Positions 1 to 46,362 of a DNA stretch of 46,362 nucleotides are shown in pieces; the first letter of the stretch is position 1, and each line of letters starts with the position of its first letter. The position numbers and the translations under genes are program-made. Source of the stretch: Aeromicrobium sp. (GTDB lineage Bacteria > Actinomycetota > Actinomycetes > Propionibacteriales > Nocardioidaceae); the NCBI RefSeq assembly GCF_014378035.1, contig NZ_JACMOM010000135.1:1-46362 (forward strand), read 5' to 3'. The notes beneath the pieces were generated by a model. The model did no database searches. It worked only from the letters and a program-made list of their open reading frames with translations, and had not been told where the DNA came from.

Positions 1-948
1 CAGGACCGGGATGCCGAGACCTGGAGAGTTGATGAAGGCCGCGATCGTGACCATCGACAGCGCCGCCATGATCGATTGGTTGATGCCGACGATGATCGTG
101 CGACGCGCCATCGGCAGCTGCACGTACAGCAGACGCTGCCGCATCGTGACGCCCAGGGAGTGCGTCGCCTCGAGCACGCCCTCGTCGACGTTGCGCACGC
201 CTTCGGCCGTGACACGGACGACTGGCGGGAAGGCATAGATGAAGGTGACGATGACGGCCGGCGCAGCCCCGATGCCGAAGAACAACGTGATCGGCGCGAG
301 GTAGACGAATGCCGGGAAGGTCTGCATGACGTCCAGCACAGGAGTGAGGATGGTGGTGACGCGGCGGCTGTTGCCCATCCACAGGCCCAGCGGAATGCCC
401 AGCAGCATGATGAAGAAGACCGCCACGAAGGCGATGATCAACGTGTCCATGCTCTCCTGCCAATAGCCGAAGGTGCCGAACAGCCCGAATGCGACAGCCG
501 TCAGCGCGGCCATCTTCGGGCCCGAGACGCTCCAGACGATCCAGATCGCGACCGCGACCACACCGAGCCAGCCGACCTCGGGCACGGGTCGTCCGGCCGG
601 TGCGTCACTGATGAGCCCCTGGAGATTCTCGACGACGGCGTTCAGGAAGGAGCTGATCGAGTTCAGCCCCCCCATGACGGCGTTGTCGCCATTGCGGGCG
701 GTGTCGATGGTGTCCTTGAAGTCATTGCCCCACAACGCAAAGGCCGAGAGGTCAGCGCGACCCTGCGTCAGCGTCTGCTTGCCGTTGAGAACGAACGACA
801 GCGCGATGTAGAGGACCAGGAATGCGCCCAGGATCGAGCCGCGTCCGGGCATCCGGCGGCGCCGGGCACCGGCAACCGGGGTCTTCGGAGGCGGGGACGT
901 CGGGGTCGTCGGGGACGATTCCGCGGCAGCGGTGAGCGTGTCGGCCAT
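1..948 (-). CDS. Glycine betaine/proline-type ABC transporter permease (partial)
   Basis: Partial gene on the minus strand; the start codon is at 948 and the 3' end lies outside the window (316 codons visible, no stop). My translation starts [13 protein letters not shown], followed by several hydrophobic segments and a classic ABC-permease EAA-type loop (EGVRNVDEGVLEATHSLGVT) and then LPMARRTIIVGINQSIM, as in ProW/OpuAB permeases for quaternary amines. Its ATG overlaps the TGA of the upstream ATPase gene (TGATG), so the two are translationally coupled. Role inferred: membrane channel of an importer for glycine betaine or choline, feeding the neighbouring catabolic enzymes. A fused second permease or the substrate-binding protein may follow beyond the edge; this cannot be seen. 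Confidence 0.88.
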   Translation of the reverse strand, partial: MADTLTAAAESSPTTPTSPPPKTPVAGARRRRMPGRGSILGAFLVLYIALSFVLNGKQTLTQGRADLSAFALWGNDFKDTIDTARNGDNAVMGGLNSISSFLNAVVENLQGLISDAPAGRPVPEVGWLGVVAVAIWIVWSVSGPKMAALTAVAFGLFGTFGYWQESMDTLIIAFVAVFFIMLLGIPLGLWMGNSRRVTTILTPVLDVMQTFPAFVYLAPITLFFGIGAAPAVIVTFIYAFPPVVRVTAEGVRNVDEGVLEATHSLGVTMRQRLLYVQLPMARRTIIVGINQSIMAALSMVTIAAFINSPGLGIPVL

Positions 949-2045
949 CAGACGGCATCGTGGTCCTCGGCCACGATGACTCGCATGATGTCGTCCTCGG
1001 TGACCACTCCGAGCAGCGTGTCGCCGTCCATGACCCTGACCGGCTTGTCCGAGTCCATGACGGTGCGGGCCGCATGCTGCACGATGGTGTTGAACGAGAG
1101 CGCAGGCCCGTCGAGCACCTCACCGGGCCGTGCGTCACGCATGACCCACTTGAGCGTCAGGACGTGCGCCTTCGGGATGTCGCTGACGAAATCACGGACG
1201 TACTCGTCGGCCGGGGAGCCCACGACCTCGTCGGGCGTGCCGATCTGGACGACCTCGCCGTCGCGCATGTTCAGGATTCGGTCGCCGAGCTTGAGCGCCT
1301 CGGACAGGTCGTGGGTGATGAAGACCATCGTCTTGCCCAGGTCTTCGTGCAGGCGCATGACCTCGTTCTGCATGTCTCGACGGATCAACGGGTCCAGCGC
1401 AGAGAACGGCTCGTCGAACAGCAGGATCGACGGATCGACCGCGAGGGCTCGACCGAGACCGACCCGTTGCTGCATGCCGCCCGAGAGCTGCTCGGGATAC
1501 GACGTCTCGAAACCGGTCAGGCCCACGAGGTCGACGACGACCTGCGCCCGAGCAAGACGCTCGGCCTTCTTCTCGCCGCGAACCTCCAACCCGTACGCGA
1601 TGTTGTCGATGACCCGGCGGTGCGGCAGGAGGCCGAAGTGCTGGAAGACCATGGCGACGCTCTTGCGGCGCAGGTTGCGCAGCTTGCTCTCGGACATCTT
1701 CGACACGTCGTCGCCGTTGATCAGGACCTCGCCGGTCGTGGGCTCGATGAGACGCGTCAGGCACCGTACGAGCGTCGACTTGCCCGAGCCGGAGAGCCCC
1801 ATGATGACGAAGACCTCACCCGTCTTGACCTCGAAGCTGACCGACCGGACCGCGGCCGTGCACCCGGTCTTCTTCATCAGGTCGACACGACTGAGTTCTG
1901 CCTCGGCGCTTCCGGGGATCTTGCTTGCCTTGGGCCCGAACACCTTCCAGAGGTCGCGGACCTCGACGGCTGTCGTCCCGGGCATCGGCCCTGCTGTGGT
2001 CTGGTCTGTGGTCTGGGTCGTGGTCTGGTTTGTGGTCTGGCTCAT
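948..2045 (-). CDS. proV: Glycine betaine/proline ABC transporter ATP-binding protein (ProV/OpuAA type)
   Basis: 365-residue ATPase of the quaternary-amine importer family. Walker [10 protein letters not shown] is at residues 83-91, the ABC signature LSGGMQQR at 187-194 and Walker B ILLFDEP at 207-213. A C-terminal region of about 90 residues looks like the CBS-domain tail typical of ProV/OpuAA, which senses ionic strength in characterised members. The first 17 residues are a low-complexity QTTx repeat made by four 12-bp DNA repeats, ahead of the conserved domain. The ATG overlaps the choline dehydrogenase stop by 4 bp (ATGA) and the stop overlaps the permease start, so it sits inside one operon with the choline-oxidising enzymes. 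Substrate (betaine, choline or both) is inferred from context. Confidence 0.93.
1996..2043 (-). repeat. Four tandem 12-bp repeats in the 5' end of the ProV-type gene
   Basis: On the plus strand GTGGTCTG followed by four variable bases occurs four times in a row, at 1996, 2008, 2020 and 2032. Read as coding sequence on the minus strand, each unit gives Gln-Thr-Thr-X. The unit length is a multiple of three, so copy-number change would keep the frame. Confidence 0.9.
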
Positions 2046-3757
2046 GAAGCGATCCCCTTCGTGGCGGCACCCTCGTTGCGAGGATCACCGGGCGGGTGGA
2101 GCGGGTCGTTGTCGCGATAGCGGTAGAACGGGACGTCGGTCTCCGGCTCGAGTGGTTCGACACCCAGGATCAGGTCGGCAGCCTTCTCGGCCAGCATCAT
2201 GACGGGCGCGTAGATGTTGCCGTTGGGGATGTACGGCATGACGGAGGCGTCCACGACACGCAGGCCGTTGACCCCGTGGACGCGCATCGTCAGCGGGTCG
2301 ACGACACTCATCGGGTCGGTGCCCATCCGGGCGGTGCACGAGGGGTGCAGCGCGGTCTCGGCGTCCTTGGCGACCCAGTCGAGAATCTCCTGGTCGGTCT
2401 CGACCGAGGCACCCGGTGACAGCTCGCCGTCGTTGTAGGGGGCGAACGCGGGCTGGGTCAGGATCGTGCGGGCCGCCCGCACCATCTCGATCCACTCCTG
2501 CCGGTCGTTCTCGGTCGACAGGTAGTTGAATCGCAGCGCGGGATGCTTCAGCGGGTCGGTCGACGTGATCTTGACCGAGCCGCGACAGTCGCTGTACATC
2601 GGGCCGATGTGCACCTGGTAGCCGTGACCGTCCGTGACCTGCTGGCCGTCGTACCGGATCGCGATCGGCAGGAAGTGGAACATCAGGTTGGGGTAGTCGA
2701 CCCGCTCGTTGCTGCGGACGAAGCCGCCAGCCTCGAAATGGTTGCTGGCCCCGACGCCCTTGCGCAAAAACAGCCACTGAAAACCGATCAACGGCTTGTA
2801 GCGATGCTTGAGGTAGGGCGCAATCGAGACTGGCTGCTTGGACCCGTACTGGATGTAGACCTCGAGGTGGTCCTGCAGGTTCTCGCCGACGCCCGGCAGC
2901 TCGACGAGCGGTGTGATGCCGAGCGGTGCGAGCTCCTCGGCCCGGCCGATGCCCGCGAGCTGAAGCAGCTGGGGGCTGTTGACAGCGCCACCACAGAGGA
3001 TGACCTCGGTGGCGGAGACACTCTTGCGGCGTCGGCCGAACCGCAGGTAGTCGACGCCGGTGATCGTCGTGCCGCTGTGACGGAGCCCCGTCACCATGGC
3101 GAGCGTCTCGACCCGCAGGTTCGGACGCTTCTTCACGGGATGGATGTAGGCCCGGGCTGCGCTCAGCCGGCGGCCGCGGAAGATGTTGCGGTCGAACTTC
3201 GCAAAACCTTCCTGGCGATAGCCGTTGACGTCATCGGTCGGGGGGTAGCCAGCCTGCTTCGTCGCGGCGAAGAAGGCCTGGAAGAGCGGGCTCGTCGCGG
3301 GGCCACGCTCGAGCTTGAGCGGACCGTCACCGCCACGCCACCGGTCGGCGCCAGCGAGGCAGTTCTCCATCTTCTTGAAGTACGGCAGGCAGTGCGCGTA
3401 CGACCACGTCTCCATGCCCGGATCAGCCGCCCAGCGCTCGAAGTCGAGCGGGTTGCCGCGCTGGAAGATCATGCCGTTGATGCTGCTCGAACCGCCGAGG
3501 ACCTTGCCGCGGGCGTGGTAGACCGTGCGGCCGCCCATGAACGGCTCCGGCTCGGACTCGTAGCGCCAGTCGTACAGCCGGCTGCCGATCGGGAACGGCA
3601 ACGCCGCGGGCATGTGGATGAACGGGTCCCAGCGGAAGTCGCTGCGACCTGCTTCGAGGACCAGAACCGAATTGGCGGGGTCGGCGCTGAGCCGGTTGGC
3701 GAGCACCGCGCCGGCCGATCCGCCGCCGACGATGACGTAGTCGTAAGACTTCTTCAT
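2042..3757 (-). CDS. betA: Choline dehydrogenase (GMC oxidoreductase)
   Basis: 571-residue flavoenzyme of the GMC family that oxidises choline to betaine aldehyde (and often the aldehyde further). The start is set at [16 protein letters not shown], because the FAD-binding GGGSAG motif sits at residues 11-16; the reading frame is open 53 codons further upstream, but that part lies in the previous gene. The GMC C-terminal active-site segment [10 protein letters not shown] has the catalytic His at about residue 471, and the IPNGN motif lies at about 510-514. The ATG overlaps the aldehyde dehydrogenase stop (ATGA) and its own stop overlaps the ATPase start. Second gene of the betaine operon. Other GMC alcohol substrates cannot be excluded, but the neighbours make choline the best call. 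Confidence 0.9.
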
Positions 3758-5277
3758 GACGCACCATCCTGGGTGGCGGCACTGTCCGCCGGACCGGAGA
3801 ACCAGCGTTGCGGAGCGGGCGCGATGTTGTGCCACACGTGCTTGGTCTCGCGGTACTCGTCGAGGCCCGCGAGGCCCAGCTCGCGTCCGAAGCCGGACTG
3901 TTTGTAGCCGCCCCACTCGGCCTGCGGCACGTACGGGTGATAGTCGTTGATCCAGACCGTGCCCATGCGAAGCTGGGCCGTGACCCGCTCAGCGCGACCA
4001 GCGTTGCTGGTCCAGACGGCGCCGGCGAGGCCGAAGATGGAGTCGTTGGCTATCTCGACGGCCGCGGCCTCGAGCTCGGCATCGGTGTCGCCCGTGAACG
4101 TCTCGATCGTGAGCACAGGGCCGAACGACTCGTCGTGTACGACGCTCATGCCCCGATGACATCCGCCGAGGATCGTCGGCAGGTAGTAGTAGCCGTCGGC
4201 AAGCGTCGGGTCGTCGGGTCGGGCGCCACCGCACAACAGCTCGGCTCCCTCGGCCAGACCTGCGGCGACGTAGGCCTCGACCTTGTCGCGGTGTGCGGAG
4301 GAGATCAGCGGGCCGGTCTCGGCGTCGTCGTCGAACGGTCCGCCCAGTCGGATGGCTTTCGCTCCGTCGACGAGTCGCGCCACGAACTCATCAGCGATCG
4401 ACTCCTCGATGACGAGGCGTGCGCCAGCCGAGCAGACCTGGCCAGAGTGCAGGAAGACCGCGGTCAGGGCGAAGTCGAGAGCCGTCTCGAGGTCTGCGTC
4501 GGCGAACACGATGTTGGGGTTCTTGCCGCCCAGCTCGAGCGCCACCTTCTTGACCGTCGCAGCCGCCGTGGCCATGATGACCCGCCCCGTGGCAAGGCCT
4601 CCGGTGAAAGAGACAAGGTCGACGTCCGTGTGCTCCGTCAACGGCGCACCGGCAGCCGGGCCGGCGCCGAGCACGAGGTTGGCGACACCCGCAGGCACCC
4701 CCGCTTCCGTGAGCGTGTCCATCAGGAGCACCGATGTCGACGGCGACAGCTCGCTGGGCTTGAGGATGAACGTGTTGCCGGCCGCCAGGGCGGGCGCGAC
4801 CTTCCATGATGTCTGCAGCAGCGGGTAGTTCCACGGTGAGATGAGGGCGCAGACGCCGACCGGCTCGTGGACCACTCGGCTGACGACGTCAGCGCGACCG
4901 GTGTCGACGACTCGACCTGACTCGGCGGTGGCAAGCGACGCGAAGTGTCGGAACACGCCGACCACGTCGTCGATGTCGTACTCGGACTCCACCAGGCGCT
5001 TGCCGGTGTCGAGGCTCTCGGCACGGGCGTACGTCGCCTTGTCCCGCTCCAGCAAGGCGGCGACGCGGTGGAGCGTTGCTCCCCGTTCGAGGGAAGAGAC
5101 GCCAGACCAGCGTCCGTCGTCGAACGCGGCGCGGGCTGAGGCGATCGCGAGGTCCGTGTCCTTTGACGTGGCTTCTGACACAGCGGCAACCAACGAACCG
5201 TCAGCCGGGCAGCGGATCTCGCGGGTCGCACCCTCGATCGCGTCGCACCACTGGCCTTCGATGAACAGTTCTGCCAC
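3754..5277 (-). CDS. betB: Betaine aldehyde dehydrogenase (ALDH superfamily)
   Basis: 507-residue NAD(P)-dependent aldehyde dehydrogenase. Visible family residues: SPWNYP with Asn150, KPSE with Lys173, ALELGGKNP with the general base Glu248, and GQVCSAGAR with the nucleophile Cys282. Expected reaction: betaine aldehyde to glycine betaine. The GTG start at 5277 has GAGG a few bases upstream and gives the usual N-terminus FIEGQW. First gene of a four-gene operon (aldehyde dehydrogenase, choline dehydrogenase, transporter ATPase, permease). Its upstream region carries a candidate promoter and the composite operator shared with the dimethylglycine oxidase operon. Other amino-aldehydes are possible substrates; the adjacent choline dehydrogenase supports betaine aldehyde. 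It could equally be named gbsA. Confidence 0.9.
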
Positions 5278-5304
5278 TGTGCCTCATTCCCGTTGATCTG
5301 CAGG

Positions 5305-5343
5305 AGTTGCGAATCACGCAACTACGATGTGTCCCTCGCAACA
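5305..5343 (-). promoter_or_regulatory. Composite operator upstream of the betaine aldehyde dehydrogenase operon
   Basis: AGTTGCGAATCACGCAACT (5305-5323) is a perfect inverted repeat with 7-bp arms and a 5-bp spacer. A third half-site CGCAACA lies at 5337-5343. Read on the minus strand this is TGTTGCG, 14 bp, then GTTGCGTGATTCGCAAC. The same arrangement with a 13-bp gap stands in front of the dimethylglycine oxidase gene at 18082-18118. The palindrome ends 27 bp before the GTG start and the elements lie downstream of the candidate -10, a position fitting a repressor. An IclR-family regulator encoded nearby is the natural candidate to bind it (inference). Confidence 0.75.
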
Positions 5344-5344
5344 C

Positions 5345-5374
5345 ACAATCCTGCGCCCTAGGGGCCGGCGTCAA
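5345..5374 (-). promoter_or_regulatory. Candidate promoter of the betaine operon
   Basis: On the minus strand a TTGACG -35-like hexamer (5369-5374) is followed after 18 bp by GATTGT (5345-5350), a weak -10 match. The composite operator begins immediately downstream and the start codon would lie about 60 nt after the transcription start. The matching layout before the dimethylglycine oxidase gene raises confidence. Confidence 0.5.
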
Positions 5375-5393
5375 GGTCCTTAGACAATTCTTC

Positions 5394-5409
5394 TACCGTT
5401 TAAACGGTA
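5394..5409. promoter_or_regulatory. Perfect 16-bp palindrome between IclR gene and betaine operon
   Basis: TACCGTTTAAACGGTA is a perfect palindrome without spacer, 35 bp beyond the IclR stop codon and about 20 bp upstream of the candidate -35 of the betaine operon. With no loop and no T-run it does not look like a terminator. It is more likely a binding site for a dimeric regulator, possibly an activator given its place upstream of the -35. The spaced pair TAAAC/GTTTA near 6247-6270 upstream of purU resembles its halves. Confidence 0.5.
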
Positions 5410-5443
5410 CTGACGGCTACAAAACATGGTGTTACGGCGTTGC

Positions 5444-6226
5444 TCAGCGGTATCCGAGCCGGCGGGAGACGTCGGCTGCTGACAACAACGTCCGCTCGAC
5501 TGCGGCGTCGACCTTATCACTGGCAAAGCGGAATGTTGGTCCTGAGACCGAGAGGGAGGCCACGACATCGCCATGCACGTTGCGGATCGGGGCGGCCACC
5601 GCAGTGAGTCCCATCTCGAGCTCATCAACGACGATGACGTAGCCCCGGCCGCGAATCTCCTCGACCTCGGCGACCAGCACATCGACATCGGTCACGGTCG
5701 CTGGTGTGAAGACAGTAAGGTCGACGCCGACCTCAGCACGGATCTGCTCCTCGCTCAGACCTGACAGCAGTACCTTGCCGTTGGAGGTGGCGTGCAGAGG
5801 GATCCACTGGCCGACCCAGTTGTTGGACTGAATCGCTGCGGTCGCAGCGATCTGGTCGAGGTACAGCGCTGCACCGTTGTTGAGCACGGCGATGTTGATC
5901 GTCTCCCCCGTGTCGGCGGCGAGCACTCGTGCGAAGGGACGTGCCTCCTGCACGACATCGAGGCGGGCCGTCGTTGCCGCGGCGAGTCGCAGGATGCCGA
6001 CGCCGAGTCGATACTTTCCCCGGTCAGCGGTCTGTTCAACGAGGCCTCGACCCTCCAAGGAAGCCACGAGGCGGAAGGCCGTCGACTTGTGGACCCCGAG
6101 CGCTGTGCCGATCTCTGTCACGCCGGCCTCGCCCGCGTCAGCGATCAGCTCAAGGATCTGCAGCGCACGGTCTACCGATTGGACCGGACTGGCGCTAGAC
6201 TGCGATTCCGCCCTTTTGTTGCTCAT
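5444..6226 (-). CDS. IclR-family transcriptional regulator
   Basis: 260-residue regulator. An N-terminal winged helix-turn-helix (about residues 18-80: SVDRALQILELIADA, then GVHKSTAFRLVASLEGRGLV) is followed by the IclR effector domain, with the typical GETINIAVLNNGAALYLDQI and C-terminal GLTAVAAPIRNVHGDVVASL segments. It lies just upstream of, and on the same strand as, the betaine operon, and is divergent from purU with only 57 bp between the two starts. It is probably the regulator of the choline/betaine genes and a candidate to bind the composite operators at 5305-5343 and 18082-18118. Effector unknown. A second IclR protein (10058-10801) is an alternative regulator of the same genes. Confidence 0.9.
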   Translation of the reverse strand: MSNKRAESQSSASPVQSVDRALQILELIADAGEAGVTEIGTALGVHKSTAFRLVASLEGRGLVEQTADRGKYRLGVGILRLAAATTARLDVVQEARPFARVLAADTGETINIAVLNNGAALYLDQIAATAAIQSNNWVGQWIPLHATSNGKVLLSGLSEEQIRAEVGVDLTVFTPATVTDVDVLVAEVEEIRGRGYVIVVDELEMGLTAVAAPIRNVHGDVVASLSVSGPTFRFASDKVDAAVERTLLSAADVSRRLGYR

Positions 6227-6246
6227 GACGCGACGCTACCGCACGA

Positions 6247-6270
6247 TAAACAACAAATCACATTCGTTTA
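6247..6270. promoter_or_regulatory. Spaced inverted repeat in the IclR/purU divergent promoter region
   Basis: TAAAC (6247-6251) and GTTTA (6266-6270) form an inverted repeat with a 14-bp spacer in the 57-bp gap between the divergent starts of the IclR gene and purU. It is the only symmetric element seen there and could serve autoregulation, but the arms are short. Confidence 0.3.
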
Positions 6271-6283
6271 CCCCAGGAGTGAT

Positions 6284-7153
6284 GTGACCAGTCTGACAGG
6301 CGCCGATCTCACGACGTACGTCCTCACGCTGACGTGCGCCGATCGTCCAGGCCTCGTGCGCGCGGTCTCGTCATTCCTCGACGAGCACGGCTGCGACATC
6401 GTCGAGTCGCAGCAGTTCGACGACGTCACCGGCGAAGAGTTCTACATGCGCGTGCAGTTCCGTGCGGTCGACGGCAAGGTCGGGGCCCTGCGCGAGGGCT
6501 TCGCCGACGTGGCCGCCCGGCACGAGATGACGTGGGCGCTGGTCGACTCCACGGTGCCGTTCCGCACGTTGATCATGGTGTCGAAGTTCGGCCACTGCCT
6601 CAACGACCTGCTCTACCGGCACTCCACCGGGACGCTCAACATCGTCATCCCGGCCATCGTCTCCAACCACCGCGATCACGAGCGCCTTGCCGACGCCTTT
6701 GACGTGCCGTTCTTCCACGTTCCCGTGACGGCGGACACCAAGCCCGCCGCAGAGGCCGAGCTGCTGCGGCTGGTCGACGACCTCGAGATCGACCTCGTCG
6801 TGCTTGCCCGGTACATGCAAGTGCTCTCGGACGACCTGACCAAGCAGCTCGACGGTCGGGCGATCAACATCCACCACTCCTTCCTCCCGAGCTTCAAGGG
6901 CGCCAGGCCCTATCACCAGGCGTTCGATCGTGGGGTCAAGCTGATCGGCGCGACGGCCCACTACGTCACACCCGACCTCGACGAGGGGCCCATCATCGAG
7001 CAGGACGTTGCCCGCGTCGACCACCGCACCACCGCCGACCAGATGGTTCGGGCAGGCCGCGACGTCGAGGCGACCGTGCTCTCCCGTGCCGTGCGCTGGC
7101 ACGCCGAGTCGCGCCTGCTGCACGGCCGCAACCGCGTCGTCGTCTTCCCCTAA
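6284..7153 (+). CDS. purU: Formyltetrahydrofolate deformylase
   Basis: 289-residue enzyme that hydrolyses 10-formyl-THF to formate and THF. An N-terminal ACT domain (about 10-90) precedes a formyl-transferase-like catalytic domain with NIHHSFLPSF (195-204) and GATAHYVTPDLDEGPII (222-238), the PurU forms of the catalytic Asn-His-Asp motifs. The GTG start at 6284 has AGGAG four bases upstream; the frame is open further 5', but that part is antisense to the IclR gene. Placed among demethylating betaine/sarcosine enzymes, it likely recycles folate loaded with methyl-derived one-carbon units. Its stop overlaps the convergent Rieske oxygenase stop by 4 bp. Confidence 0.93.
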   Translation: MTSLTGADLTTYVLTLTCADRPGLVRAVSSFLDEHGCDIVESQQFDDVTGEEFYMRVQFRAVDGKVGALREGFADVAARHEMTWALVDSTVPFRTLIMVSKFGHCLNDLLYRHSTGTLNIVIPAIVSNHRDHERLADAFDVPFFHVPVTADTKPAAEAELLRLVDDLEIDLVVLARYMQVLSDDLTKQLDGRAINIHHSFLPSFKGARPYHQAFDRGVKLIGATAHYVTPDLDEGPIIEQDVARVDHRTTADQMVRAGRDVEATVLSRAVRWHAESRLLHGRNRVVVFP

Positions 7154-8298
7154 GTCGTGCGGGACTTGACCCAGTCGTGAAAGAGGGCGATGTGATGCTC
7201 GCTCGGCACGTGCACTCCGCCATCTCGGTAGACCCGTGACGACATCGCGGGCTGACAGCGCTCGCACGCTGCAAAGTCCTGCCGGTTGACCAGGTCGAAG
7301 AGCTCGACGGATGCCGTCAGGTCGGCACCGGAGTCGACGACGTCGGGCAGGTAGAGCCAGTCGCACTCCACCACGGTCAGATCGGGGCCCATCGGGAACA
7401 TCCGGTGCAGGATGACGTGATCGGGGACGAGATTGATGAACACCTGCGGCTTCACCGTGATGGCGTAGTACTTGCGGTCGCGGTCGTCACCGATGCCCGG
7501 AAGGCTGTCGAGGCCGACCGAACCGTCGACGGTGAAGCCCTTGATCTCTTCACCGAATGATGCTCCGTGGTTGACGAAGAACTGCGCAGCCAGCCCGTCG
7601 GCGAACTCTGGCAGGACCTCGGTCAGCTCGGGGTGGATCGTCGCGCAGTGGTAGCACTCCATGAAGTTCTCGACGATGAGCTTCCAGTTGGCCTTGACCT
7701 CGTACCTGATGCGGCGACCGATCTTCAACGACGAGAGGTCGTAGGCGTCGAGGTTCGACATCGCACCGAGTCGGTCGAGGATCTCTTGCTCGACGGTGTG
7801 CTCGAACGACTCGGGCTCGTCTGCCAACGAGACCCACACGTAGCCCAGCCACTCGCGCACGTGCACCTTCTTGAGGCCGTACTCCTCACGGCCGACGTCG
7901 GGCATGCTCGTCAGGTTGGGCGCGGCGATGAGCTTGCCGTCGAAATCGTACGTCCACGCGTGGTACGGGCACTGGAACGAGCGCTTGGCCTGGCCCGAGT
8001 CGTCGGTGCACAGCTGGGCCCCTCGGTGACGACAGACGTTGAAGAAGCCGCGCAGCTCGCCGCGCCGGGACCGCGTCAGAAGGATCGACTCGCGTCCGAC
8101 CTGCACCGTGCGGAACGAACCGGGATCGGGGATGTCGCTGACGTGGATCGCGCAGAACCACATGCTCTCGAAGATGCCGTCGCACTCAGCGTCGAACACC
8201 GCCGGATCGACGTAGTCACGGCCGCCGAGGGTGCGCAGGAGGCTCTCGCTGACGCGGTGGTCGGCGTGCGCATCCATGGCTTCTGATGTCGCGGTCAC
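7150..8298 (-). CDS. Rieske non-haem iron oxygenase, alpha subunit (probable quaternary-amine monooxygenase)
   Basis: 382-residue oxygenase. Rieske [2Fe-2S] ligands are Cys89-X-His91 (CRHRG) and Cys110-X2-His113 (CPYHAW). The mononuclear iron site shows ENFMECYHCATIHPE with His217 and His222, and a likely Asp342 ligand in LVNRQD. The ECYHC..IHPEL pattern is shared by choline, carnitine, stachydrine and glycine-betaine monooxygenases. Given dimethylglycine oxidase and sarcosine oxidase next door, the best guess is N-demethylation of glycine betaine to dimethylglycine with release of formaldehyde, but it is not a close copy of Pseudomonas GbcA as I recall that sequence (shorter; differing sequence around the sites). 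Reductase and ferredoxin genes lie upstream on the same strand, 63 bp away. Confidence 0.85.
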   Translation of the reverse strand: MTATSEAMDAHADHRVSESLLRTLGGRDYVDPAVFDAECDGIFESMWFCAIHVSDIPDPGSFRTVQVGRESILLTRSRRGELRGFFNVCRHRGAQLCTDDSGQAKRSFQCPYHAWTYDFDGKLIAAPNLTSMPDVGREEYGLKKVHVREWLGYVWVSLADEPESFEHTVEQEILDRLGAMSNLDAYDLSSLKIGRRIRYEVKANWKLIVENFMECYHCATIHPELTEVLPEFADGLAAQFFVNHGASFGEEIKGFTVDGSVGLDSLPGIGDDRDRKYYAITVKPQVFINLVPDHVILHRMFPMGPDLTVVECDWLYLPDVVDSGADLTASVELFDLVNRQDFAACERCQPAMSSRVYRDGGVHVPSEHHIALFHDWVKSRTT

Positions 8299-8361
8299 GT
8301 GCTCTCCTCTGACGAACTGGCGATGACGAAGAACTGGCTATCAGGGGGTGGCGATGAGCGG

Positions 8362-9528
8362 TCAGGCAGCAACGGGGTCGGCCGACAGCGAGCGACGCCA
8401 CCGGCCGAAGAGCCTGGGCTGGTCCATCCCGAGCACTGCGACGGGCTGGCCGTCGCGCCAGTAGACGGCGAGCAGATCGGAGTCGTCGACGCTGCCGGCC
8501 TCGAAGGTCACGGTCTCGTCGCCACGGCGCCGCCCGGCGAACTGCAGTCGGACGCCGTACTGGTCGGACCAGAAGTAGGGAGCCGCCAGGACCGCAGCGG
8601 TGCTCGGGTCGTAACCGTTCAGGAGCGCGTCGACCACGAGCTTGGGCCGGTCACGCGAGTCGGTCCAGTGCTCGACCCGGTGGTGGTGGCCACGCGCAGG
8701 ATCGAACCACGAGGAGCAGTCGCCGACGCCGAAGACGTTGGGCGCCGCGGTGCCACCGTGCGAGTCGCACAGGAGCCCCCCGGTGACATCGAGCCCGCTG
8801 CCCTCCAGCCAGCTGGTCGCCGGGGTTGCGCCGATGCCGGCCACGACGACATCGGCCTCGATGACCCGACCGTCGGCAAGCTCGACTCCTGTGACGTGGC
8901 TCGTTCCGAGCAGTCGGGTCACGGCCACGCCGCAGTGCATCGGGACACCGTGCCTGGTGTGCAGGCCGGCCACAGCCGCGCCGAGGAGCACGCCGAGCGG
9001 ACCCAGGAGCGGGGTGTCGGATGCCTCGACGACCGTGACGTCGAGGCCCAGGTCGACCGCGGTGGACGCCACCTCGGCGCCGACAAAACCTGCTCCGATG
9101 ACACACAGCCGGGCGCCGGGCAACAGTTCTTTTCGCAGCGCCTCGGCGTCGTCGAGCGTGCGGAGAGTGTGGACGCCTCGCAGGGACGTCGGCATGCGCC
9201 TCGCCAGCGAGCCCGTGGCCACGACGACCGCGTCGCCACGCAGGAAACGACCGTCGGCCAGCGTGACGGTGGAGGTGCCGGGGTCGAGCGCGATCGCACG
9301 CGAGCCGAGCTCCCACTCGATGCGCAGGTTGTCGTCGGTCTCCAGCGAGAGGTCTGTCTCGGTCGCCCGGCCCGCGAGGAATTCCTTCGACAGGGGCGGA
9401 CGGTCGTAGGGCCGACGGACCTCGTCGCCGATCAAAACGACGGTGCCGTCGAAGCCGCTACGACGCAGGGCCCGCGCGGTCGCATGACCCGCGAGCGAGG
9501 CGCCGACGACCAGCACGGTCCGGGTCAC
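8362..9528 (-). CDS. FAD/NAD(P)-dependent ferredoxin reductase of the Rieske system
   Basis: 388-residue flavoprotein of the type seen in multicomponent oxygenases and putidaredoxin-reductase-like proteins. FAD-binding GASLAG (9-14), NAD-binding GAGFVG (145-150), the second FAD motif ending FGVGDCSSW, and a C-terminal reductase domain (YFWSDQYGVRLQFAG). The GTG start at 9528 overlaps the ferredoxin stop (GTGA); a longer frame exists but is a shadow of the ferredoxin gene. It should pass electrons from NAD(P)H to the Rieske ferredoxin encoded just upstream. This differs from the GbcB type of partner, which carries a plant-type [2Fe-2S] domain. Confidence 0.9.
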   Translation of the reverse strand: MTRTVLVVGASLAGHATARALRRSGFDGTVVLIGDEVRRPYDRPPLSKEFLAGRATETDLSLETDDNLRIEWELGSRAIALDPGTSTVTLADGRFLRGDAVVVATGSLARRMPTSLRGVHTLRTLDDAEALRKELLPGARLCVIGAGFVGAEVASTAVDLGLDVTVVEASDTPLLGPLGVLLGAAVAGLHTRHGVPMHCGVAVTRLLGTSHVTGVELADGRVIEADVVVAGIGATPATSWLEGSGLDVTGGLLCDSHGGTAAPNVFGVGDCSSWFDPARGHHHRVEHWTDSRDRPKLVVDALLNGYDPSTAAVLAAPYFWSDQYGVRLQFAGRRRGDETVTFEAGSVDDSDLLAVYWRDGQPVAVLGMDQPRLFGRWRRSLSADPVAA

Positions 9529-9872
9529 GCGTCCACCGTCGTGCCGGGGGGCAGGTTGGGCGCCTGGGACGAGAGGGTCACGAAGACCTCCCCATCCTTG
9601 ACCTCGACGACGTGGGTGCGGACCGGTCGCTTGGCGGGGGGCTCGTCGACCTCGCCGGTGCGCAGGTCGAACCGGGAGGCGTGCAGCGGGCACTCGACCC
9701 AGCAGTCCTCGAGCCAGCCGTCGGCCAGCGAGGCGTCCTGGTGCGTGCAGGTGTCGTCGATCGCGTAGAAGTCGTCGGTCTCGGTACGGAAGATCGCGAT
9801 GGGCGGCACCACCGTGGTGATGCGCAGTCCCTCGCCGATGGGGACATCGTCGGTGGAGCAGATGCGCAGCAT
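9525..9872 (-). CDS. Rieske [2Fe-2S] ferredoxin
   Basis: 115-residue soluble Rieske ferredoxin. Cluster ligands Cys42-X-His44 (CTHQDASL) and Cys61-X2-His64 (CPLHASRFD). It is the electron carrier between the reductase (overlapping by 4 bp) and the oxygenase downstream, and the first gene of that operon. The GAGG that could act as its ribosome-binding site lies inside a perfect hairpin ending one base before the ATG (see 9873-9888). Expression is probably controlled from the region shared with the divergent IclR gene. Confidence 0.92.
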   Translation of the reverse strand: MLRICSTDDVPIGEGLRITTVVPPIAIFRTETDDFYAIDDTCTHQDASLADGWLEDCWVECPLHASRFDLRTGEVDEPPAKRPVRTHVVEVKDGEVFVTLSSQAPNLPPGTTVDA

Positions 9873-9888
9873 GCCTCAAGCGTGAGGC
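9873..9888 (-). promoter_or_regulatory. Hairpin covering the ferredoxin ribosome-binding site
   Basis: On the minus strand GCCTCA-CGCT-TGAGGC is a perfect 6-bp stem with a 4-base loop, directly abutting the ATG of the ferredoxin gene. The only purine-rich Shine-Dalgarno candidate (TGAGG) is its 3' arm, so the mRNA fold would hide the ribosome-binding site. Confidence 0.5.
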
Positions 9889-9971
9889 CCGAGCCGCTCC
9901 GCGTCAATCCTTCTTCAGGGTCCAATCCAAAATTTCTCATTTTCACGAAGAAGCACGGATGCTTTGCGATG

Positions 9972-10042
9972 GCAGAAGGAATCAACTATTTCTGCATTGC
10001 TCTGACTTTCATCATGTGAAACACTACATCCATGTTGTGGAT
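9972..10042. promoter_or_regulatory. Inverted repeats between the Rieske operon and the second IclR gene
   Basis: Three symmetric elements lie in the 185-bp gap between divergent starts. GCAGAA (9972-9977) pairs with TTCTGC (9990-9995). TTTCA-TCATG-TGAAA (10007-10021) and ATCCA-TGTTG-TGGAT (10028-10042) are both perfect 5-bp arms around 5-bp spacers. The latter two share the arm-plus-5-bp-spacer geometry of the composite operators but not their sequence, and sit right before the IclR start. They are candidate binding sites for that regulator, controlling itself and the ferredoxin operon. Confidence 0.5.
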
Positions 10043-10057
10043 CTCAGGAATGCGCTG

Positions 10058-10801
10058 ATGGCGGGCACTCAGGCTCTCGACCGTGCGACGTCGCTCCTCC
10101 GGCTCGTCGTCGAGGCGCAAGACACTCTCAGCCACACCGACCTCGTGGCGGAGACCGGACTGCCCGGACCCACCGTGTCCCGCGTCATGCGCGCGCTCGA
10201 GGACGGCGGCCTGGTCGAGCGCGACCACAGCGGCGCCTACCGGGGCGGAGAGCTGTTCGCCCGGTACGCCGAACGGTTCGACCACGTCGGTGCGATGGTC
10301 GCGATGGCCAACCCCTTCCTCGAGGACGTCGCCGATGCCACCGGCGAGACCATCAACCTCGCGGTCCCCCGCGGCGACGACGTCGTGCACGTGGCACAGA
10401 TCGATGCGGACTTCGTCGTCGGCGCCATCAACTGGCTCAACGTCGACGTGCCCGGGCACTGCTCGTCACTCGGCAAGGTGCTCTACGCCTGGGGCACCGT
10501 CCGCCTTCCCCGCGGGCACCTCGAGATCCGCACCGAGCACACCATCCGTACGAGGGCTGCCCTCGAGCGTGACCTCGCCGGGGTACGCACCCGCGGCTAT
10601 GCCGTCACCCGCAGCGAGCTGGAGGAGGGGCTGGTCGCACTCGCCGCCCCGGTACGCGATTCGGCCGGGCAGGTCATCGCTGCGATGAGCGTCTCGGGGC
10701 CGGAGTTCCGTATCGGGGGGCAGGTCGAGGAGATCGCCACCCGGCTCGTGCGCGACGCCGACCGCCTCAGCGCCGCGATCCGTCGCCGCTCTCGCGCCTG
10801 A
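10058..10801 (+). CDS. IclR-family transcriptional regulator (second)
   Basis: 247-residue IclR protein. Winged helix region ALDRATSLLRLV...TGLPGPTVSRVMRALEDGGLV (about 5-55), then the effector-binding domain with GETINLAVPRGDDVVHVAQI and LVALAAPVRDSAGQVIAAMSV. The ATG at 10058 is chosen because AGGAA lies 7 bases upstream; an in-frame GTG at 10037 without a good ribosome site would add 7 residues. It is divergent from the ferredoxin-reductase-oxygenase genes and convergent with soxG, so it likely controls the Rieske operon and perhaps the dimethylglycine/sarcosine operon. The ligand is unknown but probably an intermediate of betaine breakdown. Confidence 0.9.
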   Translation: MAGTQALDRATSLLRLVVEAQDTLSHTDLVAETGLPGPTVSRVMRALEDGGLVERDHSGAYRGGELFARYAERFDHVGAMVAMANPFLEDVADATGETINLAVPRGDDVVHVAQIDADFVVGAINWLNVDVPGHCSSLGKVLYAWGTVRLPRGHLEIRTEHTIRTRAALERDLAGVRTRGYAVTRSELEEGLVALAAPVRDSAGQVIAAMSVSGPEFRIGGQVEEIATRLVRDADRLSAAIRRRSRA

Positions 10802-10818
10802 ACCCTCCCGGGCACCGA

Positions 10819-11337
10819 TCAGGGGTGGGCGTGCTCGACGGCGGCATCCGTGAGCCATGCAGCGAGGTGCCGGGCGAAGGATGCACGCGGATAGACGCGC
10901 CACTCATCTTGCGCGACGCGACCGATCGCGACCTGGGTCTGCGCCAGCGCACCCTGCACGCACCCGCCGACCGCGACACTTTCGAGGTCGATGGAGCACC
11001 CGTACGACAAGACCATGAGGGCATCGGAGCCCGACAGCACGAACACCGTGCGGTGGCTCGACACGTCGACGACGCTGCAGCCGGCGCCCACCACCGAACG
11101 CAGCTCAGCCACGAGCGCAGCCTCCAGCGCAGGAGCCGAGTCCGGCTCGGCATCCACGAGCCACCAGTCGGGTCCGAGCTGCCACACGTGGGCGTCGGCC
11201 ACTGCTGCACCCGCGCCACCCCGGACGTCGATGAGAGTGCGGAACGGCACGTCGTACAGCTCGAGATCGGGCCCTGAGACAGCCAGCCTCGCGGCGCCGA
11301 GGGGGCTCCTGCGCATTGCCATCACGTCAACCGTCAC
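10819..11337 (-). CDS. soxG: Sarcosine oxidase gamma subunit
   Basis: 172-residue small subunit of heterotetrameric sarcosine oxidase. It is a GcvT-like/gamma fold with typical features: early RRSPLGA, WQLGPDWWLV, VDVSSHRTVFVLSG and SIDLESVAVGGCVQG. The GTG start at 11337 has GAAGGAG six bases upstream, which favours it over the later ATG at 11322. It overlaps the alpha-subunit 3' end by 11 bp and is the last gene of the dimethylglycine/sarcosine operon; the stop lies 17 bp from the convergent IclR gene. The subunit has no cofactor motif. Confidence 0.88.
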   Translation of the reverse strand: MTVDVMAMRRSPLGAARLAVSGPDLELYDVPFRTLIDVRGGAGAAVADAHVWQLGPDWWLVDAEPDSAPALEAALVAELRSVVGAGCSVVDVSSHRTVFVLSGSDALMVLSYGCSIDLESVAVGGCVQGALAQTQVAIGRVAQDEWRVYPRASFARHLAAWLTDAAVEHAHP

Positions 11338-14068
11338 GTCGTTCTCCTTCGGGGTCGTAGGGCACCGGGGCGACGACCCTGACTCGCACAGGCACGAGGC
11401 CGTCGACTGCGTCGAGCTCGTGGCCCATCCGGTCACGTCCGCCGTCGAGCAGGGCCAGCGCAAATGGACCGTCCAGTGCTGCCGACGCGTAGGCCGAGGT
11501 GATGTGTCCGTGCATCGCCACGGGGAACACGGTCAGGTCGGCGCCGGCGGTGACGAGCTGGGCACCTTCGGCGAGCGCCGTGCCACCGTCGACAGGCACC
11601 AGGCCGACGAGCTGCCGGCGGTCGTCCCGCTGGGCCTCGGCTCGCACCAGCGAGCGACTGCCGATGAAGTCGATGCCCTCGCGGACCTTCTTGGGTGAGA
11701 TGGCCCAGCCCATGCCGAGGTCGCCCGGGGTCACAGTTCCGTCAGTGTCCTGCCCGACGATCGGGGACCCCTTCTCGGCGCGCAGCACGTGCATCGTCTC
11801 GGTGCCGTACGCCGTGATGTCGAAGGGCTTCCCCGCCGCGGAGACCGCGTCCCACAGAGCCGCACCCCACCACGACGGGACGTCGATCTCGTAGGCCAGC
11901 TCGCCGGAGAAGGAGATCCGCATGATGCGAGCGGGAATGCCGCCCACCTCCGCGTCTCGCCACTCCATGAAGCCGAACGCCTCGTTCGACACGTCGAGAG
12001 TCGGCGCGAGCGCTGCCACGACCTCCCGCGACCGTGGCCCCGCAACCGCGACGACGGCCCACTGCTCAGTGACTGAGGTGAATCGCACGTCGAGCTCAGG
12101 CCATTCCGTCATGGCCCACTCCTCGAGGGTGTCGAGCACCGTGGCGGCGTTGCCCGTCGTGGTGGTCATGAGCCACTCGAGCTCGGAGATGCGGGCCACC
12201 GTCCCGTCGTCGATGACCATGCCGTCTGGCCCGCACATCACGCCGTAGCGGATCTTCCCCACCTTGAGGTTGGAGAACAGCCCCGTGTAGATGCGGTTGA
12301 GGAACGTCCCCACATCGGCTCCATGACACACGATCTTGCCAAGGGTCGAGGCGTCCATCATGCCGACGCCGGTGCGCACGGCACGACACTCCCGCAGCAC
12401 TGCCGCGTGGATGTCCTCGCCGGGCAACGGGACGTACCACGGACGCTTCCACTGGCCGACATCTTCCAACGGCAGGTCTGCCTCGACGTGCCGGTCGTGC
12501 ATCGCCGTCACGCGCACGGGATCGGAGAGCGCACCCCGGTGGCGTCCGGCGAGCAGCGCGAACGAGACCGGCGTGTACGGGGGCCGGTACGTCGTGGTGC
12601 CAACCTCGGTGACGGGACGGCCCAGCGCCTCCGCCAGGACGCCGACGGTCAAGACGCCGTAGCCGCGGCCCTGGTCAGCACCGGTGCCGATCGTGGTGAA
12701 CCGCTTGACGTGCTCGACGCTCGTCAGACCGGCGCCCTGGGCGCGGTGCAGGTCGGCAAGCGTCGCGTCGCGCTGCGGGTCGAGGTAGACCCGTGCCGCA
12801 TCCTCGACCGGGACGTCGCCGACGAACCACGTCGCAGGTCTGGTGAGCGGCTGCGCGACGTCGCCGGTTGCCGCGCCGACGACCCGCAACGGGTATGCCG
12901 CGTTGGGCGGTGGCGTGCCGGGCACGAAACCTGCCACGGCGTCGGACCACACGAGCCGACCGCCGACCTGGCTGAACAGGTGCGCGGCCGGGTTGACGCC
13001 CCCGCTGACGGCCAGCAGGTCGACGTCGTACGTGACCTCGCCCGAGGACGTCCGGGCGTGCACGGTGCTCAGGGATCCCGACATGTCGGCGTCGGTGCCG
13101 ACGACCTCGGCGCCCGTCTGGACCGTCACGCCGAAGGCTTCGAACGAGTCGACGAAGGGCTCGGCGACGGTGTCGCGGACGTCAAGCACCGCTGCCAACG
13201 CCACTCCGGCGCCGGCCAGTGCGAGCGCCGCCCCGAGCCCCCCGTCGTGCGCGGTCCACACCACGGCACGCTCACCTGGCAGCACCCCGAACCGTCGGAC
13301 GTATTCGGCGGCTGCGCCTGCCAGCATGATGCCGGGGCGGTCGTTGTCGGCGAACACCATCGGCCGCTCGTGGGATCCGGTCGCGACGACGACCTCGCCG
13401 GCAGTGACGTGCCACAGCCGGCGACGTGCGACGTCGGGGTTCGGGGCGGCGAGATGGTCGGTGCGCCGCTCGACCGCGATGGCGTGATGGTGGTCGTAAA
13501 GCCCTACCGCGGTCGTGCGCGTCAGGACACGGGCGTTCGACAGGGCCTCGAGCTCGCCGACCTGCTCGGCCATCGTCTGCGTCATGTCACCGGTGTGCCA
13601 CCCACCCAGCGCAGGCTGCTCGTCGATCAGGACGACCCTGACCCCGGTGCGGGCGGCGTCGCGGGCGGCCTCGATGCCGGCAACACCTCCACCGACGACG
13701 AGCACCTCGACGTGTAGCCACCGGTGGTCGTATCGGGAGTCGTCCACGCCGGGCGACAGCCGTCCCCGACCGGCGAGGCTTTCGACGGTGAGCCCGTCGT
13801 GGACCCCGAGCTCGGTCGCGCGCACCATCGGTTCGCCGGGCCCCGACAGCACCTGGACGAAAGCGTTCGGCTCCTCGGCGCCGAGTCCGACGAGGCCCCG
13901 TGGACGTCCGCTGTAGATGCCGGTCGACACCCGGCGCAGGTCTGCGGCGAGCATCGCCGAAGCGAGCGTGTCACCGGCGTACGCCTCGACATCTCGGCCG
14001 TCGACGGTGATCGTGACGGGCCGCGAACGATCGATCAGGTGCCCGCCCTCGGCGAGCCGGTGGCTCAT
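11327..14068 (-). CDS. soxA: Sarcosine oxidase alpha subunit
   Basis: 913-residue large subunit. The N-terminal part contains a ferredoxin-like segment (ITVDGRDVEAYAGDTLASAML), then an NAD-binding Rossmann motif GGGVAG (126-131), a central dehydrogenase region, and a C-terminal GcvT/aminomethyltransferase-type domain that binds folate and passes the methyl-derived carbon to THF. With SoxB, SoxD and SoxG it oxidises sarcosine to glycine, forming H2O2 and 5,10-methylene-THF. The start at 14068 is chosen because it gives a 4-bp overlap (ATGA) with soxD; 29 further upstream codons are open but lie within soxD. The length is slightly under the ~965 I recall for corynebacterial SoxA. Confidence 0.93.
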   Translation of the reverse strand: MSHRLAEGGHLIDRSRPVTITVDGRDVEAYAGDTLASAMLAADLRRVSTGIYSGRPRGLVGLGAEEPNAFVQVLSGPGEPMVRATELGVHDGLTVESLAGRGRLSPGVDDSRYDHRWLHVEVLVVGGGVAGIEAARDAARTGVRVVLIDEQPALGGWHTGDMTQTMAEQVGELEALSNARVLTRTTAVGLYDHHHAIAVERRTDHLAAPNPDVARRRLWHVTAGEVVVATGSHERPMVFADNDRPGIMLAGAAAEYVRRFGVLPGERAVVWTAHDGGLGAALALAGAGVALAAVLDVRDTVAEPFVDSFEAFGVTVQTGAEVVGTDADMSGSLSTVHARTSSGEVTYDVDLLAVSGGVNPAAHLFSQVGGRLVWSDAVAGFVPGTPPPNAAYPLRVVGAATGDVAQPLTRPATWFVGDVPVEDAARVYLDPQRDATLADLHRAQGAGLTSVEHVKRFTTIGTGADQGRGYGVLTVGVLAEALGRPVTEVGTTTYRPPYTPVSFALLAGRHRGALSDPVRVTAMHDRHVEADLPLEDVGQWKRPWYVPLPGEDIHAAVLRECRAVRTGVGMMDASTLGKIVCHGADVGTFLNRIYTGLFSNLKVGKIRYGVMCGPDGMVIDDGTVARISELEWLMTTTTGNAATVLDTLEEWAMTEWPELDVRFTSVTEQWAVVAVAGPRSREVVAALAPTLDVSNEAFGFMEWRDAEVGGIPARIMRISFSGELAYEIDVPSWWGAALWDAVSAAGKPFDITAYGTETMHVLRAEKGSPIVGQDTDGTVTPGDLGMGWAISPKKVREGIDFIGSRSLVRAEAQRDDRRQLVGLVPVDGGTALAEGAQLVTAGADLTVFPVAMHGHITSAYASAALDGPFALALLDGGRDRMGHELDAVDGLVPVRVRVVAPVPYDPEGERRDG

Positions 14069-14322
14069 GAGGTGCGCCCGACCGGTGCGATCTCGTTGGT
14101 CGCGGTGTGGCGGGTCACGACGAACCACTGCCGGCAGCCTGCGCGGTGCACCCACCGCTCGCGGAACCAGCCGCGGGGGTTGTCACGGATGAACAGGTAG
14201 TCGGACCACGCCTCGTCGTCCAGATCAGCGGGACGCTCGGGATAGTCGACCCCGGCCTCGCCGCCATAACCGAACTCCGTCTCGTCCCGGGGCCCGCAGA
14301 AAGGACAAGGAATGGACATCAT
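14065..14322 (-). CDS. soxD: Sarcosine oxidase delta subunit
   Basis: 85-residue zinc-binding subunit. It starts MMSIPCPFCGPRDE; the Cys-X2-Cys pair and the later WVHRAGCRQWF supply the zinc ligands known for SoxD, and RDNPRGWFRERW is a family hallmark. The ATG at 14322 has GAAGGA nine bases upstream. It is 52 bp after soxB, and its stop overlaps the soxA start. The order soxB-D-A-G matches the classic corynebacterial/Arthrobacter operon. Confidence 0.93.
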   Translation of the reverse strand: MMSIPCPFCGPRDETEFGYGGEAGVDYPERPADLDDEAWSDYLFIRDNPRGWFRERWVHRAGCRQWFVVTRHTATNEIAPVGRTS

Positions 14323-14374
14323 GAGCGGATCCTTCGTTGGGAGTACCGAGGCAGGGGGAGGCGGACGATGGGCA

Positions 14375-15604
14375 TCAGTGGGCCACCGCGGCTGCACCGT
14401 GTTCATCGATGAGCCGGCCCGTGCGGAAGCGGTCGAGGGCGAACGGCCCAGCCAGCGGGTGCGGACGACCGTGCGCGATGGTGTCGGCGTAGACCGAGCC
14501 GATGCCCGGCGTTGCCTTGAAGCCACCGGTGCCCCAGCCGCAGTTGACGTAGGCGTTGTCGAACGGCAGGTGTCCCACGATCGGCGAGGCGTCCGGAGTC
14601 ACGTCGACGATGCCGGCCCAGGTGCGCAGCACGTGCGCGCGGGCGAAGATCGGGAACAGCTCGACCGCTGCGGCCATCTGCTCCTCGATGACGTGGAACG
14701 ACCCGCGTTGGCCATAGCCGACGTAGGAGTCGACACCGGCGCCCATGACCAGCTCGCCCTTGTGGGCCTGGCTGACGTAGACGTGCACGGCGTTCGACAT
14801 CACGACGGTGTCGAGCACCTGCTCCAGCAGCTCGGACACGAGCGCCTGCAAGGGGTGGCTCTGCACCGGAAGGCGTACGCCGAGCTGACCCGCCAGCACC
14901 GAGGAATGCCCGGCTGCAGCGAGTGCGAGCGTGCCGCAGGCGATGCGACCCCGGGACGTACGCACCGCGGTGACGGTGTTGCCGTCTGTCTCGAAGCCCT
15001 CGACCTCACAGCCCTGGATGATGTCGACGCCCAGAGCATGAGCACCACGGGCATAGCCCCACGCGACGTAGTCGTGCTTCGCGATGCCGGCACGGGGCTG
15101 GAAGGTGCCACCCATGACGGGATGGCGCGGCCGGTCGGTGACGTCGAGGATCGGCACGATCTTGCCGATCTCGTCAGCGTCCAGCCACTCCGCGTCGAGT
15201 CCGTTGAGCTGGTTGGCGTTGACCCGCCGCTTGCCCTCGCGCACGTCGCCGAGCGAGTGGGCCAGGTTGAGCACGCCCCGCTGGCTGAACAGCACCTCGG
15301 TGTCGAGCTCGGCCTCGAGCCCCTCCCACAGCTTGAGCGAGTGCTCGTAGATGCCGGCGCTCTCGTCCCACAGGTAGTTGGAGCGGATGATCGTGGTGTT
15401 GCGCGCCATGTTGCCGCCGGCGAGCCACCCCTTCTCCACCACCGCGACATTGGTGATTCCGTGGTTCTTGGCGAGGTAGTAGGCCGTGGCGAGGCCGTGA
15501 CCGCCACCGCCGACGATGACGACGTCGTACGACTTCTTGGGCTCGGCATCGCTCCAGAGGAAATCGGGGTGGTCGGGCAACGTCGGACTCGTGGAATTGC
15601 TCAT
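14375..15604 (-). CDS. soxB: Sarcosine oxidase beta subunit
   Basis: 409-residue FAD/FMN flavoprotein that carries the sarcosine-oxidising site. The FAD motif GGGGHG is at 32-37. The segment [15 protein letters not shown] contains His177, which aligns with the histidine that covalently binds FMN in Corynebacterium/Arthrobacter SoxB. The C-terminal [14 protein letters not shown] motif is typical. The ATG lies 3 bp after the dimethylglycine oxidase stop, showing a shared transcript. The H2O2 made here may explain the value of the catalase encoded nearby, though that gene is not in the operon. Confidence 0.95.
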
Positions 15605-15607
15605 GCC

Positions 15608-18052
15608 TCAGCCCCGCAGCCGGGTCATCGTGGGGTCGAACAGAGGCTCGGCCGTCACGACGTACGGGAGCCGCTGGTCGAAGTAGCCGATGTCGACCAC
15701 GGTGCCCTCGACGGTGAGCTCGGCGGGTAGCCATGCGTAGGCGATGGCTTTGCCGATCGTGTGGCCCCATGCGGCGCTCGTGACGTAGCCGACCGGATCC
15801 GCTCCGTGGAACACCGGCTCCTTGCCCATGACCAGAGCCTGGGGGTCCTCCGATGTCAGGCACACGATCTTGCGACGAGGCGCCGCCGGGTCGAGGTCGG
15901 CGAGCGCCTCCTTGCCGATGAACGACTCCTTCTTCATGCGCACCGCGAAGCCGACTCCGGCTTCGTACGGGTCGTGGTCCTCGGTCATGTCTGCTCCGTA
16001 CGAGCGGTAGCCCTTCTCGAGGCGCATGCTGTTGAACGCCCCACGGCCGCCGGCGATGACCCCGTGATCCTGTCCGGCCTGCCACAGCGTGTCCCAGAGC
16101 TTGGTGCCGAGGTCGGCGGTCGTGTAGAGCTCCCAGCCCAGCTCGCCGACGTACGACAGCCGCAGCGCGGTGACCGGCACCATCCCGATGTGGGCCTGGA
16201 TGCCGCGGAAGTACTTGATGCCGTCGTTGCTGAAGTCGTCGTGCGAGAGGCTCTGCACGAGGTCGCGGGCGGCGGGCCCCCACACACCGATACAGCAGGT
16301 GCCCGACGTGATGTCGCGGACGAAGACGTCGTTGGGGGCATGCTTGCGCAGGCGGGCCAGGTCGAGCGGTCCGTTCGCGCCGATCTGGTAGTGGCTGGGG
16401 CCGATGCGCGCGACCGTGACGTCGCTGAGGATGCGGCCGCGCTCGTCGAGCATCAGGCAGTACGTCACGGATCCGACGGATGCGGCGACGTTGCCGGTGA
16501 CCATCTCCTGCAGGAATGCCGTGGCACCGCGACCGACGACCTCGAGCCTGGTCAGTGCAGTCATGTCGTACATCGCGACGCGTTCGCGGGTGATCTGCGC
16601 CTCGGCACCGACGATGGGTGACCAGTAGCGTCCGGCCCACTCCCCCGGCAGTGCGATGTCACGGCCGGAGACGAGCGGGGCGTTGTCGCCGTACCACTGG
16701 GGACGTTCCCAGCCCGAGGCTTCAAGCATGTAGCCGCCCAGCGCTCGCTGGCGCTCGTGGAACGGCGGGAGCCGCAGCGGCCTGGGCGACTCCATGGGCT
16801 GCAACGGGTGCATCAGGTCGTAGACCTCGACGAAGTTCTGCTGGTCGCGCTCCAGCACATACGGCGGCGCGACCTGATGGGGCCAGAAGCGTGCCAGGTC
16901 GGCCTCGTGGAAGTCGATCGACGAGGCCCCGTCGACGAGAAGCTCGGCCACGGCACGACCGACCCCGGCGGAGTGGGTGACCCAGACGGCCTCGGCGACC
17001 CAGAACCCGGCCAGGTCTGGGTGCTCACCGACCAGCGGCGCGCCATCGGTGGTGAACGAGAAGATGCCGTTGATACCGTGCTCGACCTCGGTGTCCCGCA
17101 GTGAGGGCAGCAGCGACTGCGACTCCTTCCAGGCAGCGGCGAAGTCATCGGGGGTGAACGCGTTGACGCTGGGCATGTCCGGGCCATCGCCCCAGGCGCG
17201 GATGTCGCCCGCGGCAACCGGCATGGGCCGGTGGCCGTACCAGCCGATGACCTGACGGTCGTGGTCGTCGCGGTAGTAGAGGTCGGCGCCCTGGTGACGC
17301 AGGATCGGGCGGGCGACCTCGGTGGCCTGGCCCGCCTGGGCCGGGACGGGTGTCGTCGAGGCGAGCTGGTGCTCGAGCGGGGTGAGCGGCAGGGCGAGGC
17401 CGACCATCGCGGCGATCTTCTGCCCCCAGATGCCGGCGCAGCAGACCACCACATCGGCCAGGACGTCGCCGCGGGTCGTGCTGACACCCGAGACACGTCG
17501 GCCTCCCTCGGCCAGCTCCTCGGTGAGGATGTCGAGCACCTCGGTGTCCGGCATCAGCGTCGCCCCCGCCGCGGCAGCGCGGTTGGTCTGGGCCGACACG
17601 GCCCGCACAGCCTTGGCCAGCCCATCACTCGGGATGTGCAGGCCACCGAGCACCTGCTCAGGATCGAGGAGGTCGTGCAGCGCGACGCAGGTCTGCGGGT
17701 CGACGACCTCGGCGGGGATGCCCGAGGCGTGCAGCCAGCCGGCGCGGCGGTGCAGCTCGGCGAGGCGTTCGGGCGACGTCGCGATCTCGAGCCCACCGAC
17801 CTGGAGGAAGCAGGGCTCGCCATCGTCGTCGAGACCGCAGAGCTTCTCGACGGTGTAGCGGGCGAGCTCGGTCATCATGCGCGAGGAGTTGGCCTGGTAG
17901 ACCAGCCCCGGTGCGTGAGTGCTCGAGCCGCCTGTCAACGGCAGCGGCCCGGCATCGATCACGGTGACGTCGGTCCAGCCGCGCATGGTCAGCTCGTCCG
18001 CCACGGCAGCGCCGACCACACCCGCACCAATGATGATGACTGAACGACCCAC
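15608..18052 (-). CDS. dmg: Dimethylglycine oxidase (FAD- and folate-dependent)
   Basis: 814-residue bifunctional flavoenzyme closely resembling Arthrobacter globiformis dimethylglycine oxidase, including the C-terminal DPTMTRLRG. The N-terminal DAO-type domain has FAD motif GAGVVG (9-14) and the conserved SSTHAPGLVYQ segment. The C-terminal half is a GcvT-type folate domain (SYVGELGWELYTTAD, RLEKGYRSYG). It converts dimethylglycine to sarcosine, making H2O2 and 5,10-methylene-THF. The GTG start at 18052 with GGGGAG seven bases upstream is preferred; a start at 18097 would put the operator inside the gene. First gene of the soxBDAG operon; likely controlled by the composite operator at 18082-18118. 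Confidence 0.94.
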   Translation of the reverse strand: MGRSVIIIGAGVVGAAVADELTMRGWTDVTVIDAGPLPLTGGSSTHAPGLVYQANSSRMMTELARYTVEKLCGLDDDGEPCFLQVGGLEIATSPERLAELHRRAGWLHASGIPAEVVDPQTCVALHDLLDPEQVLGGLHIPSDGLAKAVRAVSAQTNRAAAAGATLMPDTEVLDILTEELAEGGRRVSGVSTTRGDVLADVVVCCAGIWGQKIAAMVGLALPLTPLEHQLASTTPVPAQAGQATEVARPILRHQGADLYYRDDHDRQVIGWYGHRPMPVAAGDIRAWGDGPDMPSVNAFTPDDFAAAWKESQSLLPSLRDTEVEHGINGIFSFTTDGAPLVGEHPDLAGFWVAEAVWVTHSAGVGRAVAELLVDGASSIDFHEADLARFWPHQVAPPYVLERDQQNFVEVYDLMHPLQPMESPRPLRLPPFHERQRALGGYMLEASGWERPQWYGDNAPLVSGRDIALPGEWAGRYWSPIVGAEAQITRERVAMYDMTALTRLEVVGRGATAFLQEMVTGNVAASVGSVTYCLMLDERGRILSDVTVARIGPSHYQIGANGPLDLARLRKHAPNDVFVRDITSGTCCIGVWGPAARDLVQSLSHDDFSNDGIKYFRGIQAHIGMVPVTALRLSYVGELGWELYTTADLGTKLWDTLWQAGQDHGVIAGGRGAFNSMRLEKGYRSYGADMTEDHDPYEAGVGFAVRMKKESFIGKEALADLDPAAPRRKIVCLTSEDPQALVMGKEPVFHGADPVGYVTSAAWGHTIGKAIAYAWLPAELTVEGTVVDIGYFDQRLPYVVTAEPLFDPTMTRLRG

Positions 18053-18081
18053 GATATGTCTCCCCGTCGCTTGGCGGCTCT

Positions 18082-18118
18082 GTTGCGAATAACGCAACTG
18101 ATTGCTCGCTTCGCAACA
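18082..18118 (-). promoter_or_regulatory. Composite operator upstream of the dimethylglycine oxidase operon
   Basis: GTTGCG-AATAA-CGCAAC (18082-18098) is an inverted repeat with 6-bp arms and a 5-bp spacer. A third half-site CGCAACA is at 18112-18118. On the minus strand: TGTTGCG, 13 bp, GTTGCGTTATTCGCAAC. It matches the operator before the betaine aldehyde dehydrogenase gene at all but one base of the 17-bp palindromic core. It ends 29 bp before the start codon, against 27 bp at the other promoter. Confidence 0.78.
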
Positions 18119-18147
18119 AGACTACGAGCAGCGGCCCATTCGGACAA
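18119..18147 (-). promoter_or_regulatory. Candidate promoter of the dimethylglycine oxidase operon
   Basis: Minus strand TTGTCC (18142-18147), 17-bp spacer, TAGTCT (18119-18124). The composite operator abuts the -10, so a bound repressor would block open-complex formation or early elongation. The start codon is about 60 nt downstream. Confidence 0.55.
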
Positions 18148-18191
18148 GCCCTTCCCATGACTGTCGGGTGAAAAGACGTGACCGGATGAAA

Positions 18192-18233
18192 CGACGCGAC
18201 CCCCACTCCTCAACAGGTGTGGGGGTCGCGTCG
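18192..18233. terminator. Strong hairpin terminator after isocitrate dehydrogenase
   Basis: A perfect 15-bp stem: the arm at 18192-18206 (core CGCGACCCCCAC) pairs with 18219-18233 around a 12-base loop. It sits 13 bp beyond the icd stop codon on the minus strand and insulates icd from the dimethylglycine operon promoter. There is no long T-run, as is common in high-GC actinobacteria. Confidence 0.8.
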
Positions 18234-18246
18234 GCAGCGGGCCAAA

Positions 18247-20472
<2,226 letters not shown>

Positions 20473-20657
20473 GGGTGCGGCGACTCCTACGTCTTCGTGC
20501 CTGGAGAACTGGTTCGACTTCAAGTTATCCCACCCGCTGACGGCGTCGACGGCGGCGTTTGCGAGCCGATTCCTCGGCGCCTCGCCCAAACGCGCGATGA
20601 TCGCCGACGTGGTGCAATCGAGCATCCTCGACGAGGACAACGATTGAGGTTCTTCTA

Positions 20658-20681
20658 CTCTTGACTCATTCAAGAGAATGA
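20658..20681. promoter_or_regulatory. Overlapping inverted repeats upstream of catalase (candidate operator)
   Basis: CTCTTGA-CTCAT-TCAAGAG (20658-20676) is a perfect 7-bp-arm repeat with a 5-bp spacer. Overlapping it, TCATTC-AAGA-GAATGA (20666-20681) is a second perfect repeat with 6-bp arms. Actinobacterial catalase genes are often controlled by Fur-family (FurA/CatR) or OxyR regulators; which applies cannot be told from sequence. It lies about 230 bp before the start codon. Confidence 0.55.
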
Positions 20682-20800
20682 TTAGAGTCGAAGTCATGTC
20701 CTCGAGCCAGCTCAGCGCCGATCCGGCGAGGCTGCTGCCAGCCCGTCGTCATCACGCCCGCCGGGCTGCTGCGTCGAGTCGAGCAAGCGGGGTACTCGAC

Positions 20801-20854
20801 CAACACCGTGCCTGTCATCAACACCGTGCCTGTCATCAACACCGTGCCTGTCGC
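20801..20854 (+). repeat. Three tandem 18-bp repeats in the catalase leader
   Basis: The unit CAACACCGTGCCTGTCAT occurs at 20801, 20819 and 20837; the third copy differs in its last two bases. It lies 59 bp before the catalase ATG. Period 18 preserves any reading frame; in the catalase frame it reads as a VINTVP-type repeat. Confidence 0.92.
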
Positions 20855-20912
20855 CGTCGCGGCCCCGAGTGCCAGCCCGGCCGAAACGCCACACCCACCG
20901 AAGGAGAATGAG

Positions 20913-22511
20913 ATGGCCAAGACAGTCCCCCAGCCGAAGGACGGCGAATCCGTCGCCACCGCACCGACGCCTGAAGCCCAGCTGGGCTCCACCACGATCA
21001 CCGGCGCGCCGGTCGTCTCCGACCGCAACTCCCTGACGGTGGGAGCCGACGGCCCGATCCTGCTGCACGACGTGCACTTCATCGAGCAGATGGCGCACTT
21101 CAACCGTGAGCGTGTCCCGGAGCGAAACGTCCACGCCAAGGGATCGGGTGCGTTCGGCACGTTCGAGACCACCGAGGACGTCAGCATGTACACGAAGGCG
21201 GCGCTCTTCCAGCCCGGTGTCACCACCGACATGCTCGCGCGCTTCTCGACCGTCGCCGGCGAGCAGGGCAGCCCCGACACCTGGCGCGACCCCCGCGGAT
21301 TCTCGCTGAAGTTCTACACGACCGAGGGCAACTACGACCTCGACGGCAACAACACGCCGGTGTTCTTCGTGCGCGACACCATGAAGTTCCCGCACTTCAT
21401 CCGCTCGCAGAAGCGTCGCGGCGGATCCGGCCTGCGCGACAACAACATGCAATGGGACTTCTGGACCCTCAACCCCGAGTCGGCCCACCAGGTCACTTAC
21501 CTCATGGGCGATCGCGGCATCCCCAAGACGTGGCGCCACATGAACGGCTACGGCTCGCACACCTACCTCTGGTACAACGAGGCTGGCGAGAAGCACTGGA
21601 TCAAGTACCACTTCCACAGCGAGCAGGGCGTCGAGGGCCTGACCGGCGCCGAGGCCGACACCATCGCGGGCAAGGATGCTGACTTCCACCGTCGCGACCT
21701 GCGTGAGGCCATCGACGCCGGTAACTTCCCGAAGTGGACGCTGTCGGTGCAGGTCATGCCCTACGAGGATGCCAAGACCTACCGGGTCAACCCGTTCGAC
21801 GTGACGAAGACGTTGTCTCACCATGACTACCCGCTGATCAAGGTCGGCACGATGACGCTGAACAAGAACCCGGAGAACTTCTTCGCGCAGATCGAGCAGG
21901 CGGCGTTCGCGCCGTCGACCATCATCCCGGGCATCGGCTTCTCGCCCGACAAGATGCTGCTCGGCCGGGCGTTCGCCTATTCCGACACCCAGCGTTACCG
22001 CATCGGGCCCAACTACCTGCAGCTGCCAGTCAACCGTCCGCGCATCGAGGCCCCGAACACGTACGCGTTCGATGGTCCGATGGCCTACGAGCACACGGGC
22101 GACCAGCCCGTCTACGCGCCCAACAGCTTCGGCCGAGGATATGCCGACCTGACCGGCGCCGTCGACGACGGCTGGGAGACCGACGGAGACATGGTGCGCC
22201 AGGCGTACACGCTCCGTCCCGATGACGATGACTTCAGCCAGGCCGGCGCCCTCGTTCGTGAGGTGTGGAACGACGCCCAGCGTGAGGAATTCGTGCAGAC
22301 CGTCGCCGGGCATCTGCTCGGTGGTGTCGAGGGCGACGTGCTGGAGCGGTCATTCGACTACTGGAAGAACGTCGACGCCGACTGCGGCAAGAAGATCGAG
22401 GAGCTCGTGCGCAGCGGCAGCGGCGCGCCCAACCCGGGCGGCGAGGACGACGCGGCGAAGGCCGAGGCGTCCGACCCGATCGTCGAGAGCAACACTCACG
22501 CAGGCTCCTGA
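20913..22511 (+). CDS. katA: Monofunctional haem catalase
   Basis: 532-residue catalase (2 H2O2 to 2 H2O + O2). [12 protein letters not shown] carries the distal catalytic His74, [12 protein letters not shown] the distal Asn (about 146-147), and [17 protein letters not shown] the proximal haem Tyr. This is the small-subunit clade with a slight C-terminal extension. The ATG at 20913 has AAGGAG six bases upstream. An in-frame extension to a GTG at 20808 would read the tandem repeats and was rejected. It may remove peroxide made by dimethylglycine and sarcosine oxidases, though it has its own promoter and is followed by a strong terminator. The letter of the symbol is arbitrary. Confidence 0.93.
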
Positions 22512-22532
22512 GCCGAACGCGGGATGAACGTC

Positions 22533-22572
22533 ACGCAGCCGCCCCCGGGGAGTATCCCGAGGGCGGCTGCGT
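22533..22572 (+). terminator. Catalase terminator (first copy of a duplicated element)
   Basis: A long GC-rich hairpin (CGCAGCCGCCC arm and its complement, with an inner CGGG/CCCG continuation) follows the catalase stop by about 20 bp. A 50-bp stretch including it (22534-22583) recurs at 23640-23689 with one mismatch. Confidence 0.85.
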
Positions 22573-22583
22573 TACTTTCGAAA
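22534..22583 (+). repeat. 50-bp direct repeat, copy 1
   Basis: Identical to 23640-23689 at 49 of 50 positions. It covers the catalase terminator hairpin and the following GTTACTTTCGAAA. Together the copies bracket the low-GC lipoprotein gene. Confidence 0.95.
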
Positions 22584-22588
22584 CTTGT

Positions 22589-22617
22589 GCCACGACATGA
22601 ACGTGGCTTGTTTTGTT
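22589..22617 (+). terminator. Terminator-like hairpin just before the lipoprotein gene
   Basis: GCCACG-ACATGAA-CGTGGC (22589-22607) is followed by TTGTTTTGTT, the shape of an intrinsic terminator on the plus strand. It ends only about 16 bases before the lipoprotein ATG, so it may be a second catalase terminator or an attenuator of the lipoprotein transcript. Confidence 0.45.
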
Positions 22618-22632
22618 GATGCCGGGGGGCTC

Positions 22633-23619
22633 ATGCGCACGTTACGCACACTTACGCCTGCAATTCTCATCCTTGTCGCGCTGTCGTCCTGCTCGGCGGG
22701 GCAGCCTGACCATCGCCCTCCGCCGAAACCAGCCGTCGAGAAGTTGGCAGCTGCCGAACACGAAGATGAGAGCGCCGCGCTCGTGGCAAAGGCAATCGCC
22801 CACGGCTACCAATGCGCAAATCAAGTCCGCGAGAAGTATCTGTATGACGTATGCGTCGGGACGATCGTCCGAAAGGACCACGGCGGAGCCCCTGACGTTC
22901 GCGGTCCGCTCGCACCGTCGTTCACCTCGGTGTCCGGACGCAACGGAGACATCGATGTCATCGGTCTGAGCACCGGCGAGAAGCAATCGTTCGTCAAGGA
23001 CGACGAAGCGACGAAGGTGAAGAAGGAACTCGCACAGCTTCTTTCGTCCACGGTGATGTCCGAAGACGATGTCACCGCCTATCTCGCTGGAGGCACGACG
23101 TTGGAGTGGGGCGAGGTGCACGATGCCGGTTCCGGTGCCGCGGCACTCGTCAGGCACGGCTCGTCATCTGAGGATTTCGCTGTCGCCGCCAAGCCATACC
23201 TCAAGGTCGGGACACACCCGCTGTTGCCACGAATGGAGAAGCAGGGATTCACCTGCACACTCGGTTCTCCCATCAATGAGGAAGCGGCCGAGGGAATGTC
23301 CTGCGAGATCGAGCAGAAGGTCGGCGAGAACACGTTCGCTTTCGTGATCGACCTCGATGACTCGCAAGGAGGCGGAATCTTCAACTGGCAGTTCAGAGCT
23401 TCCTTGACAGACAAATGGTCGATCGATCTTGGCAGGCCGTCAGACATGCGGCCCCAGCTCGAAGCCGTCGCCTCATCACTTGAGGGTGTCGACGACACGA
23501 TCGGTGCGACAGCGCGCTGGGCCGCCGAGAGTTTCGATGGCAAGGCGCACGTCGCGGTGGTCAGGGACTGGATCGTGTCGCTCGAGCCGGGCGCGGCAGT
23601 CAAGGTCGAACCCTTCTGA
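22633..23619 (+). CDS. Putative lipoprotein of unknown function
   Basis: 328-residue protein with a lipoprotein signal peptide: MRTLRTLTPAILILVALSSCSAG, with lipobox LSSC and Cys at about residue 20. The rest is predicted to lie outside the membrane. It has two halves of similar size, each with paired cysteines (CANQVREKYLYDVC; CTLGSPINEEAAEGMSC), suggesting a disulfide in each. No family recognised. GC is lower than its neighbours (four 60-base lines I counted gave 52-62 percent, versus 73 percent for a line of mdh). It is flanked by the duplicated 50-bp terminator element, so the gene looks like an insertion between catalase and mdh. An earlier ATG at 22585 is possible but lacks the signal-peptide start. 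Confidence 0.75.
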   Translation: MRTLRTLTPAILILVALSSCSAGQPDHRPPPKPAVEKLAAAEHEDESAALVAKAIAHGYQCANQVREKYLYDVCVGTIVRKDHGGAPDVRGPLAPSFTSVSGRNGDIDVIGLSTGEKQSFVKDDEATKVKKELAQLLSSTVMSEDDVTAYLAGGTTLEWGEVHDAGSGAAALVRHGSSSEDFAVAAKPYLKVGTHPLLPRMEKQGFTCTLGSPINEEAAEGMSCEIEQKVGENTFAFVIDLDDSQGGGIFNWQFRASLTDKWSIDLGRPSDMRPQLEAVASSLEGVDDTIGATARWAAESFDGKAHVAVVRDWIVSLEPGAAVKVEPF

Positions 23620-23638
23620 CGCTCATCCGTCTGGTCAC

Positions 23639-23678
23639 ACGCAGCCGCCCCCGGGGAGTATCCCGGGGGCGGCTGCGT
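23639..23678 (+). terminator. Terminator after the lipoprotein gene (second copy)
   Basis: The same hairpin as at 22533-22572; one base change makes the stem perfect across the inner CCCGGG. It lies 20 bp after the lipoprotein stop and about 50 bp before the mdh start, so mdh must start from a promoter at or after it. Confidence 0.85.
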
Positions 23679-23689
23679 TACTTTCGAAA
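23640..23689 (+). repeat. 50-bp direct repeat, copy 2
   Basis: Matches 22534-22583 at 49 of 50 bases; the difference is A to G in the stem. The copies are 1106 bp apart. Recombination between them would remove exactly the lipoprotein gene and leave catalase-terminator-mdh. Confidence 0.95.
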
Positions 23690-23730
23690 GGTATTCCGCC
23701 CGGACTTCCGCACTGCATAGGAGCGCTTTC

Positions 23731-24720
<990 letters not shown>

Positions 24721-24751
24721 CCGCCGACCAACCCCGAGATCTGCCGTCCAA

Positions 24752-24788
24752 GGCACCTTTTCCCTGGTTTTCCCCGGGACAAGGTGCC
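24752..24788 (+). terminator. Terminator between mdh and the convergent DUF3017 gene
   Basis: GGCACCTT (24752-24759) pairs with AAGGTGCC (24781-24788), with T-rich sequence in the loop. It lies 31 bp after the mdh stop and 12 bp before the DUF3017 stop, so it may serve both strands. Confidence 0.7.
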
Positions 24789-24799
24789 CTGGGCGGGGC

Positions 24800-25075
24800 T
24801 CAGGCGGACTGGTTGGGGATGATGACGGCGAGGACTATCAGTGCCACGCCGAGCGTCGCCATCCAGACCATGTCGAACGCCTTGCCGCGCACCCTGAGCA
24901 TGCCGGTGTGGTCGATCGGCACGGCTGACCTGGCCACGGCGCCCACGACGAACGCCGCTCCGATCAGCACGATGCCGACGCGCCAGTGGTCGATGACGAT
25001 GAGCAGAAGCCCCGTCGCGACACAGAGCAGCTGCAGCAGATACAGCTGCGAACCCCGGCTACGGGGAGGCTTCAC
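24800..25075 (-). CDS. DUF3017-family small membrane protein
   Basis: 91-residue protein with three predicted membrane segments (about 11-30, 32-50, 68-87) and a short cytoplasmic N-terminus. It matches the DUF3017 pattern of a small actinobacterial membrane protein encoded right after folD. The GTG start overlaps the folD stop by 4 bp (GTGA), so the two are co-translated. Function unknown. Confidence 0.8.
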
Positions 25076-25923
25076 GGATTGAGCCGCTCGGCGGTGTCGA
25101 CGACATTGGCGAGCAGGAGGGCCCGGGTCATCGGCCCGACGCCACCGGGGTTGGGCGAGATCCAGCCCGCCACTTCGTACGCGGCTGGGTCGACGTCGCC
25201 GACGATGCCATTGGCGTCGCGGCTCACTCCTACGTCGAGCAGGGCAGCGCCGGGCTTGACCATGTCTGCGCGGATGATGCCCGGGACGCCCGCCGCGGCA
25301 ATGACGATGTCGGCCCGGCGGACCTCGGCGGCGAGGTCACGGGTGCCGGTGTGGCACAGCGTGACGGTGGCGTTCTCGCTTCGCCGCGTCAGCAGCAGGC
25401 CCATGGGGCGCCCGACGGTGATGCCGCGGCCGACCACGACGACGTTCTGACCGGCGATCGGAACATCGTGGCGGCGGAGCAGCTCGATGATGCCGCGCGG
25501 GGTGCAGGGCAAAGGCGCCTCCTTGCCGAGCACGAGCCACCCGAGGTTGGTGGGGTGCAGGCCGTCGGCATCCTTGGCGGGATCGATGCGCCCGATGACC
25601 GCGTTCTCGTCGAGCCCTTTCGGCAGTGGCAGCTGCACGATGTAGCCCGTGCACGTCGGATCGGCGTTGAGCTCGTCGACGGCAGCCTCGACCTCGTGCT
25701 GCGTCGCAGTCTCGGGCAGGTCGATGCGTAGCGACTCAATGCCGACCTCGGCGCAGTCGCGGTGCTTGCCGGCGACGTACCAGAGGCTGCCCGGGTCGCT
25801 GCCGACCAGGATCGTGCCGAGCCCGGGCACGATGCCCTTGTCGCGGAGGGCGTCAACCCGCACGCGAAGCTCGGCCTTGATCGCGGCAGCGGCCGCCTTG
25901 CCGTCGAGGATCTGCGCTGTCAC
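25072..25923 (-). CDS. folD: Methylenetetrahydrofolate dehydrogenase/methenyltetrahydrofolate cyclohydrolase
   Basis: 283-residue bifunctional enzyme that interconverts 5,10-methylene-THF and 10-formyl-THF with NADP. The signature Tyr49-X3-Lys53 ([14 protein letters not shown]), [11 protein letters not shown] and [14 protein letters not shown] are all present; the usual Ser of GRS is Gly here. GTG start at 25923. It links the methylene-THF made by dimethylglycine and sarcosine oxidases to the formyl-THF used by PurH/PurN and PurU. A 10-bp-arm palindrome (25955-25977) sits 32 bp upstream, in the gap shared with a TetR gene. Confidence 0.95.
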
Positions 25924-25954
25924 GGCACGATTCTGTCACGAACACCCCTGCTGC

Positions 25955-26133
25955 CCGATCGTGGGCGCCACGATCGGCGTGCGCGACTCGGGGCAGGCCT
26001 GATCACCGCGTGACTCACCGCGGCAGACCTGCCGGCGGCGACGAGGTGCCCACCAGCGCGACCCCTAGACTTCATCCGGGAGCAGTTCCGAAACATGGAC
26101 CGAACGGTGCACGATCGTGTGGGCACGATCGTG
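25955..26133. promoter_or_regulatory. Cluster of CACGATCG palindromes in the folD/TetR intergenic region
   Basis: At 25955-25977 two 10-bp arms (CCGATCGTGG and CCACGATCGG) flank GCG. At 26109-26136 a 14-bp unit GCACGATCGTGTGG is repeated directly twice, each containing the palindrome CACGATCGTG (26110-26119, 26124-26133). All elements share CACGATCG or its complement. The double site is just upstream of the TetR start and the single one upstream of folD, as expected for a TetR operator controlling both genes (inference). Confidence 0.65.
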
Positions 26134-26155
26134 TGGGAATAGGGAGATGCCATCA

Positions 26156-26812
26156 ATGGTCACGCGCGCTCAGCTGTCGCAAGATCGCAGTCGGCAACGC
26201 CGCGACGAGCTGCTGAACGCAGCCATCGAGCTCTTCGCCGAGGGCGGCTCCCGGTCGATCACGCACCGTGCGGTTGCGGCGAAAGCGGGGCTCCCGCCGG
26301 CGACCACGACGTACTACTTCGAGTCCATCGACGACCTCATCAGGGAGGCGCTCGCCGCCCACATCCAGCAGTGGACGAACGATCTCGAGAACCTCGCGCA
26401 GGTCGAGGTCCGTGCTGATGTCAGCCTGGACGACGCCGCGGACTTCATCAACGCAGTGTTCGCCGCCCGTGGGCCGGAGGTCGCCGCGCTCGAGCTCTCG
26501 ATCTTCCTCGCGGCCGCCCGCGTCCCTGAGCTTCGCGACAATGCCACCCGGGCGATGCGTGCTTTGGAGACCCTGGCCGTGCAGCTGCTTGCCCGCGTGG
26601 GGGTGGCCGACCCCGACCGCCTCGCGGGAATGACGGTCTCCCTCGTCGTCGGTACAGCCGTCCGGCGCCAGTCCGGTGTCTACTCCGAGCAGACGGAGGC
26701 CGCGCTGCTCACCGCGGCGATCCGCGACCTGGTCGCCGCACACCTCATCGGACCCGGCGCGGTGGCCGAGACCCTGACCTCGTTGGTGCGACCGTCCGCA
26801 GCCCAGAGCTGA
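26156..26812 (+). CDS. TetR-family transcriptional regulator
   Basis: 218-residue regulator. N-terminal TetR helix-turn-helix: RRDELLNAAIELFAEGG then SITHRAVAAKAGLPPATTTYYFESIDDLI (about 15-62). The C-terminal all-helical ligand domain is not assigned. The ATG at 26156 is chosen because AGGGAG lies nine bases upstream; the alternative ATG at 26147 directly abuts that sequence. It is divergent from folD and convergent, 12 bp apart, with an EamA transporter. The adjacent CACGATCGTG repeats are probably its own operators. Confidence 0.88.
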   Translation: MVTRAQLSQDRSRQRRDELLNAAIELFAEGGSRSITHRAVAAKAGLPPATTTYYFESIDDLIREALAAHIQQWTNDLENLAQVEVRADVSLDDAADFINAVFAARGPEVAALELSIFLAAARVPELRDNATRAMRALETLAVQLLARVGVADPDRLAGMTVSLVVGTAVRRQSGVYSEQTEAALLTAAIRDLVAAHLIGPGAVAETLTSLVRPSAAQS

Positions 26813-26824
26813 AGGCCGACTCGC

Positions 26825-27742
26825 CTACCCCGTGCCCTGATCAGCGGTCCTGGCCAGTTCTGTCCCGCCTGACTGACGATGCCCCAAGGCGAGCCAGACC
26901 ACGGCAGCCAGCACGAGTGCACCGCCGAGGACCTGGATGCCCGACAACGACTCGTCGAGGAGCCACGTCGCCAGCGCCACGGTGACGACTGGCTCCAGCG
27001 TTGACAGCACCGAGGTCGACGTCGGGCCGAGCCGCCGCAGTCCGGCGAAGAACGTGAGGATCGCCAGCACCGTCCCGATCAGCGCGATTGCCACCAGGGA
27101 CGTCCATCCGCGCGTCGAGCCCGGGAACGTCGCCGGTCGTCCCGCCACAGCGAGCATCACGACGACGACACCGCTGGTGAAGGCCGCAGCGACGCAGACC
27201 ACCGTTGCCACGACGACGGCGTCCAGCTCAGCCGTCACGACCGAGCCGACGGTGATGTAGACCGAGTAGATCACCGCGGCCCCTACCGCGAGAGCGATGC
27301 CGATCGGCCGACCCGACCCGCCGCCGACCACGAGACCCGTGCCGAGGAGTGCCAGCGCCAAGGCCAAGGCGGTCATCAGACCGATGCGCTCGCGCAGGAA
27401 GATCGCGGCGAGAATCGCCACGAAGGCCGGAAAGAGGTAGAGCAGCAGAGCGACGAGGCTGGCGTCGGCGTGCTCGAGCGCCGAGAAGTAGCAGTAGGCC
27501 TGCCCGACGTAACCGACGCCGCCCATCACCGCGATCGACAGGCAGCGACGGAACGAAGGCAACCGGGCTCGTCGAGCCCGCAGGACGCCGATGAGGATCA
27601 CCGCTGCCAGCGCGAACCGGACGAAGATCAGCGCAGGCGTCGTCGTTCCGGACTCCTGCGCCCAGACGCCGAACAACGCCATCGACCCGAATGCGGCCGC
27701 CGACACCGCGACGAGTAGCGCGCCGGTCAACCGATCGGACAT
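26825..27742 (-). CDS. EamA-family (DMT superfamily) membrane transporter
   Basis: 305-residue integral membrane protein with ten predicted helices in two EamA repeats; the second repeat contains the typical FFAGLRRLGPTSTSVLSTLEPVVTVALA. Such proteins export amino acids, metabolites or other small molecules; the substrate cannot be told. The gene starts 7 bp after the purH stop on the same strand, so it may be read through from purN-purH, but no functional link is implied. Confidence 0.88.
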   Translation of the reverse strand: MSDRLTGALLVAVSAAAFGSMALFGVWAQESGTTTPALIFVRFALAAVILIGVLRARRARLPSFRRCLSIAVMGGVGYVGQAYCYFSALEHADASLVALLLYLFPAFVAILAAIFLRERIGLMTALALALALLGTGLVVGGGSGRPIGIALAVGAAVIYSVYITVGSVVTAELDAVVVATVVCVAAAFTSGVVVVMLAVAGRPATFPGSTRGWTSLVAIALIGTVLAILTFFAGLRRLGPTSTSVLSTLEPVVTVALATWLLDESLSGIQVLGGALVLAAVVWLALGHRQSGGTELARTADQGTG

Positions 27743-27749
27743 GAGTACA

Positions 27750-29333
27750 TCAGTGGAAGAAGTGGCGCGTGCCGGTGAGGTACATCGTGACTCCAGCGGC
27801 CTCCGCCGCCTCGATCACCGCGTCGTCGCGGATCGAGCCGCCCGGCTGGACCACTGCGGCCACACCGGCCGAGAAGAGGATTTCGGCACCGTCGGGAAAC
27901 GGGAAGAATGCATCGGACGCCGCGACAGACCCGGAGGCCCGCTCGGTGCCCGCGCGTTCGACCGCAAGGCGGCACGAGTCGACCCGGTTGACCTGGCCCA
28001 TGCCGACGCCGACCGAGGCACCGTCCTTGGCCAACAGGATCGCGTTGGACTTGACGGCACGCACCGCGGTCCAGGCGAACACGAGATCAGCGAGGGTGTG
28101 CTCGTCGGCAGGTTTGCCAGCCACGAGCGTCCACGACGCGGGGTCATCGCCGGGGGCGTCGACGTGGTCGACCCGCTGCACCAGCACCCCGCCGCTGATT
28201 CCGTGGAGCTCGGTCGAGTCCGGCTGCTCATCGGCAGGCACGCGCAGGATGCGGATGTTCTTCTTTGCCTGCAGGACCTCGAGCGCACCGTCCTCGTAGT
28301 CGGGCGCGACGATGACTTCGGTGAACACATCGGCGACCTGTGTGGCCATCGCGGCGCTGACCGGGCGGTTGACTGCAATGACACCACCGTAGGCCGACAC
28401 GGGGTCGCACGCGTGAGCCCGCGCGTGGGCCTCGGCGACGTCGGAGCCGACCGCGATACCGCACGGATTGGCGTGCTTGATGATCGCGACCGCCGGCCGC
28501 TGGAAGTCGTAGGCCGCCCGTCGTGCCGCGTCGGTGTCGACGTAGTTGTTGTAGGACATCTCCTTGCCGTGCAGCTGCTCGGCCGAGGCGAGCCCACCGC
28601 GCCCGTGCCGGTAGAGCGCAGCCGGCTGGTGCGGGTTCTCGCCGTAACGCAGGACGGCCGACTTGTCCCACGTCGCGCCCGTGAAGTCCGGCCATCCGTC
28701 GTCCGACGGGGAGTAGGTGCCCGCGAACCACGAGGCGACGGCGACGTCGTAGGACGCGGTGTGCGCGAACGCCTGGGCCGCGAGCCGCTTGCGCTGGTCG
28801 AGGGTGAACCCGCCTGCCGCGATGGCTGCACGCACCGAGTCATAGGCGGACGGTGAGACCACGACAGCCACGCTCGGGTGGTTCTTCGCCGCAGCACGGA
28901 CCATCGAGGGCCCGCCGATGTCGATCTGCTCGACACACTCATCGGGCGTCGCACCCGACTCGACGGTCTCGCTGAAGGGATAGAGGTTGACGATCACGAG
29001 GTCGAACGGCTCGATCCCGAGATCGGCCAGCTGCGCAACGTGGTCGTCGAGCCGCAGGTCGGCGAGGATGCCGGCGTGCACCCGCGGGTGCAGCGTCTTG
29101 ACCCGCCCGTCGAGGCACTCCGGGAATCCGGTGAGCTCCTCCACCGGGGTCACGGGGACTCCCGCAGCCTCGATCGTGCGGGCAGTCGAGCCCGTCGACA
29201 CGATCGAGATGCCAGCGGCGTGGAGATCGCAGGCGAGGTCCTCGAGACCAGTCTTGTCGTAGACCGACACGAGGGCACGCTTCAGCGGACGGGCCGAGGC
29301 TGTGTCGCTGGTCGGGATGGGGCTAGTTGTCAT
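27750..29333 (-). CDS. purH: Bifunctional AICAR transformylase/IMP cyclohydrolase
   Basis: 527-residue enzyme for the last two steps of IMP synthesis; it uses 10-formyl-THF. The N-terminal cyclohydrolase domain ([40 protein letters not shown]) is followed by the AICAR transformylase domain with the catalytic KHANPCG motif and [10 protein letters not shown]. The ATG at 29333 has GGAGGAG six bases upstream; a longer open frame is purN read out of phase. It overlaps the purN 3' end by 11 bp, giving a purN-purH operon. Confidence 0.96.
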
Positions 29334-29982
29334 CTGTTGCTCCTCCGAGCCGAACGGCCCGGTCATCGAGGTGGAAGTCTTCGCGCGCCAAGGTGCCGAC
29401 CCATTCGACCAGCATGGCCCGTTCGCTGACCTTGATTCGTTCGTGCAGGGCGGCTTCGTCGTCGTCGTCGAGCACGGGCACGGCGACCTGCGCGACGATC
29501 GGCCCGGTGTCGACACCTTCATCGACGACGAACAGCGTCGCGCCCGTGACCTTGACACCGTAGGCGAGCGCCTCCCGCGGGCCGTGCATGCCGGGGAATG
29601 CCGGCGAGAGGGCCGGGTGCGTGTTGAGGGTGCGTCCACCGAACAGCGCGAGGAAGGCCGGGCCCGTGATCTTCATGAAACCGGCGAGGACCACCAGGTC
29701 AGGGTCGTACGACGCCACCGCCTCGGCCAGTGCAACGTCCCACGCTGGACGGTCGGGATGGGCGGAGACCGGCAGGACGAACGTCGGGATGCCGTGCCGC
29801 TCGGCCCGGGTCAACCCTTCGATTCCGTCGCGGTCGGCTCCGACAGCGACTATCTCGGCGCCGTAGTCAGGATGTGTCGACGCGTCGATCAGGGCCTGCA
29901 GGTTGGTTCCGCTTCCAGAGACGAGGACGACCAACCGCGTTGGCTGACGGGAGGTGCGGGAGGCTGAAGGCACGGCGACCAC
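29323..29982 (-). CDS. purN: Phosphoribosylglycinamide formyltransferase
   Basis: 219-residue GAR transformylase (10-formyl-THF dependent, third step of purine synthesis). [15 protein letters not shown] (18-32) binds phosphoribosyl; the catalytic triad is Asn120, His122 ([13 protein letters not shown]) and Asp158 ([10 protein letters not shown]). It starts with GTG at 29982 or in frame at 29973; no later start leaves the SGSGTN motif with a normal N-terminus. The first 107-116 bp lie inside the DUF6350 gene on the same strand in another frame, an unusually long overlap. Followed by purH. Confidence 0.93.
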
Positions 29983-31090
29983 GATAGTGGCTCAGCACAC
30001 CGCCGAGCGCGCCGCCCATGGCCATGACGGGCACCGCGACGAGCAGCGGGGTCAGCAGCGGAGGACCTGCGTCGACCATGCGACCGGGGCCGATCGCCCC
30101 GCCTGACACGCCCACGAGCATGCCGAGCACCAACCCGGCGACGCCACCCGCGGCCGCGCCGAGCGCGACGCGGGGCGCGAGCCCTTCACGCTCACCCGGA
30201 TTGACGCTCCACCCCGCCAGCATGCCGGCGAGCAGAGGAACGAGGCCGAGCAGGAACACCCACTCCGGGAACTCACCCGGAGTGGGAAGTGCGGCGAGCA
30301 GCGGGAAGCCCGGCACCGCCCCGACCTGTGAGCCGGTGAGGTCGACGGAGGTGTTGGTGCCCAGGGCGAAGCCGGGCCCGATCAGTGCCGAGGTGATCCA
30401 CAGGACGAGGGCCGGCACGGCGAGCAGGCTGCCCACTCCCAGTGCCGCGCCACCGCCCACGCCGGGGTTGAGCAGTGCCCACAGGTCGCCGGCACGGGAG
30501 AGGTGCAGCACCAGCGAGATGATCAGCAGCGTGCCCGACACCGCCAGCACCGCGAAGATCGCTGGCACAGCGGCCCGAGCGGCGGCGCGCACGTCGGCAG
30601 ACTTCGTGAACCACCACCGCTCCGCGCCTCCGTGACGTCTCGTTGCGCCGAGGACGACACCGAGCCCGCCGACCACGAACGCCCCGGAAGCGGCCCTCAC
30701 CACCGAGGTGTGCACGTCAGCGGACTGTGAGACGGTCGCCGCGAGGCCGGCAATGAGGCCGTATGCCCCGGCCGTCGTCGCAGCGAAGGCGACGATGTCG
30801 TCAATCGGGTCGGACACGACCCAGGCTGCCGTGCGGGTGACCACCGCGATGCAGACGAGGGTGGCGCCGATGGGTACCAGGCCGAGCGAGACATCGCCTG
30901 CGTCGAGCCCGGAACCGATCGAGAAAAGCCACGTTCGTACCGTCGTCCGAGCGAATCCTGCCCATGACACGTCGGCAGATCCGCTGGCGAGAAGCACGAT
31001 CGTGGCAGCCACCACGAGGGAGAGTGCGGCGGCGAGGAGGGCGGTCAGGAAGGCCTGCCGGAAGTAGGACGTCTCGGGAGGGGCAGGCAC
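29867..31090 (-). CDS. DUF6350-type multi-pass membrane protein
   Basis: About 407 residues, starting at GTG 31090 (VPAPPETSYFRQAFL); the frame is open for 18 more codons. It has roughly nine to ten hydrophobic segments rich in Ala/Gly/Val/Leu, and a hydrophilic C-terminal tail (HYRGRRAF...RRVDTS). It matches my recollection of the actinobacterial DUF6350 family, often encoded directly before purN. Function unknown. The tail-encoding region doubles as the purN 5' end. Divergent from the sigma-like membrane protein with 68 bp between starts. Confidence 0.75.
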   Translation of the reverse strand: MPAPPETSYFRQAFLTALLAAALSLVVAATIVLLASGSADVSWAGFARTTVRTWLFSIGSGLDAGDVSLGLVPIGATLVCIAVVTRTAAWVVSDPIDDIVAFAATTAGAYGLIAGLAATVSQSADVHTSVVRAASGAFVVGGLGVVLGATRRHGGAERWWFTKSADVRAAARAAVPAIFAVLAVSGTLLIISLVLHLSRAGDLWALLNPGVGGGAALGVGSLLAVPALVLWITSALIGPGFALGTNTSVDLTGSQVGAVPGFPLLAALPTPGEFPEWVFLLGLVPLLAGMLAGWSVNPGEREGLAPRVALGAAAGGVAGLVLGMLVGVSGGAIGPGRMVDAGPPLLTPLLVAVPVMAMGGALGGVLSHYRGRRAFSLPHLPSANAVGRPRLWKRNQPAGPDRRVDTS

Positions 31091-31158
31091 CCGCCCAGCC
31101 TGCCTGTAAAGTTGCGGTGTTGCACACAGGCACGCCGAAGGCAAGAGGAGGCTGGTAC

Positions 31159-32973
31159 ATGACTCGCGTCGACGAGTTCAACAGCTTTTACAGCTCCACC
31201 TTCGCGCAGGCGGTCCAGGTCACGTACGCCGTGTGCGGCGATCGCCGGGTGGCCTTCGAAGCCACGGTTGACGCCTACCGGCGGGCCTGGCGCGACTGGT
31301 CGAAGATCCGCGACGGTCACCCGCTCGGCTATGTGCGCAGCGAAGCTTGGAAGCTCACGGCGTTCAGTCGCGGCACCCACCCGCTCAGACGGCGGCGCGA
31401 GGAGGACAGCGACACCGGTCTCCTCGAGGCGCTCGCCGGGCTTTCGACCGACGACCGCCGGCTGATCGTTCTCATGACGCTGGGCAACACCGACCTCGAA
31501 GAGGCCTCGCGCGAGGTCGGCGTACCCGCGGAGGAGGGCATCGAGAGCGTCACGACCGCTCTTGCCAGCCTCGAGTCCACGCTCGGCGAGAGCATCGACA
31601 CGATCGAACGTCGGATGCACGCCCTCGCCAGCGCGACCAGCGCCCTCGACGTTCCCCCGGCGATCGCGGTCCGCACCGCTGCCAAGCGCGGTCGCCAGCG
31701 CAACACCGTCCTTCTCGTCGCTGTGGCCGTGGCTCTCATCCTCGGAGGCGGCTTCGTCGTCACCGACGGTGATGCGCTGGCCAGCGGATCTGCGCTCCCG
31801 AACCGCGAGAAGATCGGCGCCCAACGTAACGACATCCTGCTCGACTCGGAGAAGATCGACACGTCCGATCTCTTGTCCGCCAAGCAGGTCGGCCAGCTCG
31901 ATCCATTACAGAAGTGGAAGGTCGATCAGACCGACCAGGACGTCAACAACACCATGCCGTACGCGACCTGCCCCACCAAGCGATTCGCCGACAAGGACCC
32001 CCTCAAGGTGTTCGTGCGCACCTTCGCCGCCGGCGGGGGCGGTACAGAGCGGGTGGCGCAGTCCATCGAGGTGTCGCACAGCGACAAGGTCGCTGCCCAG
32101 GCCTACAACCGGCTCGTGCGCTGGTACTCCGACTGCGAGCATCCACGGGTGCAGCTCGTGGATGCCTACACGGTGCGCCGGCCCTTCGGCGACTTCCAGA
32201 TCCTGCGGCTACGTTCGCACCGGTCACCCGAGCGGACATTCACCGTCGGATTCAGCCACTCGGGCACCATCACGAGCACGCTGGTCCACGAGGCTGACGG
32301 TGCAGTCGGCCCCAGCATCGAGTCCTTCGCGCGCACCCTGAACGACTCGGTCGCGCGGGTTTGCGCCGACAGCGGCGGGGTGTGCACCGATTCGATCGAG
32401 GTCATGCGCACCGATCCGCCACGCACATCCATCGCGCCGCAATTCCTTGGGATCGTCGACCTCCCTCCGATCGGTGACATCGACAAGGTGTGGGCAGCTG
32501 CGCCGTTCTCCGCCGCCACCAACCCAGCGGCAACACAGTGCGACAACGCCGACTTCACCGGCAGGGACATCGAGTCGGCCGCGGCACGCGTCTACGTCCT
32601 CTATCAGGCCACCAACCTGCCCAAGGAGTTCGGTGTCGCCGAGACCGTGGCGCGATTCTCCTCGCCCGAGAAGGCCAAGTCGTACGTCGAGAAGACCAAT
32701 GCCAAGGTCGAGGCCTGCGGCGACAAGAATCTCGCGGCCAAGATCGACCAGCGCGGGTCGTTCAAGTCTGCAGGCTTCTCCGGAAAAGTGTGGCGTGTCG
32801 GTCTCGAGGTCTCCAAGGGAACCAAGGCCTACTACCGGATGTCGCTCATGCGCCGAGGCTCCAACGTCGCCCAGGTGACGTTCACCCCAGCCGGCAAGCT
32901 CGACATCACCCAGAAGGAATTCACCATAGTCGCAACCCGCGCCGGCACCCGGCTCAGGTACGCCCCGCAGTAG
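31159..32973 (+). CDS. Membrane-anchored protein with sigma-factor-like N-terminus
   Basis: 604 residues. Residues 1-150 resemble a shortened ECF-type sigma factor: a region-2-like helix set (YVRSEAWKLTAFSR at about 58-71) and a region-4-like segment (LSTDDRRLIVLMTLGNTDLEEASREVGVPAEEG, 95-127). One membrane helix follows (183-202, TVLLVAVAVALILGGGFVVT), then about 400 residues predicted outside, with two related halves (about 220-420 and 430-604) each containing a pair of Cys. ADLLSAKQV-like and C-terminal parts recall extracellular sensor domains of mycobacterial kinases such as PknH; this is a weak resemblance. The ATG at 31159 has GGAGG seven bases upstream. It may be a sensor using a degenerate sigma domain rather than an active sigma factor. 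Confidence 0.75.
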   Translation: MTRVDEFNSFYSSTFAQAVQVTYAVCGDRRVAFEATVDAYRRAWRDWSKIRDGHPLGYVRSEAWKLTAFSRGTHPLRRRREEDSDTGLLEALAGLSTDDRRLIVLMTLGNTDLEEASREVGVPAEEGIESVTTALASLESTLGESIDTIERRMHALASATSALDVPPAIAVRTAAKRGRQRNTVLLVAVAVALILGGGFVVTDGDALASGSALPNREKIGAQRNDILLDSEKIDTSDLLSAKQVGQLDPLQKWKVDQTDQDVNNTMPYATCPTKRFADKDPLKVFVRTFAAGGGGTERVAQSIEVSHSDKVAAQAYNRLVRWYSDCEHPRVQLVDAYTVRRPFGDFQILRLRSHRSPERTFTVGFSHSGTITSTLVHEADGAVGPSIESFARTLNDSVARVCADSGGVCTDSIEVMRTDPPRTSIAPQFLGIVDLPPIGDIDKVWAAAPFSAATNPAATQCDNADFTGRDIESAAARVYVLYQATNLPKEFGVAETVARFSSPEKAKSYVEKTNAKVEACGDKNLAAKIDQRGSFKSAGFSGKVWRVGLEVSKGTKAYYRMSLMRRGSNVAQVTFTPAGKLDITQKEFTIVATRAGTRLRYAPQ

Positions 32974-32975
32974 AG

Positions 32976-33009
32976 AACGCCCCCTCCCGCCGGGGCGGAA
33001 GGGGGCGTT
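32976..33009. terminator. Terminator between the sigma-like gene and sucD
   Basis: AACGCCCCCT (32976-32985) pairs with AGGGGGCGTT (33000-33009) around a GC-rich loop that can itself fold. It begins 2 bp after the stop codon of the plus-strand gene and lies 36 bp past the sucD stop, so it can serve both directions. Confidence 0.75.
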
Positions 33010-33044
33010 GCCTGACCCGGGTCAGGACCGGGTCGACCACGTGT

Positions 33045-33944
33045 TCAGGCGAGGTCCTTCATGATGTCCCGCATCAGCTGGGCCGTCTCGGACGGCGTCT
33101 TGCCGACCTTGACGCCCGCTGCCTCGAGGGCTTCCTTCTTGCCCTGCGCGGTGCCCGCGCCGTCGGCAACGATGGCGCCAGCATGGCCCATCGTCTTGCC
33201 CTCGGGGGCGGTGAATCCCGCGACGTAGCCCACGACCGGCTTGGTGACGTGCGCCTGGATGTAGGCCGCGGCCTTCTCCTCCGCGTCACCACCGATCTCG
33301 CCGATCATGACGATCGCCTTGGTGTCGGGGTCAGCCTCGAACGCCTCGAGGGCATCGATGTGCGTAGTGCCGATGATCGGGTCGCCGCCGATACCGATCG
33401 CGGTCGTGAAACCGAGGTCGCGCAGCTCGAACATCATCTGGTAGGTCAACGTCCCCGACTTCGACACGAGTCCGATCGGGCCAGGGCCCGAGATCGTCGC
33501 CGGCGTGATGCCCGCGAGCGCCTCGCCCGGCGTGATGATGCCGGGGCAGTTGGGGCCGATGATGCGCGTCTTCTTGCCTTGGGCGTAGGCCCAGAACTCG
33601 GCACTGTCCTGGATCGGCACACCCTCGGTGATGATGACGAGCAGACCGATCTCGGCATCGATGGCCTCGATGACGGCGTCCTTGGTGAACACCGGCGGGA
33701 CGAACACGACCGACACGTCGGCGCCCGTCTTCTCGATGGCCTCGGCGACGGTGCCGAAGACGGGGAGCTCGATGCTTGCCCCGTCGGCGGTGTCGTGCGT
33801 GACCGTGGTGCCGGCCTTGCGGGCGTTGGCCCCGCCGACGACCTGGGTGCCGGCCTTGGGCATCAGCGCGGTGTGCTTGGTGCCTTCACCGCCGGTGATG
33901 CCCTGGACGATGACCTTGGAGTCCTTGTTCAGGAAGATCGACAT
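33045..33944 (-). CDS. sucD: Succinyl-CoA ligase (ADP-forming) alpha subunit
   Basis: 299-residue alpha subunit with CoA-binding Rossmann domain ([19 protein letters not shown] near residues 14-32), [13 protein letters not shown] and, near residue 245, [11 protein letters not shown] with the His that is phosphorylated during catalysis. With SucC it converts succinyl-CoA to succinate, making ATP or GTP. The ATG is one base after the sucC stop. Last gene before the terminator at 32976-33009. Confidence 0.96.
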
Positions 33945-33945
33945 G

Positions 33946-35115
33946 TCAGGCTCCTTCGATGTTCGCGAGGGCGGGGGGGCGGTCTGCCGCGCCGGCCATG
34001 GTGTCGACCAGGGTCACGAGCGGGTGGTTCCTGTCATTGAGGATCCGGCGACCCTCCTCGACGTTGTTGCCGTCGAGACGGACGACGAGCGGCTTCGAGG
34101 CCGTGTCGCCCAGCAGGTCGAGCCCACCGACGATGCCATTCGCGACGGCGTCGCACGACGTGATGCCACCGAAGACGTTGACGAAGACGGACCTGACCTG
34201 CTCGTCGCCGAGGATGACGTCGAGTCCGTCGGCCATGACCTGTGCCGAGGCTCCTCCGCCGATGTCCAGGAAGTTGGCCGGCTTGACGCCACCGTGGGCC
34301 TCGCCGGCGTACGCGACGACCTCCAGGGTCGACATGACGAGCCCGGCTCCGTTGCCGATGATGCCGACAGCGCCGTCGAGCTTGACGTAGTTGAGGCCCT
34401 TCGCCTTTGCCTTGGCCTCGAGAGGGTCGGCCGCCGCCTTGTCCTCAAATGCTGCGTGGTCCTCGTGGCGGAACTCGGCGTTCTCATCAAGCGAGACCTT
34501 GCCGTCGAGCGCCTCGAGGATGTCGCCCTCGAGACGGGCGAGCGGGTTGACCTCGACCAGCGTGGCGTCCTCCTCGACGAAGACCTTCCAGAGCGCCAGG
34601 ACCGTCTGAACGGCCTGCTCCGTCAGGACCTCGGGGAATCCGGCGTCCGCGACGATCTCGCGGGCTTTCGCCTCGTCGACCCCGGTGCCGGCATCAATGG
34701 GGGTCTGCCGCACCGCGTCGGGGTTGGTCTTGGCGACCTCCTCGATCTCCACGCCACCCTCGACGCTGGCGATGCAGAGGTAGCTGCGGTTGGCGCGGTC
34801 GAGCAGGAAGGAGAAGTAGTACTCCTCCACGATGCTGGCGGCCGGAGCGATGAGGACACGGTTGACCGTGAGCCCCTTGATGTCCATGCCGAGGATGTTC
34901 GACGCATGCTCGAAGGCCTCGTCGGGTGTCTTGGCGAGCTTGACTCCGCCTGCTTTGCCCCGACCTCCGGCCTTGACCTGAGCCTTGACGACGACGACGC
35001 CGAGCTGCTCAGCAGCGACCTTCGCCTCGTCAGGAGTGGTGGCAACGATGCCGAGGGTGACCGGTACATCGTGCTTGGCGAAGAGTTCCTTCGCCTGGTA
35101 TTCCATCAAGTCCAC
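33946..35115 (-). CDS. sucC: Succinyl-CoA ligase (ADP-forming) beta subunit
   Basis: 389-residue ATP-grasp beta subunit. It starts [19 protein letters not shown], matching the usual [12 protein letters not shown] start of actinobacterial SucC, hence the GTG at 35115 with AAGGA 11 bases upstream; an ATG at 35106 would remove three residues. Nucleotide-binding [24 protein letters not shown] and [12 protein letters not shown]-type segments are present. Pairs with sucD immediately downstream. The 180-bp gap to the divergent hydrolase gene holds its promoter; no strong operator was recognised there. Confidence 0.95.
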
Positions 35116-35295
35116 GGTGGTGTCCGTCCTTTGTTGACGTCCGATACGCTCTGGAGCCGGCCGAGAGGCCGCCATAAATGAGCCTTTTCGACTCTATCCG
35201 TTTACCACGTGTACAGGGGCGTTGGGGTGACGGGCGTTGTGTATGTCACACCTTCCAACGCCGGTCCGAAGCCCTGGTGCCCCGGAGGGACCACC

Positions 35296-36186
35296 ATGAG
35301 CACTCAGATGATCGCCTCGGCAGATGTCAGCCTCCAGGTCCGTGTCACGGGCAACCAGTCCGGCCCGGTGGTCGTGCTCGTCCACGGGTTCCCTGACACC
35401 CAGCAGGTGTGGGACCGGGTCGTCCCGCTGCTGGAACCTGACTTCCGGGTCGTGACCTACGACGTTCGCGGAGCCGGGGCGTCGACCGCGCCCTCGTCAC
35501 GCTCGGGCTACCGCATGAGCAAGCTGGTCGGCGACCTCGTGGCGGTCATCGAGCACGCCGTACCCGCGGGCGGGCCCGTGCACCTCATGGGCCACGACTG
35601 GGGGTCGGTACAGCTCTGGGGTGCGGTGATGCGCGCCGACAGCGACCCCCGGCTCTCTGGGCGCATCGCCTCGTACACGTCCATCAGCGGGCCGGGCCTC
35701 GACCTGTTCGGCCATTTCCTGCGCAGTGGCCTCACGAATCGGAGGCTCGTGGCCGTTGGACGCCAGATTGCCCACTCCTGGTACGTCCTGGCGTTCCAGA
35801 CCCCGTGGCTCCCCGAGCTCGTCGCACGTCGGTTCGGCGATCGCATCCGCACCGGGCTCACCCGCAGCCAGCACCTCGACGAGAGCCACTGGGGCGACAC
35901 CTTCGAGGACGACTTCAGCCACGGCATCAACCTCTACCGTGCCAACGGGCTGAGCTTCCGCCGCGGGACCACCTCGGTGCCGGTGCAGCTGATAGTGCCC
36001 ACCAAGGACGCGTTCCTCTCCGCTGCCATCTACGCCGATGTGGCGGAGTTCGCGCCAGACGTCCGACGAGTCGACGTCGTGGCAGGGCACTGGGTCATCC
36101 AGACTCAGCCCTCGCTCGTCGCCGACACGCTCCGTGGCTTCATCGAGGAGATCGAGGATCGCGGCCGCGACCGTCAACAGGCGTGA
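35296..36186 (+). CDS. Alpha/beta-hydrolase, epoxide-hydrolase-like
   Basis: 296 residues. HGFPDTQQVWD (30-40) forms the oxyanion region, GHDWGS has Asp101 as the nucleophile instead of Ser, and GHW near residue 265 supplies the catalytic His. Asp nucleophile plus HGFPD points to epoxide hydrolases or haloalkane dehalogenases rather than esterases; the sequence recalls the N-terminal half of mycobacterial EphD but lacks the dehydrogenase domain. The ATG at 35296 has GGAGG seven bases upstream. Its 3' end overlaps the convergent B12-domain-like gene by 47 bp. Substrate unknown. Confidence 0.85.
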   Translation: MSTQMIASADVSLQVRVTGNQSGPVVVLVHGFPDTQQVWDRVVPLLEPDFRVVTYDVRGAGASTAPSSRSGYRMSKLVGDLVAVIEHAVPAGGPVHLMGHDWGSVQLWGAVMRADSDPRLSGRIASYTSISGPGLDLFGHFLRSGLTNRRLVAVGRQIAHSWYVLAFQTPWLPELVARRFGDRIRTGLTRSQHLDESHWGDTFEDDFSHGINLYRANGLSFRRGTTSVPVQLIVPTKDAFLSAAIYADVAEFAPDVRRVDVVAGHWVIQTQPSLVADTLRGFIEEIEDRGRDRQQA

Positions 36187-36427
36187 TGGTGATGTCGTGC
36201 GCGCCCAGTCCGTCGAGCAGCATCCGGATGAGCTCGAGCGCCTCGGCGTCACCGGCCACCACGATCTCGTCAGCGTCCTCCGCGATGGCGGCACCCACGA
36301 GCTGCTCAGGCGTCTGACCGCCCCCCACGAACACGATCTCGAAGCCGGTGTCGCGCAGGGTCCGCGCGACACCGGGCACGTCGTCGGCACACCCGACCGC
36401 CCCGACGATCACCCGTCTTCTGCCCAT
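36140..36427 (-). CDS. Degenerate cobalamin-binding-domain-like protein
   Basis: 95 residues: MGRRRVIVGAVGCADD...GFEIVFVGGGQTPEQLVGAAIAEDADEIVVAG. The pattern RTLRDTGFEIVFVGGGQTPEQ..AA..EDAD is that of the B12-binding domain of methylmalonyl-CoA mutase-type proteins. The DXHXXG motif whose His binds cobalt is replaced by CADDVPG, so B12 is probably not bound in the usual way. It stands alone without a mutase. ATG 36427 preferred; a TTG at 36445 is possible. Overlaps the convergent hydrolase gene by 47 bp. Function unknown. Confidence 0.7.
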   Translation of the reverse strand: MGRRRVIVGAVGCADDVPGVARTLRDTGFEIVFVGGGQTPEQLVGAAIAEDADEIVVAGDAEALELIRMLLDGLGAHDITITPVDGRGRDPRSPR

Positions 36428-36585
36428 GCGGGGATGTTCCCACAAGCGTGAAGACCATCACACCAAGTCGGAGTTCCACGCTGTCTCGATTTGGGATCGA
36501 CGCCAAACAACGAATCCGGTTTCTGCGCGTTGCCGTCGTCGGCTAGGATTGCGGGGTTCTGTCGTACCCATTGGGAGGTTCCTGC

Positions 36586-37383
36586 GTGCCGTCATCTGCG
36601 CCTAAACGCCGCCTGGACGTACGCAAGTCCTCCCCGCAGGGCTCTGGTGGCAAGCGCGCCGCGCCTCGTCGCCAGGCAGCGAGGCGCTCGATCCGACCTA
36701 CTCCGGCCATGGCTGGTGCGTTCGTCCTGATCGTTGCGGGCTTCGGTTCCGCCGTCATCGGTGGCGCCACCGACACCGGAGCGCTCCGCGCGGACAAGTA
36801 CCAGACCATCTCGCAGAACTATGTCGGGCCCGACATCAGCAGTGCTGCCAGTGAGGTTGACGTCAGCCGCAGCTTCGACAGATCAGTCGTCGAGAAGCAG
36901 GCCAAGGCGCAGGCGCAGCAGGTGCTGGTGGCTCAGGCCGACCTCGCCAAGAAGGTCGATGCCAAGGCAGCGGAGGTCAAGGCCAATCAGTGGGTGTTGC
37001 CGGTCACCGGTTATCAGATCACCGCCACGTTCGGACAGCGCAGCGGCCTCTGGGCGACGGTGCACACCGGCCTCGACTTCGCCGGCCCCTCTGGGTCGAC
37101 CATCGTGTCGGTCGCGGCGGGCACCGTGAAGTCGGCGGGTTACGAAGGCGCCTACGGCAACCGCACGGTCGTGACTCTCCTCGACGGCACTGACATCTGG
37201 TACTGCCACCAGAGCCGTATCGCCGTCAAGCCCGGCGACAAGGTCGACCCGGGTCAGGTCATCGGCTACACCGGCTCCACCGGCAACGTCACCGGCCCCC
37301 ACCTGCACCTCGAGGTACACCCGGGCGGCGGACCGGCGGTCGACCCGAAACCCGCGCTGATCCAGCACGGCGTCACGCCCTGA
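36586..37383 (+). CDS. M23-family peptidase (LytM domain), membrane-anchored
   Basis: 265 residues: a basic N-terminus (KRRLDVRKSS..RRQAARR), one membrane segment at about 42-62, an Ala/Gln/Lys-rich helical linker (95-135, probable coiled coil), and a C-terminal LytM domain with His160-X3-Asp164 (HTGLDFAG), His208 and His239-X-His241 (HLHLE). All zinc ligands of M23 peptidoglycan endopeptidases are present, so it is likely active on cell-wall peptides outside the membrane. GTG start at 36586 with GGGAGG seven bases upstream. Confidence 0.9.
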   Translation: MPSSAPKRRLDVRKSSPQGSGGKRAAPRRQAARRSIRPTPAMAGAFVLIVAGFGSAVIGGATDTGALRADKYQTISQNYVGPDISSAASEVDVSRSFDRSVVEKQAKAQAQQVLVAQADLAKKVDAKAAEVKANQWVLPVTGYQITATFGQRSGLWATVHTGLDFAGPSGSTIVSVAAGTVKSAGYEGAYGNRTVVTLLDGTDIWYCHQSRIAVKPGDKVDPGQVIGYTGSTGNVTGPHLHLEVHPGGGPAVDPKPALIQHGVTP

Positions 37384-37425
37384 CCCTCCCCCGTCCTCGC
37401 CTCAGCGTCCAGCTGTTCGCGCCGG

Positions 37426-37453
37426 CGGTGCCTGGGCGTCCGGCCCAGCACCG
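37426..37453. terminator. Hairpin between M23 peptidase and pcrA (convergent)
   Basis: CGGTGCCTGGGC (37426-37437) pairs with GCCCAGCACCG (37443-37453) with one bulged base and a 5-base loop. It lies midway in the 101-bp gap between two convergent stops. A further palindrome GCCCCTAGGGGC touches the pcrA stop (37474-37485). Confidence 0.55.
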
Positions 37454-37484
37454 AACGTGAACGCCAGCCCGCTGCCCCTAGGGG

Positions 37485-39845
37485 CTAGAGCTTTTCGACC
37501 GGGGCGTAGCGCAGGAGGAGGCGCTTGACGCCTAGCGATCCGAAGTCGACCGAGGCCACCGACTTCTCGGCCTGACCCTCGACCGTGACGACCGTGCCCA
37601 GCCCGAAGCTGTCGTGGCTGACTCTGTCGCCCGGCGCGAGCGACAGCACCTCGACGTGTGCCCGCTTCGACCTCGCGGCGACGTTGGACGATCGGAAGGA
37701 CGACTGCGCCGTGGCTGACGGGGTGGTCGGGGTCCATTGCGTCGGTGGTGTCGCAAGCCGGCGCCAGTCGACCAAGGCCTCGGGCAGCTCGTCGAGGAAA
37801 CGTGAGGCGGGGTTGTAGGTGGGGGCTCCCCATGCCGCTCGGGTGGAGGCCCGCGTGACATAGAGCCGCGTCTGCGCACGGGTGATGCCGACGTAGGCGA
37901 GCCGGCGCTCTTCCTCGAGCTCCTTGGGGTCGCCCATCGACCGCATGTGGGGGAAGACGCCATCCTCGAGCCCCGTGAGGAAGACGACCGGGAACTCGAG
38001 CCCCTTGGCGGTGTGCAACGTCATGAGGGTGACGACCCCGTCGCCCTCGTCGGGGATCTGGTCGGCATCGGCAACCAGGGCAACCTGCTCGAGAAACGCC
38101 GCCAGCGAGCCCACCCCGAGTGACGGCTGGTCGGAGATGGCATCGACTGCCTCGTCGGGCTCCTCCTCGATCGTCTCAGCGTCGACGGGTTCGTCGTCGA
38201 CCGTGCTGGCCCCCACCACGAACTCGCGCGCCACCGCGACGAGCTCGGCCAGGTTCTCGACCCGGGTCTCGTCCTGTGGATCGGTGCTCTGCTCGAGGGT
38301 CAAGAGGTAGCCACTGCGGGTCAGCGCGGCCTCGAGCACGGCATCTGCGGCGGCCCCGGTGTCGGCCATCGTCATGAGCTCGCTCATGACGGCAGTGAAG
38401 CCTTGGATCGCCTTGAGCGACCTCGTGGCGAGGTCGGTGGCCTCGGTCGCACGGGTCAGCGCCTCCCAGAAGCTGATCTCATGGAGGTTGGCGAGCCGCT
38501 GGATGGAGGCCTCGGCCCGGTCGCCGATGCCGCGCTTGGGCTCGTTGAGAATGCGGCGCAGTGAGACGGTGTCGCGGGGATTGACGAGCACCCGGACGTA
38601 GGCAAGGGCGTCCTTGATCTCCTTGCGCTCGTAGAACCGCACGCCCCCGACGACACGGTAGGGAAGACCGACCCGGATGAAGACCTCCTCGAACACCCGG
38701 CTCTGCGCGTTGGTGCGATAGAAGATGGCGACGTCCTTGGCCGCGGAGTCGCCGTCATCGGTGAGCCGGTCGATCTCGTCGGCGATGAACTGTGCCTCGT
38801 CGCGCTCGTCGTCGCCGACATAGCCGACGATCTTCTCGCCATCGCCCTCGGCCGACCAGAGCTGCTTGTCCTTGCGGCCCTCGTTACGGCTGATGACGGC
38901 GTTGGCCGCCGACAGGATGGTCTGGGTGGAGCGGTAGTTCTGCTCGAGCAGGATCGTGGTGGCGTTGGGGAAGTCGTCCTCGAACTCGAGGATGTTACGA
39001 ATGTTGGCGCCGCGGAACGCGTAGATGGACTGGTCGGAGTCGCCCACGACCAGCAGGTCGGAGTCGGCGTCGGTGAGCTCACGGATCAGTGCGTACTGCG
39101 CGTGGTTGGTGTCCTGGTACTCGTCGATCAGGATGTGCCGGAACCGGCGACGATAGGTCTCGCAGACGTCGGGCCACGCCTGGAAGAGGTGGACGGTGTT
39201 CATGATGAGGTCGTCGAAGTCCATCGCGTTGGCCGCCTGCAGCCGCTGCTGATAGGTCTTGTAGGCCTCGGCGTAGATCTCCTCGGTGGGGTTGGTCGCC
39301 TTGCCCGCCGCCGCCTCGTGGTCGACCAGCTCGTTCTTGAGGTTGGAGATCCAGTTGAGCACCGCGCGCGGGTTGACCTTCTTGGGGTCAAGGTCCATGT
39401 CGCGGCAGATGAGGGTCATGAGCCGGCGCTGGTCGGCCGAGTCGTAGATCGTGAACGAAGACGTGAACCCGAACTTGGTGGCCTCACGACGCAGGATGCG
39501 CACGCACGCGGAGTGAAACGTGGACACCCACATCATGCGGGCGCGCGGGCCGACCAGCTCGGCGACTCGTTCGCGCATCTCCGCAGCGGCCTTGTTGGTG
39601 AAGGTGATGGCCAAGATAGACCCCGGGTGCGCGCCCCGCGACGCGATGAGCCACGCGATGCGCCGGGTGAGGACCCTGGTCTTGCCCGACCCTGCGCCGG
39701 CCACCACCAGCAAGGGACCGCCCGGGTGCGAGACGGCTTGGCGTTGCGCGTCGTTGAGACCCTCGAGCAGGGTGTCGGAGCGCGGACGCCTGATCGCGTC
39801 GGACTTCTTCGGGGCACGCTGGGGCACAGGGAACGGCAAAGTCAT
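37485..39845 (-). CDS. pcrA: ATP-dependent DNA helicase, PcrA/UvrD family
   Basis: 786-residue superfamily 1A 3'-5' helicase for repair and replication restart. Q-motif NDAQRQAV (31-38), Walker A AGAGSGKTR (49-57), Walker B/DEXX box LIDEYQDTN, then GDSDQSIYAFRGA, QNYRST, TLHTAKGLEFPVVFL and VGITRAQTRLYVT. The C-terminal 60 residues (GDRVSHDSFGLGTVVTVEG) form the Tudor-like domain that contacts RNA polymerase in PcrA. The ATG at 39845 is 66 bp from the divergent GntR gene; no strong Shine-Dalgarno, so the mRNA may be leaderless. Confidence 0.96.
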   Translation of the reverse strand: MTLPFPVPQRAPKKSDAIRRPRSDTLLEGLNDAQRQAVSHPGGPLLVVAGAGSGKTRVLTRRIAWLIASRGAHPGSILAITFTNKAAAEMRERVAELVGPRARMMWVSTFHSACVRILRREATKFGFTSSFTIYDSADQRRLMTLICRDMDLDPKKVNPRAVLNWISNLKNELVDHEAAAGKATNPTEEIYAEAYKTYQQRLQAANAMDFDDLIMNTVHLFQAWPDVCETYRRRFRHILIDEYQDTNHAQYALIRELTDADSDLLVVGDSDQSIYAFRGANIRNILEFEDDFPNATTILLEQNYRSTQTILSAANAVISRNEGRKDKQLWSAEGDGEKIVGYVGDDERDEAQFIADEIDRLTDDGDSAAKDVAIFYRTNAQSRVFEEVFIRVGLPYRVVGGVRFYERKEIKDALAYVRVLVNPRDTVSLRRILNEPKRGIGDRAEASIQRLANLHEISFWEALTRATEATDLATRSLKAIQGFTAVMSELMTMADTGAAADAVLEAALTRSGYLLTLEQSTDPQDETRVENLAELVAVAREFVVGASTVDDEPVDAETIEEEPDEAVDAISDQPSLGVGSLAAFLEQVALVADADQIPDEGDGVVTLMTLHTAKGLEFPVVFLTGLEDGVFPHMRSMGDPKELEEERRLAYVGITRAQTRLYVTRASTRAAWGAPTYNPASRFLDELPEALVDWRRLATPPTQWTPTTPSATAQSSFRSSNVAARSKRAHVEVLSLAPGDRVSHDSFGLGTVVTVEGQAEKSVASVDFGSLGVKRLLLRYAPVEKL

Positions 39846-39911
39846 CGTGCCCCCAGCCTAGTTGGCAGGAGAGACACATCACGGGCTGGGCCAACAGGCG
39901 ACAATGGCCGC

Positions 39912-40268
39912 ATGACTTCCGTGACAGTGGATGCCGCGAGCGCCGAGCCGCCCTACGAGCAGGTGCGCCGCCAGCTCGCCGACGGGGCCGCGAGCGGCAC
40001 GCTGGCCCCCGGCCACCGGCTCCCCACCGTGAGGCAGCTGGCCACCGACCTCGGCCTCGCCGCCAACACCATCGCGAAGGCCTATCGCGCGCTCGAAGTC
40101 GACGGTGTCGTCCAGACGCTCGGGCGCAAGGGGACGTTCGTGGCCAGCCGCAGGAGCGACGACGCAGAGGCGGGTGCGGGCGCCCAGACGTACGCGCGAA
40201 CAGCCCGCCGGCGGGGTCTCTCGCTCGAGGAGGCGACCCGTCTCGTCGAGGACTGCTGGCACGTCTGA
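39912..40268 (+). CDS. GntR-family regulator, short YtrA-like type
   Basis: 118 residues. A winged helix (PPYEQVRRQLADGAASGTLAPGHRLPTVRQLATDLGLAANTIAKAYRALEVDGVV, about 13-67) is followed by only about 50 residues, too few for the usual effector domain. This is the YtrA subfamily layout, whose members normally control a neighbouring ABC or membrane gene. The only downstream partner is a 57-residue membrane protein. ATG at 39912 with a weak ribosome site. Confidence 0.85.
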   Translation: MTSVTVDAASAEPPYEQVRRQLADGAASGTLAPGHRLPTVRQLATDLGLAANTIAKAYRALEVDGVVQTLGRKGTFVASRRSDDAEAGAGAQTYARTARRRGLSLEEATRLVEDCWHV

Positions 40269-40321
40269 GCACCAGCGCTCCTGAGCACTGACCTGTTGAA
40301 CCGTGGGGATACCGTGGCGAC

Positions 40322-40495
40322 GTGTCGTTCCACATCGTGCTCGGACTCCTGTTCATCGCGGCCCTCGCCCTGCTCGCGCTCGCTCTCAGCGGTTACGGCA
40401 GCACCGACCGGTCGCACGAGGCCCCGCCGCGCCTGCCGGGGCACGACGTCCAGGACGAGCTCAAGCGCCGCGCCGACCCTGACCCCCCTGCCTGA
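40322..40495 (+). CDS. Small membrane protein, 57 residues
   Basis: GTG start at 40322, TGA at 40493-40495. The translation begins MSFHIVLGLLFIAALALLALAL, one hydrophobic helix, followed by a charged cytoplasmic-type tail (RLPGHDVQDELKRRADPDPPA). It lies 53 bp after the GntR gene on the same strand and ends 8 bp before the convergent zwf stop. Codon third positions are strongly G/C, as in real genes here. No family recognised; the ribosome site is weak. Confidence 0.55.
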   Translation: MSFHIVLGLLFIAALALLALALSGYGSTDRSHEAPPRLPGHDVQDELKRRADPDPPA

Positions 40496-40503
40496 GTCGC
40501 GGG

Positions 40504-41940
40504 CTACTCCGCCTGGGTGTTGGGCTTGCGCCAGCTGCGTTCGAAGGGCAGCCGCCACGCCCTCGGGGCGATGAGCTGGTGGATCGCGTTGGGCCCCCAC
40601 GTTCCCTGTTGGTAGGGGCGCACCGGCGGGACGTCGACGAGCAACGGCTCGGACAGCTCCCACAGCCGCTCGATGCCCTCGGCCGTCGTGAACAGCGTCC
40701 GCTCGCCCCGCATCGCATCGTAGATGAGCCGCTCGTACGCCTCCAGCACCTCACCCAGACGGTCGTGCTCCTGCATCGCGAACTGCATGCTGAGCTTGTC
40801 GAGCCGCATGCCCGGTCCGGGTCGTTTGCCGTAGAACGACAGGGACATCCGCGAGGCATCCGCGAGGTCGAACGTCAGGTGGTCGGGGCCGGCCAGCCCG
40901 ACACCCGAGCCCGTCGGGAACATGCTCTTGGGCGGCTCCCGGAACGCGATCGAGATGATCCGCGCACCCTCCGCGAGGCGCTTGCCGGTGCGCAGGTAGA
41001 ACGGCACACCGGCCCAGCGCCAGTTGTCGATCTCAGCCCGGAGCGCCACGAAGGTGTCGGTCTCGGAGTCGGCCGCGATGCCGTCCTCGTCGCGGTAGCC
41101 CTGGTACTGACCGCGCACGACCTGCCTCGGATCGAGCGGGAGCATCGAGCGGAACACCTTGTTCTTCTCCTCACTGATCGAGTCGGAGTCAAGCGAGGTG
41201 GGTGGTTCCATCGCCATGAAGGCAAGCACCTGGAAGAGGTGTGTGACGACCATGTCCTTGAAGGCGCCGGTGCCCTCGTAGAAACCCGACCGTCCCGTGA
41301 GCGACAGGGTCTCGGGGACATCGATCTGCACGTGGTCGATGAAATTGCGGTTCCAGATCGGCTCGAACAGCCCGTTGGCGAAACGGAACGCCAGGATGTT
41401 GAGCGCCGCCTCCTTGCCCAGAAAGTGGTCGATGCGAAATATCTGCTCCTCGGCGAAGACCTCGTGCAGCTCGGCGTTCAGCGCCTTCGCACTCGCGAGA
41501 TCGGTGCCGAACGGCTTCTCCATGATGATGCGGGCGCGCTGCACCAGCTTGGCTGCGTCGAGAGTGTGGACGACGTCGAGCGCCGCTTTCGGCGGGACAC
41601 TCAGGTAGTGCAGGCGTGCCGGGGTGCCCCCGAGCTATGCCTCGAGCACGGCTGCCGCCTGAGCCAGTGCCTCGGGTCCGGCCTTGACGTTGACGTAGCT
41701 CAGCTTGGGCGCGAAATCTGCCCACTTGGCGTCGTCGATCGTGCGGGTGCTGAACTCGCGATAGGCCTTCTCGGCGAACTCGCGGAAGTCGTCGTCGCTG
41801 AAGTCGTCGAGCGAGACGCCGATGATGCGCGAGTCGGAGACGAGGCCCGACTGCAGGAGGTGCATGATGCCGGGCAGCAGCTTGCGGCGGGCCAGGTCTC
41901 CGGTGGCGCCGAACAGCACGATCAGATGGGGCTCGTTCAT
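40504..41940 (-). pseudogene. zwf: Glucose-6-phosphate dehydrogenase gene interrupted by one in-frame amber codon
   Basis: Read straight through, this is a 478-codon glucose-6-phosphate dehydrogenase (first step of the oxidative pentose phosphate pathway, NADP to NADPH). The N-terminus LIVLFGATGDLARRKLLPG binds NADP. RIDHFLGKEAALN carries the catalytic His, and the C-terminal domain is full length (ending SWRKPNTQAE). Codon 102 is TAG (41635-41637). Both sides are in the same frame and the sequence reads LEA-stop-LGGTPARLHYLSVPP, where homologues have EAELGG, so a single GAG to TAG change explains it. No other lesion was seen. It could be a recent null allele, a sequencing error, or a read-through site. 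Downstream in-frame starts would lack the NADP-binding fold. Confidence 0.85.
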
Positions 41941-42029
41941 CACCTCAGGCTAGACCCGCGAGGGTGCCACCGAGCGAACTCCCGAGAGCATGTGTCAGCG
42001 CTCGGCACGGTGGCCGGGCGTGCTGGCGG

Positions 42030-42554
42030 CTAGGACGCCAGACGGACGTCGACGGGAACAGCCGAGCCCAGCGTGTGGCCGACCGGCGACGACGACAGCA
42101 CCTTGGCATGCAGTGCCTCGACAGCCTCGCGCGGCGCCTCCGACAGGAGCGTGACGTCGGCGGTGATCGAGTCGAACCCCGCGTGCCCCTCGGCGACGCC
42201 GAGAAACACCCGGAGATCGATGTCGCCCCTGACATCGATCGTCAGCGCGTCGATCGTGATGCCTGCCACCGAGGCGTTCGCGGCGTAGCCCACCGCGAGG
42301 CAGTTGCCGAGCGCCGAGAGCAGCTGCTCGACGGGGTTGGCGGCCGTGTCTCCCCCGCCCATGGCCGGCGGCTCGTCGGAGGCGGTGGGGGCGAACGTGC
42401 GCACCCGGGCCTCCGAGGCGAACGCGTCCTTCCACGTCACGTGCGCGGCCCAGGTGGTCTGCGCCGACGTGGCGTCGTCGGTGACGGCCCGCACCAGACC
42501 ACCGACAGCCTCGAGGTCTACGCCGTTGCGCCGGGTTCCTGATTCGACAGTCAT
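42030..42554 (-). CDS. OsmC-family protein
   Basis: 174 residues. The OsmC/Ohr core NPVEQLLSALGNCLAVGYAANASVAG keeps the first cysteine. The second cysteine, normally in a CPV motif near the C-terminus, is replaced: the segment reads SSSPVGHTLG. Classical OsmC/Ohr peroxidases need both cysteines to reduce organic hydroperoxides, so this may be a non-peroxidase member. The ATG at 42554 has GGAGGAG five bases upstream. It lies 89 bp beyond the zwf start on the same strand. Confidence 0.85.
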   Translation of the reverse strand: MTVESGTRRNGVDLEAVGGLVRAVTDDATSAQTTWAAHVTWKDAFASEARVRTFAPTASDEPPAMGGGDTAANPVEQLLSALGNCLAVGYAANASVAGITIDALTIDVRGDIDLRVFLGVAEGHAGFDSITADVTLLSEAPREAVEALHAKVLSSSPVGHTLGSAVPVDVRLAS

Positions 42555-42702
42555 GACTGCTCCTCCGATGGGGTCTGGTGGCTCCATCCTCGGGTCTTCG
42601 CCGGCTCGGATGCCGTCCGGTCACGGGGTGAGACGGTCGCCACGCGGGCTCGATCCGTGCATGCAGCCCAGCATGTTCCGCCAGGGGCGCGTTTGCTCGG
42701 TG

Positions 42703-43356
42703 TCAGATCAGTCGGCGGTCATTGGCCCAGCGGGTCAGCTCGTGCCGACTCGAGAGCTGCAGCTTGCGCAGAACGTTGGAGACATGCGTCTCGACGGTCT
42801 TGATCGAGATGAACAGCTCCTTCGCGACCTCCTTGTACGCATAACCGCGGGCGATCAGACGCATGACCTCACGCTCGCGCTCGGTGAGCCGGTCGAGGTC
42901 CTCGTCGATCTGCGCGATCTCGATCGTCCCGGCGAAGGCGTCCAGGACGAATCCGGCGAGCCGCGGCGAGAACACCGCGTCACCCGCAGCCACCCGGTTG
43001 ATGGCGTCGAGAAGCTCGGGACCGGAGATGTTCTTCGTGACATAGCCCCGAGCACCGGCGCGGATGATGCCGATGACGTCCTCTGCGGCATCGCTGACCG
43101 ACAGGGCGAGGTACTTCGTGTCGGGGTGCCGCAGGTGCAGCCGGCGCATGACCTCAAGGCCACCGCCGCCGGGCATGTGCACGTCGAGCAGCACGACGTC
43201 CGGCACCACGTCGGCTATCACCTTGACGGCGCTGTCGACGTCAGCCGCCTCGCCGACGATGTCGACGGGGCCGTCGATCTCGGTGCGGACCCCGGAGCGG
43301 AACATCGCGTGGTCGTCGACGACCACGATGCGCAAGATGGAGGGGGTGACCGTCAT
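42703..43356 (-). CDS. LuxR/NarL-type response regulator (LiaR-like)
   Basis: 217 residues. Receiver domain (1-125) with acidic pair in VVVDDHAMF (about 14-15), phosphoacceptor Asp58 (VVLLDVHMP) and KNIS Lys near 107. C-terminal LuxR helix-turn-helix: LTEREREVMRLIARGYAYKEVAKEL and SIKTVETHVSNVLRKL (about 153-205). The ATG overlaps the kinase stop by 4 bp, a standard kinase-regulator pair. Likely targets are the adjacent divergent PspC/LiaF-like operon and its own operon. Confidence 0.93.
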   Translation of the reverse strand: MTVTPSILRIVVVDDHAMFRSGVRTEIDGPVDIVGEAADVDSAVKVIADVVPDVVLLDVHMPGGGGLEVMRRLHLRHPDTKYLALSVSDAAEDVIGIIRAGARGYVTKNISGPELLDAINRVAAGDAVFSPRLAGFVLDAFAGTIEIAQIDEDLDRLTEREREVMRLIARGYAYKEVAKELFISIKTVETHVSNVLRKLQLSSRHELTRWANDRRLI

Positions 43357-44633
43357 GAGGAGCTCTCTGTTGTCGTGGGGGCGGTTGTCGTGGGGGCGGT
43401 CTGCGGGGTGTCGACAGGCCGCAAGGGGACGCTCAGCGCGACTTCGGTGCCCTCGCCCGGGCCGCTGCGGATCGTGGCGGTGCCACCATGTCGCTCGACG
43501 CGGTCGATGATGGAGCCTCGCACACCCATGCGGTCGTCGGCGATGACGTCGGGCTCGAATCCGACACCGCGGTCGCGGATGAACACCTCGACGGTGCGCC
43601 CATCGGCCTCGGCGTAGACGTCGATGCGGTCGACGCCCGCGTGCTTCGCGGCATTGATCATTGCCTCCCGCGCGGCTTTCGCGATGGCGGCGACGTCCGC
43701 GTCCAGCGCTGCATCACCCACGGCGATGACCTCGACCGACACGTGGTGAACATCCTCGACGTCGGCCGCGGCCGCTCGCAGCGCCGCGACGAGGGAGTCG
43801 CCCGACTGCTCGTCGTTGCCATAGAGCCAGGCACGCAGCTCGCGCTCCTGGCGCCGCGCAAGGGTGGCGACCGCAGCGGAGTCGCCGGCATTCTTCTGCA
43901 GGAGGGCGAGGGTCTGCAGGACGGAGTCGTGCAGGTGCGCTGCGACGTCAGCGCGCTCCTGCGACCGCACCCGCGCGCGCCGCTCGTCGGACAGGTCACC
44001 GAGCAGCGTGATGATCCACGGCCCAAGTACCAGCGCCAGCCCGAGCAGGGCGATCCCCACTGCGGACGCGAGGTCGACGATCGCGCCCCAGCCTCGCTCC
44101 TGGGTCAGGAAGTAGATGCCGGACAGCGCAACGAGCACCACCCCGGCCGCGACGCGGGTGGCGAAGGCGAACCCGCGGGTCTGTCGCATCCATCGGCCCC
44201 ACGCGGCGTCGTCGAACTGGCGCCAGATGACGGCGACGCCGATGACACCGAACAGGAGTGGCCCGAAGAGCCCTTCGGCGATGCCGCGCCCGGTCGACTG
44301 GATCAACAGCAGGACACCGACTCCCACGGCACCGAGTGCGATGGTCTGGGTGATCTCGACAGGACTCGGCCGCGTGCTGGTGCGCAGCCCGCGCCGCGTC
44401 GCCGACTCCAGGCCCGGCGACAGGTCGGGCTCGCGCAGCGGCAGGAACCGCCACAGCAGGAGGTAGATGATGACACCGACGCCGTGGAACCAGGTGGCCA
44501 CGATGAAGACAAGGCGAACGTAGAGAACCGGGACCCCGAAGTGCTCCGCCACGCCGGTGGCGACACCGCCGACGACCCGACGATCGGCCGGGCGGTGGGC
44601 GCGACGGTACGGGCGCACCTCGCGCCTGGTCAC
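43353..44633 (-). CDS. PspC-domain sensor histidine kinase (LiaS-like)
   Basis: 426 residues from GTG 44633 (start uncertain; further in-frame GTG codons lie upstream). An N-terminal PspC domain (about 15-68, RRVVGGVATGVAEHFGVPVLYVRLVF) is followed by more membrane helices (about 95-112, 120-137, 160-177, 186-212). The kinase core has AAHLHDSVLQTLALLQK with phosphoacceptor His235, and an ATPase domain with REAMINAAKHAG and RDRGVGFEPD. The dimerisation motif is that of HisKA_3 kinases paired with NarL/LuxR regulators. It ends in a threonine-rich tail made by two 15-bp repeats (43369-43398). Probably senses membrane stress. Confidence 0.9.
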   Translation of the reverse strand: MTRREVRPYRRAHRPADRRVVGGVATGVAEHFGVPVLYVRLVFIVATWFHGVGVIIYLLLWRFLPLREPDLSPGLESATRRGLRTSTRPSPVEITQTIALGAVGVGVLLLIQSTGRGIAEGLFGPLLFGVIGVAVIWRQFDDAAWGRWMRQTRGFAFATRVAAGVVLVALSGIYFLTQERGWGAIVDLASAVGIALLGLALVLGPWIITLLGDLSDERRARVRSQERADVAAHLHDSVLQTLALLQKNAGDSAAVATLARRQERELRAWLYGNDEQSGDSLVAALRAAAADVEDVHHVSVEVIAVGDAALDADVAAIAKAAREAMINAAKHAGVDRIDVYAEADGRTVEVFIRDRGVGFEPDVIADDRMGVRGSIIDRVERHGGTATIRSGPGEGTEVALSVPLRPVDTPQTAPTTTAPTTTESSS

Positions 44634-44779
44634 ACCGTGGTCGATCACACTCCAGATCGTCACACGTACGCGCGTGCTTGCACCACCCGGAACGACCCCC
44701 GTCGACCCTGACTGTCCCGGAGCGTGGTTCAGGGTCGTACCCGATGGATTCTGCCGTCGACCTGGGTCACGATGGAAAC

Positions 44780-45922
44780 ATGAACGGCACGCAAGAAACA
44801 CCGAGGACCGAGGGCCCTGACGGCTCCTTCGATCCGCAACGACTGCGCACCATCACCGACATGAGACGGTCCAAGGACGACCGGCTCTTGGGCGGCGTCT
44901 GCGCCGGCGCTGCGAGGTACCTCAACATCGACCCCGTCATCGTGCGCGTCGTCATCGCGGCCCTCACGATCATCGGGTTCGCCGGCATCATCATCTATGC
45001 CTCTGCCTGGTTCCTCCTTCCCGCCGAGGGCGACGACAAGAGCACCGCGGCCGACTGGTTCAACCTCGGCAAGAACGAGGAGAAGATCCGGGTGATCGGC
45101 CTCGCGGTCGCCGGGGTGCTCGCAGCGGTCGCGGTCATCGGCAACAACGGGACCCCATGGGGAATCCCATGGTTCCTCGTTCCGCTGGGCGCGCTGTACT
45201 ACCTGTTCGTCGTCCGTCCGCGTCGCCGTCGCGAAGGCAGCGACGCCGTCGACCATCCGTACGACCCAGCCCTGGGCCCCGCCGCCGACACGGCCGTCAT
45301 CACGAAGGTCCCGGCCAGCACCGCTCCTCGACAGCGCGGGTCGTGGGCGCTGACGGTCCTCACGCTCTCGATCGCCGCCATCGCCGTCGCGGCCACCCGC
45401 ATCTATGGCGACCTCCACGGCGACACGTCGTGGACCAATCTCATCGCCGTCATGCTCGGTGTCGTCGCGGTGGGTCTGCTCGTCGGCACCGTCGTCGGTC
45501 ACGGGAGTCCGCTCATCGCCCTTGGCATCGTGCTCGCCCTTGCCCTCGCCGTCAGCTCGCTCCTCCCTGCCGCCTCCCTCGGCACACAGCAGCGCGTTCC
45601 GTCCGATGCCGCCCAGGTCGACCGCACCTACCGACACGGCATCGGCCTCCTCACGATCGACCTGACCGACGTGAGCGACCCCGACCAGCTCCTCGGACGG
45701 ACCGTGCGGCTCAGGTCGGGAATCGGCCAGACCAAGGTCCTCGTGCCTACCGGCCTCGATGTCGAGATCGACTCGCGTCTCGACGCCGGTCAGATCTCGG
45801 TCTTCGGGCGCCAGGTCGACGGCACCGACAACGAGCTGGACGTCAGCGCAGCCACCGGCAGACCCGCTCTCACGGTCGACATACGTCAGCGTGTCGGCAC
45901 CATCGAGGTGGTCCGGCAATGA
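44780..45922 (+). CDS. PspC-domain membrane protein with LiaF-like C-terminus
   Basis: 380 residues. PspC domain at about 28-84 (SKDDRLLGGVCAGAARYLNIDPVIVRVV), several more membrane helices (about 115-150, 200-270), then an exposed C-terminal domain of about 100 residues beginning RTYRHGIGLLTIDLTDV, ending DIRQRVGTIEVVR, with regular beta-strand pattern like the LiaF/toast-rack domain. LiaF proteins restrain LiaS kinases in Firmicutes; the divergent PspC kinase and LuxR regulator make a LiaFSR-like arrangement. ATG at 44780. Its stop overlaps the next start (ATGA). Confidence 0.85.
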   Translation: MNGTQETPRTEGPDGSFDPQRLRTITDMRRSKDDRLLGGVCAGAARYLNIDPVIVRVVIAALTIIGFAGIIIYASAWFLLPAEGDDKSTAADWFNLGKNEEKIRVIGLAVAGVLAAVAVIGNNGTPWGIPWFLVPLGALYYLFVVRPRRRREGSDAVDHPYDPALGPAADTAVITKVPASTAPRQRGSWALTVLTLSIAAIAVAATRIYGDLHGDTSWTNLIAVMLGVVAVGLLVGTVVGHGSPLIALGIVLALALAVSSLLPAASLGTQQRVPSDAAQVDRTYRHGIGLLTIDLTDVSDPDQLLGRTVRLRSGIGQTKVLVPTGLDVEIDSRLDAGQISVFGRQVDGTDNELDVSAATGRPALTVDIRQRVGTIEVVRQ

Positions 45923-46197
45923 GCCGACACCCGATCCGCTGGAACAGCCTCCTCTTCGGACTGCTCTTCCTCGCCGTCCTGGGCAACTGGATGGTGCGCA
46001 CACAGGATCTCCTGACGACGCGGCAGCTCAGCCTCACCGTGTCCGGCGTGCTGATCCTGCTGGGCCTCGCCGGCGTCGCCGCAACCATCCTCAAGGCGCG
46101 GCCGGCACGCCCGCATGCCCCGCCTGAGCGCAAGACCTCGACCTCCACCCCAACCCCGGAAGGACATCATGATGAAGCAGCTGACTCGAAGCCGTGA
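45919..46197 (+). CDS. Small two-helix membrane protein
   Basis: 92 residues, MSRHPIRWNSLLFGLLFLAVLGNW, with membrane helices at about 10-25 and 38-58 and a hydrophilic Pro/Thr/Ser/His-rich tail. The ATG overlaps the stop of the PspC/LiaF-like gene by 4 bp, and the end overlaps the next PspC gene by 26 bp, so it is a middle gene of the stress operon. No family recognised. Confidence 0.75.
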   Translation: MSRHPIRWNSLLFGLLFLAVLGNWMVRTQDLLTTRQLSLTVSGVLILLGLAGVAATILKARPARPHAPPERKTSTSTPTPEGHHDEAADSKP

Positions 46198-46362
46198 CGA
46201 CAAGTGGCTCGGAGGTGTGTGCGGAGGCCTCAGCACCTACACCGGCATTGACGCCAACCTGATCCGCCTGGTCGTCGCCGTCGGCACGATCCTCGGCGCC
46301 GGGTCGCTCATCGTGGCGTACGTCGTCGCGTGGGTCCTGATGCCGTCGCGCACGGATGGCCC
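46172..46362 (+). CDS. PspC-domain protein (partial)
   Basis: 63 codons visible before the window ends; no stop reached. It reads MKQLTRSRDDKWLGGVCGGLSTYTGIDANLIRLVVAV then GSLIVAYVVAWVLMPSRTDG, an almost complete stand-alone PspC domain. AAGGA lies seven bases before the ATG at 46172; an ATG at 46169 is equally in frame. Third PspC-containing gene of the cluster. Confidence 0.85.
   Translation, partial: MKQLTRSRDDKWLGGVCGGLSTYTGIDANLIRLVVAVGTILGAGSLIVAYVVAWVLMPSRTDG

Follow-up and report, generated by a model that had tools for sequence, protein, structure and literature searches.

In proteobacteria, choline oxidation is regulated by BetI, a protein of the TetR family, and the catabolism of betaine, dimethylglycine (DMG) and sarcosine is regulated by GbdR, a protein of the AraC family. 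For regulators of the IclR family, the main text of the comparative survey by Suvorova and Gelfand (2021) describes tandem palindromes as standard, with 18-22 nt between centres in 94 of 181 orthologous groups, an arrangement read as tetramer binding, and in its data site centres peak at -3 to +1 (PMC8222616); betaine, choline and sarcosine are absent from that main text. BhcR, the IclR-type regulator of the beta-hydroxyaspartate cycle, is a catabolic regulator proposed to control its own gene (PMC11323563). In literature searches, we found no IclR regulator of choline or betaine catabolism in Nocardioidaceae, Brevibacterium or other Actinobacteria, nor the regulon considered below, nor an actinobacterial IclR operator with TTGCG.

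Here, we analysed a window of 46,362 nt, i.e. the whole stretch of DNA from Aeromicrobium sp., in which genes for choline breakdown are clustered with the genes for two IclR proteins, IclR1 and IclR2:

2042..3757, minus strand: choline dehydrogenase BetA; TIGR01810 816.7 bits, over the cut-off (scanned as 2042-3916); GMC domains
3754..5277, minus strand: betaine-aldehyde dehydrogenase-like protein (BADH), GTG start; TIGR01804 580.8 bits, under the cut-off of 668.6
5444..6226, minus strand: IclR1, the candidate regulator; HTH_IclR and IclR_C domains
7150..9525, minus strand: Rieske oxygenase (7150-8298) and reductase (8362 to about 9525)
9959..10801, plus strand: IclR2, sibling regulator, with a motif that differs from the IclR1 type
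10819..11463, minus strand: ORF with sarcosine oxidase gamma (soxG); PF04268 36.3 bits
11327..14155, minus strand: sarcosine oxidase alpha (soxA); TIGR01372 1009 bits, under the cut-off of 1164
14065..14526, minus strand: ORF with sarcosine oxidase delta (soxD); PF04267; TIGR01374 114.8 bits against a cut-off of 116.5
14375..15604, minus strand: sarcosine oxidase beta (soxB); TIGR01373 602.9 bits, over the cut-off
15608..18052, minus strand: dimethylglycine dehydrogenase-like protein (DMGDH), GTG start; DAO, FAO_M and GCV_T folate domains

For DMGDH, position 18052 was chosen as the start inside a longer ORF (15608-18097) because homology starts there. The Rieske oxygenase has GbcA as its best model (219 bits against a cut-off of 670) and is likely to carry out the betaine-to-DMG step together with the reductase; no IclR1-type operator was found for this pair in the window. 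A TetR-type BetI does not lie beside betAB, the neighbouring regulator of BADH-betA being an IclR and not a TetR protein, and the TetR-like protein at 26117-26812 reaches a BetI score of only 35.5 vs 201.3. Finally, a BCCT transporter gave no match at E<=1e-30 in the genome of the window, the assembly of which is incomplete.

Tandem operators at the two operons

The palindrome GTTGCG-N5-CGCAAC occurs twice in the window, once before each of the BADH-betA and DMGDH-soxBDAG operons:

5306..5322, minus strand: main palindrome of the BADH-betA operator, GTTGCGTGATTCGCAAC
5326..5342, minus strand: degenerate second palindrome, partner of the main BADH site, GTTGCG-AGGGA-CACATC; 2 mismatches in 12; 20 bp centre to centre
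5345..5374, minus strand: promoter-like TTGACG (5374-5369), 18 bp, GATTGT (5350-5345); ends 2 bp before the BADH operator pair
18082..18098, minus strand: main palindrome of the DMGDH-sox operator, GTTGCGTTATTCGCAAC
18101..18117, minus strand: degenerate second palindrome, partner of the main DMGDH site, GTTGCG-AAGCG-AGCAAT; 2 mismatches in 12; 19 bp centre to centre
18119..18147, minus strand: promoter-like TTGTCC (18147-18142), 17 bp, TAGTCT (18124-18119); ends 1 bp before the DMGDH operator pair

Even when 3 mismatches are allowed, the window has no match other than the two main palindromes, with 0.11 expected (over 100 shuffles, the maximum was 1 and none reached 2). They lie 28 bp and 29 bp from the GTG codons at 5277 and 18052, respectively. 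The initial annotation had described one composite layout for both promoters, with TGTTGCG upstream of the palindrome, and this layout was recovered at 5337-5343 (14 bp gap) and 18112-18118 (13 bp gap). The heptamer alone is found 6 times in the window vs 6.2 expected; thus, TGTTGCG is informative by position only.

The genome of the window comprises 4.23 Mb in 400 contigs (90.5% complete, 7% contamination). It has three exact copies of the palindrome, i.e. at the two window operators and at C265:13903, and shows no enrichment of the single palindrome (16 places at up to 1 mismatch vs 25 for the reversed pattern). By contrast with the single palindrome, the composite with a gap of 13-15 bp is found genome-wide only at the BADH and DMGDH promoters (reversed control, 0). 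Hence, the earlier statement that the window has no further copy is confirmed, and the composite is not spread elsewhere but confined to these two choline-breakdown promoters. The sequence GTTGCGTATTTTGCAAC at C112:9875 (L005, 1 mismatch) was discounted as probably belonging to another IclR protein: it lies between divergent ORFs that, from their translations judged by eye, resemble a sugar kinase and an aldolase/racemase, and another IclR-like ORF, also recognised by eye, follows shortly downstream.

The upstream TGTTGCG had been taken as an extra half-site that suggested binding of more than one dimer. As the gap holds degenerate palindromes, each operator is a tandem pair, and the supposed half-site is the good arm of the second palindrome; the half-site reading was therefore dropped, also in view of the spacing preferred in relatives, while the proposal of more than one dimer is supported by the comparative data. 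In the window alone, GTTGCG-N5-CGCAAC at 2 mismatches gives 6 matches vs 4.4 by chance, so that neither the partners nor the third site described below are significant there; they are credited because relatives keep them. With a partner defined by at most 4 mismatches in 12 (background about 1%, mean over offsets), the partner box lies exactly at -19 in 30 of 42 BADH and 27 of 42 DMGDH promoters of relatives having the main box. The BADH spacing of 20 in the window, unlike the usual 19, recurs in 4 of 42 relatives.

Conservation among actinobacterial relatives

The comparison set consisted of 80 actinobacterial loci having IclR1 relatives, and a site was defined as the palindrome at up to 2 mismatches. 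Rows were dropped if the match started beyond query residue 40 or less than 60 bases from the locus end, which removed 1 of 53 BADH loci, 2 of 53 betA loci and 10 of 11 soxA loci. Sites were detected upstream of the gene in 42 of 52 BADH, 42 of 46 DMGDH and 63 of 80 iclR1 windows, as compared to 5, 3 and 6 for the best of 59 permuted half-sites; 10 BADH and 4 DMGDH windows are without a site at this threshold. Collapsing windows more than 55% identical left 35 of 44, 33 of 37 and 50 of 65, respectively. Conservation in related genomes, which had been proposed as a check, is thus far above that of permuted half-sites at all three kinds of promoter.

The composite pattern was found in 10 of 118 genomes, including repeats in G034 and G043. 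When these repeats are set aside, it is present in 8 of 24 genomes with an IclR1 match vs 0 of 94 without (p 1.0e-6), and in 7 of 23 vs 0 of 94 if the genome of the window is excluded (p 4.9e-6), with the exact test counting related genomes as independent. At the DMGDH loci in the genomes of relatives, the site lies directly before the gene in 12 of 14, with 2 of 14 lacking it, and all 14 DMGDH-bearing genomes also carry IclR1. In genomes in which IclR1 was not detected, none of 5 BADH-like genes examined has the motif.

The same data bear on the possibility that the common element arose by chance, or that it is a repeat or acts at the RNA level, with no regulator involved. GTTGCG-rich tandem repeats matching the composite do exist in G034 and on two G043 contigs and, judged by sequence, seem unrelated; however, the enrichment is specific to the motif as compared to permuted motifs, it concerns the same promoters in many genera, and the 19-bp spacing is preferred, and we regard this explanation as hardly credible.

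Sites in relatives were also observed before BCCT transporter genes (12 of 14; best permuted control, 5) and MTHFR-like genes (15 of 28; control, 8), so that IclR1-type sites extend to transporters and folate genes there, the transporter branch being seen in relatives only. In G056, the composite precedes a gene for formate-tetrahydrofolate ligase. In Nocardioides psychrotolerans, locus L108 combines BADH, betA, DMGDH, Rieske oxygenase and reductase genes with those of IclR1 and IclR2. ProV has a site in 5 of 50 (control, 3), the remaining ProV genes lying mostly behind betA, and a GcvT-like gene has one in 1 of 13 (best permuted control, 2). The counts for betA (5 of 51; control, 11), Rieske oxygenase (1 of 8; control, 4), reductase (0 of 6), soxB (0 of 7) and soxA (0 of 1) are low, and these genes as well as iclR2 are in general not independent targets.

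IclR1 as the candidate regulator and its probable mode of action

IclR1 contains the two domains of the family, i.e. an N-terminal winged HTH (PF09339, 58.3 bits) and a C-terminal effector domain (PF01614, 139.1 bits); the closest solved structure by sequence is 1mkm (E 3e-27), and matches at E<=1e-40 are present in 24 of 118 genomes. Its gene carries a third site in the window, listed here with a possible partner and with the motif copy at iclR2:

6218..6234, minus strand: third operator, single, spanning the start codon of IclR1, with 2 mismatches; GTCGCGTCATGAGCAAC
6238..6254, minus strand: possible but weak partner in tandem with the iclR1 site, of low confidence; 6 mismatches, spacing 20, pair total 8 (L016)
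10017..10032, plus strand: TGGAAC-N4-GTTCCA motif of the IclR2 type in degenerate form; 3 mismatches in 12; weak in the window, clear in relatives

In an unbiased scan of all 4096 half-sites with spacers of 3-7, GTTGCG-N5 was the commonest at IclR1 promoters (63 of 80). Moreover, the non-coding half of the site at the iclR1 start is kept in 33 of 33 relatives starting with (N)TG AGC AAC, 10 of which are Brevibacterium, with a mean of 1.12 mismatches in register vs 3.4-5.8 at seven shifts. A tandem partner of the iclR1 sites lies at +19 in 25 of 62 relatives.

The initial annotation had attributed both operators to one regulator, probably one of the two IclR proteins. The comparative data support a single IclR regulator that governs the BADH/BetA and DMGDH/sarcosine-oxidase operons together, and they narrow the choice to IclR1 over IclR2; from sequence comparison, IclR1 is most likely the regulator of both operators. 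Alternatively, IclR2, alone or with IclR1, might bind both. It is encoded in the same cluster, and 16 of 17 IclR2 genomes also carry IclR1. IclR1-type sites occur in 13 of 54 IclR2 windows, 10 of these being Brevibacterium, where iclR1 is divergent and the region common (in the target count over the 80 loci, 12 of 54 with a best permuted control of 10), and a looser TGGAAC-N3 form occurs in 4 of 46 DMGDH windows, which is no excess given a best permuted control of 5. However, IclR2 windows carry a motif of their own: TGGAAC-N4-GTTCCA, first spotted by eye and then counted partly on the same loci so that the count is not fully independent, is present in 33 of 54 IclR2 windows and absent from BADH (0 of 52) and DMGDH (0 of 46) windows, i.e. 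0 of 98 together. Outside Brevibacterium, it is found in 33 of 43 IclR2 windows and the IclR1-type site in 3 of 43. Here, 54 of the 80 loci were kept (at least 40% identity, IclR1 itself excluded). Furthermore, the sites are kept in G028, G039, G050, G069, G070, G092 and G103, in which IclR2 was not found (E<=1e-40); these are 7 of the 8 genomes that have an IclR1 match and no detected IclR2 (6 of 8 at 0-1 mismatches). In total, a role of IclR2 at these operators appears very improbable. In G081, the site is absent and the IclR1 matches (40% identity) are probably paralogues.

For IclR2, homology starts near residue 30-35, and its true start is therefore probably at about 10058. GAGCTC/GAACTC-N6, which emerged as its motif from the first unbiased scan, was rejected, having scattered positions and apparently reflecting neighbouring coding sequence.

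Among relatives, a TTGAC box precedes the operator pair in 34 of 37 BADH and 35 of 42 DMGDH windows, where the control maximum (32, 30) most likely comes from the overlapping permutation CTTGA and hence only the control mean is informative. When the -10 of relatives is located from this box with the best-fitting of four spacers, it falls upstream of the operator or adjoins it. An operator downstream of the -10 is in a position typical of repression, though such a site may also serve a dual function, and IclR proteins may also act as activators. The position of the sites downstream of the -10 suggests a self-limiting repressor. In an alternative reading, IclR1 would activate transcription from the tandem operator, or would have a dual role and repress only its own gene. 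This would agree with the dual function proposed for the related BhcR (PMC11323563), which gives IclR1 its highest-scoring NCBIfam model, below cut-off; by contrast, the pairs lie downstream of or adjoin the inferred -10 in TTGAC-bearing relatives and at both window promoters, and we consider such a function unlikely.

We thus consider it highly probable that IclR1 acts through tandem sites at BADH-betA and DMGDH-soxBDAG and a third site at iclR1, as a repressor released by a metabolite. The sites, their tandem spacing, their conservation at three kinds of promoter, the linkage to IclR1 and the separate IclR2 motif were computed, and from these we infer binding by IclR1, the mode of repression, tetramer assembly and the effector. 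At either promoter, two IclR1 dimers, probably joined in a tetramer, would occupy the pair of GTTGCG-N5-CGCAAC palindromes, which follow closely on the -10 and have their centres 19-20 bp, or about two turns of the helix, apart; in the uninduced state, RNA polymerase would be blocked at both operons. IclR1 would be freed by a metabolite from the choline-betaine-DMG series, at a guess betaine or DMG, and choline oxidation and DMG/sarcosine oxidation would be induced jointly. At the third, weaker site at the iclR1 start codon, IclR1 may limit its own synthesis.

A more tentative extension, which we regard as possible but doubtful, is that IclR1 switches the ends of the pathway and IclR2, through TGGAAC-N4-GTTCCA, gates only betaine to DMG. 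The ends might then be choline to betaine and DMG to glycine, to which relatives perhaps add uptake and folate one-carbon genes; the IclR2 step might be the Rieske oxygenase in the window or an MttB-type methyltransferase in Nocardioides. If so, a cell could make and keep betaine as an osmoprotectant without burning it, and gating of betaine demethylation by IclR2 alone would be a regulatory answer to the conflict between osmoprotectant and food.

Comparison with known regulators

These observations provide a candidate regulator, operator and target list for choline and betaine catabolism in Nocardioidaceae, Brevibacterium and other Actinobacteria; they name one gene where the choice had been between two IclR proteins, and tell apart two sibling IclR motifs in one cluster. 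Like the GTT-11-AAC subgroup of IclR sites in the main text of PMC8222616, the window operators are 17-bp palindromes with GTT...AAC ends. The tandem spacings of 19 and 20 bp lie within the 18-22 nt, and the iclR1 site falls at the -3 to +1 peak, given in the same text. Unlike the GTTYCR consensus reported there, the half-site GTTGCG has G and not Y at position 4 (PMC8222616); at the iclR1 start, this position varies among T, G and C in relatives.

Among NCBIfam models, BhcR (NF045644) scores highest with IclR1 (190.9 bits) and with IclR2 (139.4 bits), both far under the cut-off of 350 bits, so that IclR1 does not qualify as a BhcR orthologue by this score; moreover, BhcR of Paracoccus targets other genes (PMC11323563). 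NdgR of Streptomyces coelicolor is likewise an actinobacterial IclR protein with a palindromic site; however, it has a 15-bp motif of the GTCCAC...GTGGAC type and targets in amino-acid biosynthesis (PMC4340878). Finally, BetI and GbdR belong to families unrelated to IclR, and those two regulators divide between them what one IclR1 appears to join here.

Paired operators in the window

The initial annotation had placed two composite elements, each a palindrome (GTTGCG-N5-CGCAAC) with the heptamer TGTTGCG upstream, before the genes for a betaine-aldehyde dehydrogenase-like (BADH) and a dimethylglycine dehydrogenase-like (DMGDH) protein, and both were present.

3754-5277, minus strand: BADH-like gene
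5306-5322, minus strand: main BADH operator
5444-6226, minus strand: iclR1
6218-6234: further box, overlapping the iclR1 start codon
9959-10801, plus strand: iclR2
15608-18052, minus strand: DMGDH-like gene
18082-18098, minus strand: main DMGDH operator

The claim that the window holds no further copy also stood. Allowing up to 3 mismatches, the window contained two 17-bp cores and no others, against an expectation of 0.11. Across the genome (completeness 90.5%, contamination 7%), the composite pattern occurred twice, both times inside the window, and the exact palindrome three times; a stricter pattern of 19 bp, again with as many as 3 mismatches allowed, matched solely the DMGDH operator. 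At 1 mismatch, the single palindrome was not enriched genome-wide (16 places versus 25 for the reversed control) and, therefore, single weak matches carry little meaning. The GTTGCG arm of the proposed extra half-site was present; it was not a lone half-site, however: the gap bases supply its other arm and complete a degenerate palindrome. Both window operators thus consist of two GTTGCG-N5-CGCAAC boxes spaced by 20 bp (BADH) or 19 bp (DMGDH).

The predicted genes fit the operon names: behind the BADH operator are the BADH-like and BetA genes, and behind the DMGDH operator those for a DMGDH-like protein with a folate domain and for the beta, delta, alpha and gamma subunits of sarcosine oxidase. 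Because BADH, SoxA, the GbcA-like Rieske protein and, narrowly, SoxD scored below the NCBIfam curated cut-offs, the gene names mark families only and functions are putative.

Elsewhere in the same genome (locus L005:1501-1517; G000:C112:9875-9891), a near-identical palindrome, GTTGCGTATTTTGCAAC, separates a kinase-like ORF from a divergent aldolase/racemase-like one. A further IclR-like ORF lies nearby, and the palindrome probably belongs to an IclR protein other than IclR1.

Conservation of the sites and their probable assignment to IclR1

Among named loci from relatives (the best 80 of 587 from the genome scan, including Nocardioides, Brevibacterium, Phycicoccus, Kibdelosporangium and Streptosporangium), the palindrome (≤2 mismatches) was conserved before the gene in 42/52 BADH, 42/46 DMGDH and 63/80 IclR1 windows, against maxima of 5, 3 and 6, respectively, among 59 permuted half-sites. 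When windows >55% identical were collapsed, 35/44, 33/37 and 50/65 kept it. A partner box at exactly -19 was present in 30/42 BADH and 27/42 DMGDH promoters with the main box. Among 118 relative genomes, 24 of which have an IclR1 match (E≤1e-40), the site was directly before the gene at 12/14 DMGDH loci, and upstream or downstream of the gene at 23/26 IclR1-type loci. No site at ≤2 mismatches was detected at L037 and L041 (G081) or L040 (G064), the IclR1-type proteins of which (40-44% identity) are probably paralogues.

The iclR1 start region reads (N)TG AGC AAC in 33/80 relatives (10 of the 33 Brevibacterium), and in 33/33 the six preceding non-coding bases match GTTGCG with ≤2 mismatches (mean 1.12 in register, against 3.4-5.8 when shifted to any of seven alternative registers). 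The coding half of this box could be conserved for the protein; protein constraint does not explain conservation of the non-coding half.

Eight genomes have an IclR1 match and no IclR2 at E≤1e-40. Sites were kept in seven of these, i.e. G028, G039, G069, G070, G092 and G103 (0-1 mismatches) and G050 (2), and G081 had none at ≤2 mismatches. In genomes without detected IclR1 (50 of 94 searched), 0/5 BADH-like genes (three at 67-69% identity, two at 46-47%) had a site near the start at ≤2 mismatches. Moreover, the composite occurred in 10/118 genomes; without G034 and G043, these were 8/24 with an IclR1 match and 0/94 without. GTTGCG-rich repeats fitting the composite in G034 (C1:810941-810999) and G043 (C17:50-87 and C234:1287-1345), partly overlapping and inverted, look unrelated to IclR1 promoters. 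Finally, IclR1 was also present in each of the 14 genomes that gave a DMGDH match (E≤1e-60), and 4 of them were without detected IclR2.

A different motif, TGGAAC-N4-GTTCCA, was found at 33/54 IclR2 promoter windows (best permuted 11) and at 0/80 IclR1, 0/52 BADH and 0/46 DMGDH windows; its 3-base-spacer form, at 4/46 DMGDH and 1/80 IclR1 windows, was within the control range. Ten Brevibacterium IclR2 windows with an apparent IclR1-type site represent the region shared with divergent iclR1. In total, the sites are well supported as a regulon, most likely that of IclR1, with binding by IclR1 predicted from sequence.

The IclR2 element, conserved upstream of IclR2 in, e.g., L075, L076 and L080, is placed after promoter-like sequence, and in many cases a third TGGAAC-like box comes next; the window copy (10017-10032) is degenerate. 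In a Nocardioides locus (L123:7599-9038, plus strand), an MttB-family methyltransferase gene (PF06253, 620 bits) is divergent from IclR2 at the position of the Rieske oxygenase cluster in the window and, by eye, similar starts lie beside IclR2 in other loci. This suggests that betaine may be demethylated by either of two routes, encoded next to the same regulator.

Further sites in relatives

In 1.39 Mb of relatives, 157 sites were detected at ≤1 mismatch (permuted mean 7.2, maximum 38), 117 of them at BADH, IclR1, DMGDH or betA starts. Among the remaining 40, 31 had a partner box at exactly -19, and many preceded genes for BCCT betaine transporters, ProV-type ABC ATPases, MTHFR-like proteins or further DMGDH cut by locus ends (representatives scanned, remainder judged by eye). 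Sites were present at 12/14 BCCT, 15/28 MTHFR-like and 5/50 ProV windows; the MTHFR-like genes are weakly assigned, with 26.9 bits for PF02219 (cut-off 24) and no NCBIfam match.

L107:18373, L109:18309, L112:18377, L125:16209, L126:18359: tandem IclR1-type operators before BCCT genes
L119:16161: the same before a ProV gene
L098:342, L115:1762, L123:1562: the same before MTHFR-like genes
L051:1501-1537 (G056:C1:747737): IclR1-type composite operator and next ORF

The ORF in G056 encodes formate-tetrahydrofolate ligase (671.5 bits, above the cut-off of 652) and its operator lies ~2.4 Mb from the iclR1 of that genome; it is a predicted unlinked, one-carbon target. No BCCT gene was detected in the window's own genome (90.5% complete).

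An IclR1-type operator also lies 161 bp upstream of the gene for a GcvT-like protein (L138:2708-4220) that comes close to the DMSP-demethylase model NF009133 (255 bits against a cut-off of 410).

Probable mode of action and relation to known IclR operators

In relatives, a TTGAC -35 box precedes the operator pair in 34/37 BADH and 35/42 DMGDH windows, and the best -10 from this box begins between 25 and 3 bp upstream of the pair; in the window, the candidate -10 begins 8 bp (BADH) and 7 bp (DMGDH) upstream. Repression by IclR1 is the simplest reading because an IclR1 tetramer on the pair would cover the transcription start. Judged from the pathway, our guess for the effector is betaine or dimethylglycine.

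Titles and abstract openings of the open-licence papers found in searches on IclR or other regulators and betaine, dimethylglycine, sarcosine or choline did not describe this regulon. According to a survey of the family, tandem palindromes 18-22 nt apart occur in 94/181 IclR groups, and a GTT-11-AAC type is described (Suvorova and Gelfand 2021, PMC8222616). The window operators have the same architecture, which on that account is ordinary for the family.
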